Source of the DNA: Acetomicrobium hydrogeniformans ATCC BAA-1850 | GTDB lineage: Bacteria; Synergistota; Synergistia; Synergistales; Acetomicrobiaceae | Length of the DNA stretch: 64,000 bases | Reading direction: 5' to 3' | Assembly: GCF_000160455.2 (NCBI RefSeq) | Contig: NZ_ACJX03000001.1 | Coordinates: forward strand, 124,001-188,000 | Part shown: positions 1-64,000 of the stretch, one piece after another | How the letters are laid out: each line of letters begins with the position of its first letter | Numbering within the stretch: the stretch's first letter is position 1 | Translations under genes and position numbers: made by a program | Notes under the pieces: model-generated | Databases searched by the model: none | Told to the model about the DNA's origin: nothing | The model's input: the letters and a program-made list of their open reading frames with translations, nothing else

Positions 1-1
1 G

Positions 2-289
2 GAAAAGGCAGGCCAGCTTGTGTCTGCCGGAATTGCCATAGGCGAGGACAGCTCTACGCGTTTTTCCTTCACGAAATTAAACGACATTAAACCGGAGATG
101 ATCGCCGAGGCGACCAAAAACGCCAGAGAGGCTGCCGAGCAGTTCGCCAGAGATTCGGGAAGCGAAGTCGGCGCCATAAGGCGGGCAACTCAGGGATATT
201 TCACCATAGAAGACAGAGATGCGGGCTCGCCAGACTTCAAGATAGTAAGAGTCGTAACAACCATAGATTTCTTTTTGTCTTCCCATTGA
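2..289 (+). CDS. SIMPL (DUF541) domain protein, C-terminal part
   Basis: Only the C-terminal 95 residues are in the window; the frame is open from base 2, so the GTG at 20 is internal. The sequence has the typical end of SIMPL/DUF541 proteins: a FTKLNDIKPEMIAEATKNAR segment, then a helix rich in Ala and Glu, RRATQGYFTI, and a closing strand RVVTTIDFFL. These proteins are usually secreted or periplasmic and of poorly defined role. The family call is from pattern recognition. The gene stands alone, with 122 bases before rlmN on the same strand. Confidence 0.75.
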   Translation, partial: EKAGQLVSAGIAIGEDSSTRFSFTKLNDIKPEMIAEATKNAREAAEQFARDSGSEVGAIRRATQGYFTIEDRDAGSPDFKIVRVVTTIDFFLSSH

Positions 290-411
290 TATATATCGTC
301 AAATCTGGTATAAAGACATGTCATTTAATCTAAGCCGTCTAAATTGCAATCGCGACTTTCGTTAGTCAAAGCGATCCGACGGATTCACGGGCGTTGCTAG
401 GAGGACGAAGC

Positions 412-1443
412 ATGGAAGAGTTGGTAATGGGGCTTGAATTGGATTACGACCAATGGACAGAAACCCTGACGGGGAAATTTGGCCTCCAGAGGTACAGGGC
501 AGACCAGATATGTCAGTGGATATATCAAAAGAAGATCTTCGATTTTCAGGAGATGACGAACCTGAGCAAAGAATTAAGGGGAAAGCTGGCAGATGCGGTT
601 ATGGTGGCACCTCCTATCTTAACCCGCGAGGAAACTTCTAAGGACGGAACTAAAAAGTACCTCTGGCAGTTTCACGACGGCGAAAGGGTGGAGTCGGTCC
701 TGCTCTCCCAGGAGGGACGGCTTACGGCCTGCCTTTCCACTCAGGTGGGCTGTCCTCTGGCATGCACCTTTTGCGCATCGGGAGAGGGCGGTTTCGTGCG
801 CGACCTATCGGGAGGGGAAATCGTGGGGCAGTTTCTTGCAATGGAAAAGCTTGCAGGCCGCGACATAGATAACGTCGTATACATGGGTATGGGCGAACCC
901 TTTTTAAATCAGGAGTCGGTATTTAAGAGCATTAAAATATTAAACGAACCTAAAATGAGGGGCCTCGGTATCAGGCGGATCACTATATCGACGGCAGGCA
1001 TCGTCCCTGGGATACTTGCCCTGGCCGAAGCACAGATGCCGGTAAAACTTTCCGTCTCGCTTCACGCGCCAAACGACAGGCTGAGGAGCAAGCTAATGCC
1101 GATTAACAAAAAGTATCCTCTGGCATCCCTGCTGGAGGCGCTTCGCAGATACCAATCGGCTACTAACGACCGCGTTACCTTCGAATATCTGATGCTGGAG
1201 GGCGTAAACGACCTGCCCGAATACGCCTACGAGCTCGCTGCCCTCTTGAAGGGGTTGTCCTTTTATATCAACCTGATACCCTACAACCAGGTAGAAGGTT
1301 CGAAATACAAACGCTCCTCCGCCGGGCGCATCAAGGCCTTTAGCAACATCCTTTCTCAACTGAACATAGAGCACGAAATAAGGCGAGAGAGAGGCTCAGA
1401 CATAAACGCAGCTTGCGGACAACTGAAGCGGATTTCGGCGTAA
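412..1443 (+). CDS. rlmN: 23S rRNA (adenine2503-C2) methyltransferase, also tRNA A37
   Basis: A radical SAM enzyme that methylates C2 of A2503 in 23S rRNA and of A37 in some tRNAs. The cluster motif CPLACTFC has Cys at residues 114, 118 and 121. It is preceded by the CLSTQVG segment and followed by the GMGEPFLN motif. The C-terminal INAACGQL supplies the Cys that resolves the methyl-adduct. The 343-residue length fits the family. The start is ATG 412, because AGGAGG lies at 399-404, seven bases upstream. A TTG at 394 in the same frame would overlap that ribosome binding site. A hairpin terminator follows. Confidence 0.95.
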   Translation: MEELVMGLELDYDQWTETLTGKFGLQRYRADQICQWIYQKKIFDFQEMTNLSKELRGKLADAVMVAPPILTREETSKDGTKKYLWQFHDGERVESVLLSQEGRLTACLSTQVGCPLACTFCASGEGGFVRDLSGGEIVGQFLAMEKLAGRDIDNVVYMGMGEPFLNQESVFKSIKILNEPKMRGLGIRRITISTAGIVPGILALAEAQMPVKLSVSLHAPNDRLRSKLMPINKKYPLASLLEALRRYQSATNDRVTFEYLMLEGVNDLPEYAYELAALLKGLSFYINLIPYNQVEGSKYKRSSAGRIKAFSNILSQLNIEHEIRRERGSDINAACGQLKRISA

Positions 1444-1456
1444 TCCGACGCAAATT

Positions 1457-1500
1457 AAAGGATGCCGGGGAGACCCTGCTCGCCCTGGCATCCTTTTTTT
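1457..1500. terminator. Terminator between convergent rlmN and pckA
   Basis: AGGATGCC at 1459-1466 pairs with GGCATCCT at 1487-1494 and is followed by a run of T, a good rho-independent terminator for rlmN. Read on the other strand the tail is weaker (TTTAATTT), but it may also end pckA transcription. Confidence 0.85.
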
Positions 1501-1514
1501 AAATCCTTAGGTGG

Positions 1515-3155
1515 TTACTTTAATTCCACGATGATTTCTTGCAATTTCTCCATAGCTTCAGAGGGCAGCTTATCGAAACCGCCCTTTTCGGTTTCTTTTT
1601 CCCTTACGAACTTAATCCTATCCTCCAACCGCTCGACGAAGTGTTTTCTATAGGATTTGTCGTCAAAGTCAGGTGAAAAACCATCTATGGGCATGAAATG
1701 AAGATCTTTAAAAGGCTTCCACGAGACGAATTCGGCCTCATCTTCGGCGATGTCCTCTATAATTTTTAAAGTAAGGTCAGGACCTATCTTTTTTCCCATA
1801 AAATCTCCAGTGTTCAGGATGAAACAATCTATACCGTCAGACAAAAGCTCTTTGAAACCCAGATAATCTACGCTCAACGGATATACCCTGAAGGGATTGG
1901 CGTAGGGCTCAAAGACCAAGGCATTTGGGTCGATCTCAGGCAAAAGCCTCTCTGCCGTGGTCCTCTTGGTAGCGAGGGTAGCCCCCAGGACCGAACCCAA
2001 AGCGGGATCGGTCACCTTTATTACAGGAGGCATGGTCGGATCCCTCATGAGCCAGAAGATCGCCTTGATGGGGTCATCCATTCTGTCTACCCTGTTAGGC
2101 GACCACAGCCTGGACCTGATTGCCCTTCCGTTGCCATTTCTCACGTCCTCCATGACGGCGTAAAGCTTTCCGTCACTTCCCCTTGTCGCGCCATTATTTT
2201 GAAGAGTCAGGATATTTTTGCTGGCCTCGCTGTTCATTGTGTAATCTTGCGTCTTATCGAAGTAAGTAGGCTCTAGAGCTATTGAGTATTTTTTGTCGCT
2301 ACGGATGATGAAGGCATCGTCGTGGAGGATTGTTACTTCGTACCTCCCGCCGTGTTTTGCATGGGTGATGGTAGATTTTCCCGAACCCGAAAGGCCGAAG
2401 ACCGCCATGACGAAATTTTTGCCATTGGGCAGGCGAAGCCGTTTTAAGCCGCCATGGCAGGAAATAAAGCCGTTTCTCGTTGCTATGCCCCAAGCCAAAG
2501 TCAAGGTACCCTTCTTAAATTCGCCGAAATACCGCATGCCCAAAATGGCAGCACAATTATGTAACGGATCAAATAGAGATAAGCCTGGCGGGTGATCGGG
2601 ATGTCGCCAATCGGGATCCGAGAAGATGAAAATATCGCCTTCTGTATAAGCTTTGGAATTGCGATACATCTTGCTGTACTCGTCGTTTAAATGCTGAAAA
2701 TTAAGCAGCCAGTTATACAAAATGTTTTCGTGACCCTCCGGGATCAGAAGATGAGCCTTGACCATGAAATCCGGATCCAATCCTACAACGGCTTCGACGT
2801 GATATAACTTTCGATAACGGGTACAGTATATTGCCTCGCGAAGCTTTTTGGCGTATTCATCTACGTCGACATTGGGCTCCCCTATAATCCTTCTGGCTGC
2901 GGCACAACGACCGACCACTGCCCCGTCGTTAAAAAGAAGCACATTGGACCCCTGAGGCAAACCGAGACTTTCAGTCTCGCACATCGGCATACCCGTAAGC
3001 TCCACCGTTCCCGGACTATTCTTCGCTAGCTGGTAAGCATCTCTCACAGAAGCAACGGGCATCACATTATTGCCGTAAAATGCAGTTTCGACGGTCGCCC
3101 TGATCCTGGATCGCAACCCTTCCAAACCGTCCTGAAAATCCCCAATAGTAGCCAT
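1515..3155 (-). CDS. pckA: Phosphoenolpyruvate carboxykinase (ATP type)
   Basis: Interconverts oxaloacetate and phosphoenolpyruvate, with CO2 and a nucleotide. In anaerobes it can run in either direction. The P-loop GLSGSGKST lies at residues 254-262 and the second metal/nucleotide motif LHDDAF about 20 residues later. The ATP-type family (PF01293) fits best; 546 residues is slightly above the usual 520-540. The ATG at 3155 has the purine-rich RBS GAGAGGAGAGAG. It is convergent with rlmN and probably a single-gene unit, since 250 bases separate it from the next operon. Confidence 0.9.
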   Translation of the reverse strand: MATIGDFQDGLEGLRSRIRATVETAFYGNNVMPVASVRDAYQLAKNSPGTVELTGMPMCETESLGLPQGSNVLLFNDGAVVGRCAAARRIIGEPNVDVDEYAKKLREAIYCTRYRKLYHVEAVVGLDPDFMVKAHLLIPEGHENILYNWLLNFQHLNDEYSKMYRNSKAYTEGDIFIFSDPDWRHPDHPPGLSLFDPLHNCAAILGMRYFGEFKKGTLTLAWGIATRNGFISCHGGLKRLRLPNGKNFVMAVFGLSGSGKSTITHAKHGGRYEVTILHDDAFIIRSDKKYSIALEPTYFDKTQDYTMNSEASKNILTLQNNGATRGSDGKLYAVMEDVRNGNGRAIRSRLWSPNRVDRMDDPIKAIFWLMRDPTMPPVIKVTDPALGSVLGATLATKRTTAERLLPEIDPNALVFEPYANPFRVYPLSVDYLGFKELLSDGIDCFILNTGDFMGKKIGPDLTLKIIEDIAEDEAEFVSWKPFKDLHFMPIDGFSPDFDDKSYRKHFVERLEDRIKFVREKETEKGGFDKLPSEAMEKLQEIIVELK

Positions 3156-3340
3156 CCATCTCTCTCCTCTCTCATTAAATGGCTACGTAAATATTAGTAT
3201 ATTAACTTAATTTTTTCTATGGTGACACTCAAGAGATATGGTGTAACACTAATTAAGCCTTCGTACAACCGTCGCTATATTATGCAAACTCGACATTGTT
3301 ATACTTATTTAATTAATGTAATTAAAAGCTTTAAAATACA

Positions 3341-3373
3341 GCCCCGCAAGCCTTCATAAAATGCCTGCGGGGC
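3341..3373 (-). terminator. Hairpin downstream of the pdxA2 operon
   Basis: GCCCCGCA at 3341-3348 pairs with TGCGGGGC at 3366-3373, and the stem continues after one mismatch with GC/GC. On the minus strand the stem is followed by TGTATTTTAAAG, an imperfect T tract. It probably ends transcription of the five-gene operon above it. The rest of 3156-3406 is AT-rich with no gene seen. Confidence 0.65.
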
Positions 3374-3406
3374 AGAATTATTTTTCCCTTTTTTATGACT
3401 ACTTTT

Positions 3407-4399
3407 TTAGTCTCCTTGCCTGTTTATAGCAAATTGTACAGCCGTTTCAATTGCTTTAATCATACTGGTTTCGTCGGCTGTTCCTTTGCCGGCTTTGCCG
3501 AATGCAGTACCATGATCGACAGAAGTTCGTATAATGGGCAAACCTACCGTAATATTGACCCCACCCATAAAATCCAGCAGCTTTAACGGGATATGTCCCT
3601 GGTCATGATACATAACCACTGCAATGTCATATTTGCCTTCTTTGCAATGAAGGAAAATTGTATCGGGTGGCAGAGGCCCCGTTACATTAAACCCTTCCTG
3701 CTTTGCCCTTTCTACAGCCGGTATTATTTCTTTTATCTCTTCATCGCCGAAGAGACCCGTTTCTCCGGCATGGGGATTTAATCCAGCTACAGCTATTCTA
3801 GGAGCTTGAACGCCAAGTCCTTTAATGCCCTCATATGCCAGCTTAATAACTTTATGCACTCTCTCTTGTTTCACCATATCGCAAGCATTTCGCAATGATA
3901 CATGCGTTGAAACATGGATGACCTTTAGGGGTTCACTGGCAAGCATCATCGCATAGTCCTTTGCCTTTGTCAGGTCAGCAAAAATTTCAGTGTGTCCCGA
4001 ATAATGAAAACCTGCCAAATTTAAAGCCTCTTTATGAATAGGTGCAGTAACGACGGCATCGATGTTTCCGGCTAATGCAAGCTCAATACCGATCTTAATA
4101 TATTCAAAAGCAACTCTGCCGCATTCAGGTTGAATGCTACCAAAACGGTAATCGAAATCGACATTGTTCAATGAAAGTAGGTTCAACTTTCCTTCTTTAC
4201 ACTGATCAGTACCTTCGATCAAGTTAATTTCACTATTGTAGCCCACAATCGTCGCTGACTTTTTAATCACATTGATATCACCGATAACTACAGGTATGCA
4301 TATATTAAATAACTTTTTATTCTTGAAGGCTTTCAACGTAACTTCAGGCCCAACTCCGGCAGGATCCCCAATTGTAATTCCAATTACAGGTTTATCCAT
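3407..4399 (-). CDS. pdxA2: 4-phospho-threonate/erythronate dehydrogenase (PdxA2 type)
   Basis: PdxA-family NAD-dependent dehydrogenase, 330 residues. The three metal-binding histidines lie in HYSGHTEI, GLNPHAGE and YHDQGHIP. True PdxA works in vitamin B6 synthesis. PdxA2 next to a DUF1537 kinase oxidises and decarboxylates 4-phospho-threonate or -erythronate to dihydroxyacetone phosphate. The kinase is the gene directly upstream, 21 bases away, so the catabolic role is favoured. It is the last gene of the operon and is followed by a terminator hairpin. Substrate stereochemistry cannot be read from sequence. Confidence 0.85.
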   Translation of the reverse strand: MDKPVIGITIGDPAGVGPEVTLKAFKNKKLFNICIPVVIGDINVIKKSATIVGYNSEINLIEGTDQCKEGKLNLLSLNNVDFDYRFGSIQPECGRVAFEYIKIGIELALAGNIDAVVTAPIHKEALNLAGFHYSGHTEIFADLTKAKDYAMMLASEPLKVIHVSTHVSLRNACDMVKQERVHKVIKLAYEGIKGLGVQAPRIAVAGLNPHAGETGLFGDEEIKEIIPAVERAKQEGFNVTGPLPPDTIFLHCKEGKYDIAVVMYHDQGHIPLKLLDFMGGVNITVGLPIIRTSVDHGTAFGKAGKGTADETSMIKAIETAVQFAINRQGD

Positions 4400-4420
4400 A
4401 ACTCACCATGCTCCCTCATT

Positions 4421-5671
4421 TTATACTAAAATACCTTTAATATGTTTTATAGCGTTACAAATAGTTTCCTTATTTCCAAAGCCTCCAGCCTTTGTAACTA
4501 AGTTAGTGCCGTCGTAGGGACCTCCATATATTTTTAACAAAGGCACCCCAGTTTCTATTTCGCAAATAACTCTAGACCCATCAGCACTAAGTTTTTTTAT
4601 GACGCTTATCGCCACATCTCCTCCTGTAACGAATAAGCCCGATAACTTGTGTTTTTTCATAATTGAAAAAACCAACTCGCCAAGGCTGCTGGCTATCGTT
4701 TCGCTAATAGCTATTGTGTCAACCTGATGTTTTGCCCCCCATTTTAATGTTTTTTCATAATCAGCCCTACTGCTTACGGTTGCAACTACTACATCTTCAC
4801 CGTATTTCAAATAGACATTGATTTCATTCAAGATTTTGTTAAGTTCATCTTTTTTGTTTTCCAACAAAGAAATTGCATCGATAACAACCCCACGAGCGTG
4901 GCCTTCGTTTACTGCATATTTGTACTGCTCAATGCTTACGCTATTAACACTACCGACAATAGACAGCACTGGCTTACGAGATTTCTTACGGTTTTCAAAC
5001 AAGGCATTTGCCAACCCCGCAGAACCTACCCATAATATCTTTTTCTCCGGAAATACTTCCTCGATTTCCAGGATTTTCTTAAGATCTTCATATGTCTCCG
5101 CATCAAAGATAAAAGCACAGGGCAAGACGGCGTCTCTTAGCGCTTTTGTAAAATCACCCCTCAAGGCATCAAGATCAACTTCCACACAAGGAATATCAAA
5201 GTCCTCTGTCAATATTTCTTTAAGATTCGACATCTTTACCGGATTTTTGGGGTCCTTGGACAATTCCGTTCTATCTATTGGAACAGAATTAAGCAGATGG
5301 ACGCCGTTTACTGTTGTCCTCCCCATCTGAGGATATGCCGGAGAAAACACGATGATGTCCACGCCAATACTGTCACATATGGCTTTAACTTCAGTACTGA
5401 TATTACCGCGCAACGTCGAATCAACTTTCTTGTATATTATTTTAGGCCTTATTTGACCTACCGCTTTAGAGACATTCGATATGATATCGTAGGCCTTGTC
5501 TTTGGGCAAGGCTCGCGATTCGGTATCCATAACCACGGCATCACATTCATCAAAGCTCCCAAATTTAAAAAAATCAATCAACACAAGAGTATCATAGCCA
5601 TATTTTTTTAGTTGTATTCCCGTATCATTAGCGCCGGTAAAATCATCGGCAATTACTACAGCTTCATACAT
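4421..5671 (-). CDS. dtnK: Four-carbon acid-sugar kinase (DUF1537, DtnK-like)
   Basis: A kinase that phosphorylates O4 of a four-carbon acid sugar such as threonate or erythronate. The N-terminal domain opens with the family signature IADDFTGANDTG. The C-terminal nucleotide-binding domain carries VTGGDVA and GGPYDGTNLVTKAGGFG. Length, 416 residues, is normal. It begins six bases after kdgT ends and hands its product to pdxA2 downstream. Members differ in substrate (D-threonate, L-threonate, D-erythronate, 3-oxo acids), so the symbol marks the family rather than a proven specificity. Confidence 0.85.
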   Translation of the reverse strand: MYEAVVIADDFTGANDTGIQLKKYGYDTLVLIDFFKFGSFDECDAVVMDTESRALPKDKAYDIISNVSKAVGQIRPKIIYKKVDSTLRGNISTEVKAICDSIGVDIIVFSPAYPQMGRTTVNGVHLLNSVPIDRTELSKDPKNPVKMSNLKEILTEDFDIPCVEVDLDALRGDFTKALRDAVLPCAFIFDAETYEDLKKILEIEEVFPEKKILWVGSAGLANALFENRKKSRKPVLSIVGSVNSVSIEQYKYAVNEGHARGVVIDAISLLENKKDELNKILNEINVYLKYGEDVVVATVSSRADYEKTLKWGAKHQVDTIAISETIASSLGELVFSIMKKHKLSGLFVTGGDVAISVIKKLSADGSRVICEIETGVPLLKIYGGPYDGTNLVTKAGGFGNKETICNAIKHIKGILV

Positions 5672-5677
5672 GAGAAA

Positions 5678-6652
5678 TCACCTTTTTTTAGATCTATTCT
5701 GCTCCCACCTGTATAAAAAGTCCACCAAGAGTGGGCACAATATTGCCGTTATAACCACAGATGCACCAACCTGCACGGTAGCAACAGCAGCAAAGGGAGC
5801 CCAAGAAGGGTCTATTGCTGCAACGGCAGCAGGAGTCGCAGCAGAGTTACCAGCGGACGTCGCAATCCCGGCACCAATGGCATTGCTTCTTTTTGCATGC
5901 TTAGGAACGAGATATTTATACGCAAAATAACCTCCAAATCCCGTAACCAGTAAAGTTAAAAGACCTAACACAACTCCAGGCAATCCGGCTTTGACTATAT
6001 CTATAAGATTTAATGATGCCCCCAAGGGAAAAGAGAAAAAAGGAATTGATAACATTACGCCCGGTGCGAGGAACTTTCTCATATCATCATCCAAGTTGCC
6101 GAGAATCATGCCAACGACAATTGGTACTATAACAGCAACAAGGGCTACCCAAGGTATATTTGCAAGACCTGTCATACCCATAGCAAGCATAGTGAAAAAA
6201 GGACCGTCATTCGATGAAATAATTGCTACAGCAGCTATATCCGTTTCGTCTCCGTATTTAGAAGCCAAAGCCGTATAAAGGCCGCCATTTGAATTTGCCA
6301 TCGCGGCCATCAGAGCCAGAGGTGTCAATCCAAAAATCGCAGCTCGTGGCCCTATTAATTTTCCCACCGCAACCCCTAATAAACAACCTAAAACAACTTT
6401 CGCTGTATTTAATACTACACCTTTCCACATTGCAATACCTGCTGTTTTTAAAGTGATCTGTGCCCCACTACAGACAAGAAGCACGGCTATAAGCGGTAAA
6501 GCGCCATTTTTGAATAAAGCTGTTGTAAAACTGCCTATCTGCAAAACCTCAGGAGCAAAAGTATTTACGATAGCACCTAACAATAAAAATACTACCATCA
6601 AACCACCCGGTAATTTTTGTATTGTCTTTAATATAGGAATTTTACCCAACAT
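5678..6652 (-). CDS. kdgT: 2-keto-3-deoxygluconate permease family transporter (first copy)
   Basis: KdgT-family membrane transporter of 324 residues with about ten hydrophobic segments. The conserved GNSAATPAAVAAIDPSW stretch lies near the C-terminus. The family imports 2-keto-3-deoxygluconate or related sugar acids by cation symport. RBS GGAGGA precedes ATG 6652. It lies between the dehydratase genes and the kinase in one operon. The second copy at 12845 is clearly paralogous and also sits next to a two-piece dehydratase. The actual cargo is inferred to be a small sugar acid. Confidence 0.85.
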   Translation of the reverse strand: MLGKIPILKTIQKLPGGLMVVFLLLGAIVNTFAPEVLQIGSFTTALFKNGALPLIAVLLVCSGAQITLKTAGIAMWKGVVLNTAKVVLGCLLGVAVGKLIGPRAAIFGLTPLALMAAMANSNGGLYTALASKYGDETDIAAVAIISSNDGPFFTMLAMGMTGLANIPWVALVAVIVPIVVGMILGNLDDDMRKFLAPGVMLSIPFFSFPLGASLNLIDIVKAGLPGVVLGLLTLLVTGFGGYFAYKYLVPKHAKRSNAIGAGIATSAGNSAATPAAVAAIDPSWAPFAAVATVQVGASVVITAILCPLLVDFLYRWEQNRSKKR

Positions 6653-6719
6653 TGATGATTCCTCCTCATATAAGTATTGTTTATAATTATGATTAAACTT
6701 TGAAATAATATGAAATTAT

Positions 6720-6753
6720 GAGACTGCTGATAAACTATGCCTTCAGCAGTCTC
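6720..6753 (-). terminator. Intercistronic hairpin between dehydratase and permease genes
   Basis: A perfect 11-bp stem: GAGACTGCTGA at 6720-6730 and TCAGCAGTCTC at 6743-6753, with a 12-base loop. It sits just after the stop of the large dehydratase subunit. On the minus strand it is followed by mixed A/T sequence rather than a clean T run. It could attenuate transcription or protect the upstream mRNA. Confidence 0.55.
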
Positions 6754-6761
6754 GATGCACG

Positions 6762-7919
6762 CTAAAACGTTGATGTAAGTTTATACATTCCGAATTCTCT
6801 GTGTTTTAATGCCTCTGCTTTTGTCAGTTTTCCGTTTACAACCTCTATCATTTCGTTAAATACTCTCTCTCCAGTTTGTTGAATTGTTTCCTTGCCTTCA
6901 ACAACAGTCCCAACATTGATATCGATATTATCTTGCATGTGTTTGAAAGTCTCAGGGTTTCCGGTTATTTTTATGACAGGAACAATCGGCGATCCAGTTG
7001 GAGTTCCCCTTCCTGTAGTGAAAATTACCACATTAGCTCCCCCGGCAGTCATTCCCGTTATTGACTCTATATCCTGTCCAGGGGTATCCATTATATAAAG
7101 CCCTTTCCCGGCAGGAGCTTCGCCATAATTTAAAACTCCTTCGATTGGCTTTGTTCCGCCCTTATATATGCAGCCCAGGGACTTTTCTTCGATAGTGCTT
7201 ATTCCACCCTCTATGTTGCCCGGAGTAGGCTGTCCGCCCCGCATATCTACTCCCATTTTTTCGGCTTTTAGCTCACAATTTTTCACAATTTCCAATATCT
7301 TTTCTCCTATCTCTTTGGTAGCTGCCCGTTTAACCAATGTATGCTCGGCACCTATCAATTCAGTGGTTTCGGAAAACATGGAAGTACCGCCATGGTCTAT
7401 CAGTTTGTCCGATACGTAACCAGCTACAGGGTTCGAGGCTAATCCCGAAGTCGTATCAGATCCACCGCATTCAATTGCAAGCGTTATCTGCGATATATCC
7501 ACCTCTTCTTTTTCTAGTTTGGCAACTTCTTGGGCCAGGGAACGCACTATTCTGGCCCCCTCTTCTTCTGCTCTTAAGGTTCCTCCGCAATGTTGAATGA
7601 TTATATATTCAGCTTTTTTGCCTGTCTTTGATATTTCTTCAGCAACTTTGCTAGTTGGAACACCTTCGCAACCCAAGCCTACAACCAAAACTGCAGCTAC
7701 ATTTGGGTTTTTGCCCAGCCCTATAAGTGTATTTATAGTTAGATCCATATCTGCTCCAACTTGACAGCAACCATGCTGATTTGGCAATGCAATTGCGCCT
7801 TCCACATGGGATGCAATCCGCATAGCAACTTCGCTGGCACATACCGACGAAGGAATTACGAGCAAATGATTTCTGAAACCAACCTTACCGTCCGGTCTTA
7901 CATAACCCATCACTTTCAT
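6762..7919 (-). CDS. UxaA/SuyB-type dehydratase, large subunit (first copy)
   Basis: Catalytic subunit of a two-piece enzyme of the altronate/galactarate dehydratase family, 385 residues. Motifs include HGCCQVGADMDLT, GLGCEGVP, IECGGSDTTSG and GCIYKGGTKPI; the conserved cysteines suit a metal or Fe-S site. In one-piece altronate dehydratase (UxaA) this domain is fused to a SAF domain. Here the SAF domain is the separate gene upstream, as in (2R)-sulfolactate sulfo-lyase SuyAB. The start overlaps the SAF stop (ATGA). The KdgT/kinase/PdxA2 neighbours favour a sugar acid over sulfolactate. About half the residues agree with the copy at 14165. Confidence 0.8.
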   Translation of the reverse strand: MKVMGYVRPDGKVGFRNHLLVIPSSVCASEVAMRIASHVEGAIALPNQHGCCQVGADMDLTINTLIGLGKNPNVAAVLVVGLGCEGVPTSKVAEEISKTGKKAEYIIIQHCGGTLRAEEEGARIVRSLAQEVAKLEKEEVDISQITLAIECGGSDTTSGLASNPVAGYVSDKLIDHGGTSMFSETTELIGAEHTLVKRAATKEIGEKILEIVKNCELKAEKMGVDMRGGQPTPGNIEGGISTIEEKSLGCIYKGGTKPIEGVLNYGEAPAGKGLYIMDTPGQDIESITGMTAGGANVVIFTTGRGTPTGSPIVPVIKITGNPETFKHMQDNIDINVGTVVEGKETIQQTGERVFNEMIEVVNGKLTKAEALKHREFGMYKLTSTF

Positions 7920-8218
7920 CTTTTATCAACCTCCAGATCTCCTCTTCCCCTAGTGCTTTCAATATTGTGCACGTGAACGTGCTCACCCATCTTGATTGGT
8001 TTAGAAGCTTTTCCAATGACTTCGCCATATTTTATGACGTTTTCGCCTAAATCAATATTTTTTAAGGCAAATTTGTGGGCAAAAGGAATATCGTTTAACA
8101 AGACAACTTTATTCTCAGTATCGCCGATCTCCAGAAGCACCTCCTCCCCCTTTTTTAAATCTCTCAAAGAAGTAGCCACATTATCACTTTCATGAACCAC
8201 TATCGCTTGCTTTCCCAT
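7916..8218 (-). CDS. SAF-domain small subunit of the dehydratase (first copy)
   Basis: A 100-residue SAF-domain protein that should pair with the large subunit overlapping it by four bases. The ending GEVIGKASKPIKMGEHVHVHNIESTRGRGDL is the family hallmark and is shared with the N-terminal domain of UxaA and with SuyA. RBS GGGAGGG precedes ATG 8218. It is the first gene of the minus-strand operon, and an operator-like site lies 21-44 bases upstream of the start. Confidence 0.82.
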   Translation of the reverse strand: MGKQAIVVHESDNVATSLRDLKKGEEVLLEIGDTENKVVLLNDIPFAHKFALKNIDLGENVIKYGEVIGKASKPIKMGEHVHVHNIESTRGRGDLEVDKR

Positions 8219-8238
8219 GTGCCAACCCTCCCGCTTTA

Positions 8239-8262
8239 GTTATATATGTCGACAATATTCAT
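8239..8262 (-). promoter_or_regulatory. Operator-like site upstream of the first sugar-acid operon
   Basis: Read on the minus strand this contains ATGAATATT, a short gap, then CATATATAA. It matches 17 of 24 positions of the double site upstream of the aminotransferases (10870-10902). It sits just before the SAF gene, where a repressor would block transcription. The common-regulator idea is inference. Confidence 0.5.
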
Positions 8263-8405
8263 TAAGTTATCTTGAAGTCTATTTGACAATGTTCAATACC
8301 GCAAGATGCCAAGGTATTTTGGTTATACCTACTTTCATATCCATTAAAAGATGCCCTTACGATTTGAAGTTTTTTCGATAATGCCCTGTAAAAAAGCTTA
8401 TACAC

Positions 8406-8471
8406 AAATGGTGGCAAGAACCTGTTTCTTTCGCCCTTTATAAGTTGATTGGCCAGCTCCTGCCACCATTT
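8406..8471. repeat. Inverted repeat between two minus-strand operons
   Basis: AAATGGTGGCA at 8406-8416 and TGCCACCATTT at 8461-8471 are perfect inverted copies with a 44-base loop. It lies after the aminotransferase stop codon and before the sugar-acid operon. It may form the base of a terminator or a structured leader; no clear T tract follows. Apart from this and the operator-like site I see nothing in 8219-8523. Confidence 0.55.
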
Positions 8472-8523
8472 AACATATGCTTATATCATACATAAGCCTA
8501 CATGCTAATAATATTTCCAGAGA

Positions 8524-9621
8524 TTACTTCTGTGTGCTATACAACTCCCTTAAAGCTTTATCCAACCGTTCAAGGCCATTTATGATCTCCTCTCTATGCC
8601 CTCCATAACCAAGACGGAAATGTCTTGGCATCTTCAAACAATAGCCGGGAACAACGAAGGTGCGGTAGCGCTCGACTAACAAACGGCACAGATCGTCTGC
8701 CGCCTCGTCTTTTACAAGTCTAGGAAAGCCTACCACTCCTCCCTTTGGAGGTATCCACTCGATATCATCTCTTTTTTGGATCCATTCGTTCATCAACTTG
8801 AAGTTGTCGATCACATTTGCCTTTATTCCCTTTAAGAATTCGTCCTTACGCTGCAATATGGACATCGCTATCTTCTCGCTTGGTGCCGGGTTGCATATGG
8901 TTACCTGTTCCCGTACGGCTCTAACGGAGTCTATTATCCATTCATCTGCCGCCACCCATCCTATGCGTATTCCTGGAACTCCGAAGGCCTTGGACATGCT
9001 GGAGACGCTTATAACTTTCGGGCTTAGCGTAGCTGCCAACGGTAAGGGTTCATCAAAGGTTAGATCTCTATAGGTCTCATCCATGAGAAGATATATGCCC
9101 TTGGATTCGACCAACTTTACCACTTCTTCGAGCTCAGTTTTTGTAATTACGGAACCTGTGGGATTGTTAGGATGGGTCAGGCATATTAATTTAGTATTGG
9201 GCCGAATTTCTTTTGCCAACCTGTCAATGTCAAGCTTGAATTCGTCTTCGTACTTTAGGAAATACAAAGATACGTCTCGTTCTAAAGATTGAGGGATGTG
9301 ATAAAGCGACGGATATGTCGGCACCTCCACCAATACGTTGTCAGAGGGACCGAGTAACGATGCCATTATGGCAAAGATGGACTCGCTGGCTCCGCTCGTT
9401 ACGGCAACGTGTGAGGCTTTTAAACCTGAAAATCCGCTGGCAATTAGCTCGCGCAGCTCAGGATTTCCTTTATGATGGCCATATCTTAGCTGAACGTCGG
9501 ATAAATCAACTCCCAAGTCCTTGATGGTAAAAAACTTGACGCCGCTTTCGCCGATATCGTAATCGACCTCAAACTGATAGTTGTCAAACCAATCCTCAAG
9601 TTCCATTCTTTTGAAAGCCAT
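8524..9621 (-). CDS. Class I/II PLP aminotransferase
   Basis: Fold-type-I aminotransferase of 365 residues. The PLP lysine is in SSMSKAFGVPGIRIGW, the Asp that contacts the pyridine ring in LLMDETYRDL, and the conserved Asn-Pro in LTHPNNPTGS. It starts 20 bases after the other aminotransferase with RBS GGAGGA, so the two form one operon. The substrate is not predictable. The position between two sugar-acid operons and a shared operator suggest that it handles an oxo-acid from those pathways or a linked amino acid. Confidence 0.8.
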   Translation of the reverse strand: MAFKRMELEDWFDNYQFEVDYDIGESGVKFFTIKDLGVDLSDVQLRYGHHKGNPELRELIASGFSGLKASHVAVTSGASESIFAIMASLLGPSDNVLVEVPTYPSLYHIPQSLERDVSLYFLKYEDEFKLDIDRLAKEIRPNTKLICLTHPNNPTGSVITKTELEEVVKLVESKGIYLLMDETYRDLTFDEPLPLAATLSPKVISVSSMSKAFGVPGIRIGWVAADEWIIDSVRAVREQVTICNPAPSEKIAMSILQRKDEFLKGIKANVIDNFKLMNEWIQKRDDIEWIPPKGGVVGFPRLVKDEAADDLCRLLVERYRTFVVPGYCLKMPRHFRLGYGGHREEIINGLERLDKALRELYSTQK

Positions 9622-9641
9622 TTTAAATCCTCCTTTGGATT

Positions 9642-10790
9642 TTAATTATTCATTGCCTGTCGCAATCTATTTAATCCTTCTTCAATGTCCTCCCTGCTCC
9701 CACAAAAAGAGATCCTGATATAACCCTCGCCGCTTTCCCCGAAAGCTGAACCGGGCACTACCACAACGCGAGCTTTCTTTAAAAACATCATGGCTGCTTC
9801 CTTGGAGGAGATGCCTAACTTCTTTATGTTGGGGAATGCATAGAAACTTCCTTCCGGCACAATGCAGGATATGCCTTCTATGTCCTGCAATCCGCTTAGA
9901 AGAAAATCTCTGCGTTCCTTATAACCTTCTACCATCTCCCTGACGCAGTCCTGCGGTCCGCTTAAAGCTGTCAGGCATGCTTGCTGTGCGGAAGCGTTCA
10001 CGCATGAAGATACGCTTTCCTGAAGTTTGGCCATCTGCGTGATGGCATTTGAGTCTCCCACGGCAAATCCTACCCTCCAACCTGTCATTGCATAGGTCTT
10101 AGAGAAGCTGTTTACGACGATGGTTCTACCAGCCATATCGGGCAGGGAAGCAATGCTTACATGCTTTCTGCCGTCATAGATGATCTCTGAGTAGGTCTCG
10201 TCTGATATGACCTTTAAGTCATGTTTCAGGGCAATCTCGGATATCTCTTCTAGCTCTTGTCTGCTTAATGCAGCTCCCGTTGGGTTGGAGGGAGTGTTTA
10301 TGATGAGGGCTTTCGTACGAGGCGTTAATAAGGACTCGATGCTTTCTGCTCTTAAATGGAAGTGGTCCTCTTCGTACGCTTTGGCCAGCTTTACATAGAC
10401 ACCTGCTATGGCAGCATGTCCAAAGTAATTCGGCCAGCAGGGATCCGGAATTATAACCTCATCGCCCGGATCTGTAATTGCAAGCAAAGAAAGCAGTATG
10501 GCTTCATCTGCTCCTGTTGTTACCATGACGTTTTCTCCATTTACGTTAAGGCCATAATCTGACATCTTATGAGCAATCGCTTCTCTTAAGTTTGGTATTC
10601 CTGCATTGGGGGTGTATTTAGTGTGTCCTTCCCGCAAGGCTTTGACTCCGGCTTCAACGATATGCGGTGGGGTTTGAAATCCAGGCTCTCCGATGCCAAG
10701 GCTTATTACGTCTTCGTAAGAAGCAGCCAGATCGAACATTTCTCTTATCCCTGAACGGGGCGATGCTTCCGCTCTGCGGCTGGTTTGCAT
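9642..10790 (-). CDS. Aspartate-type class I aminotransferase
   Basis: 382-residue fold-type-I aminotransferase of the aspartate/alanine aminotransferase group common in thermophiles and anaerobes. It shows NTPSNPTGA, VISDETYSEI and the PLP lysine motif NSFSKTYAMTGWRVGF; the Arg that binds the substrate carboxylate fits YIRISFCGS. RBS GAGGAGG precedes ATG 10790. It is first in a two-gene operon with the aminotransferase at 8524. The upstream region carries two copies of the shared operator over the likely promoter. Confidence 0.85.
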   Translation of the reverse strand: MQTSRRAEASPRSGIREMFDLAASYEDVISLGIGEPGFQTPPHIVEAGVKALREGHTKYTPNAGIPNLREAIAHKMSDYGLNVNGENVMVTTGADEAILLSLLAITDPGDEVIIPDPCWPNYFGHAAIAGVYVKLAKAYEEDHFHLRAESIESLLTPRTKALIINTPSNPTGAALSRQELEEISEIALKHDLKVISDETYSEIIYDGRKHVSIASLPDMAGRTIVVNSFSKTYAMTGWRVGFAVGDSNAITQMAKLQESVSSCVNASAQQACLTALSGPQDCVREMVEGYKERRDFLLSGLQDIEGISCIVPEGSFYAFPNIKKLGISSKEAAMMFLKKARVVVVPGSAFGESGEGYIRISFCGSREDIEEGLNRLRQAMNN

Positions 10791-10869
10791 TGTAAGGTCC
10801 TCCTCATTAGCAAAATAACTTGAAATAAAGCCTATTAATATTAAATAGTAACATCACCGAAAATTTGTG

Positions 10870-10902
10870 ATTCATATATACGTATAATATTCATATATAC
10901 GT
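10870..10902 (-). promoter_or_regulatory. Double operator over the aminotransferase promoter
   Basis: Two identical copies of ATTCATATATACGT lie at 10870-10883 and 10889-10902, spaced 19 bases. On the minus strand a -35-like TTGACG at 10905-10900 overlaps the outer copy, and AT-rich -10 candidates (CGTATA at spacing 17, TATATA at spacing 19) fall within the inner copy. A protein bound here would cover the promoter. The same motif with the same 19-base spacing occurs at 12782-12812. Confidence 0.65.
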
Positions 10903-10907
10903 CAATT

Positions 10908-11170
10908 TTGTTAGAAGATATCATAGCTATTAGCAGAAGTCAATCACTTTGGGAAACTGTTGAAAAATTGTTAGGCCTTTCTATTAGACAAAAACTGCAG
11001 TTAGATGGGGAATAAGCAAAATTCCGGCTATATTAAATAAAGGGGCAGCTGGATAGTTGCTTGGACTTCCTAATAAATAATGAACTGATGTATAGGTAGT
11101 TTTTCAGCAGGCCCTTTCTACTTATATTGGGTTTTTAGGCATGGTTTTTCTAAGCTCAATTTTAACTCTA
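10908..11170. other. Intergenic stretch left of the insertion sequence
   Basis: No intact gene. A 35-codon plus-strand stretch (TTG 10908 to TAA 11013-11015) reads like coding sequence (SQSLWETVEKLLGLSIRQKL) and may be a small peptide or gene debris. Between it and 11155 I see only AT-rich sequence with no feature. Confidence 0.35.
11156..11170 (+). repeat. Left copy of direct repeat flanking the insertion sequence
   Basis: TCAATTTTAACTCTA. The right copy at 12722-12736 is TCAATTTTTACTCTA, one mismatch in 15. The pair bounds the element like a target-site duplication, but it is longer than most insertion sequences make. Confidence 0.65.
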
Positions 11171-12721
11171 TGTGTCAATAACCCATAAAAATGTCACCTA
11201 AACAACATAGTTTTATTCAGTAAAAATGTCACCTTAGTCGTTTTCGACGGAGTCCGGCCTTAAGCAAAAATGCCATTGATAAACCGGGCCAATAAGGGTA
11301 AGCTGGTTATAAGAAGGTTTCTATGCCCAGGCACGTGACGAATTGAAGAGAGCTTCAAGGAGCTTACTATCCGATTCATCATAGGAAAGCCTGGGTCTTT
11401 TTTGTTTCGGTATCCTCCAAGGGTGGTCATCATCTGGCCGTGCTACAATCCTTTGTGTCTCCTTGCATGGCTCCTGTAAAGCCTTTTCCTTGGGTTTTTG
11501 AGCCATGTAGTTGGTTCCGTATACCACCCCGTTATACATCACTTTTAGCTCTCGTTTATGGCTATTTAACACAGTAATTGTCACCCCCCGGGGCAACCCC
11601 ACCGGTTTTTCCTTACCCATTACCTGGTAGTACTTGCCCCCATAAGAGAATCCGCTTCCATCAGAAACCACACGTTGCTCCTTGATACAAAGGACAGTGC
11701 TAAGATCAACACCATCTTCAAGTTCACGGAAGGCGCCTTGGGGGTCTTTTGGTATCACGGTAAACTGCTCGTTAAACTTATCGATATAGCCGATTAAAAA
11801 CTCATTGGCTGTTTCCATTGATGTAATACCATGGATCTTAAACTCAACCGGCAACCTATTTTGCAGCGTTTCCCATAGCCTTTCAATACGTCCTTTTGCC
11901 TGTGGTGATCTAGCAAATATCAGGTTTATCTCAAGTGCCTCCATTGCCTCACCGAACTGCGTTAAATTCGTTTGCTTACCTTTTAGCTGCTGTTCAATCC
12001 TTGGTTCCTCTTTCTTAGGGGACTTAAAAATCGTGTGGCGATCGCTGTATATGTTAACAGGGATCCCTTTACGCTCAATCATTTGTTCCATTATTTCAAA
12101 ATAACCCCTAAGGCATTCGTTTTTCTCAAAATGTAAAGCAAGTATTTCTCCAGTGGCATCATCAATCGCACCATGTAGGGAGTGTATGGTTTCATTGAAC
12201 CAAGCATGTGGAGATGCATCGATTTGGACCAGAAGGCCTTCTTTTTCTTTCCTCTTGCGGCGATGGTGGTTTTTACTCCTTCGCTTTTTCTTGGAGCTAC
12301 AAATACCGGCTTGGCTAAGGACCCGGTACACGCTTGAGTAACTTATATTAATACCCTCTTGCCCCGAAAGAATTTCCTTGAAATGAGTGAAATTGGCGTT
12401 TCGATAGCTATCCGATTGCTTCAATGCTACAATTTTATCTTTCATTGTGTCTGAAATTGCATGGGATGGCTTACGACCTTTATTTTTGTGGGTGATGAAC
12501 GCGGCTCCTTGTTTCAATACCCCTTTCTTTAGCCTCAACACTTGACGTTCGCTTAGGCCAAGCAATCCCGCTGCCTCTTTAACTGTTACATTCCCTGAAA
12601 TAGCCGAGTCAATGACCCTGAGCTTTTTCATTTCCTGTTTTGTCATGTTGAATATTTCTTCTCTCATGGGTGACATTTTCTCAGATTAGGTTCAACATGA
12701 CATTATCACGGATTAACCACA
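11171..12721 (-). mobile_element. Insertion sequence, IS481/ISNCY-like, about 1.55 kb
   Basis: The ends are proposed as TGTG at 11171 and CACA at 12718-12721. Inside each end lie two copies of a transposase-binding-like AATGTCAC motif: ATGTCACC at 11191-11198 and 11226-11233 on the left, and in inverted orientation at 12669-12676 plus a diverged copy near 12697-12707 on the right. The terminal repeats are imperfect. The element holds one intact transposase gene and is bounded by a 15-base near-identical direct repeat. The exact ends are inferred. Confidence 0.7.
11321..12676 (-). CDS. DDE transposase of the insertion sequence
   Basis: A 451-residue transposase with an N-terminal helix-turn-helix (VKEAAGLLGLSERQVLRLKKG, residues 32-52), a basic linker near 129-145 and an rve-type catalytic core. 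The likely DDE triad is D153 (QIDAS), D212 (SDRHTIF) and E265 (KGRIERLW). The ORF is intact, so the element may be active. ATG 12676 lies inside the inner right-end repeat; ATG 12667 is an alternative start. Family assignment (IS481 versus ISNCY) is by appearance. Confidence 0.85.
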   Translation of the reverse strand: MSPMREEIFNMTKQEMKKLRVIDSAISGNVTVKEAAGLLGLSERQVLRLKKGVLKQGAAFITHKNKGRKPSHAISDTMKDKIVALKQSDSYRNANFTHFKEILSGQEGINISYSSVYRVLSQAGICSSKKKRRSKNHHRRKRKEKEGLLVQIDASPHAWFNETIHSLHGAIDDATGEILALHFEKNECLRGYFEIMEQMIERKGIPVNIYSDRHTIFKSPKKEEPRIEQQLKGKQTNLTQFGEAMEALEINLIFARSPQAKGRIERLWETLQNRLPVEFKIHGITSMETANEFLIGYIDKFNEQFTVIPKDPQGAFRELEDGVDLSTVLCIKEQRVVSDGSGFSYGGKYYQVMGKEKPVGLPRGVTITVLNSHKRELKVMYNGVVYGTNYMAQKPKEKALQEPCKETQRIVARPDDDHPWRIPKQKRPRLSYDESDSKLLEALFNSSRAWA

Positions 12722-12736
12722 TCAATTTTTACTCTA
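12722..12736 (+). repeat. Right copy of direct repeat flanking the insertion sequence
   Basis: TCAATTTTTACTCTA, partner of 11156-11170. It ends three bases before the TTGACA -35 box of the downstream operon. Confidence 0.65.
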
Positions 12737-12738
12737 TG

Positions 12739-12767
12739 TTGACAGCACATGCACGTTGGATTACAAT
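12739..12767 (+). promoter_or_regulatory. Consensus sigma-70 promoter of the second sugar-acid operon
   Basis: TTGACA at 12739-12744, a 17-base spacer, then TACAAT at 12762-12767. Transcription should begin near 12774, just before the operator pair at 12782-12812. The insertion sequence ends 17 bases upstream and leaves the promoter intact. Confidence 0.8.
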
Positions 12768-12781
12768 TTTAAAAAAATATG

Positions 12782-12812
12782 ACGTATATATAAATGATGT
12801 CCGTATATACGT
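12782..12812 (+). promoter_or_regulatory. Operator pair just downstream of the promoter
   Basis: ACGTATATATAAAT at 12782-12795 differs in one base from the motif upstream of the aminotransferases. The second half-site, CGTATATACG at 12802-12811, is itself a palindrome. The two half-sites are about 19 bases apart, the same spacing as at 10870-10902. The position just past the start site suits a repressor. Confidence 0.6.
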
Positions 12813-12844
12813 AACATTCAAGTTAAAAAAGGGGGGTAATCGGT

Positions 12845-13870
12845 ATGATTATGAGTTTTTTGAACAAAATCCCGGCAGGAATAATGGTCGTTCCTATGCT
12901 ACTATCTGCTATTATCAATACATTCTTTCCAGAATTACTCAATATTGGATCATTTACCACGGCAATATTTACTAGTCAGGGAATAGCCGCTATCATTGGT
13001 GCACAGTTTGTATGCATGGGTGCTCAATTGCGCGTTAAAGAACTATTATCTGTGGTCAGACGTGGAGGTGTGTTATTACTTTCGAAATTTCTAATCGGAG
13101 CAGCTATTGGTATTTTTATTGGTAAATTTTTTGGAGCGGAAGGTATATTTGGTTTAACAAGTTTAGCTATCATAAGCGCTATAACTAATAGCAATGGAAG
13201 TCTTTACCTGGGCTTAATGGCCGCATATGGTGATGAAGTTGATCAAACCGCCATGAGTTTGCTAGGTATTAACGATGGACCATTTCTAACCTTAATTGCC
13301 CTTGGCGCCTCTGGTTTGGCCAATGTTCCCATAATATCATTAATAGCGGTTATCGCACCCATACTATTTGGTATGTTGATCGGAAACATTGATAGGAAAG
13401 TTGCTGAATTTCTTAAACCTGGTGTTACTTTACTTTTACCCTTTGTTGGTATTACTTTAGGTGGAGGCATTAACATAACCGCAATTATAAGCGGTGGACT
13501 ATCTGGAGCTTTATTAGCATTAATGACGATTTGTATTAGTGGCCCATTTGTTGTTTGGTGTGACAAATTTTTAAACAAAAGACCTGGTTATGCAGGATGG
13601 GCCGTTTCAACCACAGCCGGGAATGCAGTTGCAGTTCCAGCTGCAGTTGCAACTGTAGACCCCTCATGGTCCTCATATGTTCCTATAGCTACAGCGCAAG
13701 TAGCAGCTTCCACTGTATTGACTGCTCTTATAATACCTTTTATTACTGCTTTTTGGGTTAAAAAATATGGTAGCCCTCAATATCCTTTATATGAGGGGCA
13801 ATTTTCAGAAAAAGACATTAAATCAAGCAAAATTAGTTCAAAAGAAAAAGAGGTGATATCTGTTGACTAA
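12845..13870 (+). CDS. kdgT: 2-keto-3-deoxygluconate permease family transporter (second copy)
   Basis: 341-residue KdgT-family membrane transporter, paralogue of the copy at 5678. It shares SFLNKIPAGIMVVPMLL at the start and GNAVAVPAAVATVDPSW near the end, but has a hydrophilic tail of about 30 residues rich in Lys and Ser. A GGGGGG RBS lies eight bases before ATG 12845; ATG 12851 is also possible. It is first in a four-gene plus-strand operon with clearly AT-rich codon use. The stop overlaps the next start by eight bases. Confidence 0.85.
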   Translation: MIMSFLNKIPAGIMVVPMLLSAIINTFFPELLNIGSFTTAIFTSQGIAAIIGAQFVCMGAQLRVKELLSVVRRGGVLLLSKFLIGAAIGIFIGKFFGAEGIFGLTSLAIISAITNSNGSLYLGLMAAYGDEVDQTAMSLLGINDGPFLTLIALGASGLANVPIISLIAVIAPILFGMLIGNIDRKVAEFLKPGVTLLLPFVGITLGGGINITAIISGGLSGALLALMTICISGPFVVWCDKFLNKRPGYAGWAVSTTAGNAVAVPAAVATVDPSWSSYVPIATAQVAASTVLTALIIPFITAFWVKKYGSPQYPLYEGQFSEKDIKSSKISSKEKEVISVD

Positions 13871-14147
13871 TGCTGTTATATTACACCCTAGAGATTCGGT
13901 CGCGATTGTTACTGATAATATTTATAAGGGTGATACAATAACATTTATTGATAATGATGGTAATATTGATACCCTACAAGCTACTACTAATGTTCCTATT
14001 TATCATAAAGTTGCCATAATATACATAAAAAAGGGAGAATACGTCTATAAATATGGGGAAATTATAGGTTATGCAACGAAGGATATCAATATGGGCGAAC
14101 ATGTTCATGAACATAATTTAGAAAGTGTTATTACAAGAAATCACTAG
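13863..14147 (+). CDS. SAF-domain small subunit of the dehydratase (second copy)
   Basis: 94-residue SAF-domain protein, paralogue of the one at 7916, ending GEIIGYATKDINMGEHVHEHNLES. It starts at TTG 13863 with RBS GAGGTGAT and overlaps the kdgT stop, which points to translational coupling. It should form a complex with the large subunit 17 bases downstream. Confidence 0.8.
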   Translation: MTNAVILHPRDSVAIVTDNIYKGDTITFIDNDGNIDTLQATTNVPIYHKVAIIYIKKGEYVYKYGEIIGYATKDINMGEHVHEHNLESVITRNH

Positions 14148-14164
14148 CTAGGAGGAAAAAAAAG

Positions 14165-15343
14165 ATGCTTCATGATAACCAAATGACTTTTTTGGGATAT
14201 AAACGACCAGATGGCAAAATAGGAATTAGAAATCACGTTCTCATTTTGCCAGCTAGTGTTTGTGCTTCTGACACCACTAGAATTATTGCTAGCCAAGTAC
14301 AAGGATGTGTAACATTTAATAATCAAAATGGTTGTTCTCAAGTCCCTAAAGACCTCACATTAACTTTAGATTTAATGAGCGGTTTTGCAGCTAATCCTAA
14401 TATTTATGGAACTATCGTCGTTGCATTGGGATGCGAGAATGCTCAAGAGAGCATTGTAGTAGCCGAGATAAAAAAACGCACTAATAAACCTCTCGAATCA
14501 TTAATAATTCAAGATGAAGGTGGAACTCTTAAAGCAATTGAAAAGGCTGTGAGATGCGCAAAGATAATGGTTGAAGAAGCTAGCACATTGCAAAAAGAAG
14601 AATTCCCAATATCTAATCTAATTTTAGGCACTGAGTGTGGAGGTTCTGATACAACAAGTGGCATTGCAGCAAATCCAGTTATGGGTAGTCTTAGTGATAA
14701 ATTAGTAGCATTGGGTGGTACGATAATACTGAGCGAAACCACAGAGTTAATAGGTGCAGAACATATATTAGCAAAAAGAGCAAAAGACGAAAGGATTAAA
14801 AGAAGAATATATGAAATTATACAACGTTATGAAATGAGTCTTGCTTTTGTAGGAGAAAATGTAAGAGAAGGTAACCCATCTCCAGGTAATAAGGCAGGAG
14901 GATTAACAACACTGGAGGAAAAATCGCTTGGCTGTATTCATAAAGGAGGAACATCAAGCATAAATGAGGTATACGATTATGCAAAAGATGTTGATGCAAA
15001 AGGCTTGGTAATAATGGACACACCTGGAAATGATCCCTCCTCTATTGCTGGCATGGTAGCGGGTGGTGCTCAAATAATCGTATTCTCAACAGGGCGAGGA
15101 ACACCAACAGGAAATCCAATTGCACCTGTGATTAAAATAACTGGCAATAGAGAAACATATAAAAAAATGCAAGATAATATCGATTTAGACTGTTCAGGGG
15201 TCATATTTGGCACACATACTTTAAATGAACTTGGAGACACCTTATTAGATGAAGTTAAAAAGGTTGCAAGTGGTAAACTAACAAAAGCAGAACAGTTAGG
15301 ATACACGGAAATTGCCATAATGAGGGCGGCAAATTATGTATAA
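14165..15343 (+). CDS. UxaA/SuyB-type dehydratase, large subunit (second copy)
   Basis: 392-residue catalytic subunit of the altronate/galactarate dehydratase family, paralogue of the protein at 6762. It keeps NGCSQVPKDL, GCENAQES, GTECGGSDTTSG and GCIHKGGTSSI. RBS AGGAGG precedes ATG 14165. Because a DapA-family aldolase follows, the likely route is dehydration of a sugar acid to a 2-keto-3-deoxy acid, then aldol cleavage to pyruvate and an aldehyde. The substrate is unknown; sulfolactate is a less likely alternative. Confidence 0.8.
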   Translation: MLHDNQMTFLGYKRPDGKIGIRNHVLILPASVCASDTTRIIASQVQGCVTFNNQNGCSQVPKDLTLTLDLMSGFAANPNIYGTIVVALGCENAQESIVVAEIKKRTNKPLESLIIQDEGGTLKAIEKAVRCAKIMVEEASTLQKEEFPISNLILGTECGGSDTTSGIAANPVMGSLSDKLVALGGTIILSETTELIGAEHILAKRAKDERIKRRIYEIIQRYEMSLAFVGENVREGNPSPGNKAGGLTTLEEKSLGCIHKGGTSSINEVYDYAKDVDAKGLVIMDTPGNDPSSIAGMVAGGAQIIVFSTGRGTPTGNPIAPVIKITGNRETYKKMQDNIDLDCSGVIFGTHTLNELGDTLLDEVKKVASGKLTKAEQLGYTEIAIMRAANYV

Positions 15344-15411
15344 ATACTTATGTATAAATACTTGTACATATCTTATATAAATTTGAGTTTAAAGGGAGAT
15401 GGTTTCAATAT

Positions 15412-16347
15412 ATGACTGCTAATGCGAAATGGTTAACACCTGTTGTAACTGCTTTTGATGAACGAGGGTATATTGATTTCGAGGTCAATGCTCGGATATA
15501 TGACTATTTAATAAAAAATGGAATCGATGGCGTTGTGATTATGGGTAGTTGTGGAGAATTTTTTTATATGAATCATAAAGAAAAAAAATCTTTATTGGAA
15601 TATGCAATAAAACATATTAACAAAAGAATAAAGGTTATTATTAGCTCTGGAAGCATGCTAATTGATGAACAAATCGACATAATCAATTGTGCCCATGATG
15701 CTGGTGCAGATGCAGTTATGGTAATGAGTCCGTATTATTTTAACTTACCAAAAGATAGTATTTATTCGTATTACAACACAATCGCCAAATCTACTGAAGC
15801 TAACATTTATATTTATAATTTCCCTGATCGGACTGGCTATGACGTTACTCCAGAGATTACGCTAGAGTTAGTGCGTAATAATCATAACATTGTAGGATAC
15901 AAAGATAGCGTTACACAGATTGGACACACTAGAGCTATAATTAATACTGTTTGCGATGAGTACCCTGATTTTGAGGTATATTCGGGGTATGATGAATTTT
16001 TTGCTCATAATATCATGAGCGGAGGAGCAGGTGCTGTGGGTGGAATTTCAAACTTCGCCTCTGAAATATGTGTTGAATGGAGAGATGCAGTTAATAAACG
16101 TGATAGCGAAAATGTTGTTGCACTACAAAAAATTATCGATGAATTAATGTATGTTTATGATATTGAACCTTACTTTATTCCTATGATCAAGGCGGCAATG
16201 ATATTAAGCGGATTACAATTAGAAGAGTATTGTAGATTTCCTTTTACACCACCATTAAAAAGGAGTCTCGATAAACTTCAAAAATTAATCCAAAAGCAAA
16301 AATTAGTATTTGCTAGTATATCCAACATCAACAACCCTACAGCATAA
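15412..16347 (+). CDS. DapA-family aldolase, likely 2-keto-3-deoxy-acid aldolase
   Basis: 311-residue class I aldolase of the dihydrodipicolinate synthase/N-acetylneuraminate lyase family. The Schiff-base lysine is K164 in VGYKDSV and the catalytic Tyr is Y135 in YIYNFPDRTGY. The substrate-carboxylate loop reads GSCGEF instead of the usual GTTGE, so it is not a standard lysine-pathway DapA. Placed last in an operon behind a KdgT permease and a sugar-acid dehydratase, it most likely cleaves a 2-keto-3-deoxy acid to pyruvate plus an aldehyde. RBS AAAGGGAG precedes ATG 15412. Confidence 0.82.
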   Translation: MTANAKWLTPVVTAFDERGYIDFEVNARIYDYLIKNGIDGVVIMGSCGEFFYMNHKEKKSLLEYAIKHINKRIKVIISSGSMLIDEQIDIINCAHDAGADAVMVMSPYYFNLPKDSIYSYYNTIAKSTEANIYIYNFPDRTGYDVTPEITLELVRNNHNIVGYKDSVTQIGHTRAIINTVCDEYPDFEVYSGYDEFFAHNIMSGGAGAVGGISNFASEICVEWRDAVNKRDSENVVALQKIIDELMYVYDIEPYFIPMIKAAMILSGLQLEEYCRFPFTPPLKRSLDKLQKLIQKQKLVFASISNINNPTA

Positions 16348-16350
16348 AAA

Positions 16351-16390
16351 TATACTCCCTCTTGATTATGTGGCTTCAAGAGGGAGTATA
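16351..16390. terminator. Strong hairpin between aldolase gene and iclR
   Basis: TATACTCCCTCTTGA at 16351-16365 and TCAAGAGGGAGTATA at 16376-16390 form a perfect 15-bp stem with a 10-base loop. On the minus strand it is followed by TTTTTATG, a better tail than on the plus strand. It probably terminates from both sides. Confidence 0.85.
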
Positions 16391-16406
16391 TTCATATTAT
16401 TGTTAG

Positions 16407-17180
16407 CTATAAATTTAAACACAATTTCTTTATTAACTCCTCAATGATTGGGCGTTTTTCTCTTAGAGTTGTTTCTATTAATTGCAACTTCTCATTTGTT
16501 GCTCTATACAATGGGAAGCTTACGCTTATAGAAGCAACCACTTCACTCCCCCTCTTAAGTGGTGTTGCTATACAACCAATTTCGTCATTAATTTCTCCAA
16601 ACTCGTGAGCCAGCTTACCTTCGCGAATTTCCTGGATTTGTTGCAACAATACATTAACATCCGTTACTGTTTTTGAAGTAAACGGTTTTAATTTATCCCC
16701 GTAATGTTCTCTAATTTCCTGATCCGAACATCCTGACAATAACGCTTTTCCTAAAGCAGTTGCATAAGCTGGGAGTCTCTTACCAACAGATGACACAAGT
16801 TTTACGGGTTGATTCGAATCAACTTTAGCTAAATATAACACATCAAAATCTACGAGTTTACCCAGCTGGCACACTTCATTACAAGCCTCGACAATGCTCT
16901 CCATTTCTTTCTCAATAATTTTTAGTCCTCTCAAGTCCAAATAATTGGAAACTCCCAATAAAAAAGTCCTGATACCTACCTTGTACCTTAATTTCTCATC
17001 AACATCTAAATAACCATTTAATAATAAAGTATGCAATATAGGTAAAATAGTACTCTTGGGCGAATTTATTCTTTCAGACAACTCTGATAATGTAAGTCCG
17101 TTGGGAGATTTGTCGATTTCTTCAAGGATGTTGATCACGCGCATAGTTGGATTATGTAGTTTTTTATCACTATCTGACAT
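16407..17180 (-). CDS. IclR-family transcriptional regulator
   Basis: 257-residue IclR protein: a winged helix at the N-terminus (LSELSERINSPKSTILPILHTLL) and a C-terminal effector domain (AYATALGKALLSG, GCIATPL). The family commonly controls sugar-acid and aromatic catabolism. It faces the second sugar-acid operon and is the only regulator nearby, so it may act at the shared operators. The start is probably ATG 17180 because AGGTG just upstream serves as RBS; a GTG at 17189 is also in frame. A possible -35 TTGACA lies at 17234-17229. Confidence 0.85.
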   Translation of the reverse strand: MSDSDKKLHNPTMRVINILEEIDKSPNGLTLSELSERINSPKSTILPILHTLLLNGYLDVDEKLRYKVGIRTFLLGVSNYLDLRGLKIIEKEMESIVEACNEVCQLGKLVDFDVLYLAKVDSNQPVKLVSSVGKRLPAYATALGKALLSGCSDQEIREHYGDKLKPFTSKTVTDVNVLLQQIQEIREGKLAHEFGEINDEIGCIATPLKRGSEVVASISVSFPLYRATNEKLQLIETTLREKRPIIEELIKKLCLNL

Positions 17181-17189
17181 ATTCATCAC

Positions 17190-17736
17190 CTATATTTAAC
17201 TCGGGTAAATTAATTATCTTTTATATCGTGTCAATAAGAATTATGACAAACATCATCACTCTGCCTAAAAAACCAATACATGCTCCCTTATCTATTAATA
17301 TTAGTTAAATATCACTATAAATAATGAAACTAACGCTAATATTTCTCGTAATTTTACTTAAACCTGTAATTGCCACAAGGGGAATCGAGAACCTTTTGCA
17401 AACATTAATTTTTTTCGATTATAGTACAGTAAGCTGTTCTTGACTATCTGTTTCAAAATAATCAGATTACGTAAAGCACTTTTCAGAGATTCTCTATATG
17501 AAAAGAAGCTGTCACTGGCAATATTTTTTATAACACCCCAAAAGTAACACATCTATTATCCGGTATCCGGATGCTGGACAGGGTTAAAAAAGCCCTTGAG
17601 TCAAAGTTTAAATCAGGTGTATATACAATCAAAAGACACGAATGCCACGTCTTCCTGTAGCATGATTTGATATTAAAATACAAAAGCTAACTGAGAGCTT
17701 TTTCAGTTGCTTTTATACCTTTATTTTACTCACTAA
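17190..17736. other. AT-rich intergenic region without a clear gene
   Basis: Holds the iclR promoter region at the left. Around 17553-17659 a plus-strand stretch reads like coding sequence (LSGIRMLDRVKKALESKFK, ending at TAG) and may be debris of a lost gene. I see no RNA gene and no intact protein gene. Confidence 0.4.
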
Positions 17737-18531
17737 TTAACTTCCTACCCCAAAAATCATCAACGCTCCCAGAACGGCAAAGATGACGCCGACTATCTTT
17801 CCCAAGACCGCTTCATTTGTCTTGTTCGCAAAGCCTGCTGTTAACCTTCCCCCTACCACCGTCCCGATTGCGCTGGGTATGGCAATGTCCATGGGGAGAT
17901 TTCCCGTGAAAGCATGGCCCAAAGCTCCAGAAGCTGCCGTAAAGGCCATGATGAGCGTTGAGGTGCCTACTCCTTCGTGAACCTTGTAGCCCATTACGAA
18001 GACCAGTATCAGTAGGATCATTACTCCTCCGCCGGCACCAAGGATTCCGCTTATGATCCCTACCAGCACGCCCAGGATCGTTCCCGACGTTTTTGGGTTA
18101 TCCCTTAAGACCTTCAAAAAACCCTTAACTTCATCATTCGACGTCGTCTTGCCTTCGGGCTTTATGGCTGCTTTTTTGCTTCCCTTCCGCCAAAACATGG
18201 CAGCTGAAACCAAAAGCAGGACGCCAAAGGACCCACCCACTCCCATCTCGGGCAGATGGGGCGAAATGAAGCTTCCCAACTGTGCACCCAATATCGATCC
18301 GAGGGCTATCGGCCAACCTTGCCTCAAGTTTAGGTTGCCGTACCTGGAGTAAGTCCAGGCCACGACAAGGGAGGCCAAGGCATCGGCAAAGAGGCTGCAA
18401 CCTATGGCATCGAAGGTAGAACAACCCAACATCACGAGCCCCGGAACTATTACCATTACGCCGCTAGCACCAATTAGCCCGGTGATCGAACCTGCTATAA
18501 AGCTTATGACAGTTATCAGAATATAAAACAT
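17737..18531 (-). CDS. TauE/SafE-family membrane permease
   Basis: 264-residue integral membrane protein with about eight hydrophobic segments and two related halves. The TauE/SafE glycine motifs are GLIGASGVMVIVPGLVMLG in the first half and GILGAGGGVMILLILV in the second. The family exports sulfite, sulfoacetate or other organic anions. A cytoplasmic linker of charged residues (about 120-145) separates the halves. Single gene, 69 bases after the next gene's stop. The sulfur link is tempting beside SuyAB-like enzymes but is not proven. Confidence 0.8.
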   Translation of the reverse strand: MFYILITVISFIAGSITGLIGASGVMVIVPGLVMLGCSTFDAIGCSLFADALASLVVAWTYSRYGNLNLRQGWPIALGSILGAQLGSFISPHLPEMGVGGSFGVLLLVSAAMFWRKGSKKAAIKPEGKTTSNDEVKGFLKVLRDNPKTSGTILGVLVGIISGILGAGGGVMILLILVFVMGYKVHEGVGTSTLIMAFTAASGALGHAFTGNLPMDIAIPSAIGTVVGGRLTAGFANKTNEAVLGKIVGVIFAVLGALMIFGVGS

Positions 18532-18600
18532 ATTACCTCACTTCTTGCTCATGTACTCCACATATGCTATACAAATATTACCACTACTTCACTTTGAGCT

Positions 18601-20595
18601 TTACTGCAATTTGTCACCTATAAACACGTAGTAATCGGGGATGCCGCCGAAGCACTCCCTTTTGTAGACCAAGTAAAGTTTTACCTTATGCTTTCCGGGC
18701 GTCAGGGTCTTAAAATCGTCATTCATCACGCCCGCTACGTGATAAAAGGGGCCCGACCTCGTCATGCCGGTAACGGTCAAAATCAAACCGTATTCAAGCT
18801 CGTCGGTAACGATAATTTCCCCTTCCCGCTCCTCAGGTGGCAAGGCTGGCCCGAACTTGCCGAAATCATCAAGCGGGTTTTCATCGCCCTTTTGCCCTTC
18901 AGGTGCTTCTAGAACGTAATCCTGCGGTTTCATACCCTCAAATCTGGCTAGTTCTTCTTTGAGGTAATCGATCTTTTCCTGCTTATCGCTGTGGTTTGAA
19001 GCTTCATACCTATTTATCTCAAGCCTAATGGCCCTAACGGTGGCATCGATCAAACCTTTTTTAAGCATGACATAATCGTCTGGAGCGTCCGAGGTTGCCT
19101 TTGGTTCCTCTATCTCGATCCTAATTGAAGAAATGGTGAAGTAAGGCTCATCTTTGACGATCGGAGGCACCGGGTTTGTTACGGTAACGACGTAGGGCAT
19201 CTTAAATCCGAAGTCCTTTTCGAGATCGTAGTCAACCACCACTCCCTCGGGCAGAAAAGCCTTGCAAAGGTCGGGCTTTTCACGCAAAAAAGTGAGCTCG
19301 TAAACGGGGACCTGGCCGTCTATGGCATCTACCTTATTTACGACAGCCTTTATCGTATCTTTATCCGTACAGCCTCCAGAATTAACCGTGATCGACAGCT
19401 TGTGCTGCCCAACGTTTACGGCCCGAAGCAGTAAAATGCCCGTATCATCGGGGAGAAGCGAATAGGCAGGTTTCAAGCATACGTCTGCGTCCGAGTCTTC
19501 AACGATGCCACCCCACTCGACCACCGTAAATCCTACCCTCACGGTCTTCTGCGGTTTTGGCGCCTTCAGTATATCGAAATGGTCAGTAGGCTTAAAGTAA
19601 AGCATGAGCCTGATGACGGTCTGAGGCGTGGGTGAAACCTGCAGTTTCAGGTTTTCGTCTATGAAGTTTCTGTCCAAAAGCTTTATTACGTAATACTTCG
19701 CGGGCTTTAAGCTCTTGATCCAGTATTCCTTAAGGTCGCGTGCTTCCTTACCATTAAGACCTAAGGCAGGAAGGTTTTCGTCGAACCACTTGCCCAGTTC
19801 GCCGTAAGCGACAACCCATCCTTCTTCGGGAAGCTGTGGCAGGCTGTTTAACCTGGCCTCGTAAAAGAGGTAGTCGTATTTGCCGTCGATCTTTCCCTTG
19901 GGGCTAGCGGTAACTTCCCAGCCGTCACCGTATTGAGGGATGCTTTCTGTGATCTCGCCGTTGACGTCAACTTTGACCCTCACCTTGGTCTCTTTCTGTG
20001 GATACAGATAAATCGCAGGCTTTTTTACGATCGTGGGAGGTACATCTTCGTAGGAGACCAGCTCATCTTCATAAAGGGCAAAGTTTAAGACCATCCTTTC
20101 CGAGGGAGAGTATAAGGGATCGCTTTCCTTATGGGTCAACATGTCAATGACGATCTTTTTGGGCTCAAACAAGCTCGTTGACAGAGCCTCGCTATTTTCG
20201 ACCACCTTGATGCTGTCGATCTTTACGCGATCTCCAAGAGAAACAGAGTTCGTCTGCAAGATGCCGTTTTGCGTTGCAAGCAAGGCGGTCAGCTCAAAAA
20301 ACGTCCCGCTGCCACCGCCGTTTTGCGCTAATACCACTACTGCGTCGGGAGCACCGTCTCTGTCCACGTCATCTATGATGAAATTATCTATCCATACGTG
20401 CAGGTAGTCGGGGTGTGGCTCTTCGTATTCGCCGTCTTTTAAAGTTACGCTTCTTTCCCCAAACGCAAGATGATAGGTGAAGTTTTTGACCGTTCCTTCG
20501 GTAACGCCTGTCTTTTGGGCAGCGCAAGCGCCGCAGGCATACAGAAAAACCAGGACCAAAATGACCGAAATCAAAAGCAACGACCTTTTTCTCAT
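18601..20595 (-). CDS. Large putative lipoprotein with a KPAIYLYP domain
   Basis: 664 residues. The N-terminus has basic residues, a hydrophobic run and a lipobox-like LYAC with C21, so it is probably a membrane-anchored lipoprotein. Residues 60-115 hold an acidic VDRDGAPDAVVVLAQNGGGS segment of FG-GAP/EF-hand-like type. KPAIYLYPQ at 192-200 opens a domain of unknown function seen in other anaerobes and thermophiles. The C-terminal part contains further beta-rich segments and a helical stretch near 520-560. Start ATG 20595 is chosen because AAGGGGTG lies upstream; GTG 20604 is in frame. Function unknown. Confidence 0.7.
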   Translation of the reverse strand: MRKRSLLLISVILVLVFLYACGACAAQKTGVTEGTVKNFTYHLAFGERSVTLKDGEYEEPHPDYLHVWIDNFIIDDVDRDGAPDAVVVLAQNGGGSGTFFELTALLATQNGILQTNSVSLGDRVKIDSIKVVENSEALSTSLFEPKKIVIDMLTHKESDPLYSPSERMVLNFALYEDELVSYEDVPPTIVKKPAIYLYPQKETKVRVKVDVNGEITESIPQYGDGWEVTASPKGKIDGKYDYLFYEARLNSLPQLPEEGWVVAYGELGKWFDENLPALGLNGKEARDLKEYWIKSLKPAKYYVIKLLDRNFIDENLKLQVSPTPQTVIRLMLYFKPTDHFDILKAPKPQKTVRVGFTVVEWGGIVEDSDADVCLKPAYSLLPDDTGILLLRAVNVGQHKLSITVNSGGCTDKDTIKAVVNKVDAIDGQVPVYELTFLREKPDLCKAFLPEGVVVDYDLEKDFGFKMPYVVTVTNPVPPIVKDEPYFTISSIRIEIEEPKATSDAPDDYVMLKKGLIDATVRAIRLEINRYEASNHSDKQEKIDYLKEELARFEGMKPQDYVLEAPEGQKGDENPLDDFGKFGPALPPEEREGEIIVTDELEYGLILTVTGMTRSGPFYHVAGVMNDDFKTLTPGKHKVKLYLVYKRECFGGIPDYYVFIGDKLQ

Positions 20596-20692
20596 GTCAT
20601 TCACCCCTTAAGGCTTCAGTTTTTCTCGTAAAAATCTAACTGTTTGACCATCATTCGGGCAACCCCAAGGTAGCAGTTGTAAATCTCCCTTT

Positions 20693-20936
20693 TTACAGAA
20701 TAAAGAATTGCAAAAATCCCTTGTCGCAGGGTATGATGTAAATGCTTTCCTTGTGGTCCGTCGTTTTCCTGTCTATCCCGACAGCAGGAGCATTGTTAAA
20801 TTCAAACACACTTCTTGTGCCTGTCTTGCTTTGTTCGTCTATAAACTCGTTTACGTCCAGCCCGCTTTCTGGGCCGTAATATTTGATGGTTATCGCGGCG
20901 TCATCCGAGTCGTTTTTGCCCTCACTATATCCCTCC
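20693..20936 (-). pseudogene. Headless coding remnant
   Basis: Read on the minus strand this is an open frame of about 80 codons with good coding character (ITIKYYGPESGLDVNEF, SVFEFNNAPAVGIDRKTT, IYIIPCDKGFLQFFIL) ending at TAA 20695-20693. An in-frame TAA lies just upstream and no ATG or GTG starts the frame near its beginning. It looks like the C-terminal end of a secreted protein whose front is gone. Next to it CCTTATAT/ATATAAGG (20935-20954) forms an inverted repeat with a 4-base loop. The rest of 20605-21155 shows no gene. Confidence 0.5.
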
Positions 20937-21155
20937 TTATATTAGGATATAAGGTTAACGTAACTTTATTTTACTGCTTTTATACCTAAAGCTAAATAAG
21001 CCAAGCAAAAAAAGAATTAACTCACAAATACAATGGCAAGGTTGCTTTGCGATTTAATCGCATAAATACACAATCATGTCGGGTTTGTCCGATTAAGCCG
21101 GGCCCTATTCCGTTTTTCGCGGGGTTTCTTCGGCACAATGCGGTCCCAAAATATA

Positions 21156-21187
21156 TTGACATTTATACCCATCTATGCCATAAATGT
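21156..21187 (+). promoter_or_regulatory. Promoter and inverted repeat before the purine operon
   Basis: TTGACA at 21156-21161, a 17-base spacer, then CATAAA at 21179-21184. An inverted repeat, ACATTTAT at 21159-21166 and ATAAATGT at 21180-21187, overlaps both hexamers and could be an operator. I found no PurR-box or purine riboswitch signature. Confidence 0.6.
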
Positions 21188-21218
21188 AAGGTAAAATTCC
21201 AGATGTGAAGGTGATGAG

Positions 21219-22193
21219 ATGAATAAAATTAAGCTAATTTACGAGGGCAAGGCAAAGAAAGTATACGAGACTGACGATCCGAGCCTTGCGATATTTGAGT
21301 ACAAGGATTCCTTAACGGCCTTCAACGCGCAAAAGAAAGACACAATGCAGGGCAAAGGAAGGCTGACCAACCTCATAAGCGCCACATTTTTAAAGCTCCT
21401 TCAGGACAAAGGCATTCCCACTCACTTCGTAAAACTCCTCGACGACAACCATCAGCTCGTTAAAAGGCTCAAGATAATTCCCCTGGAAGTGGTCGTAAGA
21501 AATACAAGCACGGGCTCTTTGTGCAAGAGGCTCGGCGTAGAAGAAGGCTTAGACCTGGTGCCGCCACTTGTGGAGTTTTACCTGAAAAACGACGAGCTTG
21601 GAGATCCTTTGGTCACGGAAGACCACATCAGGGCCTTCGGCTTCGCCTCAAAGCCACATGTAGAAAAGATGAAGGAGCTGTGTCTCAAGGTAAACGAGAT
21701 ACTTTCCAAGTATCTCTTCGAACGTGGCATCAAATTGGTCGATTTCAAGCTTGAATTTGGCATGGACGATGAAGGAAATATTTTCGTGGCCGACGAGATC
21801 TCTCCCGATACGTGCCGTTTTTGGGATTTGACCTCAAAAGAGCGCCTTGACAAGGACAGGTTCAGAAAGGACCTGGGAAACGTCCTTGAAGCCTACGAGG
21901 AGATCTGGCGCAGGATCGCGGACTGGGATAAAAGTTGTTCCGCCGAATACCGGGCTAACATTCTCGTTTACCTCAAAGAAGGCGTACTGGACACCCAGGG
22001 GAAGGCCGTCCTTTCTTCGCTGCATTCCTTGGGTTATGATGAAGTGAAAAACGTAAGGGTTGGGAAATATATAAAAATTACCCTGACCTCTCCATCTCAA
22101 GAAGACGCAGCATCCAGGGTAAAGGAAATGTGCGAAGACCTGCTCGTGAACGACCTCATCGAGGAGTATTCCTTCGAACTGGAGGAAATATAG
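21219..22193 (+). CDS. purC-purS: SAICAR synthetase fused to PurS
   Basis: 324 residues, about 85 longer than ordinary PurC. Residues 1 to about 235 are SAICAR synthetase (YEGKAKKVYETDD, VVVRNTSTGSL, DEISPDTCRFWD), which joins aspartate to CAIR. From about 240 on the sequence matches PurS (YRANILVYLKEGVLDTQGKA, VRVGKYIKITL, VKEMCEDLLVNDLIEEYSFE), the small structural subunit that joins PurQ to PurL in FGAM synthetase. No separate purS is present. purQ starts at the base after the stop, so the fused PurS is coupled to its two partners. Confidence 0.9.
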   Translation: MNKIKLIYEGKAKKVYETDDPSLAIFEYKDSLTAFNAQKKDTMQGKGRLTNLISATFLKLLQDKGIPTHFVKLLDDNHQLVKRLKIIPLEVVVRNTSTGSLCKRLGVEEGLDLVPPLVEFYLKNDELGDPLVTEDHIRAFGFASKPHVEKMKELCLKVNEILSKYLFERGIKLVDFKLEFGMDDEGNIFVADEISPDTCRFWDLTSKERLDKDRFRKDLGNVLEAYEEIWRRIADWDKSCSAEYRANILVYLKEGVLDTQGKAVLSSLHSLGYDEVKNVRVGKYIKITLTSPSQEDAASRVKEMCEDLLVNDLIEEYSFELEEI

Positions 22194-22868
22194 ATGAAGG
22201 TATCAGTTGTAATTTTTCCGGGAAGCAACTGCGACAGAGATGTCAAATGGGCTTTTGAACTTTGCTGCAACGCCGATGCGGAGATGATATGGCACGCGGA
22301 AAAAAGTCTGCCTTCCGATACCGATATCGTAGTTCTCCCCGGAGGCTTTTCCTACGGCGACTATTTGAGATGCGGGGCCATGGCGGCAAAATCTCCCATA
22401 ATGAAATCCGTAGCCGAATTCGCCCAAAGGGGAGGTCTGGTCATAGGCATTTGCAATGGTTTTCATATACTCACCGAGGCAAAGCTCCTGCCCGGCGCCC
22501 TTTTGCCGAACGCATCGACAAAATTCATATGCAGGTCCTGTCAAATAATAATCGAGCGAAACGACACCCCCTTCACCCAACTTTACGAAAAGAACGAAAT
22601 AGTGAATTTCCCCATCGCTCATCACGACGGGCTTTTCTACCTTGACGACGACTCTTTGACGATACTTGAAGAAAGCGGCTGTGTAGTCTTTCGCTACGCA
22701 GACAACCTTAACGGCTCTCTGAACGCCATAGCGGGAATAACGAATAAAGAGGGTAACGTACTGGGGCTCATGCCCCATCCCGAAAGGGTTGTTCACCCCC
22801 TGGTGGGAGGAGAAGGAGGCGTCAGGTTCTTCAAGGGATTGAGCAAATGGGTAAAGGAGATGCGATGA
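22194..22868 (+). CDS. purQ: FGAM synthetase, glutaminase subunit
   Basis: 224-residue class I glutamine amidotransferase that supplies ammonia to PurL. The nucleophile elbow is GICNGFH, and the PHPERV motif carries the partner His and Glu. The start ATG directly follows the purC stop (TAGATG). The stop overlaps the purL start. Together with PurL and the PurS domain fused to PurC it forms the multi-subunit FGAM synthetase. Confidence 0.95.
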
Positions 22869-24952
22869 TGGCTAAAAATCTTTACGGTCTAAAGGAACGG
22901 GAATACCTTAAGATAAAAGAGGCGCTTGGAAGGGAACCCAACGAGACAGAGCTGTTGCTCTTTTCTGTGATGTGGTCAGAACACTGCAGTTACAAATCCT
23001 CCAGAAAGCTGCTTTCCCTGTTTCCCACGACGGGGAAATACGTTTATCGGGGGCCGGGAGAAAACGCCGGGATCGTCGATATCGGTTCGGGCTTAGGCAT
23101 CGCTTTCAAAATTGAAAGCCATAATCACCCTTCAGCCGTAGAGCCCGTCCAGGGCGCGGCCACGGGAGTCGGAGGGATAATCAGGGACATACTGGCCGTA
23201 GGCGCCCGCCCCATAGCATCTATGGATTGCCTTTTCTTCGGCCCTCCCGACGACAGGAGGACAAAATTTTTGATGGAAGGCGTAATCAGGGGCGTCGGAA
23301 GCTACGGAAATGCCGTTGGCGTTCCAACCGTCGGCGGCATGACTTACTACGATCCCGCCTACAGTGGAAATCCCCTGGTAAATGCCATGTGCGCTGGCTT
23401 GGTTGAGCTTGACAAGGTAGTAAGCGCAACGGCGGCAAAGCCGGGGAACATCTTAGTTCTCGTGGGCTCAAAGACGGGACGGGACGGTATTGCAGGAGCA
23501 GCTTTCGCCTCGGCGGAGCTTGACGAATCCGTAAAGGAAAACAAGCCACAGGTCCAAATGGGAGATCCCTTTGCCGAAAAACTCCTCATAGAATGCTGTC
23601 TCGAAATTTTGGACAAAGGGCTTATAGTGAGCATGCAGGATATGGGCGCCGCAGGCATAACGTCGTCTTCCGTAGAATTGGCCGCAAAGGCAAAAGCCGG
23701 AGCTGAAATCTACCTAGATAATGTCCCCCTAAGAGAAGAGGGCATGAAACCCTTCGAGATAGCCCTTTCCGAGTCTCAGGAGAGGATGCTCCTTGCCACC
23801 GATGAAACAAATTTTGGAGAAGTCAGGGCCATAGCCGATAAATGGGGACTGGAGTGCGCCATTATAGGAAAGATCATCGACGAAGACCGATACGTATTGA
23901 CACATAAAGGCGAGATCGTAGCAGACCTTTCCGCCTCCTTTCTTGCCTCGAGCCCAGAAACGGACTGGCCGGTCCATAAACCCGACGAACTTGGGGTAAG
24001 CTACCCCAAAGTTGAAGGTGCTGCGCTTGATCGAAACGACCCGTCGAAGGTCGTCGGTTTTCTGGCCTCCCTTCCTCAGTTCGAGGACAAATCATGGATT
24101 TACGAGCAATACGATCACATGGTCCAGACAAGGACCACTTTAGGTCCCGGAAATCCCGTGGCAATCCTTTATATAAAAGAGGCGGACAAACTAATAGCCC
24201 TTGCGGCGGCAAGCGACCCTTGGAGATGTGCTGTAGATCCCTTTGCGGGGGGCGCGGAAACTGTCGCGATGGCCATACGAATGCTGGCGGTAGCCGGCGC
24301 ATATCCCCTCGGGATGACGGACTGTCTCAACTTCCCATCCCCGGAAGTCCCCGAAAATTTCTGGATCATATCGGAGGTCGTAAAGGGCATGGCCTTGGCG
24401 TGTAAGGAGCTCAATTGTCCCATAGTATCGGGAAACGTAAGCCTCTACAACGAATCTCACGAAGGCGCTATACTTCCCACGCCCGTCGTTTGTGCCGTCG
24501 GAGCCTTCGATGGCATGCATTTCCTCAAGGCCAAAGGGCCGGAATTATCGGACAGGTTATTTTTGGTCGGAAAAGAGGCAAGCCTGCAGGCAAGCGCCTA
24601 TAGGCGCTACGTGGAAGGAAAGATCTCTGGCCCTGTATACCCCGTCAATTTCGACGATGAACGCGCTTTCATCGAAAGGGCAATAAAGACCGCCACCTTG
24701 AAGCTGGCCACCTGTGGAAGATGCGTCAGCCTGGGCGGATTGGCTTTAGCGGCAATGAAGATGGCCTCGGGGTCAAGGTTTGGTCTTGAGATCAAGGGAG
24801 GAGACGTCCGATTTTTGTTCGGCGAAGGAGGCCCCCGCGCCCTTTATTCCGTCCCTGAAGCCAATACAAGCGAGTTTTTGAAGGTATGGGACGGCTTTCC
24901 CGTAAAAGAGATCGGAAGGGCCAGGGAAGACAAAACCGTAAGGTTCGCCTGA
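22868..24952 (+). CDS. purL: FGAM synthetase, large subunit
   Basis: 694-residue small-type PurL that makes formylglycinamidine ribonucleotide with ATP and ammonia from PurQ. Visible motifs are [11 protein letters not shown], the ATP/Mg segment [20 protein letters not shown], and the second half-domain DCLNFPSPE. The start is ATG 22868, eight bases after AGGAG and overlapping the purQ stop; ATG 22865 is next to it. Slightly shorter than the usual 720-740 residues. Confidence 0.95.
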
Positions 24953-24976
24953 TCGGCAACGGAGGAAAATCGAAAA

Positions 24977-26326
24977 ATGTGCGGAATCTTTGGCGTTATA
25001 GGACCAAAGGAACCTTCTATTTTAGAGGACGTGTATTTGGGGCTTTATGCCCTACAGCACAGAGGTCAGGAATCGGCAGGTGTAGCCTGGTTCGACGAAG
25101 GCGGCGCCCTGCGCCTTCAAAAGGGAATGGGCCTGGTACACGCTGCGTTAAGCCAGGAACAACTTTCCAAGGAAAGAGGAAGTTGCGCAATTGGACACGT
25201 GCGCTACTCCACCGCTGGAGAGTCGTCGATCATAAACGCCCAACCCCTTCATGCAACCTACTCCAAGGGACAGGTAGCCATAGCCCACAACGGCAATATC
25301 ACTAACGCCGAAATGCTGAAGCGAGACCTGGAGTCGCGGGGTGCCATATTTCAGTCAACAACGGACACGGAGGTGATACTCCATCTAATGGCCCACGAAC
25401 AGGACTTGCCTCCAATCGATGCCCTGATAAAGGCATTGAGCAAGCTTCGGGGAGCCTTCAGCATCGTCGCCCTCATAGAAGGACGACTCGTAGCCGCAAG
25501 GGACCCCTGGGGCTTCAGACCTCTCGTGATAGGAAAAAGGGACGGCATTCACTACGTGGCCTCCGAAAGCTGCGCCCTGGACATCGTCAAGGCTACTCAT
25601 GTACGCGACGTCAATCCAGGAGAGATCGTAATCATCGAAAGAGGCGAAATAACGAGCCTTTCCATACCGGTTAAGCCGGCCAGGCGTTTCAGATGCTCCT
25701 TCGAATACGTCTATCTTGCCCGCCCGGACAGCGATATTGACGGCAGATCGGTTTACGACGTGAGGTTGAAGTTGGGCCAGAACCTGGCCGGGACGTGCCC
25801 CTCCCCCGACGGAGAGATGGTCCTGGGCATGCCCGACAGCGGTACCATCGGAGCTTTAGGCTACGCCGTGGCCTCAGACCTTCCCTTCGAGATGGCCATA
25901 GTAAGAAACAGATACGTGGGAAGGACCTTCATCCAGCCCACCCAACGCGTGAGGCAACTGGGCGTTCAGATCAAACTCAATCCCATCGACAAGCTCATTC
26001 GCGGCCGAAACATAGTGGTCGTGGACGATTCCATCGTCAGAGGCACCACTTCGCAGCTGGCAGTTCGCTTTCTTCGCGAAGCTGGAGCGCGTAAGATACA
26101 TCTTCGCATTGCTTCTCCCCCTGTCAGGTTTCCCTGCCTTTATGGCATAGACACGCCAAGGTCGGCGGACCTGGCCGCTGCCATGATGGATACAGGGGAT
26201 TTGAGGGATTTTATAGGGGCCGACACGCTCTGCTTTCTCAAAGTGGAAGATTTGATAAACTCCATCGATCTTCCCGCAACAGAACTTTGCACGGCCTGTT
26301 TCGACGGCAAGTATTTGGAGGAATAA
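24977..26326 (+). CDS. purF: Amidophosphoribosyltransferase
   Basis: 449-residue enzyme for the first committed step of purine synthesis, from PRPP and glutamine to phosphoribosylamine. It begins MCGIFGVIG, so Cys2 is the N-terminal nucleophile with no propeptide. The PRPP loop is VVVDDSIVRGTT. C-terminal cysteines in RFPCLYGID and ELCTACFDG fit the oxygen-sensitive 4Fe-4S type known from Bacillus subtilis, which suits an anaerobe. Confidence 0.95.
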   Translation: MCGIFGVIGPKEPSILEDVYLGLYALQHRGQESAGVAWFDEGGALRLQKGMGLVHAALSQEQLSKERGSCAIGHVRYSTAGESSIINAQPLHATYSKGQVAIAHNGNITNAEMLKRDLESRGAIFQSTTDTEVILHLMAHEQDLPPIDALIKALSKLRGAFSIVALIEGRLVAARDPWGFRPLVIGKRDGIHYVASESCALDIVKATHVRDVNPGEIVIIERGEITSLSIPVKPARRFRCSFEYVYLARPDSDIDGRSVYDVRLKLGQNLAGTCPSPDGEMVLGMPDSGTIGALGYAVASDLPFEMAIVRNRYVGRTFIQPTQRVRQLGVQIKLNPIDKLIRGRNIVVVDDSIVRGTTSQLAVRFLREAGARKIHLRIASPPVRFPCLYGIDTPRSADLAAAMMDTGDLRDFIGADTLCFLKVEDLINSIDLPATELCTACFDGKYLEE

Positions 26327-26330
26327 TAAA

Positions 26331-27326
26331 ATGAAATGGACCTACGAAAAGGCGGGGGTTTCCTTAAAAGCAGCCGACGATTGGATCCGAATCGTGAAGG
26401 AGGCCGCTTCCATGGCAGAAAGCCGGGGGGTGGTCTCAGGCATAGGAGGTTTTAGCGGCCTATATGACTTGGGAGAAGGGCTTTGCCTGGCAGCATGCTG
26501 CGACGGCGTTGGCACGAAACTTGAGATAGCAAAAAGGGCAGGCCATTTCGACGGCCTAGGTCAGGACCTCGTTGCCATGAGTGTAAACGACCTGGTTACG
26601 AGCGGGGCCAGACCTCTTTTTTTTCTGGACTACCTTGCCTGTGGAAAGTTGGAGGGAAAGCGCTACTCTCCCGTGATCTACGGCATAGCCAAAGCCTGCA
26701 GGGACAGTGGTTGTGCACTCCTTGGGGGTGAGACGGCCGAGATGCCGGGCACCTATCCGCCCGATGGCTTTGATCTGGCGGGATTCGCCGTCGGAATCGT
26801 AAAAAAAGAAGAAGTCATTGCAGGAAGCGACGTCCAAGGGGGCGACCTGCTCGTAGGGCTTTCCTCAAGCGGGCTTCACAGCAACGGCTTTAGCCTGGTA
26901 CGAAAGGTCCTCCTCGACGATGGATTAAAGCTGGACCTGGACAGCAAACCCTTCGGTGAGGATCTGCCGCTTTTTAAAGTTTTGCTTGAACCGACAAGGC
27001 TTTATCCCAAGATCGTGATGGAGGTCCTGTGCAGGGCAAAGGTCAAGGCCATGGCTCACATCACAGGCGGCGGCCTTAGGGACAACGTCCTTCGGGTGAT
27101 CCCCGAAGGGCTGTCCATATCCATAGATTACGGCTCCTGGAAGAGGCCTAAAATTTACGATCTCATAGCCCAAGCCGGCGTCGAAGAGGGAGAGATGAGA
27201 AGAGTATTCAATCTCGGGGTAGGCTATGTCTTCATCGTAGAAAAGGGCGAGCTTCCCGCCTTAAAAGGGGCCCTTGAGGAACTTAACGAGCCTTCTTTCC
27301 TAATTGGCGAGGTGACAGGGCCGTGA
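26331..27326 (+). CDS. purM: AIR synthetase
   Basis: 331-residue phosphoribosylformylglycinamidine cyclo-ligase, which makes aminoimidazole ribonucleotide. Motifs are CDGVGTKLEIAKRAG, GQDLVAMSVNDL, LLGGETAEMPG and GLHSNGFSLVRKV. It starts four bases after purF ends and overlaps purN by four bases. Confidence 0.95.
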   Translation: MKWTYEKAGVSLKAADDWIRIVKEAASMAESRGVVSGIGGFSGLYDLGEGLCLAACCDGVGTKLEIAKRAGHFDGLGQDLVAMSVNDLVTSGARPLFFLDYLACGKLEGKRYSPVIYGIAKACRDSGCALLGGETAEMPGTYPPDGFDLAGFAVGIVKKEEVIAGSDVQGGDLLVGLSSSGLHSNGFSLVRKVLLDDGLKLDLDSKPFGEDLPLFKVLLEPTRLYPKIVMEVLCRAKVKAMAHITGGGLRDNVLRVIPEGLSISIDYGSWKRPKIYDLIAQAGVEEGEMRRVFNLGVGYVFIVEKGELPALKGALEELNEPSFLIGEVTGP

Positions 27327-27928
27327 CGAAGATGGCCATTCTTGTATCCGGAAGGGGTACAAACATGGTCGCTTTGGCCCAGAGGTGCTTCAGCGGAGAT
27401 TTAAAGGCCGACATCTCATTCGTGGCAAGCGACAAAAAGGATGCCTTAGGGATAAAAAAGGCAAGGGAAATGGGCTTTGAGACGATTATTTTGCCTTACA
27501 ATGAAGGGATGGCAAGGGCCGAGGAGCATCTTAACGAAAAAATACTATCCCAATCCGTCGAATGGATCGTCCTGGCGGGCTTTATGAGGATTCTTTCTTC
27601 AGATTTCGTCGGTAAATACAGGGACAAAATCGTCAACATACACCCCTCTCTTTTGCCGGCCTTTCCCGGCACCAGTGCAATTAAGGATTCCTTTGAATAC
27701 GGAGTAAAGGTGACGGGCGTCACCGTTCATCTCGTCGATGAACTGATGGATCACGGCCCCATATTAAGCCAAAGGGAGGTCCGCGTCGAAGACAGCGACA
27801 CTCTCGAAAGCCTCGAGGAAAAAATCCATGAAGCAGAACACGACCTTTACTGGCGGACCTTAAAGGAGCTTTTTTCAGGACGTTATAGGAAGAAAGGGAG
27901 GCGAATGATAATTGAAGGACCATATTAA
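27323..27928 (+). CDS. purN: GAR transformylase (folate-dependent)
   Basis: 201 residues; transfers a formyl group from 10-formyltetrahydrofolate to GAR. The catalytic core NIHPSLLPAFPG and the later Asp in HLVDELMDHGPI are present. GTG 27323 overlaps the purM stop; ATG 27332 (MAILVSGRGTN) is a close alternative. It overlaps purH by 17 bases. Confidence 0.93.
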   Translation: MTKMAILVSGRGTNMVALAQRCFSGDLKADISFVASDKKDALGIKKAREMGFETIILPYNEGMARAEEHLNEKILSQSVEWIVLAGFMRILSSDFVGKYRDKIVNIHPSLLPAFPGTSAIKDSFEYGVKVTGVTVHLVDELMDHGPILSQREVRVEDSDTLESLEEKIHEAEHDLYWRTLKELFSGRYRKKGRRMIIEGPY

Positions 27929-29444
27929 GCGCGCATTGATATCCGTGTTCGATAAAAGAGGGATAGAAAAGCTGGCAAAGAGCTTGCACGAATTGGAATA
28001 CGAAATAGTTTCCTCTTCGGGAACGGCACAATACCTGAAGGGCCAGGGCATCCCCGTGAAGGAAATCGCCGATCTTTCGGGCTATCCCCATATTTTGGGC
28101 GGAAGGGTCAAGACCCTTCATCCTTCCGTATTGGGCGGCATACTGGCCCGCAGGGACTTTCAAATGGACCTGGCCGACGTAGAAAAATGGGGAATTCCCC
28201 TAATAGACATTGTGGTCTGTAATTTATATCCCTTCGAGGAAGTTGCCAAGAAAAAGGCCGGGCTGGGAGATCTGATCGAAAACATAGATATAGGCGGAGT
28301 TACCCTCATCAGGGCTGCTGCCAAAAACTACCGCTACGTGACAATCGTCACCGATCCCGACGACTACGAAGGGATAACAGAGGAACTTAAAACCTTGGGC
28401 AACGTGACAATAGAGACTCGCCAAAGGCTCGCCTTGAAGGCCTTTGCAAGAACCGCCACCTACGATTCGATCATCCATTCCGTCCTAAAAGACGCGATGG
28501 CGGAAGAGGAGGTTTTCCCCAGGGCTTTCCCAATAGCCCTGATAAAGTCAATGGATATGAAATACGGCGAAAACCCCCACCAGGCCGCTGCACTTTACGA
28601 AGACCCAATCAAGGAAACGCCCTTTAAACAGTTGGGAGGAGGCGCCCTTTCCTACAACAACATCCTCGATGCCGACGGCGCCGTAAAGGGCATAAAGCTT
28701 TTAAGCGACTCCATAGGATGCGTAATCATCAAACACACAACTCCCTGCGGGATGGCCATCGGAGAAAGTTTGATCTCTGCCTACCGAGGCGCCCTTGCCT
28801 CCGATCCCGTATCAGCTTACGGCGGCATAATAGGCTTCACCCGCGAAATGGACGAAGAGGCTGCCCTCGAGGTCGCAACGAAATTTTACGAGATAATAGT
28901 CGCCCCCTCCTTCGCCCCCAAGGCGCTAGAGGTGTTTCGACAGAAGAGGCCGAATTTGAGGTTGCTGGCCTTTGACGTGAGCAACATCGACGATTTTCGC
29001 ATCGCCAAGACAGCCTTCGGTTTTTTAGCCCAGGAAGATACACTCCCACCCGAGCCCGATTTCGACGGCGGCGAATGGATAGGAGAAAGAAGATCGGACC
29101 TCAAGCTAGATGCCCTCGTGGCCTGGAAGGCGGCCGCACTTGCAAAAAGTAATGCGATAGCCCTTACAAAGGATGGCGCCACCATCGCGATCGCTTCAGG
29201 CTTTACGAGCCGCGTGGACGCCGTAAAATGGGCAATCGAACATGCAGGAGAAAAAGTACGCGGTTCCGTCATGGCCTCCGACGGATTTTTCCCCTTCTCC
29301 GACAGCGTAGAAGCGGCTGCCAAGGCCGGAATTGCCCTAATCCTTCAACCGGGAGGCTCCAAGCGCGACGAGGAAGTAAAGAAGGCCTGCATCGAACTGG
29401 GCGTTCCAATGCTTTTGACGAAGGCCAGGACCTTCCGTCATTGA
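27912..29444 (+). CDS. purH: AICAR transformylase / IMP cyclohydrolase
   Basis: 510-residue bifunctional enzyme for the last two steps to IMP. The N-terminal IMP cyclohydrolase has ISVFDKRGIEKLAK and GGRVKTLHPSVLGGIL. The C-terminal AICAR transformylase has KYGENPHQAAALY and the catalytic Lys-His pair in IIKHTTPCG. The start is TTG 27912, after GGGAGG at 27896-27901, inside the end of purN. Confidence 0.95.
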   Translation: MKDHIKRALISVFDKRGIEKLAKSLHELEYEIVSSSGTAQYLKGQGIPVKEIADLSGYPHILGGRVKTLHPSVLGGILARRDFQMDLADVEKWGIPLIDIVVCNLYPFEEVAKKKAGLGDLIENIDIGGVTLIRAAAKNYRYVTIVTDPDDYEGITEELKTLGNVTIETRQRLALKAFARTATYDSIIHSVLKDAMAEEEVFPRAFPIALIKSMDMKYGENPHQAAALYEDPIKETPFKQLGGGALSYNNILDADGAVKGIKLLSDSIGCVIIKHTTPCGMAIGESLISAYRGALASDPVSAYGGIIGFTREMDEEAALEVATKFYEIIVAPSFAPKALEVFRQKRPNLRLLAFDVSNIDDFRIAKTAFGFLAQEDTLPPEPDFDGGEWIGERRSDLKLDALVAWKAAALAKSNAIALTKDGATIAIASGFTSRVDAVKWAIEHAGEKVRGSVMASDGFFPFSDSVEAAAKAGIALILQPGGSKRDEEVKKACIELGVPMLLTKARTFRH

Positions 29445-29463
29445 AGAAAGTGAGGGTTTCGCA

Positions 29464-30732
29464 ATGAAGGCGCTAATTTTAGGTGGCGGAGGAAGGGAAC
29501 ACGCCCTCCTTTACTACCTTAAAAAATCTAAGGTCATAACGGAGGCGATAGCCGCTCCCGGAAACGGGGGCATCTCGGAAATGTGCCCCCTTTTCCCGTT
29601 GAATATTCTGGACACAAAAGAGATAACGGATCTGGCAAGGAGTCAAAAGATCGACCTCGTCGTCATAGGTCCGGAAGCCCCCCTGGTAGCCGGAGCGGCC
29701 GACGCCTTAAGGCACCAAGGCATCCTGGTCTACGGCCCTGGCAAAGAAGGAGCAAGACTTGAAGGCAGCAAGGCCTTCGCCAAAAATTTCATGAAAAGGC
29801 AAAACATACCAACTGCACCTTTCGACGTGTGCAGCGACCTTGATGAGGCAAAAAAGGCGCTAGCCAAACGGACTCCTCCCTACGTGATCAAAGCCGACGG
29901 ACTGGCCGCCGGCAAAGGGGCCTTCGTCGTCGGCGAGATGAAGGAGGCAGAAAAGATCGCAAGTGAGCTATTGGTCGAAAGAAGGCTTGGTGAAGCGGGC
30001 CAAACCATCGTGGTCGAAGACTTTCTAAAGGGCTACGAGCTGACGGCCATGGCGGTAACTAACGGGAAGAGCTACAGGATGCTGCCTTTAAGTCAAGACC
30101 ACAAAAGAGCCTTCGACGGCGACGAGGGGCCAAACACGGGCGGCATGGGCGCCTACTCTCCTCTGCCTCAGGTAAGCAAATCACTCATAAACAGGATAGA
30201 AAGGGAGATCATAGCCCCGACAGTTGAAGGCTTGAAGGCAGAAGGCAGGGACTTCATCGGAACCATCTACGCCGGGATCATGGTACACGATGGCAATCCC
30301 TACGTGCTTGAATACAACGTCCGCTTCGGAGACCCCGAAGCGCAGGTCGTCCTCCCCATATGCGACGTCGATTGGGGCGATCTTTTCACTGCCTGCTGCA
30401 GCGGCACCCTCGGGGAGTTCGGCGAGATAAAGGCCAAGACGACAGCCGTAGGAGTTGTCATGGCCTCTGGCGGATATCCTGGCAGTTACGAAAAGGGATT
30501 CCCCATCGAGGGCCTGGAGAGGCTGAAGGATAGGGAAGACATTTTAATCTTTCATTCGGGCACAAAAAAGGCCGAGGGAAAATTTTTCACCGACGGAGGA
30601 AGGGTCCTGACCGTCGTTGGCTTGGCCGACGACCTGAGACAGGCGAGAGAAAAGGCCTACCACGCCGTATCGTCCATAACTTTCAGGGACGCCCACTACC
30701 GTAGGGACATAGCGTGGCAGGCCTTTGTTTAA
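29464..30732 (+). CDS. purD: GAR synthetase
   Basis: 422-residue ATP-grasp ligase that joins glycine to phosphoribosylamine. Motifs are LGGGGREHAL at the start, VIKADGLAAGKG for ATP, GDEGPNTGGMGAYSP, and EYNVRFGDPEAQ for metal. It is the last gene of the operon and runs into a convergent permease gene only six bases away, with no visible terminator between. Confidence 0.95.
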   Translation: MKALILGGGGREHALLYYLKKSKVITEAIAAPGNGGISEMCPLFPLNILDTKEITDLARSQKIDLVVIGPEAPLVAGAADALRHQGILVYGPGKEGARLEGSKAFAKNFMKRQNIPTAPFDVCSDLDEAKKALAKRTPPYVIKADGLAAGKGAFVVGEMKEAEKIASELLVERRLGEAGQTIVVEDFLKGYELTAMAVTNGKSYRMLPLSQDHKRAFDGDEGPNTGGMGAYSPLPQVSKSLINRIEREIIAPTVEGLKAEGRDFIGTIYAGIMVHDGNPYVLEYNVRFGDPEAQVVLPICDVDWGDLFTACCSGTLGEFGEIKAKTTAVGVVMASGGYPGSYEKGFPIEGLERLKDREDILIFHSGTKKAEGKFFTDGGRVLTVVGLADDLRQAREKAYHAVSSITFRDAHYRRDIAWQAFV

Positions 30733-30738
30733 TATTTA

Positions 30739-32040
30739 TTAAAGCATGAATTCCTTAAGCAAAAATAGCACTGCTAGTACGTACATCGTCTTGCTGACTT
30801 CCCTGCCGCGTCCGGCAAGGAGCTTGATCAGGGCATAGGAGATTATGCCCCAGGAGATGCCCTCCGCTATTGAGTAGGTAAAGGGCATTGCAAAGATGGT
30901 AATGCAGGCGGGAACTATCTCCGTTATGTCGTCGAAGTTCAAATTTTTAAGCGACTGCATCATGAAGACGCCGACCATGACCAATGCAGGCGCTGTCGCG
31001 ACGGAAGGCACTATCTTTGCTATAGGTGATATGAAGAGGGCGCACAAAAAAAGTATTGCAACGACCAGGGCCGTAAGACCCGTGCGTCCTCCCTCCTCAA
31101 CTCCTGCTGCGCTTTCCACGTAGGTCGTCGTCGTGCTCGTTCCAAGGCATGCACCCAGGGTCGTCGCCACAGCGTCGGCAAAGAGGGCACGACCGACCTT
31201 GGGAAGTTCTCCCTTTTCGTTCAGCATACCGGCCCTTGTGGAAACTCCTATGAGCGTGCCTATGGTGTCGAACATGTCGACGAAGACGAAGGTTATGATC
31301 ACTGGGAACATGGCAAAGGTCAAAGCAGATTTGAGGTCCAACTTAAAAAAGACGGGAGAAAGGCTCGGCGGAGCGGAAACGATTCCCTCCGGGGGAGTCG
31401 TGATGCCAAGGGGGATGCTGACGATGGTGATCAGCAAAATACCCCAAAGCAAGGACCCTTTGACCTTATAGGCATGAAGGACTGCCATGAAAAGAAGCCC
31501 CACCATAGCGAGAATGGGGCCGGCAGACTTTACATTGCCCAGCGACACTAGCGTGGCGGGGTTATCGACAATGATGCCCGCCTGTATCAGGCCTATCAAG
31601 GCTATGAACATCCCGATGCCCGCTCCAACCGCTACCTTTAGCGTGTAGGGAACGGCATTGACAATGGCCTGCCTTACCTTACCTGCCGTCAATATTATGA
31701 ATATGATTCCATCGATGAAAACGCAAGCGAGGGCGACTTCCCACCCAACCTCCATACCGAGCACTACCGAGAAGGCAAAAAAGGCGTTAAGCCCCATACC
31801 AGGCGCCAGAGCGAAGGGATAATTCGCCAAAAAGGCCATCAAAAGCGTCCCTATCGCCGAGGCCAAACAGGTGGCCGTCATGACCGCTCCGAAATCCATA
31901 CCGGCCTCGCTTAAGATAGCGGGGTTCACGAAGATGATATAGGCCATGGTCATAAAAGTAGTGATGCCGGCGATTATCTCGGTGCGTATGCTGCTGCCGC
32001 TCGCAGTTACGTTGAACCGCTTGTCCAACCACTCACCCAT
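30739..32040 (-). CDS. NCS2 purine permease, AzgA-like (guanine/hypoxanthine)
   Basis: 433-residue membrane transporter with about 12 hydrophobic segments. The AzgA/PbuG-type signature includes the N-terminal ITTFMTMAYIIFVNPAIL, PGMGLNAFFAF and LGTSTTTTYVESAAG. It should import hypoxanthine, guanine or adenine. RBS AAGGAGGTG precedes ATG 32040. It is the last gene of the minus-strand purine block, 90 bases after the deaminase gene. The gap has a TATAAT box (minus strand) and a small CTCTTT/AAAGAG hairpin, so it may have its own promoter. Confidence 0.88.
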   Translation of the reverse strand: MGEWLDKRFNVTASGSSIRTEIIAGITTFMTMAYIIFVNPAILSEAGMDFGAVMTATCLASAIGTLLMAFLANYPFALAPGMGLNAFFAFSVVLGMEVGWEVALACVFIDGIIFIILTAGKVRQAIVNAVPYTLKVAVGAGIGMFIALIGLIQAGIIVDNPATLVSLGNVKSAGPILAMVGLLFMAVLHAYKVKGSLLWGILLITIVSIPLGITTPPEGIVSAPPSLSPVFFKLDLKSALTFAMFPVIITFVFVDMFDTIGTLIGVSTRAGMLNEKGELPKVGRALFADAVATTLGACLGTSTTTTYVESAAGVEEGGRTGLTALVVAILFLCALFISPIAKIVPSVATAPALVMVGVFMMQSLKNLNFDDITEIVPACITIFAMPFTYSIAEGISWGIISYALIKLLAGRGREVSKTMYVLAVLFLLKEFML

Positions 32041-32130
32041 AATACGAACACCTCCTTAATAACGACTGTCCGTAAAATTATATTGTACTTCTCTTTCGCA
32101 AAGAGAGAATTTGAGTTTATATCAACTCTA

Positions 32131-32712
32131 TCACTTTCTTATAATATTATCTATACCGTCCTTTATGCTTTGATACTGCCGAGATAACGCGTTGTACTCC
32201 TCTATTATCCTTTCGACCTTCACTTTCGCCTCCTCATCTTGGAAATTCCTCAACATCTCCATAATGCTGTACGACTCGAAAAAGGAGTTTTTACGACTTG
32301 GCCTGTCGCAGCCAAAGACCTCCTTTAACATCTTTAAGTCATGAGGAATATTGAAGACGTCGTTCGTCTCTTCGTAGCTAAAGAAGTAATAGATCTTCGG
32401 AAATCCTGCCCAGGCTATGGCCGACAGGCACATCGAGCAGGGTTCGTGTGTCGAAAGAAAGATGCAGTCCTGCGGCTTTGGGTGGTCTTCAAGCTCAAAA
32501 AACTTCAATATCGTATATATCTCACCGTGAAATATGGGGTTTTCTCCCTCGTGATTGGTGGCCGCAACCACGAGGGAAAGATCGTCTGCCTTTAATACGG
32601 CGCCACCAAAGACCTTATGGCCCAGGGGAACGCATTTTTTAGTCTGGGGCAAAATGTAGTTCTCGATTACGTCGAGAAGTCTGTAAAGTAAAGTTCTATC
32701 GTCGCAGCTCAT
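32131..32712 (-). CDS. Nucleobase/nucleoside deaminase (CDA fold)
   Basis: 193-residue zinc deaminase. Zinc ligand H62 and catalytic E64 are in FHGEIYTIL; C92 and C95 are in EPCSMC. The family includes guanine, cytosine and tRNA adenosine deaminases. A unique C-terminal half rich in charged helices sets it apart from TadA. The start overlaps the stop of the xanthine dehydrogenase small subunit (ATGA), so a purine substrate such as guanine is likely. Confidence 0.75.
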   Translation of the reverse strand: MSCDDRTLLYRLLDVIENYILPQTKKCVPLGHKVFGGAVLKADDLSLVVAATNHEGENPIFHGEIYTILKFFELEDHPKPQDCIFLSTHEPCSMCLSAIAWAGFPKIYYFFSYEETNDVFNIPHDLKMLKEVFGCDRPSRKNSFFESYSIMEMLRNFQDEEAKVKVERIIEEYNALSRQYQSIKDGIDNIIRK

Positions 32713-34067
32713 GATCTTGCCTCCTTTAAGAATCGCGATACCAGCCTGCCCGTGACGCGCTTTCTGTAGTCCTTTGAAGTCCTGGGGGAGACTTCCTCGC
32801 TTGCAATGAGGCGGGCTTCGTCTATGACTTCCTCTGTTAGCTTCTTCCCCCTGAGATATTTTTCCGTATCAGTCAAAAAGATCGGGACGGGCGACATGCT
32901 TCCCGCCGCTAAGCGGACGTCACTTACCGCCTCGTCTTCGAGCTCGATAAACCCGGCAAGGGAAAGCCTTGAAATGGTTAAAGCAAGCCTGGAACCTCTT
33001 TTGTAGAAAAATTGGCGCGACTTCACCGAAGGAAGGGGTATTTTTACGCTTTTAAGCAACTCATCGGACCTTAAAACGGTCTTTCTGTAGCCGCTGTAAA
33101 GCTCCGTCACGGGTATTTCGCGCACTCCCCTTTTGCTTTGAAGGACTGCAATTGCGCCAAGTACGAAAAGCAGGGGCGGACTGTCGGCCGCGGCTGAAGC
33201 GTTGACGAGATTTCCTCCGATTGTGGCCCTATTTTGTATGGCCACAGCTCCAATTAAAGTCGAAAGATAAGCTAGGGCGGGAAAATGCTCTTTCACTAAA
33301 TCCGAAGAGGCGATCTCGGAAAAGGTTGTGCCGCCTCCGATCTCCATGTAGCCCTTTTCGAGCTTTATCCCGCTCATCTCCTTCAAATTCCAGATGTCCA
33401 TCACCCTCTCGGGCTCGGGCTTTCCCTTCTTAAGGTCGGGGTAAAAATCGGTACAACCCGACAACAAGGTCATATCCGGATATCTTTCCAGAATTTCTAA
33501 GGCCTTCTCCAGATCGACGGGCAAAAATACCCGGGAGGCCTCGCTTCCCTGAAGTTCTACCGATTCCTCGGACACATTATCCCTTTCGCCCTTTTTGGGA
33601 GCAGTCTTTCTGCCGTAGCCTTCCGCAGCCGCTCTTTCCACAGCGCGAAATATCCGTTCGTAACCGGTGCATCGACAGAGGTTTCCCGCCAAGGCCCATT
33701 TTATCTCCTCTCTGGTGGGATTGGGTTTTGCGCTTAAAAGGGCCCGTGCGGCCAAGACCATCCCCGGGATGCAGAATCCGCACTGCACCGCCCCTTCCTC
33801 TACGAAGGCCCTCTGAAGTGCGTCTTCTTCGCCGTCCAATCCTTCTATGGTGAGCACATCTCCGCCCCGCACCTGCAGAGCGGGAACCAGGCAGGAGTTC
33901 ACAAGTTTTCCGTTTAAAATCACCGAACAGGCTCCGCACTCTCCCTCTCCGCAGCCTTCTTTGGTACCCACATACCCCAGCTGTTCCCTCAAGACGTCAA
34001 GCAAACGATCCAGAGGAGAAGCCTCGGCCGTAACTTCATGATCGTTTAAAGTAAACCGTAACTTCAT
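32709..34067 (-). CDS. Xanthine dehydrogenase A, fused Fe-S and FAD subunit
   Basis: 452 residues. Residues 1-155 hold the two 2Fe-2S domains: a plant-type ferredoxin fold (GCGEGECGACSVIL) and the four-helix domain (QCGFCIPG and NLCRCTGY). After a linker near 155-175 comes the FAD domain (LLSGCTDFYPDL, IGGNLVNASAAADSPPLL). It feeds electrons from the molybdenum subunit encoded upstream to NAD or another acceptor. The other two hydroxylases in this window have these parts on separate genes. It overlaps the upstream and downstream genes by four bases each. Confidence 0.88.
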   Translation of the reverse strand: MKLRFTLNDHEVTAEASPLDRLLDVLREQLGYVGTKEGCGEGECGACSVILNGKLVNSCLVPALQVRGGDVLTIEGLDGEEDALQRAFVEEGAVQCGFCIPGMVLAARALLSAKPNPTREEIKWALAGNLCRCTGYERIFRAVERAAAEGYGRKTAPKKGERDNVSEESVELQGSEASRVFLPVDLEKALEILERYPDMTLLSGCTDFYPDLKKGKPEPERVMDIWNLKEMSGIKLEKGYMEIGGGTTFSEIASSDLVKEHFPALAYLSTLIGAVAIQNRATIGGNLVNASAAADSPPLLFVLGAIAVLQSKRGVREIPVTELYSGYRKTVLRSDELLKSVKIPLPSVKSRQFFYKRGSRLALTISRLSLAGFIELEDEAVSDVRLAAGSMSPVPIFLTDTEKYLRGKKLTEEVIDEARLIASEEVSPRTSKDYRKRVTGRLVSRFLKEARS

Positions 34068-36400
34068 GATCGTCTTTCATCCCCTTCTTGCTCGAGCGAA
34101 GTCAAAATCTCCCCCGTCACGGGAAGCCTGGTGGGGAAAAGTCCTGTGGCGTGCTCGATGGCTGACGCCACCGCAGGTCCTCCTCCGCTTAAAGGCATTT
34201 CACCCAATCCCTTTGCCCCAAAGGCTCCCCTGCTACAGGGAATTTCCATAAGTTCCACGAAGAAGTCGGGGCAATCGACGCTGGTCGGGATGGAGTAACT
34301 GGCAAGCCTGTTGTTCCTGTATCTGCCGCCTTCCATCTCTATGACCTCAAGATAGCCGTAGCCCAATCCCTGCAGGCTTCCGCCTTCTACCTGACCAAGG
34401 GCGAGCAAGGGATTTATGGCAGTGCCGACGTCAACGACAACAGTGTCTCGCAAGGGCCTCACTTCCCAGGTATCTGTATCGACTTCCACCTCCAGGACAC
34501 TTGCTCCCCAGGCATAACCCTGGTATGCGTCCCCCTGACATTTCTTGTCGTCCCAGTTAAGCTCCGGGGGATGGACGTAATCGCCTATGACCTCCAGGGG
34601 CCCCCTTTCTTCCTCGATCCGTCGGGCTATTTCAAAAAAGTCAGCCAGGGGGGTGCCGTTTTCAAAAAAAGTTCCCTTTGCATAGGTTATGTCCCCAAGG
34701 GAGACGTCAAAATGCCTGGATACGTACTCCTTGAGCTGCAAAATTAGCTTTTCTGTCCCACGAAGCACGATCTTTCCCACGATCATGGTGGTGCGGGAGG
34801 CGACTGTCGGACCGCTGTCGGGAGCCTTGGAGGTATCGGGCTGACAGTACTTGACCTTCTCGAAGGGAATTTGAAGGCCCTGAGCTGCTATTTGCGTGAG
34901 CACCGTCGCGGCACCTTGCCCCATCTCGACGTTGCTCACGTGAAGTTCGACTGACTCCTTCGCCACAAAAAGCTTTATTTTTCCGTTGATCTTCTGCTCT
35001 CCCGCTCCCGTAAAGCCTCCTCCGTGAAGGAAAAGCGACAACCCGATGCCCCTTTTCTTCGGGCCTTGGTCTTTTGAATACTCGGACCTCTTTCTTTCGT
35101 ATTCCGAAATCGCCAAGGCACGCTCAAAGACTAGCCTTGCTCCGTCGTCCTCGACCCTTTGACCGAAGGGAAAGGCATCTCCGTTCTTTAACAGGTTTTT
35201 ACGCCTCACTTCTACAGGGCTTAAACCAAGCGTCCTTGCGATTTTATCCATCTGCCTTTCCATGGCAAATATGCTTTGAGGCGCGCCAAAACCCCTGAAG
35301 GCGCCGTTTGGCGGTGTGTTCGTAGCCACGGCTCTGGCCAGGATGCGGGCGCTTGGTATGTTGTAGCAACCCGTAGCGTGAAGCAGCGACCTTTGAAGCA
35401 CTACAATGCTCAAGGTCGTATAAGCCCCTCCGTCAAGCACCAGGTCTACGTCCTGGGCGACTATCGTGCCGTCCTTTTTTACCCCCGTTCTGTGCCTTAT
35501 CCTGGAAGGGTGCCTCTTGGTAGTGGAGACCATATCTTCGGCCCTGTCGTAGATGATCTTCACGGGCCTTTTGGCCTTCAAGGCAAGCACGGCTGCGTGT
35601 ATAGCAAGAAGCGAGGGAAAATCTTCCTTTCCGCCAAAGCCTCCGCCCGTAACGGCCTGTTTTATGACGATCTTATCGGGTGGGAGGTTTAAAGCATGCG
35701 TCATGGCGCCATGTATATAGTAAGGGCACTGAAGCGAACCTATAACCTCCACGCCTCCATCGTCGCGTGGAAGGGCCACCATCCCCTGGGGTTCCAGGTA
35801 AAGCTGCTCCTGATGGCCCGTCCTGTAAGTTTCTTCTATGATGATATCTGCTTCTTTAAATGCCTCGTCGACTTCTCCTCTTTTTACCTCGAATTTGGCA
35901 AGGACGTTGTCCTCGCCCCAAATGATCTTCTCGCCAGAAAGCGCCTCTTCTATAGTAAGCACGGGCTCGATCGGCTCTATTTCAACTTTTACGGCCTTTA
36001 ATGCGGCCCTGAGGAGGGCTTTGGTGGGAGCGGCAACGAGCGCTATGGGTTCCGATACGTAATTTACGATATCCTCTGCCAATACAGGCATGTCACGCCT
36101 TACCATGGCCACCTCATTCGGGCCCGGAAGGTCTTTTGCCGTTACAAAGACCACCTTCGACCAGTCAAAGGACGGATCCTGCCTGATACCAACGATCCTT
36201 CCGTGGGGCACGTCGCTTCTCACTGTGCCTCCGTACCAACAGCCAGGGATTGGGCAGTCATCGATATATTCTGCCTTCCCCATAACCTTATCCCAGGCAT
36301 CTACCCTGACGACGGGCTTTCCGATAACTTCCCTGAATTCTTTCTCCCTCAGCGTAACCTTTAATTTTTCAGCCAAAGGGCAACATCTCCCCTCATCCAA
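34064..36400 (-). CDS. Xanthine dehydrogenase A, molybdenum subunit
   Basis: About 770 residues of molybdopterin-binding hydroxylase. GGGFGGKED carries the Glu that in bovine xanthine oxidase (E802) binds the purine. AFRGFGAPQ carries the Arg matching R880, and GAKGLGEMPL carries the catalytic Glu. These match true xanthine dehydrogenases best among the three enzymes here. The TTG at 36400 has no good RBS; TTG 36376, behind GAGGGGAG, is the likelier start. It lies six bases after the NCS2 permease gene. Confidence 0.85.
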   Translation of the reverse strand: MDEGRCCPLAEKLKVTLREKEFREVIGKPVVRVDAWDKVMGKAEYIDDCPIPGCWYGGTVRSDVPHGRIVGIRQDPSFDWSKVVFVTAKDLPGPNEVAMVRRDMPVLAEDIVNYVSEPIALVAAPTKALLRAALKAVKVEIEPIEPVLTIEEALSGEKIIWGEDNVLAKFEVKRGEVDEAFKEADIIIEETYRTGHQEQLYLEPQGMVALPRDDGGVEVIGSLQCPYYIHGAMTHALNLPPDKIVIKQAVTGGGFGGKEDFPSLLAIHAAVLALKAKRPVKIIYDRAEDMVSTTKRHPSRIRHRTGVKKDGTIVAQDVDLVLDGGAYTTLSIVVLQRSLLHATGCYNIPSARILARAVATNTPPNGAFRGFGAPQSIFAMERQMDKIARTLGLSPVEVRRKNLLKNGDAFPFGQRVEDDGARLVFERALAISEYERKRSEYSKDQGPKKRGIGLSLFLHGGGFTGAGEQKINGKIKLFVAKESVELHVSNVEMGQGAATVLTQIAAQGLQIPFEKVKYCQPDTSKAPDSGPTVASRTTMIVGKIVLRGTEKLILQLKEYVSRHFDVSLGDITYAKGTFFENGTPLADFFEIARRIEEERGPLEVIGDYVHPPELNWDDKKCQGDAYQGYAWGASVLEVEVDTDTWEVRPLRDTVVVDVGTAINPLLALGQVEGGSLQGLGYGYLEVIEMEGGRYRNNRLASYSIPTSVDCPDFFVELMEIPCSRGAFGAKGLGEMPLSGGGPAVASAIEHATGLFPTRLPVTGEILTSLEQEGDERRS

Positions 36401-36405
36401 TCGGA

Positions 36406-37779
36406 TTATTGGTTTTTATTATAAAACACGTAATTTATAAGCAAATTGCTCACAATGCCCACAGTGACGGCCAAAAAGACGTTGTTCGTGAGGTAAAGTT
36501 TAACGAAGGGGTGCAAAGTCCCAAGCCAGGCGCTCCTGTCCAAATTTAAATAGTAGGGCATCATGACGGAGATCCCAAGGGTAACTCCGGCTACGATCAT
36601 ATTGCCGAAGTTGTTTTTGATATCGGACATGACGGTATTAATGCCAGAAAGCAGTATCAAACCCGCGCTTATTATAAAGGCCCCGCCAATGACCGACTTT
36701 GGGATCGCTGCCAGGATCGTGGTGAACTTGGGACACAGCCCGTAAAGAAGGAATATAAAAGCCGCTGTTTGCGTGACTACCCTGCTTGCGATCCCCGTCG
36801 AAGCTATGATCCCGGCGTTCTGGCTTGCGCTGGTAACGGGAAGGCCGCCGAAAAGGGAACACAAAGCGCAGGAAAAGCCCTCGGCAGCTATTCCCCTGTT
36901 CATATGCTTTACCTTGTAAGGCTCGGCCGCTGCTGTACATACGGCAGCATAATCCCCTATGGACTCAAACATGGAGCATGCATATCCCGTCAGCACCAAT
37001 AAAATGGCGGAAAAACTTATTATCAAAGGCGATGTCGCACCGTCGTAGCCCTTGAAGGGAAAAAGCTTTGGAAGGCTCACCCAGCCTGCGCGGGCAACAC
37101 TTCCCCAATCGAAAATCCCCAGAACCGTTCCGCCAATTATACCCACAATAAGAATTGAGATGAGCACAAAGCCCCTGGAGATCAGGCCCTTAAGTTTAAA
37201 CCGCAAAAAGAGGGCAAAGAGAAAACTTATTATCCCAAGCGACAAATGAAGGGCATCCGGAATGGCAAATACCCAAGAAAGCGATATACGAGTGATGACA
37301 AAACCGATGGTGGCTACTACCGATCCCACCACGACGGGAGGCATGAATTTCCTTAAAACCGTGAGTACTCTGGATGCTCCGAAAAGTCCTTCGATAACAC
37401 CGCCTGCAAAGGCAGCTCCCCAGGCGGTGGTGAGCCCATAGGGATAAGTTTTGGCTATGGAAGCCATGTTTATGAATATGGGAACGGAAGGAAGCTGAAC
37501 CACAGGCAATCTGTTTCCCAGGGTGGTCTGTATCATCGTCGCCACAAAAACGCCTATGAAGCAGTAGCTTATCATGGAAGGCGTAACGCTCTCTGGAAGC
37601 CCCGCCATGGCCACGAATGCCGTAGCCCAGATGAAGGGGCTGAAATCTACCAAAGTTAGCTGCAGGGCGTAATAAAGCGTTTCAAACACGGACTTCGGCT
37701 TCTCATCTATCGTCAAAACAGGCTTCGTCAAAGCCTCCACTTCCTGCTTGAATACTGCCTGTTCAGGATCATACGCCAT
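36406..37779 (-). CDS. NCS2 xanthine/uracil-type permease
   Basis: 457-residue nucleobase permease with about 12-14 hydrophobic segments, e.g. QTTLGNRLPVVQLPSVPIF and GLPVTSASQNAGIIASTG. It is of the xanthine/urate/uracil branch rather than the AzgA branch. ATG 37779 is taken as the start (MAYDPEQ) behind an AAAGGATGG ribosome site; an upstream TTG at 37806 has none. It heads the permease-xanthine dehydrogenase A-deaminase group. Confidence 0.85.
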   Translation of the reverse strand: MAYDPEQAVFKQEVEALTKPVLTIDEKPKSVFETLYYALQLTLVDFSPFIWATAFVAMAGLPESVTPSMISYCFIGVFVATMIQTTLGNRLPVVQLPSVPIFINMASIAKTYPYGLTTAWGAAFAGGVIEGLFGASRVLTVLRKFMPPVVVGSVVATIGFVITRISLSWVFAIPDALHLSLGIISFLFALFLRFKLKGLISRGFVLISILIVGIIGGTVLGIFDWGSVARAGWVSLPKLFPFKGYDGATSPLIISFSAILLVLTGYACSMFESIGDYAAVCTAAAEPYKVKHMNRGIAAEGFSCALCSLFGGLPVTSASQNAGIIASTGIASRVVTQTAAFIFLLYGLCPKFTTILAAIPKSVIGGAFIISAGLILLSGINTVMSDIKNNFGNMIVAGVTLGISVMMPYYLNLDRSAWLGTLHPFVKLYLTNNVFLAVTVGIVSNLLINYVFYNKNQ

Positions 37780-37804
37780 TATTTTCACCATCCTTTCTAA
37801 AATC

Positions 37805-37834
37805 AAAGGGGCATCCCGCAGCGGACACCCCTTT
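37805..37834 (-). terminator. Hairpin after hydroxylase B, before the NCS2 permease
   Basis: On the minus strand AAAGGGG...CCCCTTT encloses further pairs, about 12 in all including two G-U, with a 6-base loop, then GATTTTAG. It sits 25 bases before the permease start and five bases past the hydroxylase B stop. It looks like a terminator or an attenuator, since no room is left for a separate promoter. Confidence 0.6.
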
Positions 37835-37838
37835 TTCC

Positions 37839-40166
37839 CTAGCCTATTCCCTTTTCCCTGATTGCCTTTAAGACGCGCTCGGGCGTCATGGGAAGGTCAT
37901 ACATCCTGACTCCGACGGCGTCGTAAATGGCGTTAGCGATCGCAGGCCCCGGCGTATTGATGGCCACTTCTCCGACCGATTTTGCTCCGTATGGCCCATA
38001 CTCCTCGAAAGAGGGTACAAGTATCGTAACGACCTCCGGCAAGTCAGTGGTCTTATATACCTTGTAGTCCCAGAAGTTGGGGTTTTTCATCTTCCCCTTC
38101 TCGTCAAAGAGATACTCTTCGCACAGAGAGAAGCTTACGCCGTTTAATACTGCTCCTTCCACCTGCCCTTCGGCAAGCTTCGGGTTTAAGACGTTGCCGC
38201 AGTCCATGGCCGTAACGACCTTGAGGGGCCTGACGATACCGGTCTTTATGTCGACTTCCACTTCGGCGAAGGTGGTGCAGAATGGGAAGGGCGACACAGG
38301 GCTGACGAAGGAGGCGCTTTCCTCGATCTGAAACTGGTTTTTCGCGTAAAAGGCATAGTAAGCCACGTCTTTGAAGCTTAGCCTTCGCCCGCTTCTTGTG
38401 TGGACGACCTCTTCTACTCCAAGGGCCAGATCTTGCTTCGAGCATTCAAGCATCTCGCAAGCAACCTTCAATATCTGGTCTAAGACCTTTTCGGCGCAAA
38501 CCCTGACGGCGTTGCCCGATACGTAAGTCGTAGAAGAAGCGTAGGCTCCCACGTCGTAGGGAGTAAGGTCAGTATCGGAAGAAAGCACTATTATCTTCTC
38601 CGACGGCACCCTTAATGTTTCGGCCGCAATTTGGGCGAGCACCGTATCGGAGCCTGTCCCTATATCTGTGGCCCCAACGTAGAGGTTGAAGGAGCCATCC
38701 TCGTTCATCTTTATGTGGGCGCCGCCCATGTCTATCAGGGGAATGCCCGATCCCTGGGTGGCCACGGCCATTCCGACGCCGTAGCATTTGTCGCCCTCTC
38801 TCCTTTTGGCTTCTCTCTTTTCCTTCCAGCCGATGGCTCGTGCAGCCTCGTCTATGCATTCGGACAGCTTACAGGAAGTGACGACCTGCTCGTGTCCGGT
38901 CTTGCCCTCGCCTATGGCTTTGAAGACTTCGGAGGTCTCGCCCGTCTTTATGTGCCACTTCTTGACGAACTCGGCCATGTCCATGCCGAGAAGCCTCGTT
39001 ATGTGATCTATATGCTGATTGAGCCCGAAAAATCCCTGGGTGGCTCCGTAGCCTCTATAGGCTCCGCCGACAGGGAGGTTGGTGTAGACGCAGTCGGCGT
39101 AGAAGGAGACGTTTTCTATTTTGTTGAAGAGGGGAAGCACCTTAGCGCCCGTATTGGCCAGGACGGTAGGCCCGTGGGGCCCGTATGCTCCTGCGTTCAT
39201 GAGGTCATCGATCTCCATAGCGACGATTGTGCCGTCGTTTTTGACGCCTATCCTTATCCTGGAGCGCATGGCGTGCCTCGTCCTTCCCGATACGAAGTAC
39301 TCCTCCCTGGAGGTTACGATCTGTGCCGGCCGCTTCGTCCTCCATGCAACCAATGCCACGTAAGGCTCAAGCAGCACTTCCTGCTTGCTCCCGAATCCAC
39401 CTCCGATGCGGGGCTTGATCACCCTTATTTTTCCCAGGGGAATTCCCAATATGTTGGAGACTATCCTCCTGGCGTGGAAGGGAACCTGAGTCGATGTAAT
39501 AAGAACCAGTCTGCCATAGTGATCAAACGTGGCCTTCGTCACGTGCGTCTCCAGGGCGCAGTGAGAGGCGATATGGGTATAGTAAGTTGCCTCCTGCACG
39601 AAGTCCGCCTCTTCAAATCCTTTCTGCGAATCTCCGTAGAGGAAGGCGATCCTTGCAGCTAAGTTCTTTTCCGGTCTGTATATGGCCGAAGGTATGAGAA
39701 CATGCTCATCTCCGTCGTGAAGTACAGGGGCACCGTCCTTTTCGGCTTGCTCTATGTCGAAAAGTGCAGGAAGCAGCTCGTATTCCACCTTAATTTTTTT
39801 CACCGCTTCCTTCGCTATCTCTTCGCTTTCTGCTGCTACCAGGGCTACCCTGTCGCCGACGAACCTCACCTTTTCGTCGAACATGTACATGTCGTAGGGA
39901 GAAGGCTCCGGATGTGACTGGCCTGCGGAGGTGTAAAGCACCCTTGGGGTGTTTTTGTAGGTTAACACCAGCGCAACGCCGGGCATCAATTCGGCTTCGG
40001 CCGTATCTATGCTTTTTATCTTCGCATGAGCGTGGGGCGAGTACAGAAAGGCTATATGAAGGGGATCTTTAAGCGTAAAGTCGTCAGCAAAGAGCGGTTC
40101 GCCCGCCGCGAGCGCCAGGGCATCGACTTTCTCCTTATTTTTTCCAATGTTGATATAATCAGTCAT
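37839..40166 (-). CDS. Molybdenum hydroxylase B (xanthine dehydrogenase family), large subunit
   Basis: 775-residue molybdopterin subunit. The pocket motifs are GGGFGSKQE, with Gln where classic xanthine dehydrogenase has the purine-binding Glu, and AYRGYGATQ. The catalytic Glu in GAKSVGEVAI is kept. The Gln suggests a different or shifted substrate, such as another purine or a ring nitrogen compound. It overlaps the Fe-S subunit gene by eight bases and forms a three-gene enzyme with it and the FAD subunit. Confidence 0.85.
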   Translation of the reverse strand: MTDYINIGKNKEKVDALALAAGEPLFADDFTLKDPLHIAFLYSPHAHAKIKSIDTAEAELMPGVALVLTYKNTPRVLYTSAGQSHPEPSPYDMYMFDEKVRFVGDRVALVAAESEEIAKEAVKKIKVEYELLPALFDIEQAEKDGAPVLHDGDEHVLIPSAIYRPEKNLAARIAFLYGDSQKGFEEADFVQEATYYTHIASHCALETHVTKATFDHYGRLVLITSTQVPFHARRIVSNILGIPLGKIRVIKPRIGGGFGSKQEVLLEPYVALVAWRTKRPAQIVTSREEYFVSGRTRHAMRSRIRIGVKNDGTIVAMEIDDLMNAGAYGPHGPTVLANTGAKVLPLFNKIENVSFYADCVYTNLPVGGAYRGYGATQGFFGLNQHIDHITRLLGMDMAEFVKKWHIKTGETSEVFKAIGEGKTGHEQVVTSCKLSECIDEAARAIGWKEKREAKRREGDKCYGVGMAVATQGSGIPLIDMGGAHIKMNEDGSFNLYVGATDIGTGSDTVLAQIAAETLRVPSEKIIVLSSDTDLTPYDVGAYASSTTYVSGNAVRVCAEKVLDQILKVACEMLECSKQDLALGVEEVVHTRSGRRLSFKDVAYYAFYAKNQFQIEESASFVSPVSPFPFCTTFAEVEVDIKTGIVRPLKVVTAMDCGNVLNPKLAEGQVEGAVLNGVSFSLCEEYLFDEKGKMKNPNFWDYKVYKTTDLPEVVTILVPSFEEYGPYGAKSVGEVAINTPGPAIANAIYDAVGVRMYDLPMTPERVLKAIREKGIG

Positions 40167-40626
40167 TTTCCTTCACCTTCCTCGCGGCAAGTTTCACGGC
40201 ATCTATTATCTTCACGTAACCCGTGCACCTGCAGAAATTTCCGTCAAGGGCTTCCTTTATCTCTTCGTCGGTGGGATCAGGGTTTCTTTGAAGCAGGGCG
40301 TAAGTGGCAAGCACCATGCCGGGGGTGCAGTAACCGCACTGTACTGCTCCCGCCTCGACGAAGGCCTCTTGTATCGGGTGGGGTTCGTGAATAGACCCTA
40401 TACCTTTGACCGTCGTGATTTTTCTTTCGCCTGCGGAAGCAGCGTAAACCATGCAGGAGTTTACGAGTTCTCCATCTAGCAACACGCTGCAGGCGCCGCA
40501 AAAGCCTTCCCTGCAGCCGCATTTTACCTCCGTAAAGCCGTTGTCCCGTAAAAGGTCTAACAGCCTGGCATGGGAAGCAAATTTCAGTTCGTATACTTTT
40601 CCGTTTATGTTAAACGATGCCTTCAT
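40159..40626 (-). CDS. Molybdenum hydroxylase B, Fe-S subunit
   Basis: 155-residue subunit with two 2Fe-2S clusters: GCREGFCGACSVLLDG plus the Cys of VNSCMVY, then VQCGYCTPGMV and NFCRCTGYVK. It passes electrons from the molybdenum site to FAD. ATG 40626 is the preferred start because GAGG lies eight bases upstream; GTG 40635 and ATG 40632 are in frame but too close to it. It overlaps the large subunit. Confidence 0.88.
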   Translation of the reverse strand: MKASFNINGKVYELKFASHARLLDLLRDNGFTEVKCGCREGFCGACSVLLDGELVNSCMVYAASAGERKITTVKGIGSIHEPHPIQEAFVEAGAVQCGYCTPGMVLATYALLQRNPDPTDEEIKEALDGNFCRCTGYVKIIDAVKLAARKVKEND

Positions 40627-40631
40627 CTCCA

Positions 40632-41426
40632 TCACCTCGCACTACCTAAAGCATTCAGGCCGCGACAAAGCAATACCTTAGAGACCTCCGCCAAGTAGGC
40701 ACCGCTTCCTGCTGGCTTGTCGGTGAATTCGACGTTGACATTCCGTGAAATCCCTTCGACATCGACGTCCTCAAGCCTGCTGCCTTGAAGCGCCTTTTCA
40801 ACTCCGCTTAACCTGTCGTATACCTTCTTCGAGCCTGTAACCACGACCTTTGCATCTCTTATAGACTCGCCTTCGACGGACAGTGCGATTGTGACAGTCA
40901 GGGCCGAGTAATCAGTTGAGGTCCTTGCAAATCTGTCAAACCAGCCGATTAATTTCACGTCGGGAAATCTGACTTCGGTCACGGCACAACCTTGAAACTT
41001 GCCTCTATCGGACAAAAGCTCCTCGTATTTACAGGTACCCTGCCTTCTTCCCAGGACTTCAATTTCTGCTTCCAACGCCAGAAGGGGACCCATAAGGTTC
41101 GACCAAAGGGGCGACAGATACACGCTTCCGCCCATGGTTATCCTGTTCCTCAAGGGTGTAGTCGCCGTGCATTTTAAAGCCTTGACAAGGAAGTGGTCGC
41201 TTTCTAAGGAGTCTATAACTCGGTTCAGTGTCGCCGTCGCTCCGATGTGCCAGATGTTGCCATCTTTTTTGACATAGTTTAGGGGCAAAGAGGAGATGTC
41301 GATAACCCGCTTTGCCGATTTTATCCTCTCTTCCTTTATGGCCGTGCCACCTGCATGGATGAGCGCTCCCTCTTCCTTTAAAAGCTCTGCCAGTTCTTCC
41401 CGGCTTTTTGGAAAATACCACTCCAT
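40632..41426 (-). CDS. Molybdenum hydroxylase B, FAD subunit
   Basis: 264-residue FAD-binding subunit of the CoxM/XdhB type. The flavin motifs are weaker than in the other two enzymes: IHAGGTAIKEE replaces the usual AGGTDL, and TMGGSVYLSPLWSNL replaces TIGGNL. It lies between ssnA and the Fe-S gene. ATG 41426 follows AAGGAG; an upstream TTG at 41435 is in frame and overlaps the end of ssnA. Confidence 0.8.
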   Translation of the reverse strand: MEWYFPKSREELAELLKEEGALIHAGGTAIKEERIKSAKRVIDISSLPLNYVKKDGNIWHIGATATLNRVIDSLESDHFLVKALKCTATTPLRNRITMGGSVYLSPLWSNLMGPLLALEAEIEVLGRRQGTCKYEELLSDRGKFQGCAVTEVRFPDVKLIGWFDRFARTSTDYSALTVTIALSVEGESIRDAKVVVTGSKKVYDRLSGVEKALQGSRLEDVDVEGISRNVNVEFTDKPAGSGAYLAEVSKVLLCRGLNALGSAR

Positions 41427-41431
41427 CGCTT

Positions 41432-42769
41432 TCAACTCCTTTTTTTCCAGTATCTTTCTGCCACCTTTTTGGCTTCCGCCATGACGCTTTCTTCGTCCAC
41501 GCTCACCAGGACGTGGTCTTTTACGACCTCGCGGCCTCCCGCTATAACGGTATTTACCGCGCTATCGCGAATGCCAAATATAAGATGGCCTAAAAGGTTC
41601 TGAGGCGTCAAAGGCGTAGGCGGATAGTAATCAAGGACGACCAGGTCGGCAGCAGCTCCTTCCTTTATCACTCCCATGGGTTTGCCGAAGTGGGCCGAAA
41701 AGATCGCCGCGTTCGACTCGAAAAGCATCTTCGCCGTCTCGGTCCAGCCCACGGTCGGATCCCGACGTTCGTGTTTGTGTATTATGTAAGCCACCTTGGC
41801 AGACTCAAGCATGGAAGGGGTGTAGCCGTCGGTCCCCAAGCCCACATTAACGCCCTTTGCGATCATCCCCACGACGTTTGGCACGCCCACGGCGTTGTTC
41901 ATGTTGGACTCCGGATTATGAACGACATTTACGCCACATTTCGCCAAAAGCTCGATTTCGGGCTCATCTATATGCACTCCGTGAATAGCAAGGCTGCCGG
42001 GGATTAAAACTCCGAGCTCGTACAACCTGTCCGTTACGCCCTTGTAACCCCTTTCTCTGGCGTCGGTCACGTCAGCCAGCCCTTCGGCAAGGTGAAAATG
42101 GAAGGACGCGTTAAGGCCCTCAGCCTCCTCAGCGCAACGCTTCAAAGTCTCGTCTTCCAAGGTGAAGGAGGCATGCAGTCCGAACATGGCCCGAACGAAG
42201 GGGTCATTTGCATTCTTTCTTATAAACCTCACGTTTTCTTCTATGGAGGCATCTCTTGCCTTCGGCCCCCAGCGATCCGAGACCTCAAAACATAAAGACC
42301 CTTTTAGTCCCGCGTCTTTCAGGGCCTTTTCGAGCACGTCAAGGCTTCCTTCGATCATGCCAAAGGAGGCGTGATGGTCAAGTATCGCGGTCGTCCCGCT
42401 TTTGAGCGAATCTATGGCACCTATCAGGGCGCTGTAGTAAAGCTCCTCTTCAGTCATAAGGTCTTTGTCCATGCTCCACCAGAGCCGCTCGAGTATCTCC
42501 TTAAAGGTCTTTGGCGAGGGACCCGCTATGGACATGCCGCGGGCAAAGCTGCTGTAAAGGTGCATGTGGGCATTGAGAAAGCCAGGAATCACGAGTCTGC
42601 CGCCCAAGTCTTTAACCGTTACTCCTTCTTTATTGCCGTATTCTGCGAGGATATCGTTACTTTTGCCCACCCCGGTTATAGTTTCACCGTCTATGACCAG
42701 GCCGCTGTCTTCTATGACCCTGCAGTCTTCGCCAAGGGTTACAACTGTCCCGCCTTTTAGGATTAACAA
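41432..42769 (-). CDS. ssnA: SsnA-type amidohydrolase
   Basis: 445-residue metal-dependent amidohydrolase of the guanine deaminase/atrazine chlorohydrolase class. Metal ligands are in NAHMHLYSSFARG, HFHLAEG and IHGVHID, and the catalytic Asp in GLGTDGYTPSM. SsnA belongs to the gene set linked to anaerobic urate and purine breakdown in gut bacteria. TTG 42769 (MLILKGGTVVTLG) after GGGAGGG is the likely start; ATG 42787 is in frame but has no RBS. It is followed directly by hydroxylase B genes. Confidence 0.85.
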   Translation of the reverse strand: MLILKGGTVVTLGEDCRVIEDSGLVIDGETITGVGKSNDILAEYGNKEGVTVKDLGGRLVIPGFLNAHMHLYSSFARGMSIAGPSPKTFKEILERLWWSMDKDLMTEEELYYSALIGAIDSLKSGTTAILDHHASFGMIEGSLDVLEKALKDAGLKGSLCFEVSDRWGPKARDASIEENVRFIRKNANDPFVRAMFGLHASFTLEDETLKRCAEEAEGLNASFHFHLAEGLADVTDARERGYKGVTDRLYELGVLIPGSLAIHGVHIDEPEIELLAKCGVNVVHNPESNMNNAVGVPNVVGMIAKGVNVGLGTDGYTPSMLESAKVAYIIHKHERRDPTVGWTETAKMLFESNAAIFSAHFGKPMGVIKEGAAADLVVLDYYPPTPLTPQNLLGHLIFGIRDSAVNTVIAGGREVVKDHVLVSVDEESVMAEAKKVAERYWKKRS

Positions 42770-42816
42770 CTCTATCCCTCCCTTCATTACAACTCATTAA
42801 TACTAAATATCTGAAT

Positions 42817-43314
42817 CTACCGCTCCCAATATCCCTTATGGACCTCAATTACCTCTTCAGCCAGCTCCTCAAAAGGCCCTATTACACAAATATCCTTTTG
42901 CCCGCAAGCTATTATTTCCCTACAAGGAAGGTCAAGCGTAGGATTTTGCGGATGGTCCCTCGTCAAGGACAACAGTTGTCTTTCTGATAAAGCGTAGATT
43001 ATCGTTCCCACATTAGACCAATAGATTGCCCCGGTACACATAGCACAAGGTTCTACTGAAGTATACAAAATACATTGCCACAAAAAGTCTTTATCGTAAA
43101 TTTGTGAAGCCTTTTCGACCAAGACCAATTCTGCGTGCCCAGTACATCTTTTCTCGGTAATTTCGACATTCCCTTGCTCGAGCAATACATCTCCTTCAGG
43201 ACCTACTAAAACTGCTCCAAAAGGAGTATTACCTGATTCTCTAGCCTTACGAGAAGTTTCAATTGCCAAACGTAAATATTTAATATGATCAAGATAATCA
43301 AATTGGCTTTTCAC
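42817..43314 (-). CDS. Nucleobase deaminase, guanine deaminase-like
   Basis: 165-residue zinc deaminase of the cytidine deaminase superfamily. H60 and E62 lie in TGHAEL, and C90 and C93 in EPCAMC. The NTPFGAVLVGPEGDVL stretch and the length fit guanine/cytosine deaminases. GTG start. It lies behind a purine/pyrimidine permease and before ssnA. Codon use is AT-rich, like the two genes upstream and unlike the rest of the block. Confidence 0.8.
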   Translation of the reverse strand: MKSQFDYLDHIKYLRLAIETSRKARESGNTPFGAVLVGPEGDVLLEQGNVEITEKRCTGHAELVLVEKASQIYDKDFLWQCILYTSVEPCAMCTGAIYWSNVGTIIYALSERQLLSLTRDHPQNPTLDLPCREIIACGQKDICVIGPFEELAEEVIEVHKGYWER

Positions 43315-43364
43315 TAATATCCACCACCCGAAATTAAATGTAAAAACTCATACCTCCTAAAGTT

Positions 43365-43556
43365 TTAAGGGCGCCAATACGTAAAACCGTACGTTGTTAG
43401 GGCTAAACTTAAAATTAACAATGCATTTCCCACATATATGCCGCTGCTTGAATTACACAAGCATGCCATAAAAGATCCAGTGGCCATCATAAAGATGCCT
43501 ATAGTTGCAAATAATCTTCCCTGTTTTACCTTCTTCACGTCAGTCAAGGAAATCAC
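43365..43556 (-). CDS. Small hypothetical membrane protein
   Basis: 63 residues with two hydrophobic segments (LFATIGIFMMATGSFMACL and NALLILSLALTTYGF). It lies 12 bases after the permease and 50 before the deaminase, in the same strand and the same AT-rich stretch. Starts at GTG with a poor RBS. No family is recognised. It could be an accessory subunit of the permease, or a spurious frame. Confidence 0.45.
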   Translation of the reverse strand: MISLTDVKKVKQGRLFATIGIFMMATGSFMACLCNSSSGIYVGNALLILSLALTTYGFTYWRP

Positions 43557-43568
43557 CCACTTTATATA

Positions 43569-44822
43569 TCAGTATGCTCTCTTTTTTAACAAAACAGACA
43601 ATAACAAATATGTAAAAAAGCCAAATAATATACCATTGACTGGAGGGAAGCCAACTTTAGTAACAAATACCAACAACACAGATATGATCCAAGAAAACCA
43701 GGCAATATAATTCCAATTATCATACCCTAGTTTAGATGTATCATAATATCCACGCCTAAGAATATAGTAATCAGCAAATATAATACCAGGAAGAGGCGGT
43801 ACTATGTTACCAAGTGTGTTTAAAAATACAAAAAATATACCAATGTTATAAGGCTTTGTTAAGGTTAATAAAGCTGATATCATTAGAACAACAGCTAATA
43901 TTTGTCTTTTCCCTTTGTTTAAGGCATTTGAAAGATTTAGGCTAGTTGAGTAAATATTAGCAGCATTAGTAGTCCATATATTAGTGCTCATTAAAATTAC
44001 GCTAGGTATTATTAATCCCATATCAAGCAACACCTTTGTAAGATCACTATCACCCATTGCTATACTGGTTATCGCACCGCATATAATCAATAAGCTATTC
44101 CCTGCAACCAAGCCGCACCCAGCACTTAATACAGCTTCTTTTGTATTTTTGGCATATCTCATGATGTCTGCAATACAGGTTGAGGCAGAAAAGATCCAGG
44201 TACCAACTACGATGGAGAATGCATAACCCAGTGTTAAGGATGTACTAGGTAGATATTCAAAAATATTACTCCAACCGCCTGTAAGCTGTACGGATTTCAT
44301 TGCAGTGGCTATAGAAAGAAATATAATATTGGGAATAGCCACATATCCCAAAACAGTAAGGGCATCTATACCTATTAAGGCAAATATACCCATAAGAATA
44401 GCGCTAGCTATCATCGCGATACTTTCACCTATGGATCCTAAATGCAATAATTGTGCTATTAAATGTCCATATAATGCTGATTGAATTGTGTACCAACCTA
44501 TATTAACTATAGGCACAAAGAAAGAAGCTATTCTAGAGCCCTTCACGCCAAAACTATATCTTGTTATGAGAGCGAAGGTTAATCCGGTTTTACATGATAT
44601 TACTGATATTAAAGAAGCAATAATAGTTAGAAAACAATTGCCAAGTATAGTAATTAAAACAATTTCCCTAAAAGTAAGCCCAGCTGCTAAACCGCCTCCA
44701 GCTACCATACTAGCGATTACAAACACAAACCCCGTCCACACCATTGTTACACCTAGAAATGTTTTTCGTTGGTTTATGGGCACAGCACTTAATTCATAGT
44801 CCTCAGCTTTGTTTTTGGCCAT
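43569..44822 (-). CDS. codB: NCS1 cytosine/purine permease
   Basis: 417-residue CodB-like transporter with about 12 hydrophobic segments. It has the NCS1 N-terminal pattern (VPINQRKTFLGVTMVWTGF, FALITRYSFGVKGSR) and PPLPGIIFADYYILRRG near the C-terminus. It should import cytosine or a purine. RBS AGAAGGAGG precedes ATG 44822. It starts an AT-rich three-gene stretch with a small membrane protein and a deaminase, and looks acquired. The symbol marks the family only. Confidence 0.85.
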   Translation of the reverse strand: MAKNKAEDYELSAVPINQRKTFLGVTMVWTGFVFVIASMVAGGGLAAGLTFREIVLITILGNCFLTIIASLISVISCKTGLTFALITRYSFGVKGSRIASFFVPIVNIGWYTIQSALYGHLIAQLLHLGSIGESIAMIASAILMGIFALIGIDALTVLGYVAIPNIIFLSIATAMKSVQLTGGWSNIFEYLPSTSLTLGYAFSIVVGTWIFSASTCIADIMRYAKNTKEAVLSAGCGLVAGNSLLIICGAITSIAMGDSDLTKVLLDMGLIIPSVILMSTNIWTTNAANIYSTSLNLSNALNKGKRQILAVVLMISALLTLTKPYNIGIFFVFLNTLGNIVPPLPGIIFADYYILRRGYYDTSKLGYDNWNYIAWFSWIISVLLVFVTKVGFPPVNGILFGFFTYLLLSVLLKKRAY

Positions 44823-44909
44823 GCAATTAGCCTCCTTCTAAAATAAAGATTAAAACACTATTTGGAGTTCTATACTCTTTTGTATAATAATAATTTCACA
44901 TAAATTATA

Positions 44910-44968
44910 TTCTTTGGGACAAAATCTTGGCTTTTATTTGGTTAGAGCTAAGATTTGCGTCCCAAGAA
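44910..44968 (-). terminator. Long hairpin after hydroxylase C operon
   Basis: On the minus strand TTCTTGGGAC and CAAATCTT pair with AAGATTTTG and GTCCCAAAGAA around a loop of about 20 bases. It lies just after the Fe-S subunit stop and before the NCS1 permease. The tail is AT-rich but not a clean T run. It probably separates the two groups of genes. Confidence 0.6.
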
Positions 44969-44990
44969 ATAGGCTACACGCTTTTATCTA

Positions 44991-45467
44991 TCAAGACGCT
45001 AAGTTCTTGTTAACCGCACTCTCTATCGCCTCTATGATCTGCTCATACCCCGTACAGCGGCACAAATTTCCCTCTATGGCGGTCTTTATCTCCTCCCTGG
45101 TGGGGTTAGGGTTTTTGTCGAGCAAGGCCTTGGCGGACATGAGCATGCCGGGTGTGCAAAAACCGCACTGTACGGCGTGATGCTTTATGAATGCCTCCTG
45201 CAGCGGATGAAGGTGTCCGTTGACCTCTAAGCCTTCGACGGTAAGGACCTCGTTTCCGTCGGCTTGAGCCGTCAAAACCATGCAGGAATGCACAGCCTCA
45301 CCGTCAAGTATTACCGTACATGCTCCGCATTCCCCGACGCCGCAACCTTCCTTCGTGCCCGTAAGGTGAAGGCGCTCCCGCAAGGTGTCGAGCAGCCTTT
45401 CCTTCGGCCCGACTGTAAGGCGATGTTTCGTTCCATTTACGGTGATGGTGACTTCGATATCATTCAT
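44991..45467 (-). CDS. Molybdenum hydroxylase C, Fe-S subunit
   Basis: 158 residues with two 2Fe-2S clusters: GCGVGECGACTVILDG plus HSCMVL, then VQCGFCTPGML and NLCRCTGYEQ. ATG 45467 follows GGAGG by nine bases and overlaps the FAD subunit stop (ATGAATGA). The earlier in-frame start at 45485 would lie within the RBS. Last gene of the hydroxylase C group. Confidence 0.9.
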   Translation of the reverse strand: MNDIEVTITVNGTKHRLTVGPKERLLDTLRERLHLTGTKEGCGVGECGACTVILDGEAVHSCMVLTAQADGNEVLTVEGLEVNGHLHPLQEAFIKHHAVQCGFCTPGMLMSAKALLDKNPNPTREEIKTAIEGNLCRCTGYEQIIEAIESAVNKNLAS

Positions 45468-46335
45468 TGGCCTTCGCCTCCGCAAAAATCGTCTCCAAAG
45501 CGCGCTTTACCAGGCTTGCCAGGGCTATGCGCTTGTAAGGCGTAGACCAGCGAACGCCCGTGGCAGAGATCATCTCCTCGCTTGCCCTTTCGCCTATCTC
45601 GGGTAGATCAATTTCGCCAATCCTTTTGCCGGCAATCGCTTCCTCGGTCTTGCCGAAGCGAATCGGGTACGCCGTCGCTGCGCCCGGCACAATTCTAGGG
45701 TCAAAGACGGTATCGTCTTTTATGCCCAAGACGACCGCCAGATTAATCCTGGCTATGTTCATGGCCTTTCTTCTTCCTATCTTTTGAAAGTTAGCAAAGT
45801 AACCTTCGCCGAGCAAGGGCACACATACTTCCGTCATTATTTCGTCGCTTTGGCGGTTCGTCCTGTAGGGACCGGCCAAAAACTCGCCAAGTGGAAGCTT
45901 TCTTTCGCCCTTCCGGGAACTCAGTTTCACATGCGCCCCAAGAGCAATGAGGGGAGGAATCAGATCGGCAGCAGGCGAGGCGTTGTTTATGTTTCCTCCC
46001 ACAGTGCCTCTGTTTCTTATCTGGGTCGAACCTATGGTCTTGGCAGCCGAGGCGAGCAAGGAGAAGTACTTGTTAATCACGGGAGACTCCACGAGCATCG
46101 TATGAGTGGATAAAGCCCCTATCGCCACGCAGTCCTTTCTTTCTTCGATGAACTTTAATTCCTTTAATCCGCTTATGTCCAGCAAGTACCCGAAACCCTT
46201 AGCTCGCGCGTTTTCCTTCCTGATGTCCACCAAAAGGTCCGTCCCGCCTGCTATGGCTTTCACGCCTTCGTGAGAGCTGAGAAACTCCAGTGCTTCCTTC
46301 AAAGAAGGAGCTTTAAAAAATTCATAGTCTATCAT
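45460..46335 (-). CDS. Molybdenum hydroxylase C, FAD subunit
   Basis: 291-residue FAD-binding subunit. Flavin motifs AIAGGTDLLVDI and TVGGNINNASPAADLIPPL are complete, so flavin binding is expected. It overlaps the large subunit by four bases (ATGA) and the Fe-S subunit by eight. Order large-FAD-Fe-S is that of E. coli XdhABC. Confidence 0.9.
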   Translation of the reverse strand: MIDYEFFKAPSLKEALEFLSSHEGVKAIAGGTDLLVDIRKENARAKGFGYLLDISGLKELKFIEERKDCVAIGALSTHTMLVESPVINKYFSLLASAAKTIGSTQIRNRGTVGGNINNASPAADLIPPLIALGAHVKLSSRKGERKLPLGEFLAGPYRTNRQSDEIMTEVCVPLLGEGYFANFQKIGRRKAMNIARINLAVVLGIKDDTVFDPRIVPGAATAYPIRFGKTEEAIAGKRIGEIDLPEIGERASEEMISATGVRWSTPYKRIALASLVKRALETIFAEAKANE

Positions 46336-48620
46336 TTTTTGCCACGTCCTTTCCTCAAGGGGTGGCCCAAAAGCACCCTCTCCAAGTTCAACGGCAATGA
46401 TCTTATCCTCCTGCCGGTAGCCTGTGCGATGGCGTTGGCTATGGCTGCTGCTCCAAGCTCAAGCGTAGGCTCCCCTATGGATTTTGCGCCGAAAGGTCCG
46501 TCGGGGTCGGGATTTTCGACGATTATGGGGATTATGTTGGGCATGTCCTTAGATGTGGGAATTATATATTCGTCGAAGTTGGTGTTTGCAATATAACCTT
46601 CGTCGGTCTCCACTTCTTCCATGATGCCGTAACCCAGGCCCATCATAACTCCCCCGTATATTTGCCCTTTCAACATCTCAGGATTTATCGCCCGTCCCAC
46701 ATCGTGGGCGGCCGCCATGTTCAAGACCGTCACCTCGCCCGTCCCCATGTCTACTTCTACCTCGGCTATCTGACAGCCGTAGACGTAGGTGAAGTAAGGG
46801 CTTCCCTTTCCTTCCTCCTCGTCCCAGTGAATGCTTGGCGCCACGTACCATCCGACGTGGGACAGCTGGACGCCGGCCCAAAAAGCTTTGTTCGCCGCCT
46901 CAGCAAAGGAAATCAGCTTTTTGCCATCGGGAGTATATATCCAGTTTTCCTTGAACACCAGGTCGCTTGAAGTCAGTCCGAACTCCTCGGCCAGAAAGAG
47001 GGAAAGGGCCCTCTTGGCGCTCTCGGCGGCCCTCATAACGGAGCTTCCTCCCACTAGGGTGGAGCGCGATGCTACTGTGGAGCCGCTGTCCGGTGAGATC
47101 AAGGTATTGGCCTCGAGGAAGGTTATATGTTTCATCTCTATGCCGAGCTCTTCCGCCGCAATCTGACAGAAGGCTGTCTTAAGACCCTGGCCGTTTTCTG
47201 CCAAACCGCTATAAAGGTAAACGCTTCCGTCCTTTTGGATGGACAAAACCGTTCCGGCAGCGTCTACCGCTTCGGCGCCCAGGCTGCAGCCCCTGTAGCT
47301 TATGGCCATTCCTATGCCTCTGCGCTTGTCGCCCTTTTGGGGCTTGCTGTATTCCCTGTATTTTTTTTCGTAGCCTATGGCCTCTGCGGCCTTTTTCATG
47401 ACTTCAGCTAGGCTTACCTCATGGCGGTCAAGCTTCTGTCCGCTCGCCGTTATGGAGCCGTTCCTTAAGATGTTCTTAAGCCTTATCTCAAGCGGGCTTA
47501 TGCCGAGTTCCTGGGCCAGTTCGTCCATCAGGGACTCGTTTGCAAATATCACCTGTGGGGATCCGTAACCGCGCATGGCGCCTGTGTATACGTTGTTGGT
47601 ATAATATCCGTAGGTGTCGGTCTTGACGTTGGGCACTTCATAAGGTCCCGTCGCCTGAACGACGGACCTCCAGGTGACGAAGGGGGTCTGGCAGGCGTAA
47701 GCCCCGCCGTCGGCTATGGCCTCAATTTCCATAGCCATCAGCTTGCCGTCCTTAGTGGCTCCTACTTTATATTTCATCTTATAGGGATGTCTTTTATAGC
47801 TTTCCAGTATGGACTCTTCCCTGGTGTTTACCATTTTAACGGGTCTGTCGGTTTTTAAGGCCAAAAGGGCTGCCCTGCAGGCCATGGCGGATACGACCTC
47901 ATCTTTGCCGCCAAAGCTGCCGCCTATGTGGTTTTGAACGACCCTTACCTTGCTCAGGTCGGCCTTAAGGCACCTTGCCACGGCGTCCCTGGTGGCAAAG
48001 ACGTTTTGAACGGATCCGTAAATCGTCAGCAGGCTTCCGTTTTCATGAGGGACAGCCACGACAGCCTCGGGCTCTATGTAGCTGTGCTCCACAAACTGGG
48101 TCTCGTACTCTCTCTCGATGATGACATCGCTTCCTGCAAAGCCTTCTTCGACGTTGCCCTTTCTCAATTTGTGGTGAACGACTTCGTTGCTGTCCCTGTC
48201 GGGATGGATGAGATGACTTTCCTTTGATTCCAAGGGGTCAAAAATTCCTTCTATTTCTTCGTATTCCACTTCGATAGCTTCTAAGGCCTTGGCAGCGATA
48301 TCAAGGGATTCTGCCGCCACCATGGCTACGCCGTCGCCTATATAGTAGACGCGCTCCTTTGCTAAAACCTGCTGATCCTTGATGATGACGCCTATTTCGT
48401 TGCAGGGAACTTCTTGGGCCGTCATGACGGCCCATACACCCGGTATAGCACGAGCTTTCTCTACGTTAATGCTTTTTATCCTCGCCGAAGGATGCTTTGC
48501 CCGAAGCACCTTGCCGTAAAGCATCCCGGCAAACTGAAGGTCTGCTCCGTATTTTGCCCTTCCCGTCACCTTCTCGTAGGCGTCGACCCTCTCTACGGGC
48601 TTATTTACTGTGCTAAACAT
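46332..48620 (-). CDS. Molybdenum hydroxylase C, large subunit (XdhA-like)
   Basis: 762-residue molybdopterin subunit. Pocket motifs are GGSFGGKDE, with Asp where classic enzymes have the purine-binding Glu, and AMRGYGSPQ; the catalytic Glu is in GAKSIGEPTL. A carboxylate is retained, so hypoxanthine/xanthine is a reasonable substrate. RBS AGAGGAGG precedes ATG 48620. A perfect 12-bp hairpin separates it from the PreA-like gene upstream. Confidence 0.87.
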   Translation of the reverse strand: MFSTVNKPVERVDAYEKVTGRAKYGADLQFAGMLYGKVLRAKHPSARIKSINVEKARAIPGVWAVMTAQEVPCNEIGVIIKDQQVLAKERVYYIGDGVAMVAAESLDIAAKALEAIEVEYEEIEGIFDPLESKESHLIHPDRDSNEVVHHKLRKGNVEEGFAGSDVIIEREYETQFVEHSYIEPEAVVAVPHENGSLLTIYGSVQNVFATRDAVARCLKADLSKVRVVQNHIGGSFGGKDEVVSAMACRAALLALKTDRPVKMVNTREESILESYKRHPYKMKYKVGATKDGKLMAMEIEAIADGGAYACQTPFVTWRSVVQATGPYEVPNVKTDTYGYYTNNVYTGAMRGYGSPQVIFANESLMDELAQELGISPLEIRLKNILRNGSITASGQKLDRHEVSLAEVMKKAAEAIGYEKKYREYSKPQKGDKRRGIGMAISYRGCSLGAEAVDAAGTVLSIQKDGSVYLYSGLAENGQGLKTAFCQIAAEELGIEMKHITFLEANTLISPDSGSTVASRSTLVGGSSVMRAAESAKRALSLFLAEEFGLTSSDLVFKENWIYTPDGKKLISFAEAANKAFWAGVQLSHVGWYVAPSIHWDEEEGKGSPYFTYVYGCQIAEVEVDMGTGEVTVLNMAAAHDVGRAINPEMLKGQIYGGVMMGLGYGIMEEVETDEGYIANTNFDEYIIPTSKDMPNIIPIIVENPDPDGPFGAKSIGEPTLELGAAAIANAIAQATGRRIRSLPLNLERVLLGHPLRKGRGKK

Positions 48621-48641
48621 CTCTTTTCCTCCTCTGGCCTA

Positions 48642-48680
48642 GCTTTAGCCCTGCAGGCCGCATGCCAACAGGGCTAAAGC
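48642..48680 (-). other. Intercistronic hairpin upstream of hydroxylase C
   Basis: GCTTTAGCCCTG at 48642-48653 and CAGGGCTAAAGC at 48669-48680 form a perfect 12-bp stem with a 15-base loop, just after the PreA-like stop and 22 bases before the hydroxylase start. No T tract follows, so RNA processing or expression balancing is likelier than termination. Confidence 0.6.
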
Positions 48681-48686
48681 AGGTGT

Positions 48687-49778
48687 TTAAGACAGTGTAA
48701 TGGCGCCGACCGGGCAACGCGTGTAGCAAAGCCCGCATCCAAAGCAGGCATCGGTAGTAACGCCAGCCTTGCCGGAAGAGCCTACGTTTATGGCGTAGTA
48801 AACACAGGACTCCTCGCATCTGCGACATCCTATGCACTTTTCCTCATTTACGCTTGGAGTCACCTTGACGAGAGGCTCCTTCCTCGAAGACCACTTTTTA
48901 GCAGTCAGCCCTTTTATTTCCTCAAGGGACGAGTAGCCGTGTTCGTCAAGCCACTTCGACGTCTCCTGAGCTATCCTCTTGAAGGCCTTGGGTCCTTCCA
49001 GGATCGCCTGCGTGCATATCTGGACTGCCGACGCTCCTGCCATGAACATTTCGATTACGTCCTCGCCGCTTGAGACTCCTCCTACCCCGATCACAGGTAT
49101 GGAGACAGCATGCGACAGTTCAAAAACGTGTCGAAGGGCGATCCCCTTGATTGCGGGCCCTGATACCCAACCGTAGCCCGTATCGCTTCCCATGTAGGGA
49201 AGGCCGGTCTTTAAGTCTATGCGAAGGGCAGGGCCGACGGAGTTTATGGCAGCTAAGGCGTCAACGCCCACTTCCTCAAGTTTTTTGCCGAGTTCAGCCA
49301 AATCGGGAACTCCCGGGCTTACCTTTACGATGATCGGCTTTTTGGTGGCCTTCCTTGCAGCCGTTACCGTGTTTAACACGGGAGTCAGGTCGCGGCCCAC
49401 GTAGTGAGTGGAAAGCTCGAAGGCATCGGCGAAGGGTTCGGTCTTGGGAATGAGATCGGTCAGCTCTTCGGCCGTATATCCCAATCCAACTATTATCGGA
49501 ACGGGCAGTTCGTAAATCTTATCATATTCTTCTTTAAGCCAATGCTCGGGCGAATGCTCCGACCAAAGCTCTGTATTTATGAAGCTTTCCTTGAAGGCAG
49601 CCATGCACGGGCGCGGAACGTCTGCAGCCTTGGCGGATATGGTCTTCGTGACTACGCCGCCTGCTCCACCTTCTACCATTCTCTTTATGGTCTCGTAATT
49701 CCTTGAAGGAGGTCCTGCAGCTATTATCAGGGGATTTTCGAATTCCATCCCCGCTATCTTAACTTTTAGGTTAGACAT
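48687..49778 (-). CDS. PreA-like flavoprotein (dihydroorotate/dihydropyrimidine dehydrogenase family)
   Basis: 363 residues. An FMN-binding TIM barrel (residues 1 to about 290) carries VKVSPGVPDL, INSVGP and GVGGVSSGED. A C-terminal ferredoxin domain has two 4Fe-4S sets: C315, C318, C321, C325 and C345, C348, C351, C355. The loop that in dihydropyrimidine dehydrogenase reads SCP, with the catalytic Cys, here reads ELSTHYVG at 121-128, with no Cys. So dihydrouracil chemistry is doubtful. Placed between the YgeW-like gene and hydroxylase C, it may reduce or oxidise a purine-derived intermediate. RBS AAAGGAGG. Confidence 0.82.
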   Translation of the reverse strand: MSNLKVKIAGMEFENPLIIAAGPPSRNYETIKRMVEGGAGGVVTKTISAKAADVPRPCMAAFKESFINTELWSEHSPEHWLKEEYDKIYELPVPIIVGLGYTAEELTDLIPKTEPFADAFELSTHYVGRDLTPVLNTVTAARKATKKPIIVKVSPGVPDLAELGKKLEEVGVDALAAINSVGPALRIDLKTGLPYMGSDTGYGWVSGPAIKGIALRHVFELSHAVSIPVIGVGGVSSGEDVIEMFMAGASAVQICTQAILEGPKAFKRIAQETSKWLDEHGYSSLEEIKGLTAKKWSSRKEPLVKVTPSVNEEKCIGCRRCEESCVYYAINVGSSGKAGVTTDACFGCGLCYTRCPVGAITLS

Positions 49779-49797
49779 CTCTCTTTGCCTCCTTTTT

Positions 49798-50781
49798 TTA
49801 CTTTCCGCCCATCGTCAGGGTCATGACGGCCTTGGCCGTGTGTATCCTGTTTTCGGCTTCGTCGTAGACTATGGAATGAGGTCCGTCTATCACGCTGTCT
49901 TCGACCTCATTCTTGCGGTCTGCCGGGAGTGCGTGCATGTACATGACGTCGGGGTCAGCTAAGCTCATCATCTTCTCCGTGCACTTCCAGTGCTTGTTGG
50001 CCTCAAGGCGCGGGTTGATGACCGCCGGGTCAGGGTTAGTCACCCAGTCTCCCCAGTTTTTGGGGATGACCACGTGTGCTCCTTCGTAAGCCTCCTCCTG
50101 GTTATGGGTGATCCTTAAGCTTCCGCCGTTTGCCTTGGCGTTTTCCTCGGCTTGCTTTATGGCCCAATCCGGAAGGTCGTATCCTTCCGGGTAGGCTAGC
50201 GTCACGTCCATGCCGTACCTTGGGAAAAGAAGGACCTGACTCAATGGCACCGATATGGGTTTTTTGTGGGTCGTGGCGTAAGCCCAGATTATCGAGACCT
50301 TAAGCCTCTGGGTGTCTTTGACCTTTTCTTTGATGGTCATCAAGTCGGCCAGCACCTGCATGGGGTGGTAAAGGTCGCACTGGAGGTTCATGACCGGCAC
50401 TGTGGCCCACTGAGCCATCTCCCGCAGGTACTTGTTTCCTATACCCCAGAAGCAATTCCTGCAGGCTATGCCGTGGCCGAACCGCGAGAGTATGATGGCC
50501 GTGTCCTTGGCCGATTCGCCGTGGGCGATCTGCATAGTGCTGGTATCAAGGTAGTTCGCGTGTCCGCCAAGCTGAGCAATGCCGGCTTCCATCGAATTTC
50601 GCGTCCTCGTCGACTGCTCGAAGAACATCAAAAATATGGTTTTATAGGAAAGATAAGGTGTGGGAACTCCCATGGCAAAATGTCTTTTAAGCTCAAAGGA
50701 GACGTCCAAAAGGGTATCGACCTCTTCCTTCGTCCACTCTTGGAGCGTTATAAAATGCTTGTTATGAAACTGCGTCTGCAT
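49798..50781 (-). CDS. ygeW: YgeW-like carbamoyltransferase
   Basis: 327-residue member of the aspartate/ornithine carbamoyltransferase family. Carbamoyl-phosphate motifs are STRTR at 57-61 and HPMQ at 139-142. The amino-acid-binding loop reads HALPAD at 283-288 instead of the HCLP of ornithine enzymes, so the second substrate differs. YgeW-type proteins belong to anaerobic urate/purine degradation loci, where a carbamoyl group from the opened ring is thought to be recovered as carbamoyl phosphate. It is shorter than E. coli YgeW. RBS GAGGGGGT precedes ATG 50781; ygeY is 19 bases upstream. Confidence 0.8.
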   Translation of the reverse strand: MQTQFHNKHFITLQEWTKEEVDTLLDVSFELKRHFAMGVPTPYLSYKTIFLMFFEQSTRTRNSMEAGIAQLGGHANYLDTSTMQIAHGESAKDTAIILSRFGHGIACRNCFWGIGNKYLREMAQWATVPVMNLQCDLYHPMQVLADLMTIKEKVKDTQRLKVSIIWAYATTHKKPISVPLSQVLLFPRYGMDVTLAYPEGYDLPDWAIKQAEENAKANGGSLRITHNQEEAYEGAHVVIPKNWGDWVTNPDPAVINPRLEANKHWKCTEKMMSLADPDVMYMHALPADRKNEVEDSVIDGPHSIVYDEAENRIHTAKAVMTLTMGGK

Positions 50782-50800
50782 ATCTTTTTACCCCCTCACA

Positions 50801-52006
50801 TTAATTTTTCACATTTGAATATACGTAAGGAACGGCAGCGTAAAGGGCAGCAGCCTTCACCAGCTCATCCTTCCAGGTCAGCTCGTTTGGAGCGTGGGCC
50901 TGATCCTCGTGGCCCGGACCGAAGCCTATGCATGGAATACCGTAACGACCCATGATGGAAACACCGTTAGTGGAAAAGGTCCACTTGTCGACTATGGGAT
51001 CTTCGCCAAAAAGCTTTTTATATGATTCGACCACGGTCCTGCAGGCAGGATGATCTTCTTCTACCACCCACGTTGGGAAATAGCAGTCCGTAGGATAGAC
51101 CAACCCTTTCCAGGAGGGACGCGAGTAGGAATAAAGGGACACTTCAGCGCCGCAGTCCTTAACGGCAGGCAGCCTCCTAACCTGTTCCAAGGCTTCCTGC
51201 CAGGTCTCTCCCTTGGTAAGACGTCTGTCTATAGAAATGGTGCAGCTGTCGGCGACGGCACACCTCGACGGAGATGTAAAGAAGATCTCAGAAACGGTCA
51301 AGCTTCCCTTGCCCAAAAACTCGTCGTAGGCAAGGTTTTCATGAAGGGCCCTAAGCTCAAGGATAATGGGAGCCATCTTGTATATGGCGTTTATGCCCCT
51401 TTCAGGCGCGGAACCGTGGCAGGACACTCCTTTGGTCGTAACCTTTATCTCCATCCTCCCGCGCTGGCCCCTGTGGATCTTGCACGATGTCGGCTCGGTT
51501 ATAAGCACGAACTCGGGCCTTATCTTGTCTTCCTCTATGATGTACTGCCAACACAATCCGTCGCAGTCCTCCTCCTGAACGGTCCCCGTTATGAGCACCG
51601 TGCAGTCGCCAAGCAGCCCAAGCTCTTTCATTATCTTTACCCCATAGACCATGGATGCCATTCCACCCTTTTGGTCGCTTGCGCCCCTTCCGCCGATGAC
51701 TTGCTCGTCCTCATAACCCTTGTAAGGATCGAACTTCCAAAGGGATGGATCCCCCACATCCACGGTATCTATGTGAGCATCCATGGCAATCAGCTTAGGA
51801 CCGTTTCCCACGTATCCCAGGACGTTTCCCATGGGGTCTATCTCCACCTTGTCGAAGCCCACATGTTCCATCTCCTGGGCTATCCTTTTTATCACCGCCT
51901 CCTCGCCTGAGCTTTGGCTTGGAAGGGCGATGATGTCCCTCAAAAACTTGCTTATGTTGGCCCTATAGCCCTCGGCCCTTGACAAAATTTCCTTGCTAAG
52001 TTCCAC
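50801..52006 (-). CDS. ygeY: YgeY-like M20 family metallohydrolase
   Basis: 401-residue M20 peptidase-family hydrolase with the full catalytic set: H78 and D80 ([10 protein letters not shown]), D111 (GRGASDQKG), E145 base and E146 ligand (VQEEDCDG), Glu in [14 protein letters not shown], and the C-terminal His in [10 protein letters not shown]. YgeY is part of the urate/purine degradation gene set and probably cleaves an amide or carbamoyl bond of a ring-opened intermediate. GTG start behind GGGGGG. Compare the inactive-looking paralogue at 54842. Confidence 0.85.
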
Positions 52007-52044
52007 GTCAATCCCCCCTAACGGCAGATGCCTGAGTTTGGTTT

Positions 52045-53520
52045 TCAGTTAAGTTTTTTCAAGAGGCCTGTTTTCTCGTTAAACTGCTTTATCAGCTCGT
52101 CGATCTTTGGAGCCATATCGTGTATGCTGCCCCAGTAGTTGTCGTAATCGAACCACTGGGCGTTGAGCTCGTCGGCCGATTTGCCCTGCTGCTCGACCCA
52201 GGTGTAGTACTTGAGGTTGTGAATGCGGAACCTGTCGTAATAGGAAAGCTCGAGCATCCAATCGGAGGTCTGAGACAGCATGTGAACGTGGTGATCCTTT
52301 TCCGCCATGCGCTCGTCGTAAGGACCTTCGCGGTCGCTCATCTCTTGGATTCTTGAGCGGTACATGTCGGCAGAGTCGGTAAAGACAGTGAAAATCACCT
52401 CATGTTCCGTCAAACCGTAGTACTTTGCCATCTTCACGGCACCTATGACGTTGGCAATGCCGGAAATTCCAAGTAGGGACAATTTGTCGGTGACTTCCCT
52501 GGGAATGCCTATGGAGTTCAGGTACCTTTTTCCTGCCTCTTCGTTGAAAAGCCTGAGCAGGCGCAGGCAGGACTCGTCGTCGATATCGATGACCATATCT
52601 GTATTTTTTACGTTATGGATCCAGGGAACGTGCTTGTCGCCGATGCCTTCGATCCTGTGGTCCCCGAAACCGTTATAGAGGAGCGTCGGGCACTGCATTG
52701 CCTCGCCAACGGCGATCTTGCTGTCCGGGAAAATTGTCTTCATATAGTCGCCGCAACCCAGCGTCCCGGCCGAGCCGGATGTGAGCACGACGCCAAAGTA
52801 CCTCTCTCCGGAAGCTGCCAGTTCGTTAACCACTTCTTCCATGGCATGTCCAGTGACCTCGTAGTGCCACAGGTGGTTTCCAAACTCCTCGAACTGGTTG
52901 AATACAACTACGTCATCTCTGGTGCGCTTTAATTCCCAGGTCTTGTCGAAGATCTCCTTGACGTTGCTTTCGCCTCCGGGCGTGGTTATGATCTCGCCTG
53001 CGACGCTTTTAAGCCATTCAAATCTCTCCCTGCTCATGCCTTCGGGAAGTATGGCGATGGAATCACACCCCAGTAACTGGGCATTGTAAGCTCCGCCCCT
53101 GCAGTAGTTTCCGGTAGAAGGCCAGACCGCTTTTTGGGAAGTCGGGTCGAACTGCCCTGTAACCAGACGCGGAACCAAGCAGCCGTAAGTTGCCCCGACT
53201 TTATGTGCCCCCGTGGGGAACCACTTACCGACCAAGGCCACTATCTTGGCCTTTACCCCAGTTATCTCAGGCGGCATGACGAAGTAGTTGACCTTGCCAA
53301 ATGTCCCGCCCTTCTCCTTGGGCTCGTTCTTCCAAGTTATGCGAAAGAGGTTAAGGGAATTTACATCCCAAAGGCCCACACCTTTAAGCTTTCCCTTAAT
53401 AGCTTGGGGAATCTTGGTCGGATCTTTCATTTGCTCGAAGGTCGGAAGGATGATGCCCCTCTCTTTCGCCCTCTCGACTGCTTTTTTCAATATCTCTTCG
53501 TTGATGGTAAGGTCTATCAA
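52045..53520 (-). CDS. Fold-type-II PLP enzyme (TrpB/cysteine synthase-like)
   Basis: 491-residue PLP enzyme of the tryptophan-synthase-beta fold. The PLP lysine is K107 in [13 protein letters not shown]. The phosphate loop appears as [14 protein letters not shown], and a long C-terminal part carries [15 protein letters not shown]. It is not YgeX, the 2,3-diaminopropionate ammonia-lyase of known loci, which is about 100 residues shorter and has a different lysine motif. It lies between ygeY and a threonine-synthase-like gene and may do the YgeX step. TTG start behind AAAGGAG. Confidence 0.75.
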
Positions 53521-53550
53521 TTTCGCTCTCTCCTTTTTGTTTATATTTAT

Positions 53551-54801
53551 CTAATTTTTTTGATTCATAGATCCGAGAACTTGATTTACCGCTTCAAGCG
53601 TGGGTTCGACGAGGAAAGGACTGCCTGCAGCCTTTTTTGCGCTTTCGGAATCCTTCAGGCCGTTTCCGGTAACTATTACTGCCACACGCTCATTGCTGCC
53701 CAGTTTGCCTGTATGGGCATACTTAAGCAACCCCGCAAAACCCGTAACGCCTGCGGGCTCGCCAAACACTCCGCTGGTGCGGGCCAACAACCTCATAGCC
53801 TCAAGTATCTGGTCGTCCGACACAGCGACCATATCGCCACTCGATTTTCTGACAGCTCTAAGAGCCTTTGCCCAGTTTCGCGGTTCGCCCACGGCTATGC
53901 TGTCGGCCAACGTATTGGTGGGTTCCTTTTCGATGACGTTTTTGCCTTCTTTAAAGGCCTTATATATGGGACAAGCGCCTTCTGCCTGAACGCCTATCAG
54001 CTGAGGGATACGACTTATCAGCCCTATTTGTTTTAAGTCGTAAAAGGCCTTGTAAAAGCTGCTTATTATGCAGCCGTCGCCTACCGAGACGAACACCTTG
54101 TCGGGCAGGTCGAAGGACAGCTCCTCGGCCAGCTCCAGCCCGCAGGTCTTTTTGCCCTCCACCAGATAGGGATTGATGGCGCTGTTTCTGTTGTACCAAC
54201 CGTAAGCATCTATGGCCTTCACGGCGAGCTTAAAGGCATCCTCGTAGGTGCCTTTTACCAAAAATACCTTGGCCCCGTAGATCAAAAGTTGGGTCACCTT
54301 GTTTACCGGAGCCTTTTCGGGCACGAATATGTAGCAGTCAAGCCCTGCGACGGCAGCGCATCCTGCCAGAGAGCTTGCGGCGTTACCGGTAGAGGCGCAC
54401 GCTATGGACGTAGCGCCCTTTTCTCTGGCCTTGGCCACACCTACAAAGCTCGCCCTGTCCTTGAATGATGCCGTTGGGTTCCTTCCGTCGTCTTTTATTA
54501 AGACCTGTTTAATGCCCAGCTTTTTTGCCCAATAGGTGCTTTCGTAAAGAGGTGAACAGCCGACTTTCAGGTTTGGGAAAAAGGTCGGATCATTTATGGG
54601 AAGAAGCTCTATGTAGCGGGAGATGCTTCTTTCTTTATTTCCGGCTAAAGCCTCGGGCGTAAATTTCCGCCTCACATCATCGTAATCGTAGAATACGTCC
54701 AGGGTGCCATCGGGCCCGCAATCAGGACAGGTAAAGACGTCGCTGTTCGGGTCGAATTCCCTTCCGCAAAGCACGCACTTTAGTTTATCCGCTGAAGCCA
54801 C
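53551..54801 (-). CDS. Threonine-synthase-like PLP enzyme with zinc ribbon
   Basis: 416 residues. An N-terminal zinc ribbon has CVLC and CPDC pairs near residues 9-28. The PLP lysine is in RNPTASFKDRAS, about residue 114. The glycine loop is STGNAASSLAGCAAVAG, and VSVGDGC and VTGNGLKD follow. It resembles threonine synthase, but homoserine genes are absent nearby. In this operon a beta-elimination on a diamino acid from purine breakdown is plausible. GTG 54801 is eight bases from AGGAGG; ATG 54807 lies too close to it. Confidence 0.75.
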   Translation of the reverse strand: MASADKLKCVLCGREFDPNSDVFTCPDCGPDGTLDVFYDYDDVRRKFTPEALAGNKERSISRYIELLPINDPTFFPNLKVGCSPLYESTYWAKKLGIKQVLIKDDGRNPTASFKDRASFVGVAKAREKGATSIACASTGNAASSLAGCAAVAGLDCYIFVPEKAPVNKVTQLLIYGAKVFLVKGTYEDAFKLAVKAIDAYGWYNRNSAINPYLVEGKKTCGLELAEELSFDLPDKVFVSVGDGCIISSFYKAFYDLKQIGLISRIPQLIGVQAEGACPIYKAFKEGKNVIEKEPTNTLADSIAVGEPRNWAKALRAVRKSSGDMVAVSDDQILEAMRLLARTSGVFGEPAGVTGFAGLLKYAHTGKLGSNERVAVIVTGNGLKDSESAKKAAGSPFLVEPTLEAVNQVLGSMNQKN

Positions 54802-54841
54802 GATCATTACCTCCTAATCTTTTATCTTTGAATTGTAAAAA

Positions 54842-56056
54842 CTACGAAGCATCGAGATAGGACACTGCTATAGCCATATATCCCTGAGTAGCCTTGACAA
54901 GCTGCTCTATGTTCACTCTTTCGTCTTTTGTATGGGCCAGCTGTTCCTTGGATGGTCCGAAGCTAATCGTGGGGATGCCTTTAATCCCACCGTAAAAGCA
55001 GCCGTTCGTCCCAAACCCGGATTCGGAAAGGGAGGGCTCCATACCCAGGTAGTGCAACCCTCTCAAGGCCCTTTCGATCAATTCTTCGTTTTCTCCGAAA
55101 AACCAACCCGGGGCGAAATGCTTCACCTTGATCCTCTTTCCCGTAAAACACTGCACGTAATCCTCAGCCACCTTTACGTCGGCCTGGATATCCGGGTCTA
55201 TGTCACGTGCCAAAGATATCAGGCGTGCCACTTCTTCCACTACACTGCTTTCCGCCTCTCCGGCCAAAAGCCTCCTGTCGAAGGTGGCCACGCAGTTGTC
55301 GGGCAAAACGCTCGTTCCCATGGATGGGGCGGTTGACAAATCGGTCAGGACCATTATCCCGTCTCCGAGTAAGTAGTGGCGGGGCGGCAGGAAATGCTGC
55401 TTTATAAACGTGAGGAGAAAGACCATCTTTTCAGCTGCATTGACACCTGAAAGAGGGAAAGAGGTGTGAGCGCTTTTTCCTTGGGCTTCGATGACAATTT
55501 CCGCCCTTCCTCGTTGGCCCCTTTTGATGTTTAAATTAGACGCTTCTCCGATCACAACGCCGTCGGGCTTGAAGATCTCGTATACTTTAGACGAAGCTAC
55601 ACCTTCGGCAACCTCTTGGTTGACGACGCAAGCGACGGCAAGTTCGCCATAAAGAAAATCGGAGCACTTTTTAAGTTCACTGCCGGCGATTATCATCGCG
55701 GCCAGGCTGCCCTTTGCGTCAACCGATCCCCTTCCGCAGATATGGCCGTCGATTACCGTCCCCCCGTAGGGGTAAAAGGACCACTCAATGGCATCGCTAA
55801 CGCCGACGTGATCCATTTGCGCCTCAAAGAGAAGGCGCCTTCCTCCGGGATTAAACGCAATCTTTCCTACGACGTTTCCCATCTCGTCAATAATTACCTC
55901 ATCGTAACCAAGCGACAGCATGAGGTCGTGGATAAAATAGGCGATCCTTTCCTCCCTGCCTGACGTACTGGGGATGGATATCAACTTGGAACATAACTCG
56001 GTTATAGTTTGAGGTGAGACCTGTCCCGCAATCGCTTGAACGGTTTCCTGCACCAA
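54842..56056 (-). CDS. M20-family paralogue of YgeY with altered active site
   Basis: 404 residues, alignable without gaps to YgeY around the catalytic motifs. AQMDHVGVSD has Q80 where YgeY has the metal-binding His. VVNQEVAEG has Q147 where YgeY has the catalytic Glu base; the ligand Glu (E148), D82, D113 (GRGSVDAKG), E171 (GEASN) and the C-terminal His (KEQLAHTKDE) remain. The fold is intact, so it may be a non-hydrolytic partner, a carrier, or an enzyme with other chemistry. First gene of the purine block, with a good promoter shared with lysR. Confidence 0.8.
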   Translation of the reverse strand: MVQETVQAIAGQVSPQTITELCSKLISIPSTSGREERIAYFIHDLMLSLGYDEVIIDEMGNVVGKIAFNPGGRRLLFEAQMDHVGVSDAIEWSFYPYGGTVIDGHICGRGSVDAKGSLAAMIIAGSELKKCSDFLYGELAVACVVNQEVAEGVASSKVYEIFKPDGVVIGEASNLNIKRGQRGRAEIVIEAQGKSAHTSFPLSGVNAAEKMVFLLTFIKQHFLPPRHYLLGDGIMVLTDLSTAPSMGTSVLPDNCVATFDRRLLAGEAESSVVEEVARLISLARDIDPDIQADVKVAEDYVQCFTGKRIKVKHFAPGWFFGENEELIERALRGLHYLGMEPSLSESGFGTNGCFYGGIKGIPTISFGPSKEQLAHTKDERVNIEQLVKATQGYMAIAVSYLDAS

Positions 56057-56097
56057 TACACTAACCTCGCTATTATGGGAATCATTTGTTGATTTTT

Positions 56098-56148
56098 ATT
56101 ATAACTGATATTCTATAAGTTACAATTAATAAATATTTTTGATATACT
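56098..56148. promoter_or_regulatory. Face-to-face promoters of the purine block and lysR
   Basis: Minus strand: TTGTAA (56125-56120), 16-base spacer, TATAAT (56103-56098) drives the purine block. Plus strand: TTACAA (56120-56125), 17-base spacer, TATACT (56143-56148) in an extended TGATATACT drives lysR. Both use the same six bases as -35 box, so the two polymerases should exclude each other. An AT-rich dyad between them (TTATAAC/TATAAGT) is a candidate LysR site. Confidence 0.75.
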
Positions 56149-56190
56149 TTAGGCATGTCTTATACAAATGATAAAGGGAGAGATGATGAG

Positions 56191-57084
56191 ATGACCCTAC
56201 AACAGCTAAAGACCTTTCTCGCCGTTTGCGAGGAAATGTCCATAACGCAGGCTGCCTTCAAACTTTTTATCACTCAGTCGGCCGTAAGCCAGCAAATAAA
56301 GGCTCTGGAGGAAGAATTCGATATTAAACTTTTCGAAAAAAGGGGCAGGCGTCTTTGCATTACAGCGGAGGGCAAGATTTTCCGGGATAGCGCCAAGGAG
56401 ATCGTTGAAAATGCAGAGCTTATAGTAGAAAAGCTCAAGGCCAGCAAAAGCCTGGAGGTGGGGAAATTAAACATGGCCAGCACCCATCATTTGGCACAGT
56501 ATCTTCTAATGAATCCTCTCTTGGAATTTCATAAAAGCTATCCAAAAATAGACCTGTCCCTCCACACTCTCGATGCTAGCGAGATAAAATCCGCCGTCGA
56601 ATCCAAAACAGTTGACATTGGCTTCATGCCCGACGGAGCTGCCGTCTTTTCTCCTCACTTAAGAATTACTAAAATATACGAAGATCGCATGGCCTTAATA
56701 GCCTGGCCAGGACATCCGTGGCGAGAAGAGGAAAAAATAAAGCCATCGCAATTGTCAGGGGAGCCCCTTGTATTCGCATCTACGCCCTCAAGCATTAACG
56801 AGATAGCCCTCGCTTTTTTGAAACGACATCACATACATATCGATACCGTTATTGACGTCGGTAACATCGATCTTCTAAAGGAAGCGGTGAGACATCGTGT
56901 GGGAGTGGCACTGACGAGCAAGCTCGCGGTCCGGGAAGACATCAGCCAGGGAAGCCTTATCGAGCTTCCCCTTTCGGGAATCGATGAATTGAGCTTTAAT
57001 TTCCTCATGCTAACCCACAAAGAAGAAGAACCGAGCTATCCCTCCTGGGCCTTTCAAAAAATCTTGAAGGGATATCTGCCCTAA
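56191..57084 (+). CDS. LysR-family transcriptional regulator
   Basis: 297-residue LysR protein. The winged helix begins in the usual way, MTLQQLKTFLAVCEEMSITQAAFKLFITQSAVSQQI split over residues 1-36, and is followed by a periplasmic-binding-like effector domain. The start is ATG 56191: the predicted transcription start is near 56155, so the ATG at 56155 would lie at the very 5' end, while AGGGAG at 56175-56180 serves the later one. Divergent from the YgeY paralogue, it is the likely regulator of the purine block; a purine intermediate as signal is inference. Confidence 0.85.
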   Translation: MTLQQLKTFLAVCEEMSITQAAFKLFITQSAVSQQIKALEEEFDIKLFEKRGRRLCITAEGKIFRDSAKEIVENAELIVEKLKASKSLEVGKLNMASTHHLAQYLLMNPLLEFHKSYPKIDLSLHTLDASEIKSAVESKTVDIGFMPDGAAVFSPHLRITKIYEDRMALIAWPGHPWREEEKIKPSQLSGEPLVFASTPSSINEIALAFLKRHHIHIDTVIDVGNIDLLKEAVRHRVGVALTSKLAVREDISQGSLIELPLSGIDELSFNFLMLTHKEEEPSYPSWAFQKILKGYLP

Positions 57085-57092
57085 TTAAAAAT

Positions 57093-57101
57093 TGTTATAA
57101 T
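57093..57101 (+). promoter_or_regulatory. Extended -10 promoter of the candidate selenoprotein gene
   Basis: TGTTATAAT is an extended -10 element just after the lysR stop; no good -35 is visible. Transcription would begin near 57108, about 50 bases before ATG 57157. Confidence 0.5.
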
Positions 57102-57129
57102 TATGCCGTAAACATGGTTATTACAACCC

Positions 57130-57151
57130 TTTACCGCCACGTGGAGGTAAA
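57130..57151 (+). promoter_or_regulatory. 22-bp near-perfect palindrome overlapping the RBS
   Basis: Arms TTTACC and GGTAAA flank a central CCACGTGG, with one mismatch pair, so 20 of 22 positions are symmetric. The right half contains the GGAGGT ribosome site of the gene at 57157. It could be a DNA operator, or an RNA hairpin hiding the ribosome site. Confidence 0.6.
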
Positions 57152-57156
57152 ATTAG

Positions 57157-57528
57157 ATGAGGAAACACAAGATAAAGATATTCATGGAAAAACCCTACAC
57201 GGCAACATGCTGAACATCTTACCAGTATCGGGACGAGGAAATGCAAACCTTCTCCCGAAGGGCCGACCGTGAGTCGGTAGGAGCTTTGCTGCGAAATCTG
57301 CACTTTAATTTTAATGATGCCTTTGAGGTAGATATCATCGACCCGCGATGTTTGTTGTGGTTTTTCGATTTCATCAAATACAAAGTCAGAACAACTGAAC
57401 CCACCTGGGTTTTGGACGGAAAAGTCATATACAGAGGCATCCCCGCGTGGGAGGAACTCGAAAAAATACTGCGCGATACCTGCCAAGACCTATTTAAGGA
57501 TACAGCTGTAAAGGGACCTTCGAGCTAA
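57157..57528 (+). CDS. Candidate selenoprotein, small thioredoxin-like (in-frame TGA)
   Basis: GGAGGT at 57143-57148 lies eight bases before ATG 57157. The frame reads MRKHKIKIFMEKPYTATC, then TGA at 57211-57213 (codon 19), then runs on without a break for 104 codons to TAA. If TGA is read as selenocysteine, the product is a 123-residue protein with an adjacent Cys18-Sec19 pair at the end of the first strand, where thioredoxin folds keep their redox site. A strand FEVDIIDPR, a helix, the cis-Pro region TEPTWVLDG, the strand VIYRGI and a final helix WEELEKIL follow in thioredoxin order. A SECIS-like hairpin lies at 57228-57258. The alternative is a gene broken by a nonsense mutation, or a shorter product from ATG 57241, which would lack the redox site. 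Confidence 0.6.
57228..57258 (+). promoter_or_regulatory. SECIS-like hairpin after the in-frame TGA
   Basis: TCGGGA at 57228-57233 pairs with TCCCGA at 57253-57258. Above one unpaired C, GAGG (57235-57238) pairs with CTTC (57249-57252) including one G-U. The apical loop begins about 26 bases after the TGA, within the 16-37 base window of bacterial SECIS elements. If the top two pairs open, the loop begins with GG as in known cases. Confidence 0.5.
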
Positions 57529-57660
57529 TTCGCGAAACCAAACAGCCTGGGCAAGAACAAAGTTCAGTGTAATCTTCCTGATATTTTGATATACTCAAAT
57601 CGCTGTTACAAAGAATTTTTAATCCATAAACCACTTCTATCACCGTTAGGAGGAATGGCG
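57529..57660. other. Intergenic region with the purE promoter
   Basis: An extended -10 TGATATACT lies at about 57589-57597; the -35 region is weak. No other feature seen. Confidence 0.45.
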
Positions 57661-58182
57661 ATGCAGAAACCGCTAATAGGCATAGTGATGGGGTCGAACT
57701 CAGATGCAGAGCGCCTAAAGGGCGCTTTTGAAGTATTGAAGGAATTGGAAGTTCCTTTTGAAGTCACGATAGCTTCAGCTCACAGGACTCCAAAGGACGT
57801 GGCAAACTACGCTAAAAAGGCAAAGGATCGGGGTATCAAGGTAATTATAGCCGCAGCCGGGCTTTCGGCTGCTTTGCCGGGTGTTTTGGCCGCCCACACG
57901 ACGCTTCCCGTCATAGGCATCCCGTTGGAAGTCGGCCCATTAAAGGGTATGGACGCCCTGCTCGCCATGGCTCAAATGCCTCCGGGAATACCAGTCGCGA
58001 CCGTGGGAATAGGACAGGCCATCAATGCTGCCCTCCTTGCGGTTCAAATTCTTTCCCTTCAAGACCCCTCATGTAGCAAAAAGACCGCCCAATACCGGGA
58101 GAAGGCATCAAAGAAAGTATCGACGGCACGAGACGCTTTGACCGAGCTTCCTAAAGCTCCGCCAGAGGCATTTTTAGACTAA
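57661..58182 (+). CDS. purE: N5-CAIR mutase (class I PurE)
   Basis: 173 residues. Moves the carboxyl group of N5-CAIR to make CAIR, the substrate of the PurC part of the fusion at 21219. Signature GIVMGSNSDAERLKGA, then ASAHRTPKDV, AAAGLSAALPGVLAAHT and MPPGIPVATVGIG. ATG 57661 lies seven bases after AGGAGG (57648-57653); ATG 57655 is too close. It is apart from the other pur genes, and purK is not in the window. Confidence 0.95.
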   Translation: MQKPLIGIVMGSNSDAERLKGAFEVLKELEVPFEVTIASAHRTPKDVANYAKKAKDRGIKVIIAAAGLSAALPGVLAAHTTLPVIGIPLEVGPLKGMDALLAMAQMPPGIPVATVGIGQAINAALLAVQILSLQDPSCSKKTAQYREKASKKVSTARDALTELPKAPPEAFLD

Positions 58183-58194
58183 GACCTTTTATTC

Positions 58195-58234
58195 AAAAAC
58201 TGGCCTACACCCTCATCGGCGCAGGCCAGTTTTT
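58195..58234. terminator. Terminator between convergent purE and glyA
   Basis: AAAAACTGGCCT at 58195-58206 pairs with AGGCCAGTTTTT at 58223-58234. The A run and T run make it work on both strands. Confidence 0.9.
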
Positions 58235-58257
58235 TCGCCATACCCTACAAATATCTT

Positions 58258-59532
58258 TTAAGCCCAAGGATTGCTCAGTTCCGGATAAAGCGGGAATCGG
58301 TGGGCAAGCTCCTTGACCTCGCGGTAAACCTTTTCTTTTTCGCTTTCGTTGTCGGGATTGGACAAGGCTCTGTCGATTAGGTCGGCTACGAGCTCCATCT
58401 CCTTTTCTTTCATTCCCCTGGTCGTTAAAGCAGGAGTTCCTATGCGAATGCCGCTTGTCACCATCGGCTTTTCGGGGTCAAAGGGGATCATGTTCTTGTT
58501 TACGGTGATGCCCACACTTTCCAGGACTTTTTCGGCTTCCTTGCCCGTTATATTTTTGCTCCTCAGATCCACAAGTATCATGTGGTTATCCGTGCCTCCC
58601 GAGACGAGCCTGAAGCCTCGCTCGCTAAGCCCCTTAGCCAAAGCCTTTGCGTTGGCAACGATCTGCTGGGCGTACTCCTTGAATTCAGGTTGCATGGCCA
58701 GATGGAAACATACCGCTTTGGCTGCTATAACGTGCATGAAGGGACCGCCCTGGATGCCCGGGAAGACAGTTCGATCCAGCTGCGCACCATATTTTTCTTT
58801 GCAGAGGATCAAGGCGCCCCGCGGACCGCGCAGTGTCTTATGGGTAGTCGTGGTCACAAAATCTGCATAAGGCACAGGGCTGGGATGGGCGCCTCCTGCG
58901 ACAAGCCCGGCTATGTGGGCCATGTCGACCATCAAAATTGCGCCCACTTCCCGGGCTATATCGCTGAAACGTTTGAAGTCAATGAAACGCGGATAGGCAC
59001 TTGCGCCAGCGACAATCACCTTGGGTCTGTGTTCCTTGGCCAAAGCCTCGACGGCTTCGTAATCTATAGTCTCCGTATCGGGCTTAACTCCATAGGGGAC
59101 GATCTTATACCATTTGCCCGTAAAGTTCAAAGGATGCCCGTGCGAAAGGTGACCTCCCTGATCCAGGTTCATGGCAAGGAGCGTATCTCCCGGCTCCATC
59201 ACCGAAAAATAGACGGCCATGTTGGCCTGCGTTCCCGAGTGGGGCTGAACGTTGGCATGCTCCGCCCCGAAAAGTTCACACGCCCGCTTTATGGCCAATT
59301 CTTCGATGTTCTCCACATATTCGCAACCGCCATAGTATTTTTTATGGGGGTATCCTTCTGCGTATTTATTGGTAAGTACCGAACCCTGGGCTTGAAGGAC
59401 CGCCAATGAGACGAAGTTTTCCGAAGCAATGAGCTCCAATCCGTCGCGTTGTCTGGATAATTCGCCTTCCATCATCCCGCAAACCGTGGGATCCGCCTGG
59501 GATAACGATGAGATCAAGCTCTTTTCTATCAT
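58258..59532 (-). CDS. glyA: Serine hydroxymethyltransferase
   Basis: 424-residue PLP enzyme that turns serine and tetrahydrofolate into glycine and methylene-THF, feeding PurD and PurN/PurH. The PLP lysine is in [27 protein letters not shown] and [13 protein letters not shown] are also typical. ATG 59532 (MIEKSLISS) follows GGAGGAG; an upstream in-frame start at 59550 lies across that site. The 5' region has a CTGCTGT/ACAGCAG hairpin at 59562-59584. Confidence 0.95.
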
Positions 59533-59769
59533 TTTTCTCCTCCTTGACAAAGGCTTTTGTTCTGCTGTTCCACGAGGACAGCAGTGTGCACTTTACATAT
59601 TATTTTAGAGCTTTATTCTTTAAGAAGCAATTCAATATACCTTTCGTTCTACATAATAAAAAACTTATGACTATGACTTGCCTAAAAATCAGCCCCCGCA
59701 CTTCAACAAAAAAAGGGTAAAATCGATCACAAAAAGGTTATAAGGATTATATCGGGGAGGAAAAGAATA

Positions 59770-60435
59770 ATGACAAAAGACGAATTTGCAAAATATATCG
59801 ATCATACGAATTTAAGTCCTAAGGCTACGCATTCGGATATAAAAACTTTATGCGAGGATGCCCTTCGATACAACTTTGCCGCCGTTTGCGTAAATCCCTG
59901 TAGAGTGGGCTTTGCAGCATCGTTTCTTGAAGGTTCTAGCGTAAAAGTCGCTTCCGTTGTGGGTTTTCCCTTGGGGGCAACCTTCACTGAGGCCAAAGCA
60001 CTTGAAACTAAATATGCCCTAAGAAGCGGCGCATCCGAGATAGATATGGTCATAAATATCGGAGCCCTGAAGGATGGGGATGACAATTTTGTCATAAAAG
60101 ACATCTCCGCCGTAGTAAAAGCTGCTGACGGCGCTACGGTAAAGGTTATACTTGAGTGCTGTTATCTGACGGATGAAGAGAAAGCGAGAGGCTGCCGGCT
60201 GTCGGTCAAAGGGGGAGCAAATTTCGTCAAAACCTCTACAGGATTTGGAAGCAGCGGAGCAACGATAGAAGATGTGAAGATCCTTCGCGAAAATGTACCA
60301 GCAAACATAGGAGTTAAAGCCGCCGGAGGAATTCGCGATTTTAAAACCGCTTACGCTTTTATAAAAGTTGGTGCAACCAGGATAGGAACGAGCAGCGGGC
60401 CTCAAATAATGTCCTCTTTTGATCCTTTGGTTTAA
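59770..60435 (+). CDS. deoC: Deoxyribose-phosphate aldolase
   Basis: 221-residue class I aldolase cleaving 2-deoxyribose 5-phosphate to acetaldehyde and glyceraldehyde 3-phosphate. The Schiff-base lysine is in NFVKTSTGF and the second lysine in NIGVKAAGGIR; the opening EFAKYIDHTNLSPKAT is typical. RBS GGGGAGG. It takes the sugar half from deoxynucleoside breakdown. Single gene followed by a strong terminator. Confidence 0.95.
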   Translation: MTKDEFAKYIDHTNLSPKATHSDIKTLCEDALRYNFAAVCVNPCRVGFAASFLEGSSVKVASVVGFPLGATFTEAKALETKYALRSGASEIDMVINIGALKDGDDNFVIKDISAVVKAADGATVKVILECCYLTDEEKARGCRLSVKGGANFVKTSTGFGSSGATIEDVKILRENVPANIGVKAAGGIRDFKTAYAFIKVGATRIGTSSGPQIMSSFDPLV

Positions 60436-60436
60436 G

Positions 60437-60488
60437 AATTGCCGGTTACAGTCGCCATTTAAAATATGCCTGTAACCGGCAATTTTAA
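60437..60488. terminator. Terminator between convergent deoC and symporter gene
   Basis: AATTGCCGGTTACAG at 60437-60451 and CTGTAACCGGCAATT at 60470-60484 form a perfect 15-bp stem with an 18-base loop, then TT. Confidence 0.88.
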
Positions 60489-60518
60489 GTTAAAACTTGG
60501 TGCTTTTGTTAATATAAG

Positions 60519-61922
60519 CTACTCTTTTTTGGCATAAACGGGCTCCCGCTCTGGATTTAACCTCAATTGATTTTCGTAATCCCTGAAAACTTTGACGACC
60601 ATTCCCGAGAGACAAATGATCCCAACGAGGTTGAGCAGGGCCATCAAACCGTTGAAGAAATCGGCCAATTCCCATACCAGAGGCACGGAGCTGACAGCTC
60701 CAAATATTATCATTCCCAAAACCGCGAGCCTGTAAATTAAAAGCATAATATTGCTGCCGGGCCCGGAAAACAAATACATCAGATTGCTTTCTCCGTAGTA
60801 GTAATTGCCCAATATCGATGTCCAGGCAAAAAACATAAGAGCTATACTGATGAAGTAGGGACCCCATGAGCCCACGACCGTCTGCATGGAAGTTTGGGTC
60901 AGCTCAACTCCGGTAAGCCCGCTGGAAAGCTGTCCTGAGAGCAGAATGAACATTGTAGTGGCCGAACATACTATTATAGTATCGACGAAAACACCGAACA
61001 TGGCGATAAAGCCTTGGCGCGCGGGATGTTTTACCTCGGCTGTAGCATGGGCATTCGGAGTGGAACCCATGCCAGCTTCGTTGGAGAAAAGCCCCCTCGC
61101 CACTCCATATCTTAAAGCCTGTGCCACGGTATGTCCCATTATGCCGCCGGCGACCTGCCTCACCCCAAAGGCGCTCTTGAAGACGAGAGAAATAATGGCA
61201 GGTATTTCCGTAATATTCATTATCATGGTAACCAAGGCAATGGCAATATACATAATCGCCATAAAGGGAACTACAATTTCTGCAACCTTCGCTATCCTTC
61301 TCAGACCTCCGAATATTACCACTCCGGTTATTATTGCCACGACTATCCCAAGGTAAAGTTCGATGTTTGCCGTTGAAGATTCCTTCAGAAAAGCACCTCT
61401 TACTCCTGCAACGATCGAGTTACACTGCACCGCATTGAATACGAAGGGCATGGCCAGGATGATGCTTATAGCAAAAAGGATGCCCATCCACTTTTGCCCA
61501 AGGCCCTTTTCCAAGTAATAAGCCGGTCCGCCACGATATGTCCCGTCTGCGTTTTTAACCCTGAAAAGCTGGGCCAGGATGGCTTCGGCAGAAATTGTAG
61601 CCATGCCTACCAAAGCTGTGATCCACATCCAGAAAACGGCTCCGGGCCCTCCTGAGACCAAGGCAGTCGCAACTCCGGCAATGTTACCCGTACCCACTTG
61701 CGCTGCCAAACCAGTGCAGAGGGCCTGAAAGGAAGAAATGCCCTTCTCCTCCGCTTTTCTGCTTCCCAACAACACCTTAAACACATGTCCTATATGGCGT
61801 ATTTGAGGGAAGCCCAGGCGAACCGTGTAGAAAACCCCCGTTCCTATCAATAGCCATATCATCAAACTACCCCATAAAATTCCATTCGCCGCCTTTACAA
61901 GCTCCATCAACAAAGCCAACAC
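60519..61922 (-). CDS. Alanine/glycine:cation symporter (AGCS family)
   Basis: 467-residue membrane protein with about 11 hydrophobic segments. AGCS motifs are GTGNIAGVATALVSGGPGAV, split over about residues 77-96, FSNEAGMGSTPNAHA and YRGGPAYYLEKG. It takes up alanine or glycine with sodium. The start is unclear: GTG 61922 overlaps the GGAGG site, while TTG 61913 and ATG 61907 lie 8 and 14 bases after it. Single gene near glyA, which may reflect glycine use. Confidence 0.88.
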   Translation of the reverse strand: MLALLMELVKAANGILWGSLMIWLLIGTGVFYTVRLGFPQIRHIGHVFKVLLGSRKAEEKGISSFQALCTGLAAQVGTGNIAGVATALVSGGPGAVFWMWITALVGMATISAEAILAQLFRVKNADGTYRGGPAYYLEKGLGQKWMGILFAISIILAMPFVFNAVQCNSIVAGVRGAFLKESSTANIELYLGIVVAIITGVVIFGGLRRIAKVAEIVVPFMAIMYIAIALVTMIMNITEIPAIISLVFKSAFGVRQVAGGIMGHTVAQALRYGVARGLFSNEAGMGSTPNAHATAEVKHPARQGFIAMFGVFVDTIIVCSATTMFILLSGQLSSGLTGVELTQTSMQTVVGSWGPYFISIALMFFAWTSILGNYYYGESNLMYLFSGPGSNIMLLIYRLAVLGMIIFGAVSSVPLVWELADFFNGLMALLNLVGIICLSGMVVKVFRDYENQLRLNPEREPVYAKKE

Positions 61923-62090
61923 CTCCGAAACTTAAGATAAATGACATAAACGCCGCTTTTTTATTTTAACTACTACGAAAATTTGAGCAACTTTTTGACT
62001 GTATACAACCACTAAAACAGGCGAGATCGTGCTTCTATTTTTAGAATAGATCTCTTGCAGTAAATTAAAATAGGTTGAGGCATGATCTGA

Positions 62091-62102
62091 TATACTATTT
62101 AT
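62091..62102 (+). promoter_or_regulatory. Promoter for a possibly leaderless mRNA
   Basis: TATACT at 62091-62096 in an extended TGATATACT. A start seven bases later falls on the ATG at 62103. No ribosome site precedes that ATG and no clear -35 is seen. The rest of 61923-62090 holds nothing else recognisable. Confidence 0.45.
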
Positions 62103-63428
62103 ATGGGTGACTTCACTGCATTTATAAAAGGGCTGGAAAATAAGAAGGTGCTGGGTATAAACCCTCCTGTCTTCGATTTTGCCTTTTTCGACTTCTGGGC
62201 AAAACCACTGGGATTGTTATACATTCTGGAATACCTTCGTCGCAGGGGCAATACCGTAAATTTGATCGACTGTATTTACGAGGGAAGGGATAAACCTAAG
62301 TCATACGGACGCTACAAACCCAAAAGAAGGGAAATAGGAAAACCCCTACCCTACAAGGCCATCCCCCGTCGGTTTTATCACTTTGGAATGACGAAAGAAG
62401 AGCTGGAGGAAAGGCTTTCCGCGATAGAGCCTCCCGATATTATCCTCATAACCTCCGGCATGACCTATTGGTATCTTGGCGTAAAATGGTGTATCGAAAT
62501 CGTAAAAGGCATTTTTCCCGATGTACCTTTGCTGTTGGGTGGCATATACGCCCAACTATGTCCCGATCATGCACAAGGTCTTGGCGCAGACGGAGTCCAA
62601 ACAACGCCGCTCGGCGTGCCCTTCTTCCGTCCTGCATTGGATTTGTACGACGCTCCAGAGTACGGGATTACGATTACCTCCATCGGTTGTCCTTTAAACT
62701 GCAAATATTGCGCCTCCAAAAGGCTTTGGCCAAAATACAGGAAGCGCAACGTTGACGAAGTTATTGACGAGATATCCTTTCAAGCCGGCATGCGATCCGT
62801 TGGAGATATCGCCTTTTACGACGACGCGCTCTTACTGGACAAGGAAAGACACTTCTATCCCCTATGCGATGAACTCAAAAAAAGGCATGGCCACCTGCGT
62901 TACCACACCCCAAACGGATTGCACGTGAGGGAGATCGACGAAGTTTGTGCCCGCTATCTTTACGAAACAGGCTTTAAAACTATACGGCTAAGCCTTGAAA
63001 GCACCGACCCTTCAATACAAAAAGCGGGCTCTGACAAGGTTCATGATGATCAATATATAAGGGCCGTAGAAAACCTGCTTAAGGCAGGTTACACTCACGA
63101 GGACATAGAAACCTATATTCTGGTGGGCCTTCCCGGACAGAAATACGAGGCTGTAGAGAGGGCAATCCTTTTTGTAAAATCCCTAGGTGCGACAGTCAAG
63201 CTAGCGGAATACTCTCCCATACCCGGAACGCCCATGTTCGACGAATGTGCCAAGATTTTTCCTCTACTGAAAGAAGATCCTCTATACCAGAACAACACCG
63301 CCTATTGCGGGTATATGACACCCGATATAACACAAATAAATCTGCAAAGGCTAAAAAATCTGGCCAAGATTAAAATAAGGGACGGGGTGAAGGCTTCCAT
63401 TAGACGCGACGACCCGCCCCTGATTTAA
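62103..63428 (+). CDS. B12-binding-domain radical SAM protein
   Basis: 441 residues. An N-terminal Rossmann-like domain of the cobalamin-binding type (LGINPPVFDF, PLGLLYILEYLRRRGN, IILITSGMTYWY, VPLLLGGIYAQ) lacks the classic DxHxxG motif. The radical SAM core has C196, C200 and C203 in GCPLNCKYCASK, then IRLSLES and YILVGLPGQ. The substrate is unknown; many relatives modify lipids, tetrapyrroles or peptides. No partner gene is next to it. Convergent with argG, seven bases apart. Confidence 0.8.
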   Translation: MGDFTAFIKGLENKKVLGINPPVFDFAFFDFWAKPLGLLYILEYLRRRGNTVNLIDCIYEGRDKPKSYGRYKPKRREIGKPLPYKAIPRRFYHFGMTKEELEERLSAIEPPDIILITSGMTYWYLGVKWCIEIVKGIFPDVPLLLGGIYAQLCPDHAQGLGADGVQTTPLGVPFFRPALDLYDAPEYGITITSIGCPLNCKYCASKRLWPKYRKRNVDEVIDEISFQAGMRSVGDIAFYDDALLLDKERHFYPLCDELKKRHGHLRYHTPNGLHVREIDEVCARYLYETGFKTIRLSLESTDPSIQKAGSDKVHDDQYIRAVENLLKAGYTHEDIETYILVGLPGQKYEAVERAILFVKSLGATVKLAEYSPIPGTPMFDECAKIFPLLKEDPLYQNNTAYCGYMTPDITQINLQRLKNLAKIKIRDGVKASIRRDDPPLI

Positions 63429-63435
63429 AATCTTT

Positions 63436-63999
63436 CTAGCCTTTTTGGTTTGAGCTTATAGGCTCCTTTTCTAAAGAAGCCTCACATTGGCATGCGGGCT
63501 TTTTTGACCCATGGACCTGTTTCCACGTAACAACGGGCAACCCCCAAATGTTTATGAAGCCTACAGCAGCAGAGTGATCAAAGCTATCTCCCGTCGAATA
63601 GGTGGCTAGATCGTCAACGTAGAGAGAATTGGGGGATTTAAGGCCAACTACCGTGCTTTGTCCCTTATACAACCTAACCCTTACGACTCCATTGACGACC
63701 TTTTGCGCCTGATTGAAGAAGGCATCTAACGCATCCCTCAGGGGCGAAAACCAGTAGCCCACGTAAGCCAGCTCGGCGTATTTCAACTCCAGGTCAGCCT
63801 TAGCAGCTATTACATCCTTCGCCAGGGTCATCTTCTCCAATGCCTTTTTGGCCTGAAGCAACACAACAGGCGCTGGGCATTCGTACACTTCCCTGCTCTT
63901 AAACCCAACAAGCCTGTCTTCGATCATATCTATTCGTCCCACTCCATGTTTACCGGCTATCTCGTTCAGCTTAGCGATCAGAGCAACGCCGTCCATCTC
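63436..63999 (-). CDS. argG: Argininosuccinate synthase, C-terminal part
   Basis: The last 188 residues of ArgG, which joins citrulline and aspartate using ATP. The frame stays open to the window edge, so the ATG at 63996 is internal (EMDGVALIAKLN). Typical stretches are GRIDMIEDRLVGFKSREVYE, split at most 20 residues, KYAELAYVGYWFSPLRDALD and YSTGDSFDHSAAVGFI. A Cys-bearing tail (KPACQCEASLEKEP) extends the end slightly. It may use citrulline made with carbamoyl phosphate elsewhere. Confidence 0.93.
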   Translation of the reverse strand, partial: EMDGVALIAKLNEIAGKHGVGRIDMIEDRLVGFKSREVYECPAPVVLLQAKKALEKMTLAKDVIAAKADLELKYAELAYVGYWFSPLRDALDAFFNQAQKVVNGVVRVRLYKGQSTVVGLKSPNSLYVDDLATYSTGDSFDHSAAVGFINIWGLPVVTWKQVHGSKKPACQCEASLEKEPISSNQKG

Positions 64000-64000
64000 C

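Follow-up and report, generated by a model that had tools for sequence, protein, structure and literature searches.

The window, a 64,000-nucleotide stretch of the Acetomicrobium hydrogeniformans ATCC BAA-1850 genome, encodes an M20-fold protein in which two Gln residues stand in place of a metal-binding His and the general-base Glu of M20 hydrolases, and both Gln residues are fixed in all of its orthologues that we found. The protein is predicted to be a pseudohydrolase that binds a ureido- or N-acyl-amino acid without cutting it, a reading to which we give an even chance. Hereafter, Q-form denotes the Gln/Gln type of M20 protein encoded at 54842-56056, and H-form denotes its sister type with an intact site.

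An intact M20-fold gene at the head of an operon

The Q-form gene is the first of its strand's run and is divergent from a LysR gene. The genes of the region are as follows.

56155-57084, forward strand: LysR-type regulator gene, divergent (Pfam LysR_substrate and HTH_1)
54842-56056, reverse strand: Q-form M20-fold protein of 404 aa, intact ORF
53551-54807, reverse strand: threonine-synthase-like PLP enzyme (ThrC-like), 35 bp downstream of the Q-form gene (TIGR00260, 233.2 bits; cut-off 167.1)
52045-53520, reverse strand: PLP2, a PLP fold-type II protein, cysteine-synthase-like (Pfam PALP, 48.3 bits; no NCBIfam cut-off reached)
50801-52006, reverse strand: YgeY hydrolase with its H/E site intact (TIGR03526, 687.3 bits; cut-off 321.5)
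49798-50781, reverse strand: YgeW/OTC-like carbamoyltransferase (OTC, 255.7 bits, under the cut-off of 280.85)
48687-49778, reverse strand: dihydropyrimidine-dehydrogenase-like (PreA/UacX-type) flavoenzyme (Pfam DHO_dh plus 4Fe-4S)
44991-48620, reverse strand: three ORFs read as xanthine-dehydrogenase-type subunits (ORF reading)
41432-42787, reverse strand: SsnA amidohydrolase, a urate-gene-cluster marker (NF005540, 534.6 bits; cut-off 444)

The Q-form ORF starts at TTG, or at GTG one codon later, and contains no internal stops, in agreement with the earlier note, which had described the gene as intact and first in its operon. A promoter scan of 55900-56300 gave one plausible site for the Q-form gene, and its two sites in all are no excess over the shuffle mean of 1.3. 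Membership of the M20 peptidase fold family is supported by the Pfam matches (Peptidase_M20, 67.5 bits against a cut-off of 24.6; M20_dimer, 38.8 bits against 21) and by an AlphaFold2 model, which shows a confident M20 fold (pLDDT 94.2, pTM 0.92) and carries no information on metal content. The nearest solved structure to the model is DapE (7uoi; Foldseek E 1.7e-33; Z 41.4, rmsd 2.7, 368 aligned), and the fold of 5-nitroanthranilate aminohydrolase is also near (Z 39.5). The Q-form exceeds the cut-off of the NCBIfam model NF009555 for YgeY-family hydrolases (366.5 against 321 bits), a score test that is blind to residues 80 and 147, and falls under that of TIGR03526 for YgeY (243.3 against 321.5 bits) and under every DapE/ArgE cut-off among the 25 NCBIfam families shown.

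Both Gln residues are fixed in the Synergistota orthologues found

The ortholog search covered 180 genomes of the order, with the DNA read around matches above 250 bits, a threshold that weaker or fragmentary Q-form copies may escape. The Q-form was found in 42 of them, one copy each, in 17 genera and six of the order's ten families, and both Gln residues are present in all 42 distinct full-length orthologues. The earlier note had named this fixation as a check on its claim, and orthologues with His and Glu, which it had set as the contrary outcome, are absent. Among 224 aligned M20 rows, a count that takes in fragments, repeats and the reference copy, 89 are Gln/Gln, 135 are His/Glu and none is mixed. 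The class comparison used 42 Q-form, 61 H-form and 22 YgeY rows, leaving out rows shorter than 330 aa, rows gapped at named sites and distant M20s. The signature QDDQEERHH (positions 80, 82, 113, 147, 148, 171, 182, 197 and 375) is found in 41 of the 42 Q-form rows; the sole exception, L085, carries E171D, R182P and C353A. The Gln codons are CAG or CAA (33 and 9 at position 80, 34 and 8 at position 147), each one base from a His or Glu codon.

A scan of named genomes, built on two peptide patterns so that Q-forms without both would escape it, returned 67 related loci. The 25 with a Q-form are all Synergistota by title, and the other 42 have H-type rows only, 6 of them from Synergistota and 36 from Clostridia, Negativicutes, Acidobacteria, Spirochaetales and others. 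Among the H-type loci beyond Synergistota, L162 is distant, at 28-30% identity. A locus titled Acetomicrobium hydrogeniformans (L103) has a Q-form only ~47% identical to that of the window, and its name may be wrong.

The Q-form gene is under purifying selection, with pairwise dN/dS of 0.025-0.16 (pairs with dS above 0.1, several of them with saturated dS). Values for the ThrC-like neighbour are similar, and those for YgeY and YgeW are mostly lower. Strain-specific decay or sequencing noise, to which we give next to no credence, is refuted by the 42 orthologues in 17 genera, by purifying selection and by the lack of stops in the listed matches, and has nothing in its favour. The supposition of the earlier note that the gene is kept for some purpose gains support from this selection and from the conserved rest of the pocket. 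Judged by sequence, the Q-form fits the definition of a pseudoenzyme, namely a gene that is intact and under selection but whose product has consistently lost its catalytic residues.

Within the genus, the window and genome G006 share 78% identity in the Q-form and 72% in LysR, against 92-99% in six genes compared further downstream. Set against L089 and L091, which belong to the same species or genus, LysR and most of the Q-form show 96-99% identity, and set against L093 (from G006) they show 71-79%; the genes from ThrC-like to xanthine dehydrogenase are about 85-95% identical to L089, L091 and L093 alike. This mosaic divergence (window positions 44500-60000) points to a putative recombination breakpoint near 54,500, close to the start of the ThrC-like gene. 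A faster decay of the Q-form in the genus under relaxed selection was considered and dropped, since LysR and the Q-form track the flanking background and the segment from ThrC-like to xanthine dehydrogenase looks exchanged.

The metal-1 His and the general base are lost from a retained pocket

The residues of the active site and its surroundings are encoded as follows.

55817-55819, reverse strand: Gln80 (codon CAA), in place of the metal-site-1 His ligand; Gln in 42/42 orthologues
55718-55720, reverse strand: Asp113, bridging metal ligand, kept; 42/42
55616-55618, reverse strand: Gln147 (codon CAA), in place of the general-base Glu; Gln in 42/42 orthologues
55613-55615, reverse strand: Glu148, metal-2 ligand, kept; 42/42
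55544-55546, reverse strand: Glu171, metal-1 ligand, kept; 41/42, Asp in L085
55466-55468, reverse strand: His197, lid histidine (equivalent of DapE H194); 42/42
54998-55012, reverse strand: substrate loop Gly349-Thr350-Asn351-Gly352-Cys353, diagnostic of the Q-form in the class alignment
54932-54934, reverse strand: His375, metal-2 ligand, kept; 42/42

Alignment places Gln80 and Gln147 at His78 and Glu145 of the window's YgeY, which confirms the substitutions described in the earlier note and its statement that the other metal ligands are kept. A profile of 16 Gln-form sequences, aligned to solved DapE chains, matches the same two residues to the metal His of DapE and to the leading Glu of its Glu-Glu pair. 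In DapE (Vibrio numbering), an Asp bridges the two zinc ions, a His and a Glu complete the Zn1 site, and a Glu and a His complete the Zn2 site, as described in excerpts of PMC4012986. By this comparison, the loss in the Q-form is that of the Zn1 His together with the base, with the Zn2 ligands intact. A competent M20 hydrolase requires both a complete dinuclear site that includes the metal-1 His and a general-base Glu before the metal-2 Glu, and all 42 Q-forms have Gln at both positions.

In an excerpt of PMC11270798, the DapE substrate is bound by E134, A136, H194, R258 and T325 together with N245 of the other chain, and G324 and T325 contact the substrate. From the profile alignment, we read G324 and T325 as probable equivalents of Q-form residues 349 and 350 and place N245 at 249. 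The substrate loop separates the classes: the Q-form has Gly349 (42/42), Thr350 (42/42) and Cys353 (41/42), the H-form Cys349 (59/61) and Ser353 (61/61), and YgeY Ser349/Val353. Cys353 occurs in none of the 61 H-form and none of the 22 YgeY rows. Columns fixed differently in the Q-form (at least 90%) and the H-form (at least 85%) are 80, 147, 240, 349 and 353; they thus comprise the metal site, the base and the substrate loop, with 240 a conservative Leu/Ile exchange.

The rest of the pocket is kept at a mean pairwise identity of 52% among Q-form rows. Of 387 columns, 71 are conserved in 41 or more of the 42 rows, and D82, D113, E148, E171, H197, R262, T350 and H375 all fall among them, an overlap whose naive chance of ~1e-6 ignores the ancestral state of these residues. 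Seven of these eight residues do not vary across the 53 rows of an alignment of Q-form, H-form and YgeY, so part of this conservation may serve the fold. His80 and Glu147 are present in every His/Glu row and were nonetheless lost in the Q-form, and we regard the retention of the other pocket residues after this loss as the informative point.

The lid loop behaves differently. Both forms were compared in 16 of the 17 genomes that carry them (G173 was left out because its H-form is cut by a contig end). Over residues 239-252, identity is 0.47 in the Q-form and 0.90 in the H-form, against overall values of 0.54 and 0.68. Some 20 positions fixed in the H-form vary in the Q-form, including most of 245-250. 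The DapE counterpart of this loop appears, from the alignment and the published contacts excerpted above, to reach the substrate of the other subunit.

The Q-form is one clade that groups with the H-forms

A tree of 99 M20 rows unites the 42 Q-form rows in one clade (support 100/100), which joins the H-forms (99/98) apart from YgeY; four distant M20s with very long branches make the deep part of this tree unsure. A second tree of 85 rows with 19 Q-forms was built by a quick method after columns 80 and 147 had been removed and H-forms of other phyla added. The 19 Q-form rows still fall on one side of a branch (SH-aLRT 98) and nest among the H-forms. Support is 99 for the node that unites all 19 with 25 of the 26 Synergistota H-forms and 7 of the 34 other H-forms, and further forks near it are weak (59-70). 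On these trees, the Q-form has a single origin.

The nearest relative of the Q-form with an intact site is the H-form: the Q-form is 44% identical to the H-form of its own genome (41-48% across the order) and 33% identical to the YgeY of its operon. The description of the gene as a YgeY paralogue in the earlier note therefore holds loosely, and the operon YgeY is not its closest kin. The H-form shares family, length and pocket with the Q-form, adjoins it in tandem in 10 genomes, and also exceeds the NF009555 cut-off (467.4 bits in the one tested), a model named 'YgeY family selenium metabolism-linked hydrolase'. It differs in having His80 and Glu147, a loop that is mostly C349/S353 and a fixed lid loop. 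YgeY has the M20 fold and stands in the same operon in the window, but differs in its low identity, in the TIGR03526 cut-off that the Q-form misses and in the active-site residues that the Q-form has lost. DapE and ArgE offer the closest solved fold and equivalent metal and substrate residues; unlike them, the Q-form lacks the Zn1 His and the base Glu and misses their NCBIfam cut-offs.

The only H-form of the window's genome lies in a small island in L055 (near 871 kb of this genome) and is absent from five other genomes of the genus. The island lies between two ORFs at 6202-7086 and 12744-13601 of L055, which look near-identical over the 150 aa compared and which we take to be panB-like; besides the H-form M20, it contains genes that are presumably Asp-racemase-like and Na/alanine-symporter-like. 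This arrangement suggests that the H-form of this genome was recently acquired.

In G040, G044, G067, G073, G083, G084, G108, G109 and G111, matches to YgeY relatives are broken into two parts around residue 225. The gap is short (72 bases in G044) and the frame is open throughout, which suggests, from the reading frame, a putative insertion in the lid domain.

Gene neighbourhood and the urate pathway

A divergent LysR gene is the nearest labelled upstream gene in all 41 loci with upstream sequence, where labelling was limited to genes similar to the reference set, and it mostly lies no more than 400 bp from the Q-form gene, although the distance is 1,583 bp in L104. In Synergistota, the Q-form gene stands first and the ThrC-like gene usually comes next, preceded or accompanied by an H-form in 10 genomes. 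Many loci then carry genes for SHMT, PLP2, a TRAP transporter, YgeY and YgeW-like proteins, and in L053, L054 and L085 SHMT follows the Q-form in place of the ThrC-like gene. Across the 180 genomes, the Q-form occurs with PLP2 in 41 of 42 genomes, with the H-form in 17, with YgeY in 28, with either in 39 and with neither in 3; the H-form occurs without the Q-form in 11 genomes and YgeY in 44. Fisher p-values for such co-occurrence overstate significance, since the genomes are related. PLP2 (491 aa, no NCBIfam equivalog) is found in 74 of the 180 genomes. In a mirror-tree comparison of 30 chosen loci, distances of the Q-form correlate with those of the other genes at 0.84-0.96, except for DctP at 0.48.

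In the reductive urate pathway, YgeY and YgeX of Escherichia coli together convert albizziin into pyruvate, according to an excerpt of PMC12507026. The window extends the Q-form operon with a UacX-like gene, xanthine-dehydrogenase-type genes and SsnA. The carbamoyltransferase at 49798-50781 scores under every curated carbamoyltransferase cut-off listed (190.1 and 173.3 bits for the YgeW models, against 453 and 500), and the large xanthine-dehydrogenase-type ORF at 46332-48620, the only one of the three matched to families, exceeds no cut-off. Elsewhere in the window's genome, a D-hydantoinase scores over its cut-off and a further protein has a 62% match, the latter presumably carbamate-kinase-like. 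We infer from these genes that the Q-form operon acts in the catabolism of ureido-amino acids derived from purines.

No diaminopropionate ammonia-lyase exceeds its cut-off in the window's genome, so that, should the known urate route operate in it, at least one step would have to be taken over by another factor. PLP2 was rejected as YgeX, the diaminopropionate ammonia-lyase, because it reaches no NCBIfam cut-off; PLP2 and the ThrC-like gene are together candidates to stand in for the missing enzyme.

Among the 36 H-type loci beyond Synergistota, SsnA is found in 9 and an amidohydrolase of the UacY kind, so labelled by similarity to L053, in 23, within fetched DNA that includes some short contigs. 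The fuller of these loci also carry PreA/UacX-type and xanthine-dehydrogenase genes. This is the reductive urate gene set given in excerpts of PMC12507026 and PMC12990295, which makes the H-form a member of urate clusters in at least some cases.

Functional interpretation

We propose that an active H-form hydrolase of ureido- or N-acyl-amino acids would have been duplicated once, in an ancestor of those Synergistota lineages in which the Q-form occurs. With the Zn1 His and the general base lost, the hydrolytic step should be abolished, as expected from the M20 mechanism. The retained D113, E148, E171 and H375, the lid His, R262 and T350 would make up a pocket in which no more than one metal is tightly bound, and this pocket would bind an intermediate of the operon's ureido-amino-acid (purine-derived) catabolism uncut. 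The Q-form would then most likely be a metabolite-binding partner of the pathway (a buffer, sensor or regulator), perhaps acting with the divergent LysR, a link that could be mere neighbourhood. Such a binder accounts for the facts better than gene decay or a simple scaffolding role, since the change falls exactly at the base and Zn1, is always paired and leaves the rest of the pocket in place; the conserved pocket argues against a pure scaffold and the variable lid loop against a role in completing the active site of a partner. In excerpts of PMC4012986, the T325A and T325S variants of DapE have similar Km values with kcat reduced 25-50-fold, which indicates that binding and catalysis are separable in the M20 fold. 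Loss of the equivalent ligand can also harm folding, as the H80A and H80K variants of Escherichia coli ArgE are reported as insoluble in an excerpt of PMC4320195. Conservation of the pocket is equally expected for a changed catalyst, and the roughly 20 variable positions and the lower conservation of the Q-form than of the H-form also fit relaxed constraint. A broader proposal, in which an old paired change of His and Glu to Gln turned the hydrolase into a natural substrate trap or a mononuclear non-hydrolytic catalyst of anaerobic ureido-amino-acid/purine catabolism, possibly reporting an intermediate to LysR, is offered tentatively.

A dead partner that pairs with an active M20 protein (the H-form or YgeY) in a heterodimer so as to activate, stabilise or regulate it, in the manner of prozyme-type paralogues, is rather unlikely in our judgement. 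Activation by dead paralogues is described, in the literature excerpts available, for AdoMetDC/prozyme, deoxyhypusine synthase and the mitochondrial processing peptidase. Prozyme and the alpha subunit of the processing peptidase resemble the Q-form as duplicates of an enzyme that lost active-site residues and were kept, but belong to other protein families, and the Q-form retains its pocket and has a partner only by hypothesis. The dimerisation domain of DapE is needed for catalysis according to excerpts of PMC4012986, His197 is invariant, and 39 of the 42 Q-form genomes contain an H-form or YgeY gene. However, no partner gene is constant: three genomes, in a set where several are incomplete, have neither (G022, 93% complete; G029, 96%; G032, 85%), and the distance correlations single out no partner, although that with YgeY is the highest (0.96). 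A pure partner would also have no need of its own metal ligands. A heterodimer completed in trans is thus less favoured, given a lid loop that is not kept, with the equivalent of DapE N245 in it, and the lack of a constant partner, while the tandem Q-form and H-form genes keep it alive.

New chemistry, in which the metal-2 site (D113, E148 and H375) with Gln80, Gln147 and Cys353 carries out a non-hydrolytic reaction on a pathway intermediate, seems unlikely. It would suit the metal-2 ligands kept in all 42 rows, the near-fixed and class-specific Cys353 and the lack of an ammonia-lyase over the cut-off, and 5-nitroanthranilate aminohydrolase, which is among the close folds, works by an unusual mononuclear mechanism. 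Nevertheless, these two substitutions are what would disable the site, no new acid or base is evident, and Cys353 is Ala in one Q-form row (L085). That the Q-form is still a hydrolase, with Gln80 ligating the metal through its oxygen and another residue or a metal-bound hydroxide serving as the base, is improbable. The other M20 metal ligands, the named binding residues and the NF009555 score accord with it, but all 135 other rows have both His and Glu and none just one, and in a homology model of ArgE the base Glu is joined via a second water to the bridging water (excerpt of PMC4320195). The binder remains our preferred reading.

Open-access searches returned, among the matches listed, no paper that joins Synergistota and ygeY, a weak absence. 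A search on M20 pseudoenzymes and inactive M20 proteins likewise gave nothing on the Q-form among the titles and abstract openings listed, which is also weak. Four papers, three of them on aminoacylases, use 'non-peptidase homologue' together with M20. In the pseudopeptidase review PMC11266112, 'M20' occurs only inside two DOI strings, and 5-nitroanthranilic acid aminohydrolase matched only unrelated open-access papers.

If the preferred reading is true, a pseudohydrolase family has spread through one phylum, hidden under the hydrolase model NF009555. Pipelines based on that model would annotate the Q-form as a YgeY-family hydrolase and those based on TIGR03526 would not, so urate-degradation calls in Synergistota made through 'YgeY' matches can count a protein without the catalytic residues. 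The Q-form is close to a segment of anaerobic purine catabolism, the late steps of which were elucidated in 2025, according to excerpts of PMC12507026 and PMC12990295. With an H-form adjacent in 10 genomes and few columns separating the two forms cleanly, the family would offer a clean test of why a dead metallohydrolase is kept.

Follow-up and report, generated by a model that had tools for sequence, protein, structure and literature searches.

A thioredoxin-like selenoprotein family in Synergistota with selenocysteine near a movable partner cysteine

The window, a 64,000-nucleotide stretch of DNA from Acetomicrobium hydrogeniformans ATCC BAA-1850, contains a short gene in which an in-frame TGA at codon 19 is almost certainly read as selenocysteine (Sec). 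The Sec assignment is strong because homologues have TGA or a Cys codon at the aligned position and the Sec machinery is present in the same genome. The proposed explanation as a whole, a 123-residue thioredoxin-fold selenoprotein in which Sec19 acts as described below, is given a probability of about 0.9. The selenoprotein family to which the gene belongs has not been described before, although its general kind is known; the PF13192 pair of Brachyspira is nearest to it in kind.

Reading frame and codon 19 in the homologues

The frame at 57157-57528 consists of an ATG, 18 codons, the TGA, 104 sense codons and a TAA ending at position 57528. Direct reading bears out this layout as the initial annotation had described it, including the ribosome site and the TGC-TGA pair. 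The predicted product of 123 residues is MRKHKIKIFMEKPYTATCUTSYQYRDEEMQTFSRRADRESVGALLRNLHFNFNDAFEVDIIDPRCLLWFFDFIKYKVRTTEPTWVLDGKVIYRGIPAWEELEKILRDTCQDLFKDTAVKGPSS, with U for Sec. The features of the gene are as follows.

57143-57147, + strand: ribosome-binding site GGAGG, 9 nt 5' of the ATG at 57157; identical in the homologous locus L002
57157-57528, + strand: putative selenoprotein gene, 123 aa; homologues in 64 of 188 Synergistota genomes, read through the TGA
57208-57210, + strand: Cys18 (TGC, codon 18), candidate resolving Cys adjoining Sec19; the CU pair is found in the window and in many relatives
57211-57213, + strand: TGA codon 19, almost certainly read as Sec; TGA, TGC, TGT or TTT among 69 sequences, and the sole invariant column of alignment A5
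57228-57258, + strand: SECIS-like hairpin of 10 bp with one C-C mismatch and its loop at 57239-57247; z of -3.04 against synonymous recodings
57349-57351, + strand: Cys65 of a DPRC motif, found in 23 of the 36 Sec forms and absent from all other forms
57367-57471, + strand: residues 71-105, predicted C-terminal half of a thioredoxin-like fold (Pfam Thioredoxin_3, 18.1 bits; cut-off 24.8)

The promoter of its own that had been proposed for the gene was not found in a sigma-70 scan of 56900-57750. The palindrome proposed with it, CCACGTGG, is present at 57137-57144, but is merely 8 bp long and overlaps the ribosome site. An Rfam search of 57000-57700 found nothing relevant.

A first search of 61 relatives gave a match in 29, and a profile search gave homologues in 64 of 188 Synergistota genomes; these 64 represent 33 of 63 genera. 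Codon 19 was counted in 69 distinct near-full-length sequences, with loci read through the TGA. The codon aligned with the TGA of the window is TGA in 36, TGC in 25, TGT in 7 and TTT in one. The initial annotation had expected Cys or TGA at this codon in the relatives of a selenoprotein, and Trp, Ser or Gly in those of a nonsense mutant; 68 of the 69 sequences have TGA or Cys and none has Trp, Ser or Gly. Column 19 is the only invariant column of the 61-row alignment A5, and Sec and Cys have been exchanged at least four times on the maximum-likelihood tree. Two of the signs by which a bacterial selenoprotein is tested are found here, namely an in-frame TGA inside a conserved coding frame and Cys at the same position in homologues (32 of 69). 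Dozens of genomes conserve the frame on both sides of the TGA, and for nearly all TGA-type pairs compared, the sequence 3' of the TGA has a dN well under its dS (0.029 vs 0.387 and 0.126 vs 1.14 in two examples). The closest pair, the window and G002, has three synonymous and three non-synonymous differences and is too similar to be telling.

The TGA could also be an ordinary stop or a nonsense mutation, which would leave a pseudogene or only a 95-aa product from the ATG at 57241. A deletion does truncate the gene in the relatives G066 and G003, and the ATG that follows the TGA has a purine-rich leader. However, the TGA stands at exactly the same codon in 36 distinct sequences from many genera, opposite Cys; coding selection continues 3' of it; Lys7 and Glu11, which precede it, are conserved along with the rest of the protein; and Met29, the downstream start, is Leu, Arg or Lys elsewhere. 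A stop at codon 19 is therefore very improbable. Decoding of the TGA as another residue, such as Trp by recoding or suppression, is harder still to credit. In keeping with Trp, the homologue L010 carries a second TGA where Trp84 is otherwise conserved. Column 19, however, is never Trp in the homologues, and it is Cys in nearly half of them. The genome has a complete Sec system, and several homologues end in TGA, which means that TGA still acts as a stop in these genomes. Selenocysteine at codon 19 was favored by each of the checks from the initial annotation that were run. Standard annotation would treat the in-frame TGA of at least 36 distinct genes in the family as a stop; therefore, databases probably lack the protein or contain a truncated version of it.

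Selenocysteine machinery and the hairpin after the TGA

A search for selA, selB, selC and selD had been proposed, and all four are present in the genome carrying the window. The selA gene (574 bits) adjoins selB (374 bits), the tRNA-Sec scores 79.7 bits with the anticodon TCA (UCA), and selD has its own in-frame TGA within TSGUAAKLGP. Across the phylum, a selA match was found in 97 of 116 genomes with a completeness of 90% or more and a contamination of 5% or less. The intact TGA form occurs in 27 genomes at least 90% complete, one of which (G083, 8% contamination) lies outside the 116-genome set, and selA is over the cut-off in 27 of 27. A TGA form is absent from all 19 good genomes that lack selA (Fisher p 0.006 for co-occurrence, a guide only, since the genomes are related). 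TGA forms without a full selA are found only in incomplete genomes, e.g. G002 (80%) and G021 (86%), and a tRNA-Sec is present in G002.

The hairpin pairs UCGGGA-C-GAGG with CCUU-C-UCCCGA at 57228-57258. It starts at +15 after the TGA, and in the minimum-energy fold its 9-nt loop, AAAUGCAAA, begins at +26 (25 nt from the TGA), exactly the placement that the initial annotation had given. Compared with dinucleotide shuffles, the fold is mildly unusual (z of -1.5 over 66 nt and -2.0 over 48 nt). In synonymous recodings the protein sequence was fixed and codons were drawn from the window's own usage; of 300 recodings, a single one matched the window hairpin in stability (z -3.04, rank 0.003). Since the hairpin is extreme among these recodings, its stability is not explained by the encoded protein. 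The mean z against recodings is -1.05 for TGA forms (n=36) and -0.59 for Cys forms (n=33), with a one-sided p of 0.036. Because the Cys forms are also somewhat stable, RNA stability alone separates the two groups poorly.

The bSECIS model asks for an upper stem, a distance of 16-37 nt between TGA and loop, and a minimum free energy of -7.5 kcal/mol or lower, with G at one of the first two positions of the apical loop (PMC13188914). The window hairpin has the stem, a spacing of 25 nt and an energy of -13.6 kcal/mol; its loop lacks the G, and the loops of several relatives start with GG. A subset of selenoprotein genes fails the bSECIS model (PMC13188914), so the loop-G rule is not strictly defining. 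Pair covariation in the hairpin within the window's clade is not above that of shuffles. Hairpin occupancy is 82% in register versus 48-64% when slid, a difference not used as proof. The RNA evidence is supportive and is strongest for the window gene, and the Sec conclusion does not need it.

Fold, active center and proposed function

The family is predicted to have a thioredoxin-like fold. AlphaFold2 modeling of A5 gave a mean pLDDT of 86.5 and a pTM of 0.76, with the order strand, short beta hairpin containing residue 19, helices, strand, helix, two strands and helix. The model puts residue 19 in the short beta hairpin and not at the start of a helix. The top Foldseek matches in the PDB are thioredoxins and the thioredoxin-fold domains of calsequestrin, which are weak matches (TM about 0.5-0.6, best E 1.6e-3). 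No NCBIfam or Pfam model claims the family. Its best matches are Thioredoxin_3 (PF13192; 18.1 bits, cut-off 24.8), TIGR00411 and TIGR00412 (13.2 bits, cut-off 62), all far below the curated cut-offs, and the proteins are about 35 residues longer than these domain models. A PDB sequence search also gave a weak match of a 39-residue stretch to RNA-free RNase P, which covers one helix-strand segment only and was attributed to chance. A kinship with Bacillus YuzD/DUF1462 was considered and has no support in Pfam.

The initial annotation had placed a redox center at the TGA. This holds insofar as Sec19 is the sole invariant residue, but there is no CxxC-type center and the neighboring Cys is variable. 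The motifs around Sec are CU (in the window and many relatives), CGU, UC and UGC/UAC, with once no Cys nearby, and the position of the partner Cys ranges from -2 to +2. Of the 36 Sec forms, 35 have a Cys no more than two residues from Sec, and 16 of 32 Cys forms have one that close to Cys19 (counts not corrected for phylogeny); in 11 of the 32, Cys19 is the protein's only Cys. We infer that a single chalcogen nucleophile is obligatory and that a resolving Cys close by is optional, though nearly always present in the Sec forms. Since many sulfur forms have a single Cys, one chalcogen with an external thiol or reductase would be enough for the basic reaction, and the odds on a one-chalcogen mechanism are about even. 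Cys65 of the DPRC motif is seen in Sec forms only (23/36 vs 0/33), with Asn, Ser or another residue in all Cys forms. It is possibly a second selenylsulfide partner; a link between Cys65 and Sec is not claimed, as it shows two independent contrasts only on supported branches and is inseparable from phylogeny.

In the proposed mechanism, SelB and Sec-tRNA(UCA), aided by the hairpin 15 nt downstream, would decode the TGA at codon 19 as Sec, a step with strong comparative support. Sec19, or Cys19 in the sulfur forms, would lie in the loop that follows the first beta strand, where it may serve as the single obligatory nucleophile. In the Sec forms, a Cys one or two residues away (Cys18 here) could close a selenylsulfide. 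The Cys-Sec pair in the GCUG end of thioredoxin reductase also consists of adjacent residues and can form a selenylsulfide. The protein would most likely cycle between selenol and selenylsulfide while reducing a peroxide, a disulfide or another oxidized substrate.

A redox role is probable, and two other functions have to be weighed against the proposed one. Sec19 and its neighboring Cys might instead be a ligand for soft metals or metalloids (Hg, As, Cu). Such a role has been proposed for several families of the CU type. CU motifs occur in SaoC, HgcA, MbdU and KCU-star (PMC13188914), a single Cys suffices in many Cys forms, and the weak NCBIfam relatives include the MTH895/ArsE group. However, no metal-resistance or metal-transport genes were seen by eye beside the gene in the lineages read, and many members lack a Cys adjoining Sec or have it at another position; a metal ligand is therefore unlikely. 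It is rather unlikely, too, that the protein is a PF13192-type disulfide reductase like Brachyspira Sec.1 and Sec.2, with a two-residue center of the dithiol type. The best family matches named above are of this type, PF13192 selenoproteins with CxU and UxC motifs are known, and some members here have UxC or CGU. Against it, every match is far under the curated cut-offs, the proteins exceed the length of the domain models, there is no fixed second Cys, and 11 Cys forms have just one Cys. Returning to the proposed single nucleophile, the lone invariant Sec/Cys, the freely relocating partner Cys and the thioredoxin-like fold may define a mechanistically distinct class of redoxins, a tentative view that falls a little short of even odds. 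If true, the class would be distinct both from CxxC thioredoxins and from known Sec redoxins.

Known selenoproteins, neighborhood and paralogues

Brachyspira Sec.1 and Sec.2 also have a small thioredoxin fold and an N-terminal Cys/Sec, and a SECIS-like hairpin follows closely on their TGA (PMC5330540). Compared with their description, the present family has a CU motif with a movable partner Cys, is longer and occurs in another phylum. SaoT (NF040730), which the initial annotation had cited as an example, is a thioredoxin-like selenoprotein of the same general type, but kinship with it was not upheld. Its model has no match here at E up to 10, its motif is UxxC, and no sao transport genes stand beside the loci whose neighbors were read. 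The thioredoxin-like HUIPC-motif selenoprotein (NF047660) shows weak similarity to 8 of 61 members (best E 0.022), but the E-values are far from significant and the HUIPC motif is absent. KCU-star (NF033934), SaoC (NF040734) and MbdU (NF045648) share with the window protein an adjacent Cys-Sec, which is able to form a selenylsulfide; they have no NCBIfam match in the family, whose members need not have the adjacent Cys and are constant at Sec/Cys19 alone. Other catalogued selenoproteins had no NCBIfam match either.

The 2026 catalogue of prokaryotic selenoproteins contains many thioredoxin-like families (PMC13188914), and Synergistota have already been noted as rich in selenoproteins (PMC5029168, PMC13188914). 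The families of Haft and Tolstoy 2025 were covered by the NCBIfam scan and the table in PMC13188914. The suggestion of an undescribed or lone type stands in that no family model claims the gene and its neighbors vary by lineage, but the family is phylum-wide and not a single oddity. It is an uncatalogued addition to the Synergistota selenoproteome. Searches of viral contigs and plasmids gave no relatives. A scan of the genome collection with a single peptide pattern matched in Synergistota only, which does not by itself establish absence elsewhere; restriction to the phylum is not proven, as the search outside it was thin. The phylum, and sometimes a single genome, contains both Sec and Cys forms, with the partner Cys at several positions; the family therefore offers a natural test set for why Sec is used and how a resolving Cys is acquired.

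As the initial annotation stated, the window gene lies between lysR and purE, beginning 72 bp after the lysR-type gene (both named from translations). In other lineages the neighbors, named by eye, include typA, dapF, pcm, ybaK-like and yqgF-like genes, the gene for ribosomal protein uS9 and other unrelated genes, and no conserved operon or partner gene was found in the lineages read. Since the gene is stand-alone and its neighbors differ by lineage, the context gives no substrate.

A deletion of about 248 bp, matching window positions 57263-57510, is found in L087 (G066:C2:47000-51000, same species) and L026 (G003:C9, same genus). The junction has about 5 bp of shared sequence, and the truncated copies keep the Sec codon with only about 36-40 codons of the frame left. 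The gene is dispensable, because these two close relatives carry a deletion of most of it. G001 and G004, of the same genus, gave no match in the profile search. In L110, also from Acetomicrobium, the alignment with the window breaks between the gene and purE (window 57563-57648 vs L110 8416-11718). In that record purE is about 3.3 kb farther away, and minus-strand genes (the first of 429 aa) occupy the interval; the same minus-strand genes follow the truncated copies in L026 and L087.

Several genomes have more than one copy. The TTT member is one of two tandem paralogues in L097 (1950-2309 and 2489-2836; G164:C78), of which one has the usual GCC center and the other has lost the Cys (MPLFFAF); the latter is the only family member without Cys or Sec at the site. 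L085 (G067:C5) has two Cys-form paralogues close together (1320-1646 and 3031-3357), and G067 also carries the Sec form L059, so that Sec and Cys forms coexist in one cell. The second in-frame TGA of L010 (1492-1830; G012:C2), at the Trp84 codon, may reflect a sequencing error or decay or may encode a second Sec, and G012 holds another copy, L030, with one TGA.
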